A stretch of DNA of 64,000 bases. Source: Loxodes magnus. Taxonomy: Eukaryota; Ciliophora; Karyorelictea; Loxodida; Loxodidae. Below are positions 1-64,000 of the stretch, one piece after another. The stretch is from contig CAMPDV010000723.1 of NCBI GenBank assembly GCA_946699065.1, forward strand, positions 124,001 to 188,000, read 5' to 3'. The notes beneath the pieces are model-generated. The model was given only the letters and a program-made list of their open reading frames with translations. It was not told where the DNA came from and ran no database searches. Each line of letters starts with the position of its first letter. Position 1 is the first letter of the stretch. The position numbers and the translations under genes are program-made.

Positions 1-1549
1 TTTAAAGTCAATCAGCCGATGATTAATGTGACAGCTAATAACGAAATTACAGCAAAATAAAACAAGGTTTCATCTTAAGTAGTTTCTTATGCAATTATTT
101 CTAAATGATTTCCCTTAGTAGTTTAACATAATTAAATTAATTCTTATATGATTCCTATAGCATAATGAAACCTTAAAGTAAATATCTGATATCAATTACT
201 TATCCCTTCTTTCATTGTTTTTCTATCTTCACACTTTTCTTGAGTTTGTCAAATTATCTCATAATTATGTCTTAAAGATTATCTTTATTATTAGTCAATT
301 CATTCATAATATACTTAAGTTATTCTAAAGAGATTGGCTTACTTAAAAATTTACTCTTTTATTGCTAATAGCCTCGTTTTGGGTTACAACAAAAGGATAT
401 TATAGTCATAAAGCTTAGCTAATGCTTTAATTTTATTAATACTCTTAATAAATAAGGTATATAAATTTTCTTAAGTAGAGCTAATTAATAAATAGAAGCT
501 TAAAACTACAGCTATTTAAGTTCTTTTATCTCATTAATGCAAACTTAGCATTCAAAAAGGAAATTTTATAATGAAAATAGTGCATAATAATGCTATTCTT
601 TTAATATAGCTTATGCTTAAGTCTCTTATTTGATACAATCCTCTTTAATTATGTTAAGTATTTGAAACCTTAAGATAATTATCAGATTTTACACTTGTAA
701 ATTCTATGGTTTTTATTCATGTTATGTTTCATATAGTTATCTTTTATTTAGTATATTTTAATAGAGCAATTTTATTATTCTATAAATGAATCTATGATTT
801 AACTAGTTTTTGTTTTAAGGAACAAGCAAAATTAAATCTAAATTATTTCTTCGTTGAAATACTAATTGCAATAGTTATCCATTAAGTGTTATGCTTTTAT
901 TTCAATTTTTTAATTTTTGCTTCTAATTATGTAATTTATCAACTTTAAATTTGTTTAGTGCTATTTAATTAAGAAACCTTATATAAGAAAGAGTAGAAAT
1001 ATATATTAAAGGAACTTAATTTCATATTCAAATTTTTTAAATAGCTCTCTAGATAATTTTTGCTGTTAGGTTTAAAATTATTCTATAAAATGTTTCAGTG
1101 TTGAGATTATTTAGGATGGATTAAAAGATGAACATAAGCATATTTTTTCTGAATTTATTGTTTTAATTAGTTAAAAATAAAGGCTTATATTTGGCGATTT
1201 TAATAAAAATTAAAAAATTTAAGAAGCGAAATATTAAAATTATTAATTATCATATAAAATAGAATCCTTTTATTTAAACTATTAAGATTGTATATCTGTT
1301 TCATTACTTATGTTCGTTATTTATTCATTTAAGATTTAAAAATTTCAGATACGTTCATTTTTTTATTTTGCTTCTTATCCTATTTTAGTTTAATTCTTTA
1401 ATTTAAGTTTATGGAAATTAGGATTTAAATACTGACAAGTTTATTAATCTGACTTGAGGTATAGAAATATTATAATAAAAGACTTTTGGATTTATAAAAG
1501 GTTGAAGAAAGTAGGTTTCTACAATTTTATAGGAAATCTTTCTAGTCTA
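1..1549. other. A+T-rich intergenic DNA, no gene seen
   Basis: I see no conserved domain, RNA gene or long codon-like pattern on either strand. Because TAA, TAG and TGA can all be sense codons here, open frames alone mean nothing, so I make no gene call. Confidence 0.5.
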
Positions 1550-2551
1550 ATTAAATAAAAAGACTAGTATGACATTGATTATCGAATACAAAATAATTAT
1601 TTAGATTGCTTATTTATTTACTTTTATAATTACACTAAATATTTGCTTCATTTCCATTAGGTAAAAATTCACAATTTGACTATAAATAAATCCTTATTTG
1701 AAGTGCTTTAATAGGCATAATTAAATTTATTAAAGATTATTTGAAAAATAATAAAAAACTACATTTTAAAGTTCTTAAAATAAAACTAGTGATTAAACAT
1801 TTCACTTCTAGTTAGTTTTTATATTTATTTTCTGTAACTTTATTTAAAAAGTAGTATGAAAGTTGATAATTAAACTGGTTTATTTTATAAGTTTGAAAGT
1901 TAAATACTTTGCTTTAAATAGTTTGATGCTTTTGATGTACAAGTTACTAAGAAACTTACTTTTGTTTATTTTTTTTAATAGTAAAACTTTAAAGAATTCA
2001 TTTGCTTGATTAATTATAAGTGAAAAAGAGTAATTAGTAGCAGTAATTTTTAAAGCAATTGTATTAGCTTGTTTATCATTTATAAGTATCTTTGAAGAAA
2101 TAAAGTTTTCTTATTAAGATTCTTTTGATTTAAAACTCAAATAAGCTATAATTAATAAATCAGTAAAGTTATTATAATAAGGATATAAGTTCTTAGTTAT
2201 AAAAGTTTTGATATAATCATTTATTCTTTTTTTTAAGTAAAAAGATATAAAACAATTAAATTGTAAAAGCTTATACACTGGACTATTACAAGTCAATTTT
2301 ATGTTGCCTAGATTTAAATCATTTTATTAATAATAGAGTACTTATAAGTATCTTAATTAATTAACTATTTAATTATTTAATTGTATTGTGATTAAGTCAG
2401 TAAATTTATTAAGATAAGTTACTTTAATTTTGAAATTTTAAAAGTGAGTTATAAAAGTTAAAATAGAAAAAAAAAACACAATTTACTAAAAATATTTTTT
2501 TAAGAAAAAGAAATAAATCACTTGGAAAAATTCCAATACTCGTATTTAAAT
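1550..2551 (+). repeat. 5' flank repeat shared with WD40 loci A and B
   Basis: This stretch aligns loosely with the sequence upstream of the WD40 genes at 29501 and 51005. The order of short shared blocks is kept, for example the TAGTA-T/A-GAAAG-rich block near 1850 against 28770 and 50275, the AAGGATATAA block near 2178 against 29102, and the AAAAGATATAAAA block near 2240 against 29164. It is much more diverged from A and B than those are from each other, so locus C is an older paralogue. It may hold the family's promoter, but no defined element can be named. Confidence 0.6.
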
Positions 2552-2785
2552 ATGAAATTCTGCCGAACCTGTGCTTCTAAAAACTTGCTAATAAGATCAA
2601 TACGACTAAAGTTAGGGTAATTATTTAATTTTTAGGCACAATCATGAAGGGCCACGAGAATTGAGTTTTAGCGATAGCTTTAACCAAGGACCAGAAATGA
2701 TTGTATCGGGAAGTAAAGATACAACGGTACGTATTTGGAATTTCGAGACTGGAAATTGTAGTAATAGAAATTAAAACTCAAGTCT
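2552..2785 (+). pseudogene. WD40 gene fragment (locus C)
   Basis: The region starts with the same leader as genes A and B (M-K-F-C-x-T at 2552) and an intron-like stretch, then keeps one WD40 blade: K-G-H-E-N-W-V-L-A-I-A-L, then M-I-V-S-G-S-K-D-T-T-V-R-I-W-N-F-E-T-G-N. The two halves of the blade are in different frames, with a one-base slip near 2693, and the leader is out of frame with the blade. After about 2785 no further blade is visible, whereas A and B have seven. It is therefore a truncated relic. TGA in 'E-N-W' fits tryptophan. Confidence 0.75.
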
Positions 2786-3089
2786 GTTTCAGTCATATTC
2801 TTCACTAAATAAATAGGTAAAGTGGCTTTTAAGCAGTTCTAAAGTATCCTTTAATTTAAAAAATTTACCGGATAAATTTCTTCTAGTAATCTATTTAAAA
2901 ATTAGAAGTTAAAGTCATTGTAGGGATATTATTTTTGGTCCTTTTTTGAAGAAATTTATTCAAATTCATTATAGTATAAAATATAATTACCTGTATAATT
3001 TTGTAAAATTTATTCTTGAAGAGAAGATAATTATATCTTTTTATAAATTTCAGGAATATAATAAACTGATTATTATTTAAATAAACTTA

Positions 3090-5030
3090 CGTCCAAATTC
3101 ATATTTATTTTGTGGTTCTTATTGCATTTGTAGAAGTTGCTATTTTTTTCTTAAAATAATTTTTATTGTTATTGTTAAGTTTATTGATCTCTCTCAATTT
3201 TCGTGTTCTACTCATTATTTAAAATCTATAATTCATTTTTTGATATTTTTCTTCCGTTTATTTTGTTCTGGCTTCTTTTTTTTATTATTTTTGATTTAGA
3301 TAAAGATTTTTTTAATCTATCCTGAACTTCAAATTGCTTCTTATATATTATCTAGTGATTTTTAGGTCTTTTCCTGCTTTTTCGTGTTATTCTGTTTTTC
3401 TGGTAAAATTTTATCTATATTAACATTCAATTATGCTTTAATTTTTTCTTATGTTTGTCGTTCTTTTTCTCTTTTATTTTTCAATTTTTTTTTTTAATCA
3501 ACGATTTTATTTTGATTAAAGGAACACTATTTTAATTCTTTGGTGATAAATCTTACCCTTCTTCTTTTTTCCCCAACAAGTATTTTTGCCTTTTACATTT
3601 TTTAAATCTAGTTTAAGAAGTTAAACTTTTGTGATTTTCTTCTTTAAAATGGTTTTATTGTTATTTACTTTTCAGGCTAGAAATTTCCATCTTTTTATTC
3701 CTTCTCCATCGGTTCAGGTAAATTTGACTGTCTGGCATCATTTCTTTCAGGACTTAAAGAAATGCTTATTTTAGCTGCGAAAATATTTTCTGCTTTTTCA
3801 TCTGAATTTATTAGGCTAGAGTTATTAATTCTTTCTTTAGCAACTAACTTTATATTTGTTACTAGTTTTGGTGGATTTTATTAATTTTTACTTTTCAGAA
3901 ACTAAAACTTATGTTGAGACTTTGTGTTCTCCTAAGATGATTAATCTAATTTTGGATTATTAGTCTCTTCTGCTAAATTTCCTTATTCCTAAAGAGTTTG
4001 TTCCAACTTCTACTCAAATTCTTTTGTTGATTCATACACGACTTTTTCTTTTTCTTTTTCTTTTTCTCTTTTTCTTTTTTTTGCTTTGCTATTTTATTTA
4101 AGTTCTAGAACCATTATCCAGTTTGAAAAAGCGTTTAAAATAGATTGATAAACTTCTATCTGGTTTGTTATAATTACTCCTACAACTCATTAAAAAACTG
4201 CGTGGCCTCATCAGTTTATTCTCCTTTTAACTCTTTGTGTTAAATTAGCATATCTTTTATTTATGTTTTTTTATTATAAATTTAATTTGTCTTCAAAATG
4301 TTTCTAACCTTCAACCTTTTAATAAAGCCTATCTAAAATCTCTATGTCTTTTCTTTTGCTTCATGTATGGCCAGTAAATTTTTTGAAAATTGTATTTCCT
4401 TCAATTTCTCTATATCATTTTTGCACGATGATTTATAAACCAGTTTAAGAACTTGGCATTTTCTTTACTTCTTCTCTTAATAAAGCGTCAAAAAGCTGCT
4501 TGCATTTGATTAGATGCTAAGGAATCTTTTATTTTTTTGGTTATAGTTCTAGTTACTTACTATTCTATAACTGTTTGAGGTAATTATTACTTCTACATTT
4601 CACTTTTAGTTGCCTTTAAATTGATTCTTGTCTTTGCTAAACTTTTTTATCTTCAATAGAAATTTAGTTTTCTTCTTTTTTTCCTGTATTTGACTCTGCT
4701 TCTATAAATTTATTTCTTTAGTTTCTTATACTTATGAAATATTTTGCAATTAATCTTAACTTAAAACTTTTTACATATACGAGCTTGTCTCTTCAATAAA
4801 AAGTTCCGTATTTCTGCCGTTAAAAGTTTCATTTGGTTATTGATTTTCCTCAATTTTCTGATTTTATTCCTAGTCGATAATTGTAATAAAATCCTTAAAA
4901 GTGCTATCATAGTGCTTATTTTCCTCCTATGACTATTATAAGAGTTTCGATCCATCACATACTGAATCTGCTTCAAATTGATCTTACTTTACAGTTTCAT
5001 TTTAATAAATACTTACTTCAAAAAATCTCT
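3090..5030 (-). CDS. Lys/Glu/Gln-rich charged protein, unrecognised
   Basis: Read on the minus strand with TAA/TAG as Gln and TGA as Trp, this gives one sustained protein-like frame from about 4680 down to about 3100: Q/E/K-rich, coiled-coil-like, with more ordinary patches such as K-C-K-Q-L-F-D-A-L-L-R-E-E-V and V-V-G-V-I-I-T-N-Q-I-E-V-Y-Q. A (CTTTTT)n tract at 4042-4080 reads as alternating Lys-Glu. Upstream of 4680 the frame continues acidic and Gln-rich (D-S-T-F-K-D-F-I-T-I-I-D), but in a different frame, joined across a run of seven A's, so there is an indel, a sequencing error or an intron there. Start and stop cannot be fixed: no clean ATG opens the frame, and composition drifts to non-coding near 3090. 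No family is recognised. It lies tail-to-tail with WD40 relic C. Confidence 0.55.
4042..4080 (-). repeat. (CTTTTT)n tract coding Lys-Glu repeats
   Basis: About five CTTTTT units on the plus strand, slightly interrupted. In the minus-strand frame of the surrounding gene they read as alternating AAA/GAA codons, giving a K-E run. The period of six keeps the frame, which supports the coding reading. Confidence 0.7.
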
Positions 5031-5159
5031 TTGCTTCTTTTCTTTCCAATATTCAGGAGATTTTAATTGAGAGTTCTTTATCTAATTTTTCTTTTCTATT
5101 AAAATAGTAAAAATTAAAACAAAAAGTATAAAATAAGCAATTACTAATTATAACTCAAT

Positions 5160-8100
5160 AATCACTCATTTTACTCTTAATCTTGCTTAACTAATACCAG
5201 GGTATAACTAATTGCATTAAATTAAAGAAAGCTATTCCATTTAAATAATATATTCTACAGTCAGAATTAAATATATATTCTTAGTAAGTAGCAATGCTAA
5301 AGCTTAAGAATTAGAAGGGAATATTTTTGCTTATTGGTTTATAGACTAAGGAGAAGACTTTTTTCTAAATATTGTATTCTTATATTTAACAAATAGTCAA
5401 ACTTTAAAGCTTCATATTAAATATTATAACTCCTTTATTTCAAAAAGAGTGAAGTTAAATAGAATGCCCTCATAAAGTATCGTAATCATCTTATTTGAGA
5501 TTTATCTCAGTATCTTTACTTTTATAAATTTTAATTTATGTTAAGCTTAAAATGAAATAGTAATAATAGGAAGTTTATTTAATCTTAATTTAAGAAATAA
5601 AACTTATTATTTTTAGTTTTAGATAAATTATTAAAAGAAAAAAAAGCAGGCAAGAGAAGAGGAAGTATGAGAATAATAAAAATTATATGAATCAAAAAGG
5701 TATAATGCATGATAAAATTAAATTTCATAGACTGATGTAATGCCTTGATTTTTTATGCTATTTGATATTATGGAAATAGAAATTTCGATAATTAAAAAAA
5801 TAACTTTTTTTATAAATTGAATTTTTTTGATGAAATGAATAGCAAAAAAATTTTAATAAAAAGTTAGCTAACTTTTATCGTGAATGTTCAAGCTTAAGAA
5901 ATAGCATAGTTATAAATAAATTTTACTAAAATTTCGAGTAGAAGTAAATTATTAATTAGATAAATCCAGATTTTCTACAACTTTATAATATAGATATAAA
6001 TAAAGAATTAAGAAGAATAGTAAAATTTATAATTAGCAACAAGTGAACAAATTAAATTAATATCAAAGGAATGAAAATTTAGTAAGTAGAAGTTCAAGTT
6101 AAATCAAATAAAGTTAAAAATATAAATAACTTTTAGCAATAGTCAAAATATTTAGATCTTTTACTTAAAGTTGAGTTTGAGAGTGAGTCAAATATAAAAA
6201 AAACGAAAAATGATTATAATTTAATTATTTTAATCAATGTTTTAAAATGCATTCAAATTTCTAATTTTTCATTAATTTATATAATGATTATTATTCCCTT
6301 AAAAGAGATTTTAATGGATATCAACAATAATTTATTTTACTATTTCTTTATAAAAGATAGAAACAATCTATTAATTAGTTGTTTATTATAAATAATAATT
6401 AGCTTTATTTTAATATTCAATGCATCTTATTTCCTTTGATGACTTAAAACTTTTTCACTAAACACATATAAAACTATCTATTGTTAATAAAAATTATGTA
6501 AAATTTTGTTAGTTATCTATTGGAGTCTTTTAATTAACTATTTTCTCAAATTATATCATATTTAATACTAAATATTTAGTTTATTAATAGAGATTCATTA
6601 ACCTTAAAATTCAATGCTCCTTTTTTATATATAACTTAAGATTCATAATATTTTGCTTTCAAATCTATTTCTTAATTTTTAATATTAATTTTTAAGTATT
6701 ACAGTATTAAATATAAAAATAAACTTTTGGTATTTGTTATAAGTATAAAACAAGTTTGATAATCATTGCTTTTCTTTTAAGATTGCTGTATAATATTTTT
6801 TTATAAAATGCTTGTGTAATTAAAGTTAAGGAAATATTATTTTTTTAATTATTTTTTATAGGTTTAAAAAGGTTTAATCAATCAAGATTTTCACTTTCAA
6901 AGTTCAATTATTTAAGCAAAATAATTTATTCTTAATATCATTCATCAAATTAGTTTTATTTCTTAAATTAAGGATAATGCTTTTACAATTTAATGCAGTT
7001 TCTATTATTAACTCAAAGTTAAAAAGTTAATTTTTACTCTTTTTGTTTTTTTAGTAAAGTATTTAGATTTTTTTGAAGACATTTATTTTTTATTTTAATT
7101 ATTCATTCACAAATTTTTTTTCGTAGTTGTATTTATGAACTAATAAAGTAGATTTACTATTATTAAAAAATTAACAGTCTAAATTTAAATTAAATAAGCT
7201 TTATTGTTTTTATAAAAACAAATTTTATTATGTTTAGATAATTAAAAATTAGAATGTTTCAGGTAAAGTACGAAATAGTTATATTTTAATTGCTTAATAT
7301 AAATATTTATTCAACCTTACTGTAATATCAAAAAATTAAGTTTGCTAAAATTTTGTTTTTAGTACATTAATAGCTAAATTGAACAAATTTTAATCTTTTA
7401 GTAAAATTTTATAAATAAAGCTTAAAACTTAAATGATTATATAACTATCTTTCTATTCTTAAGTTATTGAAATTAATTTAGAAATGTTAAATTAAAAATA
7501 ACTTATGATCTGAAATTTTATGTTTAAGCTCTTTAACAAAAAAACTATAAACATAATTTAGTGAGTTGTTTGAATTTCCAAATAATGTTCTTTTAAAAAA
7601 TTATTTCCAAAGTATTATTATTTTATTTATTTGATTGCTAAATAATAATTAATAAAAATTAAATAAAAAAAACTATTTAGAATTTATGTGTATTCACTTA
7701 ACTTTTATAATTAAATTTATCTCTCTTAAATTAGTGAGATTTTAAGATAAAGGCATTTTAGAATTTAAAACTTAGATTTTTAATTTTCTTTGTTAAAAAT
7801 AGCTAAATATTTTGTTTTATGTAGTTATTATTAATAAAATAATTATAACGTTGAATCTTAAATACCCTCAATAGATTATTATTAATACGTTTTGTATTTT
7901 TTTTAATTAAATTCTTATGTTTTTATATTAATAGAATAAAATTTTTACTCATATCATAGATTTATTATTAAGAATTTAACGCTTTACTTTTATTATTTGA
8001 AGAATAAAAAAAAACTTATTTTTTTTAAGTTAATTTAAGGTATTTTCTTCAAAATTTTATAACAGTTATGAATAAATTAGCCTTATAATTTAGTTATAAA

Positions 8101-8470
8101 TAAAAAAAAAAAGACGGATCTAGTAAATTATTAGATTAAATGAATAATTAAAGGTAGTTAGTAAACTTGTGCTAAATATTTATTTTCATTTAGTTATATA
8201 ATTGATTTGTAATGAAATCAAAAATGTTCTAAAATTTATTTAATGTTTTATTGTTTTTAAGGTATTCAAGCATTTGTAAATATTCTTATCATTTATTTAT
8301 TAAGGTTTAGAGTAAAGTAACTTTCATAGTTCGAAAAAGGGATAATAATGTCTAATTATTAAGTTAAATAAGGAGTTTATTTTGTTTGTTTTCATTTTCT
8401 TTAATGTCCGTTTTTTAAATGTTTACATTATTCATTGTATGTATAGCTAATTATTATTTTATTTTTATAA
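5160..8470. other. A+T-rich intergenic DNA upstream of the kinase gene
   Basis: About 3.3 kb with no recognisable domain, RNA gene or repeat. A short A/G-rich patch near 5635-5700 could be a weak coding shadow but has no support. The promoter of the kinase gene should lie in the last few hundred bases; I see no defined motif there. Confidence 0.45.
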
Positions 8471-10957
8471 ATGGAATTTGGCTTCGATTAAGATTTCATA
8501 ATTTAACGAGAGGATTTAGAAATAGGAGAGCTAATTGCAAGTGGAGGTTTTGGAACTGTGTATAAAGGAATATGGTTAGATACCAATGAAGTTGCCATAA
8601 AATAGTTATTTATATAGAATTCGACTATAGATATCAATCAAGAATTCTAAAAAGAGTTGACAGTATTAAAGAAGTTCCGTAATCCTAATGTTATAATGTT
8701 GTATGGTTATTGTCCTTAACCTCTGAGTTTAGTGATGGAATTGATGGTTCAATCTTTATTTTAGTTCCTGCATAATAATAATGAGATACCATGGTTACTA
8801 AGATATTAAATCAGTTTGAATATAGTATCTGGATTATAGTACATACACATGTAGGAAATAATTCACCGTGATTTAAAAAGCAGCAACATTTTATTGGATA
8901 GGAATAACGTGGCTAAGATAACTGATTTGGGATTGGCAAAGATAAAGACCTAATCAAAGTCATTTAATACAAGCTCAAATATGAAGGTTGGCACGATATG
9001 TTGGATGGCGCCTGAGTTGTTATTGAGAAAGCCTCAATATAGTAAAAAATCAGACATTTATTCATTGGGAATGGTGTTTTGGGAGATAGCTTCGTAGAAG
9101 ATTCCTTTTGAGGAAACGCATGAGATAGGCATAATATAGTTGTTAATGAGTGGAGAGAGAGAGGAAATGCCGGTTGATTGTCCTGAGTAATATGCTTAGA
9201 TAATAAGTGGATGTTGGGCTTAGGAGGTTTAGAATAGACTCGAAATCAACTAGATCAAAAAGATGTTAAAGGAGTGTATCAAAAATTAGAATTAGATTGA
9301 TTAATAATCTTAGTCTAATTTTCAGCAATCTTAAAGTTCGATATAAAATACACTATAGTAGTAGTCAACTAGGTAATAAGCTCAGATGATTGTGCCTTAA
9401 TAATAAATAGAAGAAATATAAACGTAATAATTAGCAAATATCTCAATATTAACCTTTGAAAATTTGTTATAGTTTTTGAATCAGATAAAAGGAGAGAATG
9501 TAAATTTAGTAATGTTAAAGTGAGGTCCTTTAAATCAAACTAGATTTGTTGATTAAGTTTAAATTCTGCTGCAATTACCATAAGTGACAGATTTTAAAAT
9601 TCATGTAAAGTTGATTTAGATATTGCAGTTATGTAAATCATAAAAAGGAGTAGCACAAATTGCTTCCAATGCCTTAACAATGCTAAACTATATGAATTTT
9701 AATTTCACTTAATAAAACTTATCAAACATCGACTTAATTAACTCTGATCTCTCTGACACAACCTTCACCTCCTGCAACTTCTCCAAATCCAACTTAACTA
9801 CTGTCAACCTCTGTAACACCAAATTTATTAACTGCGACCTCTCCAACACCAATCTCACTTCTATCTCTTCTGAATATCCACACATATTCACTGGACACAT
9901 AAACTCAGTCACATCCGTGGCCATCTCTTCAAACAATAATTTAATAGTTTCTGGATCATTTGACACTACTCTAAGACTCTACAATATAGCCTAAGGTACC
10001 TGTAAGACCATGAGTGGTCACACAGGTTATGTATATGCTGTGGCTATATCCAGTTATTCAGAGTTCATCATATCGGGAAGTGGAGATAAGACGGTGAGAC
10101 TATGGGACGTCAAAACAGGTACCTGTAAGACCATGAGTGGTCACAAAAGTTATGTATATTCTGTGGCTATATCCAGTGATTCAGAGTTCATTGTATCTGG
10201 AAGTAGAGATAAGACGGTGAGACTATGGGACGTCAAGACAGGTACCTGTAAGACCATGAGTGGTCACACTAGTTATGTATATTCTGTGGCTATATCTTGT
10301 GATTCAGAGTTCATCGTATCGGGAAGTTATGATAATACGGTGAGACTATGGGACGTCAAGACAGGTACCTGTAAGACCATGAGTGATCACACTAGTTATG
10401 TATATTCTGTGGCTATATCCAGTAATTCAAAGTTCATCATATCTGGATCGTATGACGAAACTATTCGTTTATGGAACTCATGAACATAATAATGCATAAG
10501 AATCTTTTCGGGACATACCTCTTATATCTTATCGGTAATATTCTCAAACAATAACAAGTATATTTTATCTGGATCACATGATAAGACTATAAGAATCTGA
10601 AACGTCTCTACTGGATAGTGTATCTGTACACTTTTGGGTCATACAGACAGTGTCGGTAGTTTATCATTATCTAAAGACAACAATTGGTTGGTATCAAGTA
10701 ATGGATGTAATTGAATTTTCTATAACTAATCAAGTGATTACAACATTCGAAGATGGAATATAGGAAGAATATTGAATGGAGAATAAGCAACTAACTAATA
10801 ATAGGTAAGTTCAAATATACAATTAATTATATAGACTGACTGGAATAGAATATATGCTGACTATGGATTAAGATTCTAGAAATGTACTCTGAAAGGTGTC
10901 ATTATGAGTGGAGAGGATAAAAAAAAATATGACAAATCTGGCTGTGTAATTTTCTGA
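8471..10957 (+). CDS. Protein kinase - pentapeptide repeat - WD40 fusion protein
   Basis: An 828-codon frame from ATG 8471 to TGA 10955, unbroken if TAA/TAG are Gln and TGA is Trp. Kinase domain, residues about 14-270: glycine loop G-G-F-G-T-V (25-30), V-A-I-K with Lys44, alpha-C Glu62, catalytic H-R-D-L-K-S-S-N (132-139), D-L-G (152-154, a DFG variant), W-M-A-P-E. All key residues are present, so it should be an active Ser/Thr or dual-specificity kinase of tyrosine-kinase-like type. A Gln-rich linker follows (about 275-330), then an A-S-N-A-L-T-M-L segment and pentapeptide repeats (about 416-466; N-L-S-N-I-D-L-type units). A seven-blade WD40 propeller runs from about 473 to 790. TGA codes Trp at 9521, 10481, 10598 (the conserved R-I-W-N position) and 10712. 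Blades 2-4 are almost identical in DNA. The protein probably acts as a cytosolic signalling receptor, with the propeller sensing and the kinase responding; this is inferred. The stop choice is inferred because the frame stays open beyond it. Confidence 0.92.
9990..10483 (+). repeat. Tandem 126-bp WD40 blade repeats
   Basis: The block beginning GGTACCTGTAAGACCATGAG recurs at 9994, 10120, 10246 and 10372, a spacing of 126 bases or 42 codons, exactly one WD40 blade. The units are nearly identical at the DNA level. Differences are mainly at the residues after G-H and at the residue before the structural Asp in S-G-S-x-D. This indicates recent amplification or gene conversion inside the gene. Confidence 0.9.
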
Positions 10958-13440
10958 GTTAAACTATTTAAATTTTACATTTAAGAATTTAAAATTTTCT
11001 AAGTCGTTATTCTAATTGAGTATGTTCTTTTTAATATTATTAAAAAAAAATCTGTAAAGTTCAGAATTTTTTCTAAGTCTTTTGTGAGTGTAGTATTTTT
11101 TTTTTCAATTAAAGTGTAAATTGAATTTAAAATAAAGTTTCAGAGTATTTAGGAAATTTTGTTAAGTAAGTTTTTTTTTAAAATAAGTATTAAAGGAAAA
11201 AAATTTAAGTTTCGAAGTATTCGAAAAATTTCTGGAAGTATGTATTATAGTGAAAAAAATAAATTTTCTAGTGTTAAAATATTTTTTGAGTTATGTACTA
11301 GATCAAAAAAAATTTATTTTTTAGTATTAATCTTTTTTTGAACAACGTGCTATTGCATTTTTTTTATTTATTTATAAAATCTAGTTACGTTTGTTTTAAT
11401 CTTATTATTATTACTTTTAAGCTTCATTATGTGTTTTTACGATAGAGAAATTTTAGTGTTCTATCTTTGAATTATTTTTACGTTAAATTTTCAAAGGTAG
11501 AAGCCCCGAAATTGCAAAAAGTGTGAAAGCCTTTTTTTATTCAGCGTTTTACACTATAGGGCTGAGTAGGGACGGAACAAACTGGGGGAAATCGGGATTG
11601 ATAAAGGTCAGAAAGGAAACCATATTCAAAATATAAAAAGGTTTTGAGAAAAAATGGGAACAAAAAAATTGGGGATAAAATTTTCGATTTTGGTTTCGAA
11701 TCGTTTTGATTTTGGCTTGTGCTAATTTTTTTGAAATGGGTTGTGATAATTTTATGATTTTAGTTAATTAAAAATTTTTGTGATTTTTAGAGTTAATAAA
11801 AGGAGAAAAAGATCATGTTCAGCTTTACATTGTGAAAATTTTTTTTTCTTCTGTGTGTCTTATACACAAAGATTTTTAGAACGGAATAAATTAAAAATAT
11901 TTAAAAAAAAAGCTTTTAAAATAAATTTTAATCGTTTGATGTATATAAAGATAACTGAAAGAAAAAATAATGTTTATAAAGAAAAAAGTGAAAATACTTT
12001 TTGGCGTAAGAGTTAAGCACTAAAGAAAAATATAGGACGGAAAAAAGAAGAAAATATTTTGGGTGTAAAAAAATTTAAAAACTCAGTAAAAAGTAATGAA
12101 CTAACTAACAAAAAAACATATAATTAAAAAATTTTAAAACCAATTTATGTTTATGATAGATTTCGAAAACGAAGAAAAAAGAAAAAATAGAGTAGTTAAA
12201 AAAAGGCGAACTGAAAATACTAAAAAAGGGAAGAAGCTAAGTAAGAAATAGAGTCTTGCAATCAGTTTTATTAAAAAATTAAAAGTTATAAAATATAATG
12301 TTAAAAAATAATAAAATTTTTTAAGAAAGTGAAGAAGAAAAGTAAGAAAAGAAGATAGAATTTCAGTTTTAAGGAGTATGCTTTAGATAAGAGAAGTTAG
12401 TATTCTAACTTTATATATTCACTAATTATTAATTTAAAGTATGAAATTACTTAAATTATAACAGTATTTTTTAAGTTAAATAAATTGCAACATCATATCT
12501 TTTGAATTTGCGAGATGCTTCTTATTAAATAAGAAATGCTCAAAACTAAGATGATGAATCCGATATTAAGACATGAAGACTATTATGAACTAAATATGAA
12601 TATTTTATGAATTTTTCTCACTATATCTATCTATATCTTTTTAGCTTTAAAATATAATTAATTATATCCTTCTATTTAAATGAATTAAAGCTATTTTATG
12701 ATATATAATACCTTTATGAATAATCTAGACATTTATTTTATTTTAATATCTTAACTCTTTTATTTATTATATTCTTAATATGATGTTACTAAAAGAATAT
12801 TCAGTAGAATGCTATTTCCATATACCTTATAATTGATATTAACTAGTTTATTAATAAGAGATTAACTATTTTATGTATTTTAGCTTTATATTTATCTCTA
12901 AAAGATGCATTCCTTAAATCTTAGTTTTAATATTCTAGTATAAGTGCTATTTCTTAAAATATACCTTCAGGCTAAATAATTCATAGTAATCCTCAATCTT
13001 TTTCTTTTCCATTTATTTGCTTTGCTTCTTTAGATCCTATCTATTAAATTTTACTTAACAAGACAAAATCAAATCCATAAGTTTTTTTATTATACTTGTC
13101 TAAGTGGCAATCACTATAAATTTAACAGCTTATTTAAAATAAGATTGAAAATGAACTTAAACAATTTAGGAAACTAAATATCAATTATATAATAGTTATA
13201 GAAATAAGCTTCAAATAGCCATACTAATAATACTTATCATAGCTTTTAAGCAATAAAATTAAAATTGTATTAGGTATACAAGTTAAACTGTATTTAGATA
13301 ACATTTGAATGATAATTATATTTAATTAGTATAGTGATCTAAAGAAATTAAATAAGGAAGTAGGTAAAAGCTTGTATGAAAGGAGGTAGATATACTAAGA
13401 AATATTAAAAATTATAAAATCTTCAAATTTAATGAATGAG
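10958..13440. other. 3' flank of kinase gene and A+T-rich intergenic DNA
   Basis: The sequence just after the gene is T-rich and poor in C. Around 11470-11680 it is homologous to the 3' flanks of WD40 genes A and B: the inverted-repeat motif at 11542, a following G-G-G-A-C-G-G-A-A block, then an A-rich block near 11620. The A/G-rich stretch 11790-12370 could be read as Lys-rich protein in several frames, but I see no domain and do not call a gene. Confidence 0.55.
11542..11556 (+). other. CAGCGTTTTACACTA inverted-repeat motif
   Basis: This is the 3' flank motif of the WD40 family. The best copy (31761) is a perfect 5-base inverted repeat, CAGCG-TTTTA-CGCTG; here the right arm is imperfect. 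It is followed, as in gene A, by a GGGACGGAA block. It could be an RNA 3' end signal or a mobile-element end; function is unknown. Confidence 0.55.
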
Positions 13441-13454
13441 ATGCTACTTTATTA

Positions 13455-13745
13455 TTGAAAAGATGGTGGGAGATGAGAATGACCTTCGTGACTAAACTTT
13501 CTGGTTTTATGGCTAGGAACAAGTTCCTTTACTGTCGCTGAGAAAGTCCCTGATCAGAGTCATTTTCTGAAGGGAATGTTGACTTTGAGATTATCCGCTC
13601 TTGGTAGGGGCTTGAAGTCTGGCTGCTCATAGCGATGGAGCTCCCTAGCAGCTGTGCCTGGAGCACAACAGGATATCCCCGATATTCCATAAAAAGAGAG
13701 CGTCGGGTCGTGCAATCGGAAAGGAGTTTCCGGTCCAAAAACTTT
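13455..13745. repeat. Dispersed G+C-richer repeat, copy 1
   Basis: An island of near-normal base composition in A+T-rich DNA. It aligns with 55965-56260: shared blocks include CAAGTTCCT followed by CTGAGAA-GTCC, AGAGTCATT-TC-G-AGG, CTTGAAG-CTG, and the end block AAAGGAGTTTCC-GT. Copies are clearly diverged. No reading frame is conserved, so it is more likely a non-coding SINE-like element than a gene. No convincing tRNA-like A/B boxes are seen. Confidence 0.65.
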
Positions 13746-13899
13746 TTTAGTTGAAATTAATTAATAAGATGCTACTAAAAATTACTATTTTTAAACATTA
13801 ATATAAAAAAGAAAAACTTAGCTCTTTATGAAATAAGTGGAGATAGTAAGTAATAAAAAGTTTAGAGGATTTTTAGGAAGATTTTTTAATTTTTAAAAT

Positions 13900-15210
13900 G
13901 GTGCTTTTAGAAGATACAATACAGAGATGTGGAAACAAATTTAGCAACCAGCAGTAAATCAATTTTAACTATATTAGTAATATGACTCGCGAAAGCAAAA
14001 AAAGATAAAATGTAAATAGAAGAAATTATCAGAAAGTCTAAAAGAAAATTGAAAATGTGCTATTATTTTATCTCTTAGAGACATCTGTATAGTTGATGCA
14101 GTCATTTTCTAAACTTAACTTAGAATATTGAAAGATTCAAAAAAATATCAAAAAATAGGTACTGAACCTAAAAGAGACAAAAATGTCATGAACGCATTAG
14201 GAAATATTTAAAGTAAAAAAAGAAACTAGAAATAAGAGAGAAAACAGAGATCAGAAGACTAGCAAACAAGTTAGGAAGAGGAATTTAGTAACTTTTAAAC
14301 TTTTAATATTAGTCTCTTGAAGCAATCTGAAGGTAGGCAGTAAGAGGTTAAAAATTCTAAGAATGCCAATATGTTATTATATTAATCAATTAAAATTATT
14401 AAATAAAAAATAGCTTCTAAGAAATAACAGAACTTTGAGTAAAATATTTAAACAGGAAAATTCACTAAAAATAAAAAAACGAAATAATTACAATGAGTGA
14501 AAGGGAGAAATATGATTGATATGACGAACATTAAACACTTTGAAATCCAGAATTAAAAAAACTTCCAACACGAACTCAAATAGAAATATTATCTAAGTCA
14601 TTAAAAAAGTTTATGTTCAAAAATAGATACCTCACTGATAAAGTAGAAAATTAGAAAAACTAATAACATCTTTACTTGAGAAACAATATTAATCATCATA
14701 AGAAATAGAAAACAAACTGGAACAAAAAATTCTTTAAATTTAATAATAAATTCAGGTTACGCCATTTTCGTTTTAACAGAATTGATCAGATCTTATGGAA
14801 ATAGAAAATGAAGCCTCAAATTAAAATAAACAGTAATCGTTTATTTAAAATAAGTAGTAAATTTAAATTAAATAAGTGTTACAGGAATAATAGTTTAAAA
14901 GAAGAATAAAATGCTACGTGTGCAATAAATAACACCAATGAGAATACGGCTACTAACTAAGCGAAATTTAAAGAAAGAATAAATAAGATATTTTTAGAAA
15001 ACTATTTAGGATATATCCAACATAAAGCGGAAAAATCTATAGAAAAAAATTCTTTAATTCAAATCTTAATCCTTGGATAAATAATTAGGAACGCTACGAG
15101 CAAGATCAAAACTATTCCGAATATTAAAGGATGGTGCGCTAATGAAGTGCTACACCGCCTAACTAAGCCTAGTAGGAATTCAAGACAAACTAATGGAGAC
15201 AAGCTGATAG
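13900..15210 (+). mobile_element. Probable LINE ORF1-like relic with zinc-knuckle-like motif
   Basis: The plus strand is Lys/Gln/Glu-rich in translation, similar in texture to the ORF1-like genes at 44940 and 54982. At 14912 the frame reads C-Y-V-C-N-K-Q-H, resembling the start of a CCHC zinc knuckle but lacking the last Cys. Downstream the same frame stays protein-like to about 15230 (N-P-W-I-N-N-Q-E-R-Y; A-D-R-I-G-Q-K-L-I). Because no codon is a fixed stop, limits and frame are uncertain. No reverse transcriptase lies directly downstream. Confidence 0.4.
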
Positions 15211-15609
15211 AATAGGTCAGAAGCTGATTACTAAGGCTTTAACAAAGCTTTTTACCTTTTAACTTTTTTGAACTTACCAATAAATTTAATTTTACGTAAA
15301 AATCTTTATGTTTAACCTTTTAATTTTACACGAGAAATTACTAATCTTTACTTCAAAGAGTTCCTGTTAGTTTTTAGTCTTTTGAATTTTTTATTTTTTT
15401 ATGTTCTATTATGAAAGATAAGCACTATGAAGAAATTAATCTATTATGGTATCATTACGCTGAAAAGATAATCTCCCTTCAAGTATTTTCATATTATAAA
15501 CTCACTAATTTTAGCATTTTGTAGGTATATAAACAATATAAGCAAATGCTTTTAAATTATATATAGAATTAAAGATATTTTGGTGAGCTTAGATTGCCGT
15601 TAAAATAAA

Positions 15610-17012
15610 ATGGAAGAAAGCATGCAAAATAAGAAGGATAAATAATTATAAAAAAACGTTTAAGAATATGAATGGAGCAATCCTTAACAAGAGGATAAAG
15701 TAGAGTAGTAGGAAGAATAACAATGTCCATGTGAAATTTTTACCTAAATTGGAAAAGATTAATTCGTAGTTTATGGTGATGGAGGAAGTGGAAATTTGAA
15801 ATATCCACTTTTTTTTTCGGAATAACTACCTGTAACTATAAAAGTCAAGGAAGAATTAGAGTAGGAATTAGAGCAGTTAGGATAAAAACTTAATGATTGA
15901 CATGAAGATAAACCTGTCTTAGATATCATAGACCCCGATCTCAATCCTAACTACTTCATTGCTCCTCTGCTTAAAAACCAATAAAAGACTTAGTAGACTG
16001 AAAGATAGCTTAAATGTGAATATAGTGAGCTTAATAACGAGCGATCAAAGTATGCATGGCTTCCAGTAGATGTTTGAATAGACGAAAAAGAATAAGTAAA
16101 GATTGGAGGAGAAATAAGAAACTTAGATATTCAAAAAAATGTCACTCTCTATAATCACTTATTTACTGTTTTCAAAGCCATGATTCCTGCTTTTAAGAAG
16201 TTGGATATTGTAAAAGAAAATTAACTGAATAAATTATAAGTGGTAGTAAAGGCATAGAAATATGTAATTGCTCCTGAATCATGGTATTCAGGAAAATGAC
16301 ATGTAGAAGGAAAGACAGAAAATATAGTAGCTGCAGGAGTTTACTACGTAAAAATAGAAAATTTCCTGTCGATAAAGTAGGACCAGATCCCGGTTATGCT
16401 AAGAGCATTAATATATAGATGTCAAAAACAGTAGATGTTAAAGAAGGATCCGCAATTGTATTTTCTAATGAATTGCCTCACAAATTTCTAAGTCTAGAAA
16501 ACTATACAAATGAGCCCCTGTCAAGGCTTTTTATAAACTTTTTTATAGTAGATCCCGAAAAACCTTTAGAAAGTACTTCATTTTACACTTAAGCAAGAAA
16601 AATTCTTTTAAAAAAGATAAACAGAAACATGGTAGGAGTAATTTTGTCTTTTATCGTTTCTAATTTACCAATGGAAGAAGCGAAAAGGAAAAGATTGTTA
16701 TCAAGAGAATGCATGATGAATGATAAAAGTTAATGGGGATTTATCCATTATGGAAATAGTGGAGATGTTTAATATGTTGATGCTTGCACTAATAAAAATC
16801 TGTTAGATTGCTTTGATAGTTTCAGTGAAAATCCCATACCTATTTAAAAAATACGCCAATAATTATTTAAGCTATTTTGCACTATCTTCTAATAATCTAC
16901 AACTCTCTTTATCACTTAAGCAATAATCTTATTTAATTACAAAAAGAGAATCACTACACCGTATTTAAATTTTATATACTCTCAGATTAGGCATTATTCC
17001 TCTTAATAATGA
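15610..17012 (+). CDS. DUF4246 family protein, one apparent frameshift
   Basis: From ATG 15610 the frame gives W-L-P-V-D-V-W (typical 'WLP' start of the core), L-Y-N-H-L-F-T-V-F, then Y-V-I-A-P-E-S-W-Y-S-G-K-W-H-V-E-G and I-V-A-A-G-V-Y-Y. These match DUF4246, a fungal/eukaryotic family with a putative Fe(II)/2-oxoglutarate oxygenase-like fold. The conserved Trp before H-V-E-G is encoded by TGA (16297), strong evidence for TGA as Trp. The second half continues V-G-P-D-P-G-Y, then A-I-V-F-S-N-E-L-P-H and F-F-I-V-D-P, which are also family motifs (second metal His), but in another frame, shifted near 16370. No intron with plausible borders restores the frame by eye, so the gene is a recent pseudogene, has an assembly indel, or uses frameshifting. 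The end is placed at the first in-frame TGA (17010); TAA at about 16846 is an alternative nearer the family's usual end. Confidence 0.8.
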
Positions 17013-17570
17013 ACATAAATTTCCTTCTAGATATTTAAAAGCAATCATTTTTCTTAGTTTTAGAAGTATGAAATAACTTGTTTAAATATGTTTTAGATTA
17101 TAGAAACGATTACCCTTTTTCTTTTAACAAACCTAAGAGATAAAGTTTTATTAAACTAGCGTATAGTAATAATTATAAGCCACTTTGAAATTAGTGCAGC
17201 TTAATATTAATTAAGCCATTTATATATAAGCAGAACAGAGTATTAGCGTAATCATAAGAAACAATCTCAACATCAGCCACAATTATTTTTTAAGTGACTG
17301 ATAAGTTTAAGAACTTAACCAATTAAAAAATTATAATCTCTATGGAATTGTGCTATATAGCAAATAAATAGAGAAATATCATAATTATACTTAATAAAAT
17401 TTGCCTATTACTTTGTTCTTTATTCTTAAAGTTAGATGATTTCTCATCAAGTATTTAAATAATTGCTATATGAATATAAGACTTCTATTAATGCTAATTA
17501 TTAATCTTAATTTTCTCTTTAACTCTTAAGAAAAATGCTTATTTATAAATGAAATCATTATACATAAAAT
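17013..17570. other. A+T-rich spacer
   Basis: No gene or repeat recognised. Confidence 0.5.
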
Positions 17571-17890
17571 AAATAGGGAGGAGCAATCCTCTAATTCAGA
17601 TTGCCTTAAGATCTGGTAGCAGGAAGTACCCATGGGAGAAGAAACGAACAAAAATCTTGGTAGGAGCAAAGAAAGAAGGCAAAGAATAAAGAGGCATCAA
17701 ATAATGTTATCTAAGAAATATGCCAGTTACTAAGGTTTCTTAGGGAGCTTTCCAATCACACCCTATAGAAGACGAAACTCAAAAAAGATGCTAGCACCGT
17801 GGAAGACTTCAGAAATAAAATTCTTTTGACTTTAAAAATCTTAATAAAAGAGCTGCCCGCCATTGAGTTGCTACACGCTCTCTAATCTTA
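17571..17890. other. G+C-richer island of unknown nature
   Basis: About 320 bases of more balanced composition with sharp A+T-rich borders. It can be read as a short basic protein (K-Y-A-S-Y-Q-G-F-L-G-S-F, then E-D-F-R-N-K-I-L-L-T-L in another frame), but no frame is privileged. The end block GAGTTGCTACACGCTCTC resembles a block near 15143 at the end of the ORF1-like relic, so it may be the tail of another such element. Unresolved. Confidence 0.35.
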
Positions 17891-18439
17891 TTTATTATTT
17901 ATTTACTAGATTGATATAACTAAACTTTATATCTTAATTCCATATAATTTATTTGCTACATTTTAGAAGTGACAATTAATAGATATATAAAAGCTTATAT
18001 TTCAAAGTAACTTAGTATAATAATATTGTAAGCTATAATATAAAAAATAATAATGGGAAGATGTATTTATATTAATTATTATTAAAAGGTTTGAATGAAA
18101 AACTAGAAAAATTTTAAAATTTAAAGAAAAGAGTATTAAAAGCTTGGGTATTTTAATTAGAAAGAAATTAGATTATACTGAAATTATTCTATATTGGTCA
18201 TTTTTAAATTTTCATATTCTAAATTTTTTTACATTAAACAATATGTTAAAATAACAATCGATGAAGAAGTCTACTGTTCTTTAGATTTTTATTCAAGTCT
18301 AAAAAGTAAAGATATTTTATTATACTTTAATTTATTAATTTGAGCAATAAACTAAATTTTTATTATTATTACTCTTTAAAAAATATTTTGAGAATTTAAC
18401 CTTGAATTATATAGAAAATTAATTTATTTTAATTTTAAT
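17891..18439. other. A+T-rich spacer
   Basis: Nothing recognised. Confidence 0.45.
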
Positions 18440-18459
18440 TTTAAACTAAATGAGTTTTT

Positions 18460-21400
18460 GTACATCTATAACTGCAAGAATTGCTTCCTTCAATTATAGA
18501 TATTAGTAAATGTTGTTAATGTTTTTTAATTATATTCTTGATCTCATCAATTTATAATTACTCTTGTTATAATATCATCTTTTTTTCTTTCTTTTTTGCT
18601 TTTTCCATTTCTAATAATTCTAGTCTTCTTGAAACAAGTTTCTTGCGAAATATTTTTATTTATAAATCTAAATATACAATAAGACTTCGGAAAGGAGTTT
18701 ATAAATCCTTAATCTTATAATATAGTCAATCTCTTATATTAGAATAGTATATACATTTAAAAATGTGCTCGAATGTATCATAATCTCCACACATACAGTA
18801 GGGATTATCAATAAGATAGTGACGATCTTAAAGATCTTTTGGAAAATTATAGGATTTGGTTCTAAGTTTATATATACTGATAATTTCTTGTCTAAATTAT
18901 TTGCTCAACTTAGTATAAGTAATTAGCGGAAATTGGTTATGATTACTAAACTACTCAGTATATATTTTAGCTATTTTTCATTCTCTTAAATTTTTGAGTA
19001 GCTGTATTATAGAAATATTTTTGTATTTTGTCTCCTATATGTTTAGTTCAGGTTTTTTAATTAGTATTAATCTTGGAATTCTACAGGTTGATACTATAGA
19101 GGTCTGATAGTTGCTAAACTTGATCATAGTATTGAAACCCTTTTTTCCAGTTGGTATCGAAAAGAGAGCCTATTGTCGATGTTGGAAAATCAATGCTTTC
19201 TTAATTCATTTTATATTATAATTAAAAAACTTTATTGCCATAATGTACTTAAAAAGTAGCAAGTTTAAATCTATATAGCATGATTTTTAAAAGCTGAAAT
19301 TGCTGCTTAAAATGCTTTTTTGGAATCATTTTCATGTTTGACTCAATTCTATTCAAAACTCCAGTTATTCCTTTTTGAATACACCATGGTACTAGTTTTC
19401 CTCCATATTCTGCTTTAGGTAGCATAAAATGTCTCATAAGTTTTAAAATGTCAAGGAGTTACATTCTTATATCTCATAGTTAAAAAACAGCTTTCTTCAT
19501 TGCAGCTTTATATTTGAACGCGACTTCTCAACAATGAGGATTAAAATTCTTCTTCTTATGTAGAATTACACCTAAATATGTTACTTGATCTTTTTAAATA
19601 ATTGGTTCACTTTCTAATCATAAATTTAAGTTTTATTATCCCCAATTTCTCTTTAAAATTTATATGCATTCAGATTTTATAACATTGATCTTTAAGTGAG
19701 TTTATGCAAAAATCTTACTTGTTTCATTTATTAACTCCTACATCTACTTTGCAGATTTGGAAAGAAGAATAAGATCATCTAACCATCCTCTACAAGCGAA
19801 GCTAATACTTGAATCCTGGCATTTAAATCCCAATTAGTTACTTTTACTTTCCAGATATCTAATTACTATGTCATAATATAATAATGCTAAAACTGGTCCA
19901 TGAGAACTTCCTTACATAACTCCATTGTTAAATTATAAAGTTCTGGTGCTCTTTCCATCTATGATAAATGAAGAATTTAGGTTTTTATAAAACGATTCTA
20001 AGGCTATTATTATTCCAAGTGGTAGTTTAACTCTCTTAAGTTAATCAAACAAGAGTCTTCTTTCTATTGAGTCAAACATTTTTTCAACGTCTATCAGTGT
20101 TGCTATCAATTTAGTCTTACCTTTAGCACATTTCCGATAGTTATCAATTATTTGTTATATTATTCAAATTTATTAAGTTGTTTATCTCTTTTTCATAAAT
20201 CCCATTTATGAAGGGTGAATCAAATTTCTCTAATAAATCAGATTGTATAGTCTTTTTGTTAAAGCTTTATCATATAGTTTTAGAATAGTATTAATAAGAG
20301 AAATAGGTCGTCAGTTTCCAATCATCTTTATTTCCTTTTTTAAATATTGGAATTATCACCGATAAATTTAATTCCTAAGGGATTCTTCCAAGTCTTAGCA
20401 TATTATTCAGAAAAGAATGAAGAATTATTAATAAATATTATCCACCATATTTCAGAAGTTCACCTTTTATTCAAGCTGAAAAAGCTGCTTTTCCATTCAT
20501 AATTTCTTTTATAATTTTTTGTATTTCTTGTATGGTAAAAAGATAAAATCCTTACAAATACGAGAGTGGATAATCTTTAATTTCTTAAATATTATCGTAT
20601 ATTTTATCTATTTTTTAATTACTAAGATTTATCTATTATTGAGTTAGATTAGAATGCTTGTTAAAAACACAATTTTCCCATGATTCAATGAATTTATTTT
20701 TGATTTCTTAACTAAAGTTCATAGTATTTCTCTTCAAAGGGTTTAGAATTTTCTTAGCTTGTGAAAAATTTCCTTAGAATCTCCATTAAGAAATAGAAAT
20801 TTCTTTTTTGCTTTGTTTTTTTTAATTTTCGTAGATTATACTTGAAGTCTTTCCAAAGTCGTTTTGCTACCTCATGAAGATTAATTACTTGCTAGTTTAT
20901 TCTTCCAAATTTTATGTGAGCTTCCTTATATTCTGAGTTAGCTCTTTTTGCCTCTATATATTTCTTTGTGCGAGCTCGAGGAAGTTTGTTATAATTTGAG
21001 TCTGGAATAAACGAACCTAATGTTTGATCAGCATTGTCTTAAATACTACTTTTGATGCATTCATATTAATCTTCAAGATTATCTTAATCTATTTAAAAGA
21101 ATTCTAGATAAGTTTGTAGGAAAGATTCTTAATATTTTTGCCTATCTATTGCATCTTATAACCTATTTATTTTATATTTTCACTGAGTTATCTTTTCCCA
21201 ATATACTATAGAATTATTGATAAAGTCGACAGTGATTGGAATATGATCAGAAAATAAACTATTATTATGAGCAGTGAAATTTGCAAACTAATTAACGTTC
21301 AAATGGTTGTTTATAATGATATAATCATTACAATACGTTTTTCCTGTTCCTTTGTGAATACATGTATTAATGTTGCTATCATTCACTATCTCAAGATCGT

Positions 21401-21883
21401 TTTATAGTAAGAATTCTTATAATATAATGTTATTATCATAAGCATTTTCAGGATTATCACCGAAGCCTTATAAAAGAGCATTGAAATCTCCCATTAGTAT
21501 ATGTGGATTATCATTATATAAATTCAGCAATGTATTTAGTTGCTCATAAGCTAAATCTTTAACATCTTAACTTTTTCCATTATCAGGCATGTAACGAGAC
21601 GTGATTAAAGTATTATCCAGTTTAATTGTTATGAATCGATTTTTTTTTTTTCAACTTATATATGTATTTCTGTACTATTAAATTCTTCTCCTACAATTAA
21701 GCATACACCTCCTCCTTTTCCTGAGTTCTTAAAATATGTTTTAAATCCATTTATCAATATTGGAGGAAAGTCATCTTTTTATCAGGTTTCGTTTATTGAT
21801 AAAATATCTATACTGTTATCTCTGATAAATTCTTCAATATTCAAGCACTTGCTCGCTATTCCATTAATATTTATATGTCCCAT
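18460..21883 (-). CDS. LINE 1 ORF2: AP-endonuclease and reverse transcriptase
   Basis: ATG 21883 opens M-G-H-I-N-I-N-G-I-A. Endonuclease motifs: I-N-E-T-W near 21790, its Trp encoded by TGA, and G-D-F-N-A near 21480. Reverse transcriptase: P-I-S-L-I-N-T near 20300, I-D-V-E-K-M-F-D-S-I near 20085, N-G-V-M-Q-G-S-S-H-G-P near 19915, catalytic L-D-D-L-I-L-L near 19775, and V-T-Y-L-G-V near 19590. The C-terminus has C-M-C-G-D-Y-D-T-F-E-H-I-F-K-C near 18770, a zinc-binding motif of many LINEs. About 1,140 codons, usual for the class. Relative to the plus-strand copy, two bases are missing just before the P-I-S-L-I motif, shifting the frame. The protein nicks target DNA and copies the element RNA. 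Confidence 0.8.
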
Positions 21884-22259
21884 CTTTATTTTTTAAATTT
21901 ATTAGTCCTTTCTAATTTTTTCCGATCCTGCAGGTAGACTACTTTCGTAAATGCAAATGCTTTTCTATCCTTATTGGTTAATCTAAATATGTACTAATCT
22001 TTTTCCATACTCAGGATGTTAATGAAAATATTGTATCAAAATATATATTACTTACGTCGTATATTTTTTAAGTAGCTTTCTATCTATATCAATTTTACTT
22101 TTCACACTATCACATGTACCTTATTCTAAATCTTAAGAAACTGTGACATATCTACCTTATATATTGTACATTTCGTACTATGGACGTCTTCAAGTTTCTG
22201 ATTTAATAAACTTTTAAAGTTATAGACTAGTCAGATTGAAATAACATATTATTTAATCG

Positions 22260-24359
22260 CACTCTTTTTTATTATTATGTTTACTCATACGTTTTGCTGG
22301 TGGAATTGTTTTATCTTCTTCTTCATGTTTCCTTTTAAGAATATTAAGATTAATATTGGAAGATAAGGTTTAATTCTGATAAATAGCATCGATCGAATCT
22401 GTTTAGTTTTATTAATCTTTTTGTCATCTTTTAGTAGAATAATTAAATATATCTGTTTTCAAATTTTAATTAAGTTTTTAAAACACTTCTATTTTTATCT
22501 CAAGTGTCTATATATTTTGGGTACTTTAAATGAATTTTAAGTTGAGTTAGTGATATTAATGCTATAGTAAAACAAAATCTTCATCTGGCAATTTAACTTG
22601 ACAGTATTAGTTATTATGTTATGTTATAATAGCATTAGTTGATGCTTTCTATTAATTATTTTAAGTTTACATTAACTTGTCTTGCTTGATTATACTTGTT
22701 TGAGTAAATTTTTGACACAAAAAAGCTGTTTATTATTTATTTATATTATCTGTTTAGATAATACTATCCTTTGTTTAAATATTTCCATATAATGTCTAAG
22801 TTTATGCATCTACTAATTACTTCTTCTAAAATAATTCTTTATACATTTGAATTTCCTTATTTTTTAATAGAATTTAATTTTGAAAAGCTATATTTATTTC
22901 ATAGTTTTATTATCTTTACTTATCTAATTCGATTTTAAAAGTTAAAATTTCCATTTAAGCTTTCTATTCTTAATCTATAAATTACTTATTTTAGTTTTAT
23001 AATTTTTAATATTAAGAATATAACTCTTGGAGTTAAATTTCGGTTATTATTTTTTATTAGGTAATTTGTTAAAGTAAATATTAGTTCTATTCTAATATAG
23101 TCTATTGATATCCTTGCTAAGTTTTATTTAGAAAGTTATCTATTTCAATCTAAGTAAAATTTCTAATTTTATTAAAGTTTTGGCATAGTGAATTATTTAC
23201 TCCTATCATTTAAGCTTAAGTAAAGCTTTAATTAGCATTAGCTTCAATTTGAATCTCTTAATTAGATTATATTTCATCTATTGAATTGACTTAATTCTCA
23301 TAGTTTTTCTATTATATCTAAATTTCTTGAACTATACTAATTATTTCATCTGTTTAAACTATTTAGTTACTGTAATAAGTGGAGAAGTTTGTTTAAGTAA
23401 TTTTATGAACTAGTTATTTTGATAGCATTTTTTGTGATATTGCTATATATCAGATTTGATTGACTAAAAATTGTTCTATAATTGTTTATATTTATAATAA
23501 ATTTTATTTATATAAGTTTTATAATATATTTTGGATATTTCTTAGTTACTTATCAATGTTTCAATATCTCGTTCATATTTTGCTTTTATATTAATTAGCA
23601 TTTCATTTAATTATTGGTTCTTATCTATAAGTCTTTATATATTATGTTTAAGTTCTTTTATTTCTAAGGTAAATAAGTTCTCATTAGACTAATTAATTAT
23701 TTGATTTTATATTACATTTCTTAAATCAGCAGTTTAATTTTAAGGTTGTTTGCTCTGAAGATCAGGTAAATAATGATTATTTGAATTATCAGGATTAGTA
23801 ATATTATTTTATTTCTGATTAATTTAGTTATTTGAAATTTAATAGAATTGTTAATTAGTATTATTCAAAAATTAATCTTAAGTTTATGTTATTTTTGACT
23901 ATCATAAAAGGATATCTTTATTTGAATTTTAATTAGGATTTTAAGGTATATCTTTAGAATTCTAACTATCTAAGATAATATCTTATTTTTGGAAAGATTT
24001 CTTAGGTAATCGTTTCGTATCTTTCGCGGTATTATTTTAGGCGGTTAATCTGTTCATCTATTTATAGGTTGATTTCACTTTCATAATACGCTACAATTAA
24101 TATCCACGTTGAAGAGAGTTCCTAAGTAGTTTTAATGGTCGTGTATGAATTTGTTTTCCGGTTTTTGACTACAATTTTTAAGTAGTTACCTTAATAAATT
24201 CATTATTAGGTTTACTTATTTAATTTGTAGTTACTACAAATCTTTCGTTTGGAGATTTTAATGCACCTGCCTATGCTTTTCCTATGAATTTGCAGCTTCT
24301 TTGAAATTAATTAAAGAAGAGTCACTATTAAAAACTAGTGAATTCTATATTTCGTCCAT
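22260..24359 (-). CDS. LINE 1 ORF1, coiled-coil protein
   Basis: ATG at 24359 opens M-D-E-I-Q-N-S-L-V-F. The translation is Asn/Gln/Lys-rich and includes a long heptad-like region (L-F-T-L-E-I-K-E-L-K-H-N-I-Q-R-L and E-M-L-I-N-I-K-A-K-Y-E-R-D-I-E-T-L), expected for the RNA-binding, trimer-forming ORF1 of L1-like elements. I could not follow a single frame through the whole span, so indels or introns are likely. No zinc knuckle was found in this copy. The end is approximate, just ahead of ORF2. Confidence 0.5.
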
Positions 24360-24370
24360 TTTTTTTCTAA

Positions 24371-25689
24371 CAAAATGTTTTAATACCTTCTCTATATTAT
24401 ATTAAACAAACACTATCAAGTTTATAATTATCAAATAAATGCTATTCGATACTTATTAGTAAATAAGTATTAGAAACCCTCAAAATGGAATTGATATTTT
24501 AGCTTTATTCCTAGTTATATTATTTCTTAAGAATCTTACTAATCTTCACTTTTAATCTAACATATTATAATTATAAAGTCGTACAATATTATTCAAGTCT
24601 GTTTGCTAATAGCCTATGGATAAAAGAAATAATCATTTAAGGCTCTTTAGAATTTTCCACCTATTGGGTAAATCTTTTGCGAAAATTCCAATATTGATAG
24701 AATTTGTATTCCAGGAATTTGTTTGAAGGATAAAATTTTGTATTAGTTTTTTTAAAAAAGTCTTTAGCCTTTTTAGCATTATATTGTTTAATAACCAAAA
24801 ATATAATAAATTAAGCATATTAACTATTTCCACTATAAAATTAAAAGTTCTACAATAGTATATAGATGTGCTATTACTAAGATACATGGTTAATAATTAT
24901 TTAAATGTTATAAGTATATCTCTTATAGTCTTTACATTAAAGCACTAAATATATAATACTAATAAGCTGCTTTGTTAAAATAAAGGGTTGCTAATAGTCT
25001 TAGTAACTGTAATATAATAATGCTAGGCTATTAAAATTAGGATATAGTGATTAGTTAATTAAGCTAGGTTGTTAATCTTATATCCTTGCTACTTTAATAT
25101 CTAATTATTTGTCTATTTAGGTTAAAATAAGTTGCTATTAAAATAACAAGCTTTTACTTCTTTTAAATATATTAAGGTTTACCATTATTTGTAGTTATAG
25201 TGAGTGAGGTGTAATTAGCTTACTACGTTTGAATACCAATCAGTTTAATAGATTCAAGATAGTGAGATCTAATAAAAACCTTAGTCTAGTCTAGTAATAT
25301 GTGAAGCTTAAAAACTTACTTGAAGTTGTTTATTGGCAATTCCTTTAGATCTTTATATGGTGAATAAAGGAACATTAAAGAAAAGTCAGCAAGATGAAAA
25401 TTTAATTCTATTCTAATAAGAAACAGTGATCTAAAAGACAGAGTCAGATATCAATTTCTATAGTCCAAATTTTAGTAAAAAGTAGAGAATGTTGAATGAA
25501 GCAAATAATAGACACTAAGAATGAGCTTAAAATTAAGATAAAGCGAGGTATTTGGACAATCTTATATTTGTCATTAATTGCTTGACTGGTTTTGTCTATG
25601 AATTCATCTAAGAAATATTTAAAAGCCTCAAATACTTCCAAACGAGAGATTCTTATTAGTGATGTTAATTTCTCTAAGGATTGCTAAAA
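24371..25689. other. A+T-rich DNA upstream of LINE 1
   Basis: May include the LINE 5' untranslated region. No domain is recognised. The stretch 24900-25350 is rich in short CTAATA/AGCTAG-like words but has no clear tandem unit. Confidence 0.4.
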
Positions 25690-26830
25690 ATTTTGAACTC
25701 TTTGATGAAGGCTGCGGAGAACATTAAATTGCTGTCTGATTTCTACTTAACTTCATTGCTAGAATTGCGATATTTTTGTAGTTAGAAATGCTTGATAAAC
25801 AGAAAAATATATAGAAGACTAATCAAGCTTTGGAAGTTTTTTCGCTATATTTTGATATATATAATATTAAGCCTGATACCCGAATAAAATCAAAGAAACA
25901 GAAAAAGACGAAATACCAAAAACAAAACATTCCCAGTATGAAACTTAATCTTTAAAATAAAGTCACATCTTCAAAGATAGAAACGAAATAGACGGTTAGC
26001 TTTTAATCCAGACCTCGTTGGATATAAACTGGTAGATTTGAAAAGAAGCTAAATATAGTTTAAAGATTATCTGATAAAACCATCAGAGGTTTAGAAGAAT
26101 TCTTACTCTTGAAAGAATAGTTTGAACTAAAGGAATTAAAAAAAGAAAAAAGTATAGGAATATCCCATCAACGATAGATATTTAAAATTAAAGAATCTCA
26201 ATGAGTCTCCTATTGTTTTTAACATGTTGAATATAACTGCCAAGTAAAGTTAACTAGTAAAAAATTTTTAAACTCCCTGCTTTCAATTTTTTAAATTGCA
26301 AGTTTAGTCTCAGAGCTACAATGAGGAGTTTAATCTAGCAGTAAAAAGATAATAAGCAACTTTCTTTAAAAGGGAAGAAAAAAGCAAAAAAATAATCAAT
26401 TTAAGCTATAAGATTTAAGGATTAAGGAACATATATATCATTTACTTACCTAATAAGTGGAATCTGGAGCTTAAAACAAAAAACATTTGATAGATTTATT
26501 TTAAAGCTTTTCGTAAAAGAAAATAGACAACTTCATATTATTCTTTTTTAGAAGATTTACATTATTGAAGCTAAGAAGTAGATTTAACTTCAAAGTAGCT
26601 GCTTGCTTATATGAATCAATTAAGATAGTTTAGTTGCTGGCTTAGTTTCTTTCAGTTTATCTTCTTAAAATTTATGTTAAAGAAAGACAAACTAAGTGTA
26701 AGAGCGAGGAACTACATATCAATGAACAGTAAATTGAAATGATTAGAGAAGAAAGCAAGTTCAAACTGACCAAAATCAACTTCAAAGTACTAGCCTCAGA
26801 GTTAATAAATCCATTAAAGTATTTAATTGA
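25690..26830 (+). CDS. Unrecognised coding stretch
   Basis: One continuous plus-strand frame, with the three stops read as Q/Q/W, stays protein-like for over 300 codons: mixed hydrophobic and charged runs such as N-S-L-L-S-I-F-Q-I-A-S-L-V-S-E-L and F-L-L-L-K-E-Q-F-E-L-K-E-L-K-K-E. There are no homopolymeric or tandem patterns. No family is recognised and neither start nor end can be fixed. The evidence is codon texture only, which is weak where no stop codon exists. Confidence 0.3.
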
Positions 26831-27059
26831 TTATTTATTGGAGCATTACTAGTTAAATTAATATATTATTAAGATTACTAGACTCAGTATCTTTAATTAA
26901 AGATAGCCTAATTCTGTATAATACTTCTTATTTATGTATCTTAATAAACTAACAAGATACATTAAACCTTTAAATATACTATATATTTCATTCTAAGCTT
27001 TTATTTACAAGATATTTGCTAATAAGTATATTAAACTAATTTAAAAATAAAATCTAGCT

Positions 27060-27900
27060 TTAATGCTTTTTTATGGTAGTTAATGTTTTAGGTTTATTTT
27101 AGCTTAAAGATATAAGGAAAATCAAAATAGAGTAGTATGATCTAAATTAAGAAAAGGGAAGTTAAGCAGATAGATCTATAAAGGATTAAACTGATAATGC
27201 TTTCAAGAGACTAAAGTATGAATGCTTTTGTAGTTTTGGGATTTAAATTTATGCCTATTGAATAGTGTAGTGAATGAAGCAGCAAATTCAATCTAAGATA
27301 TTGCAAAGTTGGAGAAAAAGACAGCAATTTTTATATTCCTAAGAGAATAAAAAATAAACGTAACTGAAAATTTTTGATTTAAGATAATCAAGAAATTGAA
27401 AAACTTAAAGAGTGTGTAAAATTATGCTACTTTGAGAATTTAGATATCGAGCTATTGCATGAATATTTCAATCTAAATTTTATAAAAGCCATTGAATATT
27501 CTAGTTCTAGAAGGATTTACATTTTTTTGTTTTTTCAAAAGGACAATTCTTAGATTTATAAGTTCAAAGTAGACATTTTGGCAACCCCTTTGGACATGTA
27601 CATTTCTCATTTAATCACAACTTTTTTATTTAAGACTTTGATTAATTAAATTTTAGTGACTTCTTTTTTTTCTATTTAGAAGCACTGGAATTCTATAATA
27701 TTTATTCTTCTATAAAACTTTTGTTATTCTATTTTTCTTAAGAAGTACTTGTTAAACCATGCTCAATATCCAATTTGTAACTACTTGCAAACTTAAATAT
27801 TTTTTAAATATCAAACATGCCTTTTGGTTGCAATTGATTATTTTAATTTATTCAGAAAAAAATTAAAGTTTAGCAGCTATTTCATTCTAGATAGCAAATG
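27060..27900 (+). other. Possible unrecognised coding stretch
   Basis: A frame near 27380-27650 reads I-E-K-L-K-E-C-V-K-L-C-Y-F-E-N-L-D-I-E-L-L-H-E-Y, then K-F-K-V-D-I-L-A-T-P-L-D, which looks like protein. Upstream 27100-27370 looks protein-like in a different frame. No domain is recognised; limits are guesses. Confidence 0.22.
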
Positions 27901-29500
27901 ATATTCTTAAATCTTTTAATTAATAAATTTAAATTTAAGCTTTAAAACTCTTATCTTGTAGGTTTAATTTTTTTCTCACTTTCATTATGTTTATTTAAAT
28001 ACTTTCTTATTACTACTAAAGACTGTATTCTTTTTAAATTTTATGACTAAAGTCAACTAGACTAGGATTTATTGTGGCTTTAATTTTAGTTTTAAATAAC
28101 TTATATTAGCTAATCTAATACTTATATTATCTAATACTACAAAGAAACATATTATGTTAAGTTTACTCTTTCTATTAATTCAGAAAATAATAATAGAAGA
28201 TATTAAAAATATGCTTTCTTAAAAAAAGCTTATAATTTTCTTAGTAACAAACAACTTATTTTAATAAAGAGAGTATTAATAGTGATAACTATGTTTTTTG
28301 GATAAGAATAGAATAATAGAATTAAGTTTTTATCTTTAAATAATCTAGAATAATTTAGGTATTATTAATTAGAAATGATAATTACAAAAATAACATAAAT
28401 AATAGATATAATATTAGTTTGCTATAAAAGAGAAAGTTATCTAAATGTATTAATTATAACTAATCTAATATCTAAATTAAAGAGAAATTAAATTAATAAC
28501 TAATAAAGCTAAAAGGATAAAATATTAAGTATTTAATAGACATAATTAAACATATTAAAGCTTATTTTAATAATAAAATTAAATATTACTATTTAATAAT
28601 TGTAAGATAAAATTAGTGATACACCATTTATAGCTAGTTTAAATATTTACTTTCTACTACTTATATTTATTACATTTATATATTTTGCTTAGAATCAACA
28701 TTATAATAAATTATATTAGTTTATTATTTTAAAAGAGACCTTTATAAATAAAAAGTTTTAATTAAATAGTAGTAAGAAAGTGGCCAATTAAAAGAGTTTA
28801 TCTTATAAATTCCAAAAATACTTTTTTTTTAATAATTTTATGTTTTTTAATATATATTCAAACTAATTAATAAGAAACTCAATTTTATTTACTTTTTTTA
28901 ATTAGTAAAAAGTTTAAAGAAATAATTTTTTGATTAAATGTAAGTGAAAAGTAATAATTAATAACAGTAGATTTAAAGAATTGTAATATTTTATTTATCA
29001 TATAAAAGGGTCTATAAAGAAATAAGGTTTTTTTATTAAGAGTCTTTGATTTAAAGCACAAATAAGTAGTAACTAATAAATGCATATTAAAGTTATTATA
29101 ATAAGGATATAAATTCTTCATTATAAACTTTTGATATAATAAATTATCCTTTCATTTAAAAGTAAAAAGATATAAAATAATTAAAATTATAAAAGTTTGT
29201 ACACTATTAGTTTTATATCTTGTCTCGTCTTAAGACAAAAATAGAAAAATCAATGTTTAATAAGATATTTATAAGTATGCTTAATAAATAATTTAATTGT
29301 TTAATTGTATTGAAATTAAGTAAGTAAAATTAATTGAGTTATTTTAATTAAATAGTTATTGAATTAAGTTATAAAAACTAAAATGGAGAAAAAACAAACG
29401 GAGAAAAAAGAAAAGCAATTTACTAAAATTTTTTTTTAAAGAAAACTCCTAAGAGCGAGAAGCCACATTCTAGGGAAAATATCTCTACTTCATTTTAAGT

Positions 29501-30469
29501 ATGAAATTCTGCCTAACTTATGCTACTAAAAGTTAATAAACAAGATCAGTTATGACCAAAGTAAAGGTATTTCTTTAATATTTTTTAGACTAAGTCCTCA
29601 CTGGTCACTCTTCACCTGTTTTATCGGTAGCCATATCAAGTGATATGAATTGAATTGTATCAGGTTCAGAATATCCTGAATATTCGATAAAGATCTGGAA
29701 TTTCCAGACAGGTGCTCTCATAAGAACTATAACAGGACATACTTCCTCAGTTAGATCGGTAGTAATTTCCCCAGACTCTAGCTATATAGTATCAGGATAT
29801 GGTGATTCAACCATCAAGATCTGAAACTTATAGACTGGTTCTCTCATAAGAACTATAACGGGACATACTGGTTCAATTTAAATGGTAGTAATCTCCTGTG
29901 ACTCTAACTATATCGTATCAGGATCTGAAGACACTACTATAAAGATCTGAAATTTCCACAATGGTGATCTCCAAAGAACTTTAACGGGACATACTTTTTT
30001 CGTTAACTCGGTAGTACTCTCCTATGACTCAAGATATATTATATCGGGATCTTCTGATAAAACTATAAAGATTTGGGATTTCTAGACTGGTCAGCTTGTG
30101 CGAACTCTTACTGGGCATTCAGGTTATGTTTCATCGGTGATAGTGTCTAAGGATAATAGGTATATAATATCAGGTTCTGGTGACAGTACTATTAAGATAT
30201 GGGACTTCTCTTCTGGTTAGTTTATTCGTACTCTTTAAGGTCATACAGGTGTTGTACGTAGTATTCAGTTAAGTGTTGATTCAAGTGTTATCTTTTCTGG
30301 TTCATGGGATGAAACAATCAAGATCTGGAACTTTGATAAGGGTGAGTGTATATAGACTTTATAAGGGCATACAGGATGAATATGGTCTATAGCATTGAGT
30401 GTTGATAATAGATGGTTGGTATCGGGAGGATGGGACAATACTGTGAGAAAGTGGAGAGTTTCGAGTTGA
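29501..30469 (+). CDS. Seven-blade WD40 protein A
   Basis: 322 codons from ATG 29501 to TGA 30467, with in-frame TAA/TAG as Gln and TGA as Trp (29822 and 29948 at the conserved I-K-I-W-N position). A 35-residue leader ([10 protein letters not shown]) is followed by seven 42-residue blades of the type L-T-G-H-T-x-x-V-x-S-V, S-G-S-x-D-x-T-I-K-I-W-N-F, closing with V-R-K-W-R-V-S-S. Seven blades make one complete beta-propeller, a protein-binding scaffold. No other domain is seen, so its partner is unknown. Gene B has exactly the same length. The leader contains a 22-base stretch, GT...AG (29569-29590), that looks like a tiny ciliate intron, but removing it would break the frame from this ATG. 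Either it is translated, or the true start differs and the leader is untranslated. The TGA stop is inferred from the end of blade 7. Confidence 0.88.
29569..29590 (+). other. Intron-like GT...AG stretch in leader of gene A
   Basis: A 22-base T-rich segment beginning GTATTTC and ending TTTTTTAG, of the size and look of ciliate micro-introns. Gene B has a 22-base counterpart at 51073-51094 and relic C a 19-base one near 2618. From acceptor AG to the first G-H codons A and C are the same length, which supports a real acceptor. Splicing would put the M-K-F-C start out of frame. Confidence 0.35.
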
Positions 30470-31070
30470 GTAACTTATGATTTGACTTAATTAAATTTTA
30501 CGATTAAAGATATAAGATATTGGTAATGTATTTAAATGAATGTTTAATGCTAATAATGTTTTTAGTTTTATGAAGTTTTTTTTTATTAATTAAAAATTTG
30601 TTATATTGTTAAATATTATTAGTTTAAAAATAGGGTTGAGTGATAGGTTATAGAAATTAGTGAGGTATGTTGATTTAAAGTGGTAATGTTTAAAAATATT
30701 TAAAATATAATTTTGTTAAATGAAAGCATGAAATAAGTTAAAGTTTAAATTTATGCTATAAAATTTTATGGATTTATTTTTAGATTTAGTAAAAATTTCA
30801 AGTTGAGTATAAATTTTCATTTTTTTTGTGAAGTGGTTAAAATATTATTTATAAGGTTAAAGTAAGTTTATAATTTTGATTATTAATTAAAAAATTTAAT
30901 TAAGTATTTATTTTAAATTAAATTAAATTAAATTAAATTTTGTTTTTTTATTATTTATTTTTTATGATTGATTATTATTATTTATTAATTATTATTAATT
31001 ATTATTATTATTAATTATTAATTATTTATTGTTATTATAAAATTTTAATATTTAAGTTTAATATTTTTTG
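30470..31070 (+). other. C-depleted 3' flank of gene A
   Basis: The plus strand is nearly without C: none between 30551 and 30726, while G is regular. The copy B counterpart (51974-52540) shows the same bias. It includes an (AAATT)n tract at 30915-30939 and an ATT-rich tract near 30970-31040. It may be a long transcribed 3' region or reflect strand-biased mutation. Confidence 0.6.
30915..30939. repeat. (AAATT)n microsatellite
   Basis: Five AAATT units in a row, also present in copy B at about 52418-52443. Confidence 0.8.
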
Positions 31071-31845
31071 TTTCCGATTTGGAAAAAATTTTTTGATATT
31101 AAGTTTTTTATTTATCATTATTTTTCGATTTTAGAGTTTAAATTTCATGAAAATAAAAAATTTGTTTTTTTATCCAGCGTTTTACACTACCAAAGATATC
31201 TGGGACGGAATAAATTTAATTATTTCGGGATAAAAATTTTAAAATAGGAATAAATTTTTTTATTTCGGGATAAAAAATTCTAAATAGGAATAAAAATTTT
31301 GAAAGTAATTTTAATAAAAGTTTTTAAAATTTCTTAGAAAAGCGGTTCTAAAATAATTTCGAAAATAATTATCTAAAATCGTTTTTGAAATTAAATTTGG
31401 AAATTAATTTTACAAATCTTTAAATTTTTTTTAAGGAATTTTTTTTAAAACTTTTTTTGATAAATATTTCTGGGACGGGATACATTTTTTTAATATGTAA
31501 AAAAGGTTTTTTTTTTAAATAGACTTAAAACTAAAAAAATTTTGAATTTTGGGATGGTAATTTAATTTTTTAAGTTATATGTTAATAAATTTATTTAAAT
31601 TTGTTTATTCTTGTGTTTAAGTTCAATAATAAATTTTTATTTTAATATGTTTCGTTTTCGATTGGAAAATAAAATTTTTTGATATTAAGTTGTTTATTTA
31701 TCATTATCTTTCAATTTTAGAGCTTAAATTTCATGAAAATAAAAAATTTGTTTTTTTGCTCAGCGTTTTACGCTGCCAAAGATTTTCGGCACGGAATAAA
31801 TTTAATTATTTCGGGATAAAAATTTTAAAATAGGAATAAAATTTC
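31069..31845 (+). repeat. Direct repeats carrying CAGCG inverted-repeat motif
   Basis: Two units of about 190 bases, 31069-31260 and 31650-31845, are about 90% alike by eye and lie some 580 bases apart. Each holds the motif CAGCGTTTTAC (31175 and 31761) followed by a GGGACGGAATAAA or GGCACGGAATAAA block. The second is a perfect inverted repeat, CAGCG-TTTTA-CGCTG. A third, degenerate unit with TGAGTTATACGCT lies at 32261. Copy B lacks the motif-bearing parts of both full units. Confidence 0.75.
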
Positions 31846-32299
31846 AAGAAAAAATTCCAAATATAAAAGATTTTTGAGAAAAAATAGGAATTAAAAAAAT
31901 TTTATATTAAAATAGAATTTGGAAATTTTTTTTGTAGAAATGGTTTTTTGTAAAAATTAAAAATAAATTTTGTTTTTAAGAAAATTTATTGTAAAATTTT
32001 CAACAAAACTTTTTTCTTTTTTATTTAAAAGTATATTTTTGATAAGGTTAATTATGTTTGAAATTATAAAAAAAATTTATTGTTTATGCTTTGGAAAAAA
32101 TACAATTTTTAATTTTGAACATCTTTTCTAGTAAATGAAAAAATTTGTTTTAAAAATTTTTAATATAATAAGAATTTACTTAAATGAAAACGATCTCAAG
32201 AAAAAAGGAGATATAATAAAATAACCATGAAATCGTGAAAAAATTATCCTTTTTTCGCTCTGAGTTATACGCTACAAAAGAATTTCGGGTGGATAAATC

Positions 32300-33940
32300 C
32301 TTTTCTTAAAGGATAGAATTTTAAAAGATTTGAAAAGTTTTTTAAATGACTTTTAAGAAGTAAAGATAAAAAAATAAATTACAATTTTTGAAGAAACAAA
32401 ATCAGTAAAATTTGTTTTTTATAAGAGGGCTTAAAACTATTTTTTTAATAGATATTGTAAATTTTAAAAAATAACTAATCTAAAAAGAGCTAAAAAATCT
32501 CTTTATAAAAATATGATCAATCAAATAAAAAAAATGAGGTAAATACATCTGTAATAATAAATTTTATGCCAATTTACAAAGAATCTAAAAAAAGGAATTA
32601 AACAAGGATCTAAATAATATATCTAACCTAACTATATAAAATAAAGAAACAAAAATTTATTAATCAAGTTTAAAAATATTCTGCTTTATTATAATAATTA
32701 TAAAAATATTAAAAATTTAAGATTAGTAAAAGAGTTTTGAAAAGAGCTTACTACGACTAACTATCTGTTTTTAGTTTGCGAAAAGATGTTAATTTAGAAG
32801 AGGAAAACAAGTTTTTTAAGAAAAATTGCTATATTAAGTATTTTTTCTCTTTAAAATTTTTCTCATTCTGTAATATTAAAAGAAAAGCTTTAAAGATAAG
32901 CTTTCTGATTTTAAGCAACTTGAATATATCTATTATGTATATAGAAAATCGATTTTATTTATTAATCTTAAAATTTGAATTTCTAATGAAGCTATTTTAT
33001 TAAAGTTGAAAGCTTTTTAAAAAATAGATTAATTATTTATCATATAAAAGCATTTGCTAGTAAACTATATAAATAATTTGAATATATGCAAAATTATAAA
33101 AATCTTCACTTTCTTGTAAATTATCTTATATTCCATCTAAAATAAGAATAAAATTATATTCTAATATTAAATAATAAGAATTACCAAAATGAAAGTGTAA
33201 ATAATTAAGAAATCAATATAGTTTTGATTATATCAAAAAAGGTTAAAAGCTTTAATCTTTTGTATAATTAAAATAATATACAAAGTGTAAGTTAATAACT
33301 ATTATAATTATATCTATAAAAAATGGGAAATATTTCGTACAATATAAAAAGAAACATATATAGCATAATAAAAAGCAAAGTTTCTACTAAGCCGATAATG
33401 CTAATAGTACACAATTTCATAAAGAACCTTAATAATGAGCTAGTTTTATTCTAAATTATTAGACAACTAAATTATAATTTATAATTTAAGCATTCCTTTA
33501 ATAAATGCTTGCTTTAATATATAATTTAGTATTTTTTAATTTAAAATACTAAATATTCATAAACATAATAATATTTAAAGTGCTTTATTTAAAATAAATA
33601 AAAAAAAGCAACTAATTTAAATTTAAAAGATCTTATCAAGAAATTAAATTAAAATGTTTTAATATTCATTTTCTAACTAAATAGTCATTGATTATTGTTC
33701 ATTTATCTATTTGATTGATATTTTAAAGATTGTAATTATATTTATTCATAAAGTATGATATCAACTGAAAATTGCTAGATTATTTAAAGATAAAAACTTA
33801 ATTATTAAAACAATTCTTTTATAAAATAAACAGTGATAAGATGATATTATAGCTTAAAAAGATAATTTTTTCCTGCAAATTGATTTATAAAACAAAACTT
33901 AATTTATATGAGATTAATTGAAGATGTGCAAGAATTTGAG
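32300..33940. other. Distal part of copy A, no gene seen
   Basis: Highly similar to 53130-54768 of copy B, but short standard-code frames here (for example 32776-33003) are broken by indels in copy B, so they are not conserved genes. Confidence 0.55.
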
Positions 33941-36725
33941 GAAATATAAAATAAATAGGTTATAAGATGCAATAAATCGTCAAAAATATTTAGAATCTTT
34001 CCTGCAAACTTATCTAGAATTCTTTTAGATAGATTAAGATAATCTTGAAGTTTAAAATGAATTTATCAAAAATAACATCTAATAATATGCTGATTAAACA
34101 TTAGGATTCTTTATTCCAGACTCAAGTTATAACAAATTTCCTCGAGATCTTATTAAGAAATATGTAGGCTTAAAAGAGCTAACTCAGTATATAAGAAGCA
34201 TACATTATTTCTGGAAGAATAAACTAATAAGTAACTAATATTCATGAAAAAGTGAAACGACATTCTGAATGACTTCAATTCTAATTTGTGAAAGTTTGAA
34301 AAAACAAAGCAAAAAAGAAACTTTTACTTCTAAATGGAGATGCTAAAGAAATATTTTCAAATACTAAGAAAATTAAAAACCCTAAAAAAATTAATTAAAT
34401 GAACAAAGATTAAGAAATCAAAAATAAATTCATTGATTCTGGGAGAATTGCACTTTTAACAAACATTCTAATCTAACTAAATAATAAATAAATCTTAGTA
34501 ATTAAAAAATAGATAAAATATAAGATAGTATTTAAGAAATTAAAGATTATCAACTCTCATATTTATTAGGATTTTATCTTTTTACCATACAAGAAATACA
34601 AGAAATTATAAAAGAAATTACGAATGTAAAAGCAGCTGTTTCAGCTTGAATAAAAAGTGAATTTCTGAAATATTGTGGATAATATTTATTAATAATTCTT
34701 CACTCTTTTCTGAATAATATGTTAAGATTTGGAAGAATCCCTTAGGAATTTAAATACATTGGCGATAATTTCAATATTAAAAAAGGAATCAAAGATGACT
34801 GGAAAAACTGACTACCTGTTTCTCTTATTAATATTATTATAAAACTATATGATAAAGCTTTAACAAAAAGACTATACAATCTGATTTATTAGAGAAATTT
34901 GATTCACCCTACATAAATGGGATTTATGAAAATTAGATAAACAACTTAATAAATTTGAATAATATAACAAATAATTGATAACTATCGGAAAAGTGCTAAA
35001 AGTAAGACTAAATTGATAGCAACACTGATAGATGTTGAAAAAATGTTTGACTCAATAGAAAGAAGACTTTTGTTTGATTAACTTAAGAGAGTTAAACTAC
35101 CACTTGGAATAATAATAGCCTTAGAGTTGTTTTACATAGACCTGAATTCTTCATTTAAAACAGATGGAAAGAACACCAGAACATTATAATACAACAATGG
35201 AGTTATGTAAGGAAATTCGCATGGACTGGTTTTAGCATTGTTGTATTATGACGTAGTAATTAGATATTTGGAAAGTAAAAGTACCTAATTGAGATTCAAA
35301 TGCCAGGGTTGGAGAATTAGCTTAGCATGCGGACGATGAACAGATGATCTGATTCTTCTTTCCAAAACTGCAAAGTAGATGAAAGAGTTAATAAATGAAG
35401 CAAGTAAGCATTTTTACATAAACGCAATTAAAGATAAATGTTATCAAATCTGAATGTGTCTAAATTTTAAAGAAACATTATAAATAATAAAATTTAAATT
35501 TATGATTAGATAATTAACCAATTATTTAAAAGGAACTAGTTACATATTTAGATGTAATGCTACATTAGAAGAAGAATTTTAATTCCCATTGTAAAGAAGT
35601 CGCGTTCAAGTATTTAGTGCAATGAAAAAAGCTTTTTTTAACTTATAAGATATAAGAATGTGATTTCTTGACATTTTAAAACTTTATGCAGACTTTTTAT
35701 ATTTACCTAAAGCAGAATATGGAGGAGAACTAGTACCATGGTGTATTCAGAAAGGAAAAACTGGAGTTTTGAATAGAATTGAATCAAGTACGAGAATGAT
35801 TTAAAGAAAAGCATTTCAAGCAGCAACTTAAACATTAAAAAGTTATGTTTCATAGATTTAAACTGGTTATATTTCAAACACATTATGGCAATAAAGTGTT
35901 TTAAATTCTATTATAAAATGAAATAAGAAAGTATTGATTTTCCAACATCGACAATTTCATTACGAACTGAAAAAAAGGATTTCAATGTTATGATCAAGTT
36001 TAGCAATTATCAGACCTCTATAGTATCGATCAGTAGAATTCCAAGATTAGTACAAATTAAAAAATTTTTACTAAATATATAAGAGACAAAATACAATAAT
36101 ATTTTTATAATACAGCTAATCAAAATTTTAAGAGAATGAAAAAAGCTAAATATATACTGAACAGTTCAGTAATCTTAGCCAAATTTCCAGTAAACACTTA
36201 CATTAAGTTGAACAAATAATTTAGACAAAAAATTATCAGTATATATAAGCTTAGAACCCAATCTTATAATTTTCTAAAAGATCTTTAAGCTTGTTATTAT
36301 CCTATTGATAATCCCTACTGTATGTGTGGAGAGTATGTTACATTCAAGCACATTTTTAGTCGTATATACTATTCTAATATAAGAGATCGACTATCGTAAA
36401 AGATTGAGAATTATGACTTAAGCCGCTTTATAATATATGATTAAGGACTTATAAACTTCTTTCCAAAGTCTTATTTGAGATTTTTAGATCTATAAATAAA
36501 AATATTTCACCAGAAACTTATATCAAGAAGATTAGAATTATTAGAAATGGAAAAAGTAAAAAAGGAAGACATAAAAGAGAGACTATAACAAGAGTAATTA
36601 AAAATTGATGAGATCAAGATTATAATTAAAAAGCATTAAAAACATTTACCAATGTCTATAATTAAAGGAAGCAATTCATGCAGTTATAGATGTCAAAAAA
36701 CTCTTTTAATTTAAAATTTAAATAA
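33941..36725 (+). mobile_element. LINE retrotransposon 2, 5'-truncated
   Basis: Same family as the minus-strand LINE at 18440-24370. Homology starts abruptly at 33941 inside ORF2, so ORF1 and the endonuclease are missing, the usual result of incomplete reverse transcription. The start coincides exactly with the point where copies A and B of the segmental duplication stop matching. Reverse transcriptase motifs: D-W-K-N-W-L-P-V-S-L-I-N (34797; second Trp is TGA at 34809), L-I-D-V-E-K-M-F-D-S-I (about 35025), N-G-V-M-Q-G-N-S (about 35195), T-D-D-L-I-L-L (35340). The zinc motif Y-C-M-C-G-E-Y-V-T-F-K-H-I-F is at 36316, with its last Cys replaced. Further slips occur after the catalytic motif. No target-site duplication found. 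Confidence 0.85.
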
Positions 36726-37949
36726 ACAGTTTCATACAATAACTCTATTATTAAATTGATATACTATTACTAAATAGCTTTAATTTATACCATTTATTTT
36801 TATAAATAAATATTAAAATTTAAGTTCTAAAAACTAATTAAATTGCTAATTAAGCCATTTAAAGAATTCTTTATTTAACTATAATTAATAAAACATAGAT
36901 AATATAAAGGAAGAAATATCTAAAAGGAATTTAAGTTTTAAGTAAACTAAAGAGAACTTTAGCTTTATTACTTTAATAATATAAATTATAAATGATAGCA
37001 AAATATAGTTTAAAATAATCCTTTATAATAGTAAGATATTAATATTAAAAATACTATATCAAATAATTAAATAATTATATGCTTAGCTAGAATTAATTAT
37101 CTTTGTATCAATTTAAAACTAATAAAGAAGATACTTTTCATAATTTTGATATGTGTTTTAAATAATTGGTTAAGAATAATCATTTGATTACTAGATTATA
37201 AAAATATAAAAGTTCACATTTGATAATTAATGTCTACAATAATTAAAACAATAATTTAGTTAATTAAAAAGTAAATATAGTTAATCATATCTTTAGAGAT
37301 AACTGTATAAAATAAAATTAATAAAGAATTATCAATAATTATAAATTTAATGAATGTATAATTTTTAGTTCTAAGTAATATAAGTAATTATAATAATAAT
37401 CTTAACTAAATTTATTATATTTTAAAGTTAAGTATAAATTATTAATTTATATAAATTTAATTAAAATTATTATAATTATGTAAAATTATTTATTTTATAA
37501 TCGTCAGTTTAAAGAAATTTAAATATAAGTCATTATTATTAATTTGCTAATAATAAGAAAATTAAACTTACATAAAATATTTAACTATAATTAAATTACT
37601 TTATTTCTTTTATTTAAAAACATATTTTAACTAAAACTATCCTTTAATATTATAAATGCTAAATGATTAAATTTTATTTTCCTATCATTTTTATTATTTA
37701 TATATATCAATAATTATATTATAAAATTTTCATATTTTAGCTTAAATTAATAAAATAAATGATAATTATTAAAATAATTTATTTTAATTTTTTTAAATTA
37801 ATAATTTAAAAATCTTATTCTCTATTTAAAGTTTAAATAATAAGTAATAATAATAAACTATAAGAGTTTAAATATTTTAAATATTGAGACATAATTGTAT
37901 AATTATTGGCATTTAACCATGCAAATTACGCTAAATTTAAAAGTTTCTA
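36726..37949. other. A+T-rich desert
   Basis: Extremely A+T-rich; no gene, domain or repeat recognised. Confidence 0.5.
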
Positions 37950-38700
37950 TATTTCATTCATGATTCTCTTTCACTCTCATCTTGATAAAGAATTTTTAAG
38001 CTCATTAAATCTGTTTATGGGTTTTTAATATAACTTATTTTCTCTTCACTCTAGTTCTTAAAATCTCTAATGGTCTCCTAAATATTATTGATGAAATATT
38101 TTTATGTACTTATCTAATTTAATTATCTTATCTTTTGTAAACTATTTATTAATATAGTTTAGTCATATAAAACAAGTCTTTTACACTATTTTCCATTAAT
38201 TATTATAAGTTTATTACAATTTTTTTTAATATCTGTAAAAAGATTACGTTTGAAAATGTGCTCAAATGTATCAAATTCCTATCTACTTAAGCAAAGTTTA
38301 TTTAATTGAGTTTTGATATATCGACGATTCTGTTCATATTAAAAGTTATAAGAATAAGTAATTTGTTTTTAGATTGAAATAGTTTCTTAAATTAGATGTC
38401 TATTTTATTTAGCGTATTCTATTAAAGAGAAAACGTTTTATATATATATCTCTTATTAAGTCAACAAATCATTTTACTTTTGACATGACTGCATTTCTTT
38501 AAAGGTATTATTAGAATAAATTTTATTTAAATATTGCTATGCTTATTAAACTCTTTGAAATCATCAATTATAATATTTATTTGCAAATATTCATAAGTAA
38601 GCAAGGTTTTGATTATCTTGACAACTCTTAATTAAAAAATATATTTATCTTACTTCAAATTAATTTCTTTACTCTGATTTTGAGAATAAAGATTAAATGG
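37950..38700 (-). mobile_element. LINE 3' fragment
   Basis: On the minus strand a frame gives Y-S-Y-N-F, then C-L-S-R-Q-E-F-D-T-F-E-H-I-F-K near 38270, matching the C-terminal zinc region of LINE 1 (Y-C-M-C-G-D-Y-D-T-F-E-H-I-F-K-C) with two cysteines lost. The flanking Y-N-F spacing also fits. This is a strongly diverged, 5'-truncated copy; its limits are approximate. Confidence 0.5.
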
Positions 38701-38999
38701 GGTAATTTTTATCTTTTTACTAAGTAGAATTATTTTTGTTAAATTGGAGCTATCATTGTTGATATTAAAATGAAAGGTAAAAATAAACTATTATTCCCAA
38801 CACTTGTGTAATATTTTATGATCTAAATTTTTCTCTTACACATGTTGTTCTTATGTTAAAATTCTATTTTAGGAAATAATATTATGCTTTATTATAGTAA
38901 AGCAAATAATTCAAATAACGGTCTATTAAGGAGGAAACTTTGAAGCAAGCATTTTAAATTTCTAAATTTTAATTTTAGAAATACCCTTAAACTATTGCT

Positions 39000-39850
39000 T
39001 CTTTTTCTTATTTAAGAAATAGAAATAATGTTAGTAAAGGTTTGATATTAATAGGAATAAAGTAAATGGTATTTAGTTTTTTTTAGTTTCTAATAATCTA
39101 ATAACTAGGTATGGGTTTGGATTTAGTAGAAGTAAAATAGGTTATAGTTTTTGTTATAATAGTAGAATGTAATATTTGTATGTTAAATAATAAATAGATA
39201 TTATATAAGTTATTAAAGAAGTAATTTGAAATGAGTTATTTAGGTTTGTTAGTAAAAATATGTAAATAGTATATTTGATAGTAGTAATAGTAGTTTTGAT
39301 AGTTACTGTTGATATAGTTAAATGTTATTTAAATAATGTTAAATGACTATGAATTGATAAATAAATAATTAGTATATTTAATTTAAAAATAATAAAATTA
39401 ATTAATTAAATTATTATTTTATCAAAAAAGATTAATTTAAATTAGTCATCAAAAATATAAAAGCATTATAAGGGATTATACTACTAATATTTTAAAACTA
39501 TAAACATTATTATTCAAAATCAATATAATCATTAAATCATTAGTCTATTATTCATTAACTACTTTAAGTCAAAATACTAACTAATCATTTTATCCTTTTT
39601 AATCAAATTCAATTATCATTTATTAAATAATCCTAATTTACTTTAAATATTCTAAAATTATCACTAAATCATATTCAATTTATTAAAAAGCCTAATTTAA
39701 AACTTTCATAATCAAGGAATCCCTTTTAGAATATTTAACTATATATTAATCAAAGTATTTTAAATCTATTTTATTAAACTTAAACAACTAATTTTATATT
39801 CTATTTTTATTACATTTTAGCTAGTTTATACTAAATTAAATAATTATGTA
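39000..39850. other. Nucleotide-skew switch
   Basis: The plus strand has no C from 39106 to 39305 while G is common; after about 39420 the pattern flips, with no G from 39481 to 39542 or 39569 to 39689 while C is common. The flip lies near 39310-39420. No gene is recognised on either side. Confidence 0.6.
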
Positions 39851-40649
39851 GCATAAGAATTAATTATTAATAATAATAATAAAACTTTAGAAATTCTTTT
39901 TTACTTAATAGATTCATTAATATCCTATAAATATTATCTCTTTTAATTTCAATCTTTTACTATTAGATATCTTTATCGCTCTATTTATTAAATTAAGATA
40001 ACCTTTTAATTTTAGAATTTAAAGCTAAAATTTGCTAAAAATAAGAATATTAATGTAATTTTTAGTTTAAATGTTTTAGTAATTATATATTTATTTATAA
40101 TTTTCTAAACGCTAAACTCTTTTTTAAGAAAGGTTTATTTGTAATTGCCTTGCACATTTATAAATTTTTTAATTCTTTAATATATAATAAAAATATTTAT
40201 TTAATTTTAGAAATAGTTCTTTAATTTATATAAAAATTTAGCTTTTTAAAAATATGTAAAATTTAAATAATTAGTAGTTAAATATGTTTAAATTGTAATT
40301 CATTTTAGGAATGAATTTTAATATTAATTTTTTCTTCATAAACTTAATAAAAAATCTTAAAATTTATGATTTTCTTTTTCTTTACTAACGATTATCTAGA
40401 AATATTATTACTAAAGAATCATTTAAGATTTAATTCTTTTTTTACTTCTAATATTTTTAGATTATAACATTAATTAAAATATCTTTTTATCTATTTTATT
40501 TTAAGAGGATCTAAATTAAAAATAATAAGGATTATCTGTTAATTGAATGAAATTTTACTTTTTTTAATTTTATTTATTATAAATTCTAAAGTTTATCTTA
40601 CATTTTATCTTTATTAATTATTATCTTTTAACCTTATTTTTTTTAAAAG
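39851..40649. other. A+T-rich spacer
   Basis: Nothing recognised. Confidence 0.45.
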
Positions 40650-41190
40650 ATGTCAGGATTCAAACCGGGATTCTTCGTGGCTCCTAAAAAGTAGGAGTTA
40701 ACGACATCCTAGAAAGGTTAGGACCAGGAAAAGAGTAATAAAAAATCATCAATCAGGATGAATCTCCCACCTCTAAAAAAAACCTAAAAATAGGATAAGA
40801 ATATTATGCGCTCGGAAGTCTCGAATCTCACCACATAATAGTAAATAAACTATGATTAGCTTGTTAAAATGGTGGTAGACCTCCAGGAAGAGGTAAAAAT
40901 GTTGAAGAAAGACAATAAGAAGTTAATGTAAAACTTGAACTTGCAGAGGAAATAGAATCGAGACTCGTGACCTAAGAAAGAGACCTTAACGCATTTTGAA
41001 ATATATCACAAGACTAGAGTAGTTAATCTCAAAACTAGCAATAGAAGCAGAAAGAACTAATCAGCAAATTAGAAAAAATAGAAGAAAATCAGTACAAACT
41101 ACATCTTTAAATGGAATTGAAAGAATAAAGAAATGATTCAATGATAATTGAAGGTGACAATAACTTAAGATTTAAACCTAAACTTTAATT
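40650..41190 (+). CDS. ORF1-like protein with P-G-F-F start and coiled coil
   Basis: ATG 40650 opens M-S-G-F-K-P-G-F-F-V-A-P-K-K, a Ser/Lys/Gln-rich region, then coiled-coil-like sequence (L-V-K-M-V-V-D-L-Q-E-E-V-K-M-L-K-K) and later E-L-I-S-K-L-E-K-I-E-E-N-Q-Y-K-L. The opening resembles the frame at 54982 (P-G-F-F-F-S-K-E-E-K-K), so both belong to one family. It ends abruptly into A+T-rich DNA near 41190 and has no zinc knuckle, so it is probably truncated. I infer a LINE ORF1 from the coiled coil and the nearby LINE fragments; no linked reverse transcriptase on the same strand was seen. Confidence 0.5.
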
Positions 41191-41489
41191 TTTATTATTT
41201 ATAATTAATTAAAATTTTTGCAGCATTTTAATTAAGCAAAAAGATTGTTACGCTTGCAAAGCAATTTTTAATCTTGATATAATATGAAAATGATAACTAA
41301 TTACTAATTTAATTAAAAAATTATTTAATTATGAAAACATTAGCTTTCATTTTTAAAGCCTTAATTTTAATAATATTTTCAATTATAATTCTAATTTAAA
41401 TTAAAATTTTTTGATATAAAATTTAAAAACTAAGTTAAAAATTAAAAATGGTTATTTTTTTTACTTATATTGATTAATATATATAATAA

Positions 41490-42640
41490 TTAAAATTTAT
41501 ATGTGTTTACCATATTTCATATAGATAATAAAAAATGTTTTACAACTTCCATCTCAATAATCTTGATTTAATTTTCTTTAATCATTTTCTTCTGCACTTG
41601 CTCACAAGCCAAATTATTCCATTAACTCTTCCACTTGTTAGTTTTTTTACTCTAAAATTTAAATTCTTCTATGAAGCAATTTTGAATGAAAGTATTTAAT
41701 TTTTAAGTCAATTTGTTAAAGTTATCCTAGAGTATGGAAGTTAGGATTAATTTAAATTTTTTGTAAGTTATAAGTTTAAGCAAATCATAATTTTTCAAGT
41801 CTTTAAATTCTTCCATTAAATCTTGCAGAGCGTCACATTAAGAAATATGTTAGTAGGTTTCTTATTCTCCGCAAATGCAAATTTAAGAGTGTTTTATTTA
41901 ATAGTACCTATATTTCAAATAATACTAAAAATTGTAACTAAAGGTCATTAATTTGAAAATTGATACTATTTCTCTAATCATTGTCTTGTTTAATATTGTG
42001 TAAGTAAAAGTTGGAAATTTCTATTATTCAATGTTATTATCTTAATCTTTAAAATAAAGGTGTGAAGTAGGCATCGCACTCAACCTTCCTATTACATCTG
42101 AATAAAATTTTAATTCTATTTTATTTAAAACTTTATTTAAAATTATTTGCTACTACTAGCATCTTAAAGTTCTATTTGAAAATGTTAAGTCATTTATTTT
42201 AAATTCTTTAAATATTTAAGGTTACTGTACTTTGTTAAAATAAATGCTACATCAGAGTTGGGATCCATTTAAGATTCAGTGTGAAGTTTTATATAGAATT
42301 TGAAATAATACATTGCAATGTAATTTTAAAAGAATAACCAATTAAAGACAATAAAGTAAGATTCATTAAAAGTAGATAAGACTTTGTAAAGCACATCTTG
42401 CTACTTATCTTTAGTCAGTGATTATATCATTTTATTTTTTATCTCTGAAGAATAGTTCAAGGAATTAATTCTGAATCATACCGCGTCTTCAGTAGTATAA
42501 ATATTCTAAAAATCTATTATATATTAATTAACACTTTTTATTGTTATTAAATTTACAGTCCCTGTACTTTTTATATCTTATTAAGATTGCCTGACTCCAA
42601 TAATTAATTATTAAATACCATCTCATACTTAGTGAGCTGC
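41490..42640 (-). mobile_element. C-terminal part of a second LINE-like family
   Basis: The minus strand reads F-S-Y-N-F-Q-Y-Y-L-K-Y-R-Y, then I-C-I-C-G-E-Q-E-T-Y-Q-H-I-S-Q-C near 41860, followed by an acidic helix and Lys/Gln-rich tail. This is the same C-x-C-G-E-x-E-T-x-x-H-I-x-x-C zinc design as LINE 1 but with little other similarity, so it is a different family. Upstream the frame continues protein-like (K-I-E-L-K-F-Y-S-D-V-I-G-R-L-S-A-M-P) to about 42240. No catalytic reverse-transcriptase motif is recognised, so it is probably 5'-truncated. Confidence 0.5.
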
Positions 42641-42680
42641 AGAGAGATAAAATTTATTGAGATAAAATGTAGGAATTGAA

Positions 42681-44450
42681 ATGCTTAATGATACCTTTAA
42701 AAATCATGATGGAAAAACTGAAGCTGATGCGTATTTAGTGCTAGTTTTTTAACTACCAGAAACAGATGTAACATTACAAATGGGAACTGTACCTGTTTGT
42801 ATTTTAGAACAAATAATTGGGTCTGGATGAAGCGTGTAAATTAGCGAGGTGTTTTAGGATTATTACCTTGCAGTATAATTAATAATGCATTTTGGAGAGA
42901 GAAGCTTCAAGAGAACTAAAACTGATTAATATCATTTTTCGTACATATAGAGCCTGATGCATAGAATAAGTTTTTAAGATTAGAGGGGAAATAAAAAATA
43001 TATGCTTTGAAATGGTTTAGTCTTACCTAGTATGTATTCATTGTATTTTCATGGCTTTTTATAGATTAGGAGAAGACATATATTTAACCTATATATGGCT
43101 AAGATAAGTACTGTATAAATAATTCTAAGAGAATAATCCGTGAAAGTTCCTAACTTGGTAAGCTTTTAGTAGAAATTGTAAGGAATATAGCTATTGGAAG
43201 AATTGATGATGAAGAGAAATAGCTCTCTTGAAGCAGCTTTAAGTATAGAGATTATATTAATTTTCTTGATCCTAGTGACTATGACTTCATACTTTATAAT
43301 ATGAGATATTTTGAAATAGTAAAGCATTCTTAAATAACCGACTTATGGTGTTTTGTCTATGGTTTATATTTTACTCATCAATAAAATATAACAGTTGATG
43401 GATTATCTGACTAAATCCTTAGAATGATTTGGAAAGATTTGCTAGAAATATTCCAAGTCTTTAAATGAAAAGCATACTTGAAAGTGATTAACTGATTGAA
43501 TATTTACACAAAAAAGTATGAAGTTCAGTGCAAAATAAGACAATAAGTTTAAATTTTGAATTAGATTGCTTCAGAACAGTATTTTAGAGACCATGAAGAA
43601 TGCCTAGCTTATATTCTACTTAGAAGAATTAATTTTTAGTAAGGTAAAATTGTAAAAATTTGAATGAAATTACTATTCTATGTTTAGCAATCTGTCCAAG
43701 TGTGAAAAACTTCTTAAGTGATGCAGGAGTTGCAGAATTTATTCTAGGAGCTAGTAAATTTAATAGATGTGCTGTTTGAACAAGAAATGCTTAGATTAGT
43801 ATAATAAAATGCTCCCATATCTGTTTAGATTAAAAAATACACTAAAATACTTAAAATGTTCTTAGTATTTAATAAACTGAATAAGAAAAAGTAAATCAAA
43901 CTAAATAAATGTGAAATATTTATCATATCTTAAGATATCCTTTTTCAAAACAAATTTATACATCTTAAAATAGCAAAGAATGAAAAATTATTATTTTCAG
44001 TTTAGCAAAAGATCGAACTGAAGAAAATGCTCGAGTTATATAAGAGAAAATTAGATGGTTATAAAGAAGAAAAACCTACGCCACCTTTAGGAGTCAAATT
44101 TATTTTATTTATAATTGCAAGAACAGTATTTTAAAATAGCGCAGTATATGAGGTTTTCAAGAAAAAACTTCCAAGCTTAACAATTACGATATGAATTGGA
44201 GAAAAAAAAGAAAATCATGTAAAGAATAAGCAAGTCTTATAGCAATGTAATTTGGATAAACTATAAGAACAAATCAGGATGTATAACAAAAATATGTAGA
44301 AGAAAGTGAAGAAAAGCAGGAAGAAATATAAGAGGAAACATAAGAGGAAATTGAGTATATTCCTTCAGAAAAAGCTATTCAAACAGTAGGTATCTTCAAC
44401 AAGAAAAAGAAAGAATATAGCAGCAAATAGAAGACGTGGCAGGATATCCT
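42681..44450 (+). CDS. Long unrecognised protein
   Basis: From ATG 42681 the frame reads M-L-N-D-T-F-K-N-H-D-G-K-T-E, then G-T-V-P-V-C-I-L-E-Q-I-I-G-S-G-W. Near 42950 it changes frame and then runs steadily from about 42952 to about 44200, nearly 420 codons, with balanced composition (W-F-S-L-T-Q-Y-V-F-I-V-F-S-W-L-F; L-V-E-I-V-R-N-I-A-I-G-R-I-D-D-E-E; C-F-V-Y-G-L-Y-F-T-H). Near 44205, at a run of eight A's, the better frame shifts again to an acidic stretch (V-E-E-S-E-E-K-Q-E-E-I). TGA falls at plausible Trp sites (F-K-W-K-A-Y; V-I-N-W-L). I recognise no family. It could be a host gene or carried by an element; it is divergent from the LINE fragment to its left. Confidence 0.5.
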
Positions 44451-44939
44451 ATATGTTTTTCATCATTCTCATAAATTTAGGGGGCTGCTTTGCATGGTGA
44501 TCCACGTCATTTGAAATGTGAAATATATCTATAGAGTTTGAGTTTTTTGTCCTCTATATAGATAGAAACTTTAAAAACAATTTTAATTAAACTATCTTTT
44601 AAATATTTATATTCTAATAATATTGCAAGCTCTTATTGAAGCAATATTAAAAGCTAAAACTATTTAAGATTATTTACATTAACATATTTAATAATTTAAT
44701 TTAAAATAAAATAAAATTTAATTTTCAAAACTTAAAATAAAAAATGTTTAAGATGCTTTCTTAAAAGCAATAATATTTAGTAAGCTTATTTGAAAACTAA
44801 ATTTTATTTAAAAAGGTTAAATCTAATAATTAAATTATTTTAAATTATTAACTTTATAAAATTTTAAGCTTTTTCTAGCTTAGATAATTATAAGATACAT
44901 CTATTTATATGAAATTAAAATAATGCTAAACATCCAATA

Positions 44940-45850
44940 GGCCTTCTTTACTACCTCTTACAAAGATAAAAAGGAAGAGAGCATGCGAGATGCCATTTCT
45001 TCTAACCTCACGTCTTTTCTTTAATTAGACCAACCTTTTGATCAGCAAAAAAACTTAATAATGGACCTAACAACTTTCAAAGCCGGGTAAACAACAGAAA
45101 CAAACTCTATAAACTCAAAAAAGGAAGAGAGACATCGAAATTAGCAGGAGATTGCATTGCTAGAAAGAAAGAAAGAACCTTTGGATACAACTCAGATCAA
45201 GTTGATGTTTAGTAATTTGCATTGATGGTGGTGAATTTAATGAAGAGGTTTAAAAGTAGAAATATTTGAAAGAAAAACTAAATTTCAAGCCAGAAGAAAA
45301 ACTTAAATGGAGTGGGATCGTATATATAATTATGAGCGTTAAATGGATGCATTCTTCAACATCCAATACCATTTGGATAAGAATACAACTTAGCTGAATG
45401 ATTAAGTAGTGAAATAAGAATAGGAAATTCAACTCCTAAAAGAATCAAGAATGGAATAGCTAAATAATGGATCGATCTCAATGATTGTCAAACCTTAAAC
45501 TTAACCTCGAATGAGACTAATTCCGATCAAGAAGAGATGCTTTCGCTGCCAAAACCAATAAAAGCTATATCAGAACTGTAAGAAGTTTCAATAGAAACAA
45601 AGGAATTTGTGATAAGCAAAGCGAACAGAAGCAATTGTGCTGAACAAAATTTTTTGCACGAGAATGGAAGTACGAACAAGAGGAAAAAGATGAAGCTATA
45701 ACCAAGTCCTAAGGGAATTATAACGTAAAACCTATTAAAAAAACCCGCGGATGGGAACGTGTAATCTTTCTGTTGCCCCAAGTATTTTAACGAACAGCGA
45801 AAAACTTGAAGCGCTGCACTTCTGAGAGGATAAAACTCCTTAATAATGGA
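44940..45850 (+). CDS. ORF1-like protein with coiled coil and Cys motif
   Basis: A plus-strand frame reads S-Y-K-D-K-K-E-E-S-M-R-D-A-I-S-S-N-L, a helical charged region (M-D-A-F-F-N-I-Q-Y-H-L-D-K-N; V-V-K-Q-E-Q-E-I-Q-L-L-K-E-S-R), then R-C-F-R-C-Q-N-Q-Q-K-L-Y-Q-N-C at about 45545, a zinc-knuckle spacing with the His replaced by Lys. A more balanced tail follows (G-T-C-N-L-S-V-A-P-S-I-L; E-A-L-H-F-W-E-D). The layout matches the ORF1-like frame at 54982. Base composition is notably richer in G+C than its surroundings. Probably the first ORF of a LINE whose second ORF is absent here. Ends approximate. Confidence 0.5.
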
Positions 45851-48800
45851 GAAACAATTTTATATAATAATAATTACAAAACCTAATATTTGTTGTTTTA
45901 TCTAAAACTTTATAGTATCAAATGATTTAATTTTAAGTATGCGTTTTCTCCTCATTAATTCCAAAGATATTTGTTTTACTCCAAAAGTTAGAAGCTTTTA
46001 TATAAAAAAGGATATCGATAATACAAATGAAAAATTAAAATAATACTATTAAATAAACTATGAATTTCATTTAAACTTAATCATTCGATTCTAGTTGAGA
46101 AAAAAGTTTGACCTGATACTGTGAATTAAGATTTTAGTCAAATTTTTCTTGAAATAAAAAAATGAGCAAAAAATAACTTTTCGAACTTTATTAAACACCA
46201 GAATAATTTTTTAATAGAATATGACAATTTGAAATAACATAATTTAAAATATAGAAAAAATAGATTAATTTATTGTTGAAGAAATTTAATTTATTGGAAG
46301 ATATTCGATAGAATTAAATTAATTGGAGCTTAAATTTTAAGTAATATAATTACGATATTAATAAGTTATTATGACAAGAATTTAACAAATATAAGATAAT
46401 ATTTAATCTAAAAGAATATGATAAATATTATAAATAATACAATTTAATAATAAAATTATAACATAGAATAATGTATTGAAACAATTAAAAACTAAACACA
46501 AAATTTCACTTTTAAAAATATTTAGAATCTAATAATAAAAATTATAAATAAATATGCATAAACAATAAAAATAATAAGAAATGAAAATGCTATAAATATG
46601 GTGTGAAAGAATTATATAAATTAAACTATTTGATTTATAATTTTTATTAAAATAATAATATTTATATATAACTTAAAATTATTTAAAACTATGCTTAAAA
46701 TGTTTAAAAATAAAGAAAATTATTTTTTAAGCTATTAAATATATTAAATAATTTTAACTATATTTTTTAAATGAGATACATAAATTATATACTTTCTTTT
46801 ATTTCTAATTATATCTTAAAATTATATGATATTTTAATTAAATTTTTAATCATTTTACAAATTAAATATTTTAAATTTGATATCTAAATCCTTTTTAATT
46901 TATAAAGATTTTACTAAACTAAAGTTATATGAAAAATTAATTAAAACTATTTTATAAATATAAAAATATATTATTTTAATATATAATAAGAAATTAAATA
47001 TTTTTATAATAGATAAAAAGAATCCATTCATTATATAAATTATTTATTATATTCTTTATTTACTTTATCATTTCTTTGCTTAAATTTACTATCTATAAAA
47101 TACATCTTTTTATAATTTAAAGGCTTTAAAATGCTATTCTCATTTATATTTTAATTTTTATATATATTTGAAAGTATGATAACCACTTGCTATAATATAA
47201 TTAGAAAGAAATTCTCTTCGATAAAAGTATAAATATTACTTATCAACTTGATAGAGTTTTTAATTTATTACAAAATAGATTTTTATAATTAGTTTCGACA
47301 AAATTGTTTAAAAAATAAATGTTAATAGAAAGGGATATTTGAAACTAAAAATAAGAAGGGATATATACTCTATTGATATAATTTATTTTATAAATAAATA
47401 ATATTTCCTTATGTACCTATTTTAAGTAAAAAAATAGCCTTTTCCAGTCTATTAAACCTAGAATTTGAAAACTTGGATTTTAATTATAATTAGTAGAATT
47501 GCATTAATTATTAAATACTAATTATTACTAATTATTTTTCTATGAAATTTAATATATAAAAATAATAAATATACGTAAATAAATTATAAATAGTATTATA
47601 ATAATATTGTTTTCACTAATAATTAATAACTATAAATGAGTAAGTTTTTATAAAATTTAATTACCAGAAATATTTAAAATATTTAAATAATATTAAATTT
47701 TAAATAAGCAAGAATAATATTCAAATTTATATAGTTTATATTTTATTAATACAAATTTATCAAAAACTTTAATTTAATTTTATTTATTGTTCTTAGACAA
47801 TCTTTAACTCTCCTTTTAATAAAAAATTGTTTTAATTTCATATTTTTTTATTTATAGGCATATTTGAATCAATAAAATTAAAAATAAATATGTTTTTAAT
47901 TCAAAATTATAATTTATTTTGCTACTTTACTTAACATTTAAAGTTAGAATCTTAATATTGATATAAATTATATTATTTTTAAAAACATTTAGTGGGATTT
48001 CATATTAAGTTTAGAAAATAAAAAATTAAATTATTTTTACTTATTTATTAAAAGTTTTCACTTAAGCAGAAGTAAATTTGAGATTAGTAAAATAATTAAT
48101 ACTTATACCATATATACATCCATAATCTATGAAAAATAGTAAAAATAAACTATCTTTGAATAGGCTGATTATAAAAATCTGAGAGTTAGAGAATTTTTTA
48201 ACATTTTTAACATTTTTTATATTTTTGAAATTGAAATTGAAAATTTCTAAGAATAATTATTTTTATGTTGAATTTCTATATTTAAAAGTCAATCGATGCT
48301 AGATTTGTAAGATTTTAATATTCTTTAATATTTATCTTTATCACAAATATTGTTAAATATAAAATTTTTAATTAGAATTTTTTTAATTTTTAAGATAATT
48401 AATTAATACTTTATTTTTTCTTTTAGTAATAATTTTAAATAATAATGAAGTTGATAGTATCAATTAAATAATTAGTAAATTTTATATTCATTTTTTATAG
48501 AAATATTTAATTTCTTAAGTTTCCCTTATAATTTTTCATTTAACTTTTAAAAATATTTTACTACATTTCTAAGGTTAAAATAGAGATTACATAATTTATT
48601 ATATGTTTTATCTAAACATTAGTAAATATTTAAAATATTTATTTATAATATCATTTAGAATTATAAATTTTCTTAATATTTTTTAAATTATATTTAGCTG
48701 ATGTTTTTGCATTTACTTTGGTTTTTTATAAAATATTAATAGATTTTATATAATAAATTATTTTAAATTTTTATTAAACAAATAGAAAAATATTAATTTT

Positions 48801-49586
48801 CCTTATTTTAATTTAAAATATTATTCTTCATTAATAAGAAATGCAACCACAGCTTTATTAAATATTTTATCTAGAGGATAAGAAAATTTCTTATTAGTCT
48901 CTAATTAAGCCTATCTTTAACTAGTTAAAGGACTTAGAATATTTGCAAGTACAGTTAAAGTAAAAAGGAATTTTCTTTTAAGATTTTATGAATTAGTATT
49001 ACTAAATGAGTTAGTAAAGGAGGCTATAATATATTAAACTCTTGATTTTAAGATAAATAGAGAATTTTAGATATATGAATAATTGACTCTATTGAAGATT
49101 TAAATTAGCTTTTCTTTATTTAATTATATAAAAGAATAATGTTTTCTCTTTACTATTTATTTTAGTACATATAATTACCTAAATGTTTTATAGAACTAGT
49201 ATAATACTTTAAATTTAATATATTCTTATAATCACTAAAATAAACTTAGATAAATTAAGACTAAATATTTTACAAAATGTATCTTTTTGTCAGTTTTCCA
49301 AACAAAAGTTAATTACAAAAGATAGTTAAAAAAAGGAATATATAAATATAATTTAAATTTAGGAAAATTATAAATAATCTAAAATTCAAACTTATTTTAA
49401 TGTCTCAGCTTCAAATATTTCTATAACTATCTATATCATCTTTTTAGGTTTAAATCTTTTGTAATAAGATTAATAAATGAGGATGTGCTATAAAGCAAAA
49501 CATGCAGAATTGTTGATTAGGAACAGAAAGATATAGAATAATAGTAGACTAATAAATGTATTAAGAGTAAATAATAATTTATTAGA
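45851..49586. other. A+T-rich desert between ORF1-like gene and copy B
   Basis: About 3.7 kb of extremely A+T-rich sequence with no recognisable domain, RNA gene or long repeat on either strand. Confidence 0.5.
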
Positions 49587-51004
49587 TTAGTTTTAAATAA
49601 CTTATATTAGCTAATCTAATACTTATATTATCTCATGCTTATTACAAAGAAACATATTATGTTAAGTTTACTCTTTCTATTAATTCAGAAAATAATAATA
49701 GAAGATATTAAAAATATGTTTTCTTATAAGCTTATAATTTTCTTAAGAGCAAACAACTAATTTTAAGAAAGAGAGTATTAATAGTGGTAACAATATAATA
49801 TAGATTTGTATATAATAATAGAATTAAGTTTTTATCTTTAAATAATCTAGAATAATTTAGGTATTATTAATTAGAAATGATAATTACAAAAATAACATAA
49901 ATAATAAATATAATATTAGTTTGCTATAAAAGAGAAAGTTATCTAAATGTATTAATTATAACTAATCTAATATCTAAATTAAAGAGAAATTAATTAATAA
50001 CTAATAAAGCTAAAAGGATAAAATATTAAGTATTTAATAGACATAATTAAACATATTAAAGCTTATTTTAATAATAAAATTAAATATTACTATTTAATAA
50101 TTGTAAGATAAAATTAGTGATACACCATTTATAGCTAGTTTAAATATTTACTTTCTACTACTTCTATTTATTACATTTATATATTTTGCTTAGAATCAAC
50201 ATTAAAATAAATTATATTAGTTTATTATTATAAGAGAGACTTTTATAAATAAAAAGTTTTAATTAAATAGTAGTAAGAAAGTGGGCAATTAAAAGAGTTT
50301 ATCTTATATATTCTAAAAATGCTTTGTTTTAAATAATTTTATGTTTTTTAATATTTATTCAAACTAATTAATAAGAAACTTATTTTATTTCATTTTTTTA
50401 ATTAGTAAAAAGATTAAAGAAATAATTTTTTTTGATTAAATGTAAGTGAAAAATAATAATTAATAACAGTAGATTTAAAAGAATTGTAATATTTTATTTA
50501 TCATTTAAAAGGGTCTATAAAGAAATAAGGTTTTCTTATTAAGAGTCTTTGATTTAAAGCACAAATAAGTAATAATTAATAAATGCATATTAAAGTTATT
50601 ATAATAGGGATATAAATTCTTCGTTATAAACTTTTGAAATAATAACTTATCCTTTTATTTAAAAGTAAAAAGAATATAAAATAATTAAAATTATAAAAGT
50701 TTATACACTATTAGTTTAATATCTTGTCTTCTTTTAAGACAAAAATAGAAAAATCAATGTTTTAGAAGATATTTATAAGTATGCTTAATAAATAATTTAA
50801 TTGTTTAATTTTATTGAAATTAAGTAAGTAAAATTTATTGAGTTATTTTAATTAAATATTTATTGAAGTAAGTTATAAAAATTAAAATGGAGAGAAAATA
50901 AATGGAGAAAAAAGAAAAGCAATTTACTAAAATTATTTTTTTAAGAAAACTCTTAAGAGCGAGAAGCCACATCCTAGGGAAAATATCTCTACTTCATTTT
51001 AAGT

Positions 51005-51973
51005 ATGAAATTCTGCCTAACTTATGCTACTAAAAGTTAATAAATAAGATCAGTTATGACCAAAGTAAAGGTATTTCTTTAATATTTTATAGATTAAATC
51101 CTTAATAGTTACACTTCACGTGTTTAGTCGGTAGCCATATCAAGTGACCTGAATTGAATTGTATCAGGTTTACGAAGTCCTGAAAATTCTATAAAGATCT
51201 GGAATTTCCAGACAGGTACTCTCATAAGAACTATAACAGGACATACTTCCTCAGTTAACTCGGTAGTAATATCCTCAGACTCTAGCTATATAGTATCAGG
51301 ATCTGATGATAAAACCATAAAGATCTGAAACTTATAGACTGGTGCTCTTCAAAGAACTATAACGGGTCATACTTCATATGTTACATCGGTAGTAATTTCC
51401 CCTGACTATAGATATATAGTATCAGGATCTTATGACAATACCATAAAGATTTGAAATTTCCACAATGGAACTCTCTAAAGGACTTTGTCTGAGCATACTA
51501 ATACAGTTATATCGGTAGTAATCTCCTATGACTCTAGATATATTATATCGGGATCTTGGGATAAAACTATAAAGATTTGGAATTTCTAGACAGGTCAGCT
51601 TGTGCGAACTCATACTGGGCATTCAGGTTCTGTTTTATCGGTGATAGTGTCTAAGGATATCAGGTATATAATATCAGGCTCGGATGACAGTACTATTAAG
51701 ATATGGGACTTCTTTTCTGGTTAGTTTATTCGTACTCTTTAAGGTCATGTAGATGGTGTATCAAGTATTAAGTTAAGTGTTGATTCAAGTGTTATATTTT
51801 CTGGATCTTACGATGAAACAATCAAGATCTGGAACTTTGATAAGGGTGAGTGTATATAGACTTTGTAAGGACATACAAGTTTAATATAATCTATAGCATT
51901 GAGTGTTGGTAATAGATGGTTGGTATCGGGAGGATATGACGAGACGATAAGAAAGTGGAGAGTTTCGAGTTGA
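51005..51973 (+). CDS. Seven-blade WD40 protein B
   Basis: 322 codons from ATG 51005 to TGA 51971, colinear with gene A without any indel. Seven 42-residue blades form one propeller; TGA encodes the conserved Trp at 51326 and 51452, and TAA/TAG encode Gln (for example in Q-T-G and L-Q-G-H). Against gene A the framework residues are almost unchanged, but each blade differs at the two or three residues after G-H and around S-G-S-x-D-x-T: blade 7 has T-S-L-I-Q-S for T-G-W-I-W-S and G-Y-D-E-T for G-W-D-N-T. Blade 1 is degenerate (N-S-Y-T-S in place of T-G-H-S-S). Some differences replace whole codons, suggesting conversion between blades. The partner is unknown. The same 22-base intron-like stretch lies in the leader at 51073-51094. 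Confidence 0.88.
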
Positions 51974-54768
51974 GTAACTTACTATTTGACTTAATTTAAT
52001 TTTACGATTAAAGATATAAGATATTGGTAATGCATTTAAATGAATGTTTAATGTTAATAATGTTTTTAGTTATATGAAGTTTTTTAATTATTAATTAAAA
52101 ATTCGTTATATTCTTAAATATTATTAGTTTAAAAAAAAGGTTAAGTGATAGGTTATAGAAATTAGTGAGGTATGTTGATTTAAAGTGGTAATGTTTAAAA
52201 ATATTTAAAATATAATTTTGTTAAATGAAAGCATGAAATAAGTTAAAGTTTAAATTTATGCTATAAAATTTTATGGATTTATTTTTAGATTTTGTAAAAA
52301 TTTCAAGTTGAGTATAAATTTTCATTTTTTTGTGAAGTGGTTAAAATATTATTTATAAGGTTAAAGTAAGTTTATAATTTTGATTATAATTTAAAAAATT
52401 TAATTAAGTATTTATTTTAAATTAAATTAAATTAAATTAAATTTTGTTTTTTTATGATTATTATTATTATTTATTATTTAATATTAATTATTAATTATTT
52501 ATTGATATTATAAAATTTTAATAATTAAGTTTAATATTTTTCGTTTCCGATTGGATTATAAAATTTTTTGATATTAAGTATTTTATTTATCATTAATTTT
52601 CGATTTTAGAGTTTAAATTTCATGAAAACAAAAAATTTGTTTTTTAATATGTAAAAAAGGGTTTTTTTTTTAAATAGACTTAAAACTAAAAAAATTTTGA
52701 ATTTTGGGATGCTAATTTAATTTTTTAAGTTATATGTTAATAAATTTATTTAAATTTGTTTATTCTTGTATTTAAGTTCAATAATAAATTTTTATTTTTA
52801 TTTTAATATGTTTCGTTTCCGATTGGATTATAAAATTTCTTGAAAAATTTTCATTTAAACTTTTTTTCTTTTTTATTTAAAAGTATATTTTTGATAAGGT
52901 TAATTATGTTTGAAATTATAAAAAACATTTATTGTTTATGCTTTGGAAAAAATACAATTTTTAATTTTGAACATCTTTTCTAGTAAATGAAAAAATTTGT
53001 TTTAAAAATTTTTAATATTATAAGAATTTACTTAAATGAAAAGGATCTCAAGAAAAAAGGAGATATAATAAAATAACCATGAAATCGTGAAAAAATTATC
53101 CTTTTTTTGCTACAAAAGATTTTCGGGATGGATAAATCCTTTTCTTAAAGGGATAGAATTTTAAAAGATTTGAAAAGTTTTTTAAATAACTTTTAAGAAG
53201 TAAAGATAAAAAAATAAATTACAATTTTAGGAAGAAATAAATTAGTTAAAAAAATTTTCTATAAGAGGGCTTAAAACTACCTTTTTAATAGATATTGCGA
53301 ATTTTAAAAATAACTAATCTAAAAAGAGCTAAAAAATCTCTTTATAAAAATATGATCAATCAAGTAGAAAAAATGAGGTATAATGCATCTGTAATAATAA
53401 ATTTTAGGCCAATTTACAAAGAATCTAAAAAAAGGGATTAAACAAGGATCTAAATAATGTATCTAACCTAACTATATAAAATATAGAAACAAAAATTTAT
53501 TAATCAAGTTTAAAAATATTCTGCTTTATTATAATAATTATAAAAATATTAAAAATTTAAGATTAGTAAAAGAGTTTTGAAAAGAGCTTACTACGACTAA
53601 CTATCTGTTTTTAGTTTGCGAAAAAATGTTAATTTAGAAGAGGAAAACAAGTTTTTAAGAAAAATTGCTATATTAAGTATTTTTTCTCTTTAAAATTTTT
53701 CTCATTCTGTAATATTAAAAGAAAAGCTTTAAAGATAAACTTTCTGATTTTAAGCAACTTGAATATATCTACTATGTATATAGAAAATCGATTTTATTTA
53801 TTAATCTTAAAATTTGAATTTCTAATGAAGCTATTTTATTAAAGTTGAAAGCTTTTTAAAAAATAGATTGATTATTTATCATATAAAAACATTTGCTAGT
53901 AAACTATATAAATAATTTGAATATATGGAAAATTATAAAAATCTTCACTTTCTTGTAAATTATCTTATATTCCATCTAAAATAAGAATAAAATTATATTC
54001 TAATATTAAATAATAAGAATTAGCAAAATGAAAGTGTAAATAATTAAGAAATCAATATAGTTTTGATTATATCAAAAAAGGTTAAAAGCTTTAATTTTTT
54101 GTATAATTAAAATAATATACAAAGTGTAAGTTAATAACTATTATAATTATATCTATAAAAAATGGGAAATATTTCGTACAATATAAAAAGAAACATATAT
54201 AGCATAATAAAAAGCAAAGTTTCTACTAAGCCGATAATGGTAATAGTACACAATTTCATAAAGAACCTTAATAATGAGCTAGTTTGATTCTAAATGATTA
54301 GACAACTAAATTATAATTGATAATTTAAGGATTCCTTTAATAAATGTTTGGTTTAATATACAATATAGTAATTTTTAATTTAAAATACTAAATATTCATA
54401 AATATAATAATATTTAAAGTGCTTTATTTAAAATAAATAAAAAAAAGCAACTAATTTAAATTTAAAAGATCTTATCAAGAAATTAAATTAAAATGTTTTA
54501 ATATTCATTTTCTAATTAAAAATAGTTATTATTTTTTGTTCATTGATCTATTTTATTTATGATTAAAGATTGTAATTAATGTTTTCATAATGTCTGAAAA
54601 ATTGTTAGATTATTTAAAGATAAAAAATTAACTCTTAAAATCAATCCTTTTATAAGATAAACAGAAATAAGAGGAATTATAATTAAAAAAATTCTAACAA
54701 ACAAATTTATAAGACAAAAAAATTAATTTTATAAGAGATCAATTGAAGATGTGCAAGAATTTGAGAGC
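51974..54768. other. 3' part of copy B, no gene seen
   Basis: C-poor flank, (AAATT)n tract near 52418-52443, and A+T-rich sequence matching 30470-33940. No further gene is recognised. Confidence 0.55.
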
Positions 54769-54981
54769 AAAAATATTACAGTTAATATCAAAATATTGTA
54801 ATCCAAAAGCCATAGATGCAAAAATTGATGCTCAAATTAAACTACAAATAGATTTATTATTTGGTAAATTAATCTAGAAATAAGAAATATGGCATTGCTT
54901 TAACAGATTTATTGAGAAGTTTAATTTATCTTCAAACTTAATATCTTTTTTATTTATTATTAAATAATAGTAATTAAAAAA

Positions 54982-55850
54982 AATGGATTCTTAAAATCTT
55001 GTTCCCGGCTTTTTCTTCAGCAAAGAAGAGAAAAAAGCTCTGGAGAAAAAGCAGCCATAAAAAAATTAGCAAGAGTCTTCTTCTCCCCACTTACAAAACT
55101 AATAAAAACCTAATAACTATAATAAACACCTCCTAAAGTAATGAAAAGAAAGGAATCTAATATAATAACAGGAAAAGAACTTCCATCAAAGATAATTAAA
55201 AAGGAAATCAATGTTTATTAGTTAGTATTTGAAATATCCAATCTCTAGGAAGAGATTAAAGGGCTTAAGTAGGAAAATTAAGAACTAAGAAATTTATTAT
55301 CGCTTGGATAAGATAACTTAGAGATTAGAATTATTAATCAAGAAAGGGAACTCCAAGCATATTCGAACATTTAAACTGAACATAGATAAGAAACAGCAAG
55401 ACTTGGAAATATCGTATAAAAACAAGAGTTAGAGTTTATTAAGCAAAAGAATATTAGCACAACATAGCTAATTAGACAAATTAGATGGAATTAGAATAAA
55501 AAGAGGTTATAAATCGAAAACCAATCAGATAAGTAAGGAAGAAATGCTACTACTGTAATAGTAAGTGACATTTGTACAAGAATTGCTAAAAATTTTAGAA
55601 TTTCAAGAAAAAATTTGGGCGTAAAGAATAAGAAAAATATTAGAGGCTCTATTGCAACTAGCATGGAGATATTTACAGAAGAAAATGATGTGAAGTACCT
55701 TTTGAAATAATAAGAACAAGAAATCAAAGAAATTGAGAAGACCTTAGTGAAGATAATTTCATTAGAAAGTCAAGAATGATGAGTAGTATTGCTGATAAAA
55801 CAACTTATTTTAAACAGTGTCCAGATTGGCACTTTTGAACGTTTTAATTT
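54982..55850 (+). CDS. ORF1-like protein with P-G-F-F start and CCHC zinc knuckle
   Basis: ATG 54982 opens M-D-S-Q-N-L-V-P-G-F-F-F-S-K-E-E-K-K-A-L. A Gln/Lys-rich, coiled-coil-like middle follows. Near 55535 a frame gives C-Y-Y-C-N-S-K-W-H-L-Y-K-N-C, a perfect C-x2-C-x4-H-x4-C zinc knuckle whose x-W is TGA. The start and the knuckle are not shown to be in one frame. Knuckle plus coiled coil is typical of ORF1 in LINEs, where it binds element RNA; a different retroelement origin cannot be excluded. The element's second ORF is not seen downstream. Confidence 0.55.
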
Positions 55851-55964
55851 AATTATCATTATTAAATAATAGTAAAATTAAGAGTTTACTATGTAATTTT
55901 AAAACTTTTTATTATATGTATAGTTATATTAAAATTATGTACGAATTATTTAAAAATTAGATAA

Positions 55965-56260
55965 TTAAAAAGATGATGGGAGCTGAAGTTGATTCTCATA
56001 AAACCTTTTAGCATTTTGGATAAGGTCAAGTTCCTATCCACTGAGAAGGTCCATGGCTAGAGTCATTCTCAGCAGGAAAACAAAATCTTTCCGATTATTC
56101 ACACTTGCTAGCAACTTGAAGACTGTCGGCTCCTTGTTATGGAACCCCTGGCTGAAGCTATTGAATTAAGCAACAGAAAATCCTCTCTATATGCATTGGG
56201 AGAGTACCCTGGGTCGTCTAGCTGAAAAGGAGTTTCCAGTTCCTCGAAAGAGAAATTTTA
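55965..56260. repeat. Dispersed G+C-richer repeat, copy 2
   Basis: Diverged counterpart of 13455-13745 in the same orientation, with the same order of conserved blocks (GATG-TGGGAG, CAAGTTCCT, CTGAGAAGGTCC, AGAGTCATT, ACTTGAAGACTG, AAAGGAGTTTCC). Sharp borders to A+T-rich DNA. Nature unknown; SINE-like is the simplest guess. Confidence 0.65.
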
Positions 56261-56853
56261 AAGTTTATAATTAATTAATTGTAAACTGCTTATTACTCCT
56301 AAGGATAATATTTAAAGATTTAAAATACTTAATTGAAAATATTTGCTTGCTATGTTTGTAGAAATCTTTATAAATCAGTATTAATAAATATTCGAAAATA
56401 GTCCCCATTTCAGTTAAATATATAAATCAAAATAGGTGAAAAGAAAATAAGTAGAATTAACATGATATAGTACAAAACTGAGGAAGACTAGCGCAGTATT
56501 TAGTAAAGGAAATGATTTTCAATTGGTTTAAGTATTTACCAAGGTATTATCACTATATCTCGATATTGCTATTATTATGTAGAAATATTACCAAAATATA
56601 GACATTAAAAAATATAAAATTTGAATTAATTTTTAAGATAAGACTAAAATTAAAATATTTAAATGTAAAAAATAAATAAATAAAATATAAATAAGAGCTT
56701 AATAAACTGCTTAGCTATAAGCATTAAATAATATCTATTTTAACAAATTTATTATTTTATTAATTTTACTTTGTTTTCATTTAAACAAATTCTCTTTAAT
56801 TTTAATTTATAATATAATTAATTAAAATCTATAAGCTTGTTTTAGTTTAATAA

Positions 56854-58770
56854 ATGGATTAGTAAAATTATAAAAGTCCTAAAAAATAATTTGGTTCTTA
56901 GAAAAGAATTCCTAAGATACTTCAATATAGTTGCTTAATGTGTTCAAAGTGCATTAAAATTGGCCTTATGTCGCTCAATAAATATTTTGTAAAACACATT
57001 AGTAAATATTTAAAGGCTAAATATCTGAGTTAAAAGACTAGATTTCAACTGAAAATTTGAGAAGAAACTAATGAGTTTCAATAAAAAGCAAAACTAAATG
57101 AAAATTTATAGAATTATTTGCAAATATTAAAATAATAAAAGATATAGTAAATTAACTTCATTAAAGTTATATTGATGATCTAAAAACTTTTTTCTAATAT
57201 CATCAATTAAGTATGTACTTAAAACCACAAATAATATTATAGGGCAATTATAAAATAATATAAGAAAAATCGAAGAAATAATTTAAAATTTAGAAAAAAC
57301 ATTACATTTACCATCATAAACTAGATAGTAACAAGAAGAAATAGTAGCCTTATTACATATAATTAAATATCAATACAAACAGATAAAGTTAATGATTTAG
57401 AAATATAACTAAGTTAAAAATGAAGAAGTAAATGTTAATTAAATTTCAGATCAGTTAATTAAAATTATTTTATCGTTATGAATTTTATTGAGGAAAAGTG
57501 CAGAATTAAAATCCAATAAAATTATAATATTGCAGATATAATAAATGAATATTTTAAATAATAAATTAAATATTATTTTACACTATTAACAGTAGAGAAT
57601 GTTGCTAAATTATTAGAAAAATTTTAAAATAAAGTTTTGAAAAATGCTAATTTGTAAGAAAAGCCTTTAAATTTTTCTAACATATGTAATAATTAAAATT
57701 TTTGATTAAATTAAAACAGTTATCAAGTTAAGGTTTGATAAAAAAAATTGAATGATGTCATAGAATTATCTAAGGCTGATATCAAAGTAGAATAAGCTTC
57801 TGCAAATGCGATAGCAATCTTAAAATGTTTTAACTATAATTTTATATAAAAAAGATTTGAGGGAATAAGAATCTAAGGTGCTAATTGAATGAATCAAATT
57901 TTCAAGATTGTAATCTAAGAAACTCAAATTTATAAGAGATCAATCTAAGGAATGGGAAACTAACCAAATGCAACTTAAATGGAGGAAATTTAAATAATAT
58001 GTAATTGAAATTGCCCTAATCTTTTGATACTTTGCTGAAACATATGAATTGAATTTATTCGATAGCGGTCACGAGTGACTAGAAATAATCATATCAGGAA
58101 GTAATGATTCGACTATAAAGATTTGGGATTTTCTGAGTGATTTCTATAAGAGTACTTCGACCGAACGAGCGAATGAAGCTGTAAAGAGGGACTAGAAATA
58201 AATAGTTTCGGGAAGTTATGCTAGTACAATATAAGTATGAGAATTTTTGAATGTGACCTTAAAAAGTACTTTGATGGGACACACGAATTATGCTAGATCA
58301 ATAATGGTAACAAATGAATCGTTTCGGAAAGTTCTGATTAAACTATAAAAATATGAAATTTTTCAACTGGTTAATGTATTCGAATTCTCTAAGGATATCA
58401 AGATTCGATAAGAACAATAGAATTTAATCATAAAAAAACTCATAATATTTGGAGGTTATGACAAAACAATCAAAATATGAAACTTTCCAACAAAAAAAAG
58501 CATACGAACTTTAGAAGGCCATACAAATTTAGTGAGAATATTACTAATAACAACTATCAATAAGTTTATAATATCTTGATAATATGACATATTGTAAAAA
58601 TATGGAATTTCTAAACAGATGAGAGGTTAATATTATTACGAGGATATTAGGGAGAAATTTACGAATTAATGCTGACTGGAGATATAAAAGGAGTAATATC
58701 AGGAGGATATGAGAAATAGATAAGGAAGTGAAATATTCAAAATTATTACAAGATCTTAAAGATGGTTAAG
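56854..58770 (+). pseudogene. Decayed pentapeptide-WD40 gene (locus D)
   Basis: ATG 56854 opens M-D-Q-Q-N-Y-K-S-P-K-K-Q-F and a Cys/His patch (C-L-M-C-S-K-C, later K-H-I-S-K-Y) that may be a remnant of a B-box-like zinc finger, followed by coiled-coil-like sequence. Near 57730-57880: K-K-L-N-D-V-I-E-L-S-K, A-S-A-N-A-I-A-I-L, F-E-G-I-R-I-Q-G-A-N-W, matching the conserved linker and first pentapeptide unit that precede WD40 repeats in many NACHT/WD-type proteins. Then, in another frame, N-L-R-N-S-N-L-Q-E-I-N-L pentapeptides and M-N-W-I-Y-S-I-A-V-T-S-D-Q-K. WD40 remnants follow to about 58740 ([34 protein letters not shown]), spread over three frames with at least four shifts. A host pseudogene with architecture like the kinase fusion minus the kinase. 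Confidence 0.75.
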
Positions 58771-61700
58771 TATAAAAGAAGGTAAGTATATAATTTAAAT
58801 ATAAATAGGAGTGAATTTAGAGAGAATTACAATAGATATCTTCCATTCAAATAGTAATTTGTAGTTTAGAGAAAATAGTGGCGAGTGAAAGCATCAAGAA
58901 AATGTCGAATATGAAGTTAGTTTTAGAATATGAATTAAAAAAACGAAATTCATTGAATTTAAATTAATACCTTAAAAGATATAAAGCAATCTAAAATAAT
59001 TTTAGCTTAAAAACAGTCAAAGTTTTCATAATAAATAAAAAGCATAAACTTTAAATTATTTTTACTTTGATTTTTTAACTATTAATTATTTGAGTATGGA
59101 TATAAAATTTTGGTACTATAAAATTATTTAAAAAATAAAAAAATAATATACTAACTTTTATTATAAATTTTACTTTAAAAAATTAAAAAATAATTCTGTT
59201 TTAATTTTTGTAAATTTGTAATAAAACAATAAAAATAACGCTTAATTAAAAAAAATTATGATATTATGAAAATATAATTTGCTAAAAAGCTCTGGATTTT
59301 GGACTTCCGGAGATCAGTTAGTACAAACAACAATATCCTCAAGAGAAGTTACTTTACTATTAAAAATTTGAATAAAGAGTTATTAAAACCTGATTAAATC
59401 TGTGATTCTTTTACAATTAAAGATTAAAGGAAGTAAACTAAATTTCTTGGAAGATTTTTAAAAGATAATTCTTTTGTTAAAAACAGTATATGATAGAAAA
59501 TTCGAGAAGCTTGGCAAAATATCTAAAGAATTAAGGATTTAAAAATTCATAGAATAAAAACAAAAAAAATCTGAAAAATTACAGAATTTCATTAAATATA
59601 ATAATTTTATTTCCAAAAATCTTAATATCTAGATAAAAAGTAAACAATTCTTTATATTAAAATGATTTTATTTTAATAAATTTAAAAAATGTAAGAGATA
59701 TTTAATAATTATAAAAGAAAAATATTTTATTTTTATCTTTACAATAATTTTGCACTTAGTCATATATAGTTAAAAATTTTTCGTAATTTTATATTTTCCA
59801 ACTCTAATTAGAGAAATTTTTTTAATCGTAAATTATAAAAGTACAATCTTTTTCATTTTATTTATTTAAATTGCATTTTTTATAAGATGCTTTATTTAAG
59901 AAAAATTAATGAAATATGTTCTTATATAATTATTTTCTTTTTAATTACGCAGATTTTAATTATAAATTTTTAATTTAACAATAAAAATAATATTTTATTT
60001 TACATTACTAATTAGATTTTTTAGTTCATTTTTACATTATGCTTTATTTTTTATTTTTTTTAATTTGAAAATAATTTACAATTAATTTATAATTTTCAGA
60101 CTTATGAATATAAACTATCTTGATATTATTTTTTAATATATTATAAATTAAGAAAATTATAGAGATTAAAAAATTAAATTCTTATAATATTTGATAAAAT
60201 GTAAAGAAATATTAATTTCTTTGGGATACTATTTTATTTTTAATAAAACTTATCCTTTATAGATATTAACATATTAAAACATAAACTAGTTACTTTTCTT
60301 GTATCTTTCTTACAGTATCCAACGTTTCTTAAAATAAACTTAAAGCATTTTAAATTCCAATAAATATTAAATCTACGATGAAAAATAGTAAAAATTATTA
60401 TATTTTAAATTATAATTTTCGTAATTTAAATTCTTTTCTTATTTGGGAAATAAATAATTTTACTGTTTAAACTAAAGAAAATAATTTTATTTTCCTTTGT
60501 AAACTAATTTTTATGTATGAATAATATAAAATTTGAATTTTAAGTTGTTTTTAAGATTTGAACTTTAAAATATTGAAGTCATCAAATTATTTTATTTTAT
60601 TTGCTGTAAGTTTCAAAGTTTTTGCTCAATTTCTTTAAATTAAAAACATTTTTAATTTTTTTTTTTAATTAGTATTTAGTTTTTTAAATAATTAACAAAT
60701 CTGTATTAAATCTAAAAATTTAAGCATCAATAACCTAATAATTCTAAATCACTATTACTTCTAAATATTTTTTCATTCATTCGATAAATTTTTTCGAATT
60801 ATCCGTAGTTTATTTAAAAGCATTACTATCAACATCTAATTATAAAAATGCAAATTAAATCTTTAGCTATAATCCTAATATATTAAATAATTTGGAATTT
60901 TAGTAAGATAGTAAGTAAAAGGTGATTAAAAAATAAACTATTAAATTAAATTTTAAATTTTATGATTAAAGATTTTATATACGAGTTATTATCATTATAT
61001 TATAAAAATACTTAAGCAGATTTAGGATATCTATACATAATAATAATTAAAGAAAGTAAAATAAGTTATTTTCGAAAACCTTAAAAAGTTTAATTATTTC
61101 TTAATCGGTTGCATATAAATAAGAAAAATGGTAAAAATTTAATTAAAAATTAAAAAATTAATAGAATAAAAAATCTTTAAAATTAAAGAATTTCATTAAA
61201 TATAATATTTTTAATGCCAAAAATCTTAGTATTTTAGTTAAAAAAGTAAGCATTTCTTTATATTAAAATGATTTTACTTAAATAATTAAATAATTAAAAA
61301 AAAACTTCATTTAATAATGATAATAATTTATCTAATTTATAGTAATCAAAATAATTAAAGCATAAATTTAGTAGAATTAGTCAAAATAAAAATAAAATTT
61401 AAACATTTAAAATTCTTAAGAAACTTCAATTTATTAATAATTTTTTTAATTAATTTAGATGGAAAAATAAATATGTATAATTTAAAAAATATATAATTTT
61501 TAGATTATGAAATTTGAAAAGCATAACTATTAATCGTTATATTTTTAACGTGTCTCTTAATAATTTAACAAGGATATATTACAAGGCATTTAACACAAAT
61601 ACGAATTTCTATGTAAAATTCATATTATAAAATTTAAATTCCACTTGCCGTTTTTTGGATGCGTTCTCTTCAAGATATTAATTCTAATTAGGAATCACTT

Positions 61701-64000
61701 TAATTTTATGAATTATAAGAAAATACTTAATATTTTTGCTAATTACGATTTTGTTTATATGATAAAAAACTAATGGAAAACTTGAGAAACTTTTACCAAA
61801 AATCTTGAAATGAATCTGTATCATTTGCAGATAATTTCGAGACTTAAGGAAAATTGATTTCTAAACTTAAGCTTTAAACACAAAAAATTTGGCTTTTGTT
61901 TGCACAAAAATTTTATTGTAAAATAAGCAAAGGATCAAATCTAAATTATCGAGAAATAAACTATCTAAAGAAAAATTCGCAAAAGAGACTTCCTTAAAGA
62001 AAATATTTTTCTCTTTAAGATTAAAACTTAAGTCTCTCGGAAATTGTCATTTTACAATTAAGGTTGAATTATTTTATTTTTGTAGTACTTTTTATTGGTT
62101 TAATAAATTTATATTTAAATAGAAATTAAAATTAATTCTTTTTTAATATTCTTTGAAGAGTGCTTATATCTCTTTCTATTGCTTCTAAGAATTTATTTAC
62201 TTTTTTAGATTGTTTAAATTCTAATTTTTAATTTGATTTTATATAGTCCAATTTGTTGATCATAGTTAATTAATTTTACAAGTTATTTGTTTTATTATTA
62301 TTTTGACATTTTTATAAAGATTATAATATATTTATTAATCTTGCTTCTTCATAAAAGTTTTAGTTTCTGTATAATGTTTAATTTTAAATAATCTCAGTAA
62401 ATATATCAAACTTATTAGTTTAGATTTTTTACTTATGCTATATGTTTTAAATCTTAATCATCATCTATTTTTTAATTCTAACAATGTGTAGAATAAACTT
62501 AATGGAAAACTAACTTTATTATTTAATTCTTATAAGTAACAAAACTATCTATATTTATACTAATAAATATTTAACTAATGAAACTATACATTCTCTCCAT
62601 TTAGTAAAGTATCTGTTTAAATAATAATTTTAAATAATTATAATTTATAGTAAACATACTATTTTAAACTATAAAAAGTAATAAAATTTATAAATTTATA
62701 GTAAGTAATTTAGACATAGCAAAGATATTCTAGATAATAGAATATTAATAGATAATATATTAATCTTTTACTAATAAAATTATTATTTACTATAGGAAAA
62801 ATAGGTATTATTAGCAAAAGAATAAACATTTGATAAATTTAAATATGATAAATAAATTAATAAAGTGGTAGTATACTTTTATTTAAGATTAAAGAAATAA
62901 AATTAAAGATATTTTAACATCAAAATAAACACTTAATTTGAAAATTGAAAAAATTACTGATAAGTCATAGTAAACAGTCTTGCTAAGTTTTAGGTATGAA
63001 ACTTAATATTAATATCGAAGCTAGAAAAATGTTTTAAATGATCATAAATTAATAATATCTTATGCCATTTAGATAATTCTCTTATCATAGTAAAGTATCA
63101 TATATTGATTCTCACTTTTATATAAATAATAAGAATATAAAAACTCATAAAGAAGGAGATTGCTTATAAATTATTTGAAAAACAAGTAAAATTTAGAATG
63201 TTTTGAAAGGGCTTTCTAGATAATTGAAAATCGAAAAACTTAAACCAATTAAGTGTTTTATTTAAAATCTTTGAAATATCCGGGGAAAACAATTGAAAAT
63301 TAAAGGCAATAATTAAGTTTTAATTTGATATCAAGTTTAAAAGAAGAAATTGTTTCTATAATTTAAAAATAAAGAGAAAAATGAATTATCACTGAAGTTT
63401 ATTATTTAGAGATCATAAGGATGAAAAAGCCTTAAAAATTTAAGAAGGGTTATTATAACTAAGATAATTCACTAATTAGCTGAAAGATTTATCAAGTGAA
63501 TAAATTATTTTAATTAAAGGACTGATTGTTGATATAACTATGCTTGAATATCTTAAAGTTAAATTATAATTATTTATTATTTGATAAATCTTAATCCACT
63601 TAATGTGTTTATTTTAACTATATGGCTTTTTAAGTAAAATATTATATTATATGGTTTATTATTAGGATAATTAAGTGAATATATGAGAATACTATTATTT
63701 CTATTTGTTATAATTATTTTACCTAAGATATTTTAAACTCTAATGTTAATAGCTTACTTTATAAAATGTTAAATTAATTTTATAGACTTTAGTATATATT
63801 GTTTTAATAATTTTCTATTAGAACTAATTATCTAGGCCCAAAAAAGTTATTCTTGATGCCTTAATTAAAGCCTGGTTTATTATTATATAGGTTAAACTTA
63901 TGTAAGATGAATGGTAATAGAAAATAAATGAAAAGTATGATAGATTGAGTATAATTATATGGTTTACTAATAATAACTGGAAGTATTATTATTATATCAT
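58771..64000. other. A+T-rich DNA, no gene seen
   Basis: About 5.2 kb. A slightly G+C-richer patch at 59285-59360 (GCTCTGGATTTTGGACTTCC) stands out but is too short to interpret. Another patch lies at 61780-62060 and includes the hairpin listed separately. No domain, tRNA or rRNA is recognised. Confidence 0.45.
61985..62036. other. Imperfect hairpin
   Basis: GAGACTT at 61985 pairs with AAGTCTC at 62030, and CTTAAAGAAAA at 61993 with TTTTTCTCTTTAAG at 62006. The arms enclose a very short loop with one or two bulges. It could be an RNA stem or an old palindromic element end. Confidence 0.35.

Follow-up and report, generated by a model that had tools for sequence, protein, structure and literature searches.

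How the codons TAA, TAG and TGA are read is the question raised by the 64,000-nucleotide stretch of DNA analysed here (the window; 22% GC, low gene density). At 8471-10957 on the forward strand it carries a frame joining a kinase, pentapeptide repeats and a WD40 propeller (gene K), and this single frame is open over 828 codons, followed by a final TGA (10955-10957), provided that TAA and TAG stand for Gln and TGA is a sense codon. Under this reading, its 55 TAR codons (32 TAA and 23 TAG) are all translated as Gln, and TGA occurs four times inside it, at 9524, 10481, 10598 and 10712. Pfam matches were found to PK_Tyr_Ser-Thr kinase (1.1e-56) and WD40 repeats (1.3e-72), with pentapeptide repeats between them (5.1e-10). 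Measured per 120 nt, the GC content climbs from 0.19 just before the frame to 0.31 where it begins, reaches 0.43 within the WD40 part and drops back to 0.19 past the end, which indicates that the frame corresponds to one gene. An earlier reading made from the sequence only had described this kinase fusion as open for 828 codons without an intron, and the same frame was recovered here, with no frameshift. The TGA at 9524, which is located outside any Pfam domain and was left out of single-site scoring, may be a Trp codon within the kinase-WD40 fusion or a stop separating two genes; around it the frame runs on, and the GC content is 0.21 before and 0.24 after it, with no further fall. The last blade of gene K has a 12-codon insertion (approximately 10694-10733) with a TCAAGT repeat at its flanks and TGA 10712 inside, which may have been inserted in frame or have some other origin; an intron was considered as its source, and inspection by eye found no frame-keeping GT..AG intron.

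To determine which residue TGA stands for, it was set in turn to W, R, C, G, S, L, Q, Y, F and K in the translation of the same DNA, and the Pfam scores were compared. Trp gave the highest score of the ten residues in all four regions, each on its named family: the WD40 gene A on PF00400 (256.5, runner-up Y 252.3), the DUF4246 gene on PF14033 (66.3, runner-up F 61.7), the reverse transcriptase on PF00078 (RVT_1; 106.4, runner-up Y 105.1) and gene K on PF00400 (246.9, runner-up Y 245.4). Several larger propeller models, whose totals depend on how each aligns with the repeats, ranked another residue above Trp, namely PF24817 (L 273.3 vs. 225), PF25175 (L 268.4 vs. 248.6) and PF25172 (Y 285.9 vs. 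281.2) in gene A, and PF25174 (Y 230.5 vs. 211), PF25391 (F 219.7 vs. 212.5) and PF25175 (C 221.5 vs. 213.9) in gene K, while PF25173 put Trp first in both genes. These scores support TGA as a second Trp codon, which is the best-fitting reading in the regions tested.

Single TGA sites were then scored on the Pfam profiles as the difference, in bits, between Trp and an unknown residue (X). Nine of 15 sites favoured Trp by at least 3 bits, five were within 0.6 bits, and one was against it. In gene A (29588-30469, forward strand, seven PF00400 blades), the differences were +3.0 at 29651, +6.6 at 29822, +6.7 at 29948 and 0.0 at 30377; in gene K, 0.0 at 10481, +6.5 at 10598 and -0.6 at 10712, also on PF00400. 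In the first part of the DUF4246 gene (15604-16392, forward strand, PF14033 3.6e-18), they were +3.2 at 15898, -1.7 at 16075 and +6.4 at 16297. The reverse transcriptases of two LINE copies gave +4.0 at 20313, 0.0 at 20166, +0.1 at 19620 and +3.2 at 35337, and the endonuclease site 21784 (reverse strand) gave +3.0 in a Pfam match below the cut-off (18.8 of 24.5 bits). Besides 9524, the 15 scored sites leave out the three internal TGAs of gene B, the duplicate of gene A, and 34809, all of which are copies of scored sites, and the LINE TGAs outside the profiles. The earlier reading had placed TGAs at invariant Trp sites, naming 10598, 16297, 34809 and the endonuclease position; all four sites exist (the last at 21784) and score +6.5, +6.4, +4.0 (by the sister site 20313) and +3.0, respectively, but the last two do not merit the word "invariant". 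More generally, the Trp enrichment opposite TGA that it had predicted was borne out at the nine sites, while 16075 disfavours Trp, the residue opposite 10481 is R or S, or is missing, in the PDB alignments shown, and some LINE TGAs face AAA or TAA.

The C-terminal part of the DUF4246 protein is encoded in a different frame at 16410-16580 on the forward strand. With the two parts joined, the score was 87.8 bits instead of 74.6, a gain that assigns both parts to the DUF4246 family, with no proof of an intron in it. The stretch between them, 16393-16418, is a candidate 26-nt GT..AG intron or a frameshift.

TGA also closes genes. Gene K, gene A and gene B (51092-51973, forward strand) end with TGA at 10955, 30467 (30467-30469) and 51971 (51971-51973), respectively, and the GC content of the 120 nt before and after the stop fell from 0.33 to 0.17 in K, from 0.40 to 0.15 in A and from 0.37 to 0.15 in B (in A and B measured from a point 6 nt past the first base of the final TGA). 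Within 20 codons of their ends the three genes have no TAA, TAG or TGA, and the internal TGA closest to the end lies 81, 30 and 173 codons from it in K, A and B, respectively. Thus, all three inferred ends are TGA and none is TAA or TAG, although only two of them are independent, as A and B are copies. In these genes, UGA carries both meanings, Trp inside and stop at the end. The claim that all three standard stop codons are sense codons therefore stood as far as the sense use of all three is concerned, but TGA is not solely a sense codon.

Considering these results, the window is very probably nuclear DNA, most likely that of a ciliate, with a homonymous code in which UAA and UAG would specify Gln and UGA would specify Trp within the coding sequence and stop at the gene end. 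Under this proposal, internal UGA would be read through by a tRNA-Trp(CCA) with a 4-bp stem, and termination would be set by the transcript ends. Such a tRNA was reported in Condylostoma, Blepharisma, Loxodes and others, and termination by transcript ends was described for context-dependent codes, in the published passages compared. The code found here, UGA as Trp or stop and UAR as Gln, agrees with NCBI table 27 (karyorelicts, e.g., Loxodes) and has already been published, and the remark of the sequence-only reading that only a few nuclear codes, such as those of karyorelicts and Condylostoma, behave in this way agrees with tables 27 and 28.

In the passages compared on Loxodes magnus, UGA is the sole stop and also Trp, the 3′ UTRs are short and AT-rich, and UGA and UAA are depleted near the gene end. 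The window resembles the table 27 species (L. magnus, Parduczia) in UAR as Gln, UGA as Trp inside and stop at the end, AT-rich DNA past the stop and, as far as the three genes K, A and B go, the absence of in-frame UGA and UAA from the final 20 codons. The Loxodes genome is described there as repeat-rich, with RVT_1 and Exo_endo_phos_2 copies in thousands, and the same two amplified retroelement families occur in the window. Loxodes introns have a mode of 17 bp and 93% of them are of 25 bp or less, compared with which the only candidate found here, the 26-nt stretch with its frameshift alternative, falls toward the upper extreme of the reported lengths; coding GC is 33.5% in Loxodes versus 0.21 to 0.43 per 120 nt in the gene blocks here. 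ARAGORN run with the bacterial code detected no tRNA gene in the 64-kb window, and neither an Rfam match nor a lineage marker was found in it. We infer that the source is a karyorelict or a similar, Loxodes-like ciliate using table 27.

A Condylostoma-type code (table 28), in which the three codons are all sense and all stops, is unlikely but still has to be weighed. As described for Condylostoma magnum in the passages compared, every one of the 64 codons can encode an amino acid, UAR coding for Gln and UGA for Trp; these sense meanings equal those of table 27, so the internal codons fit both codes equally well. The two differ in the TAA and TAG gene ends expected under table 28, which are unseen among the three inferred ends (two independent), and in being rich in LINEs and poor in genes the DNA is like that of Loxodes as described in the passages compared.

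It is improbable that the DNA uses the common ciliate code (table 6) and that its in-frame TGAs are nonsense mutations, mostly TGG to TGA, in decaying germline or duplicated copies. Table 6 shares UAR as Gln and UGA as stop with the code proposed here and differs from it in that UGA is also sense here. In an AT-rich genome a single transition turns TGG into TGA, and a random-nonsense model predicted that 2.9 to 5.1 of 15 TGAs would derive from TGG (AT bias 1 to 3.5); the probability of nine or more ranged from 4e-4 to 0.03 with the assumed AT bias, the strong bias giving the 5.1 expected sites and 0.03. Taken alone, the TGA enrichment at Trp sites is therefore moderate and too weak for a verdict. 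The LINE copies also fit decay. In L1 (18429-22327, reverse strand), the pieces of the endonuclease (Exo_endo_phos_2 2.3e-10) and of the reverse transcriptase (RVT_1 2.1e-30) are spread over several frames, with TGAs at 20313, 20166, 19620, 19530 and 19476 in the reverse transcriptase frame and at 21784 in the endonuclease. L2 (33942-36726, forward strand, RVT_1 1.8e-19), which is without the 5′ part found in L1 and is 85.9% identical to L1 across 18429-21179, has TGAs at 34809 and 35337, among others, in its reverse transcriptase. In the reverse transcriptase frame the two copies have three TGAs in common and one TGA/TGG pair (35337 is TGG in L1), one TGA is opposite AAA and two are opposite TAA; the changes at codon positions 1, 2 and 3 (43, 39 and 53) show a weak bias. 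Some LINE TGAs, at non-Trp sites, are thus products of decay, so that some TGAs of the window are not codons in use; the LINE TGAs were discounted as code evidence because both copies are frameshifted. A WD40 stretch at 57938-58921 (PF00400 3.3e-10) is likewise degenerate-looking and is probably a decayed relative of A and B. Gene K, by contrast, is open over its entire length without a frameshift, and the duplicated genes A and B argue most strongly against nonsense mutations.

Genes A and B lie inside a segmental duplication (28086-31173 and 49587-52648) of 91.7% identity. The internal TGAs of B (51155, 51326 and 51452) are common to A and B at identical sites, while the fourth TGA of A, 30377, is at a hypervariable site and is TTA in B. 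Over 888 nt (29588-30475 and its partner) the two genes differ by 116 substitutions and no indel, whereas the duplicated flanks have 193 substitutions and 26 indels in 3970 aligned positions, which would predict for the 888 nt 15.6 indels when scaled to the substitutions or 5.8 when scaled to the length. The pN/pS ratio was 0.37 at the framework codons, a sign of purifying selection, versus 2.1 at seven hypervariable positions. Because indels are absent and the framework is constrained, selection acted on the frame while it already contained the TGAs, unless later gene conversion spread the shared ones. A and B are thus working genes and not pseudogenes, and the table 6 rule that UGA is only a stop does not hold for these functional genes with internal TGAs. 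This selection test, which is new relative to the earlier reading and is the strongest evidence obtained, makes the sense use of TGA firm; together with the first rank of Trp in all four regions, it upholds the earlier claim that TGA is a second Trp codon.

As regards TAA and TAG, Gln gave the best score of ten residues on the kinase profile (195.7 bits, followed by K 194.5 and E 194.1). Between A and B, TAR is opposite CAA once and opposite GAR never, and between L1 and L2 it is opposite CAA once and opposite GAA once. The assignment of TAA and TAG to Gln, as also proposed in the earlier reading from Gln-compatible sites, is supported by the small kinase margins (1.2 bits over K and 1.6 bits over E) and by the TAR/CAR exchange. 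A non-ciliate using UGA as Trp is a shade less probable still than the table 6 code. Candidates would be a dinoflagellate like Amoebophrya, where UAR is probably Gln, or a trypanosomatid like Blastocrithidia, where UAR is Glu; for both, UGA as Trp is reported in the passages compared (PMC12005148; PMC12153298). In favour of such a source, Glu is only 1.6 bits below Gln in the kinase; against it, the TAR exchanges include CAA in both pairs and GAA only in the LINE pair, and the low gene density, the 22% GC and the LINEs suit a karyorelict, although the passages compared give no GC values for the rival genomes.

Several further features of the window were recorded. The duplication that includes A and B has an apparently noncoding part, 28350-28649, which differs from its copy near 49850 by one substitution in 299 aligned bases; the coding part adjoining it is approximately 13% diverged between the copies. 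A second pair of duplicated segments, 31981-33940 and 52832-54765, is 93.4% identical. The region 1839-2633 shows approximately 72-73% identity to the DNA that immediately precedes the WD40 part in A and B and is probably a third, broken copy; a WD40 reading of this copy near 2400-2650 was rejected, as it lacked Pfam support in three forward frames. The motif CAGCGTTTTACACT occurs at 11542, 31175 and 31761 (one of the three with a mismatch), where no occurrence is expected by chance, and it is perhaps the end of a mobile element. On the reverse strand, 3317-5091 reads under code 27 as a frame of 591 codons for a charged product; several TGAs lie in it, and Pfam gave no match above the curated cut-off. 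Self-training on codon usage converged on the WD40 repeats, and an amino-acid composition score took its place. In viral contigs, five stretches fitted the kinase pattern, none of them a relative; no match to the reverse transcriptase pattern and none to one 30-base string from the window was found.

The manner in which A and B diverged is a less expected result than the code itself: in a probable ciliate, this WD40 pair diversifies in a HET-E-like way. Changed cells amounted to 30 of 49 at the seven listed positions and 26 of 237 elsewhere (Fisher 4e-13), the position numbers being those of the fungal HNWD proteins, as given in the literature compared, with their offset matched to the A/B data. 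A clustering permutation that used no position list gave no arrangement as clustered in 20,000 shuffles. The diversifying HNWD positions are reported as 10, 11, 12, 14, 30, 32 and 39, and in the passages compared from Paoletti (2007) the strongest codons, 7, 9, 25 and 27, flank the conserved residues 8 and 26. The differences between A and B concentrate at blade positions 5, 7, 23 and 25 (counted from the G of GH), so that A and B, like the fungal HET-D/HET-E proteins, diversify at position pairs flanking a conserved residue in each blade; the location of these positions on the binding face is taken from the fungal literature compared. Compared with the near-identical repeats of the fungal HNWD genes, A and B are mutually more divergent, and the source, on the present evidence, is no fungus. 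HNWD receptors have a NACHT domain and an N-terminal effector, whereas neither a NACHT nor a HET/effector domain was found by Pfam (E 0.05) in 29200-29620 or 9329-9890, nor was NACHT or HET among the best 25 of the 41 to 54 Pfam matches of K, A and B; A and B are therefore not classed as HNWD members. Among the open-access papers listed in the literature searches, none reported ciliate WD40 genes with HET-E-like diversification. By analogy with the fungal system, we tentatively suggest that a ciliate without a dedicated stop codon may carry a HET-E-like WD40 recognition family, in which the binding-face positions of the blades would diversify while the framework is kept, with UGA-Trp codons in the framework and at one binding-face site (30377).

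Codes in which all codons are sense make termination context-dependent, and this stretch adds material on the coexistence of UGA as Trp and UGA as stop. The selection test separates in-frame TGAs from pseudogene stops without transcripts. The A/B pair suggests that a fungal HET-like recognition system may exist in ciliates and, if the proposed family is real, it would represent a ciliate allorecognition or pathogen-sensing repertoire convergent on the fungal one.
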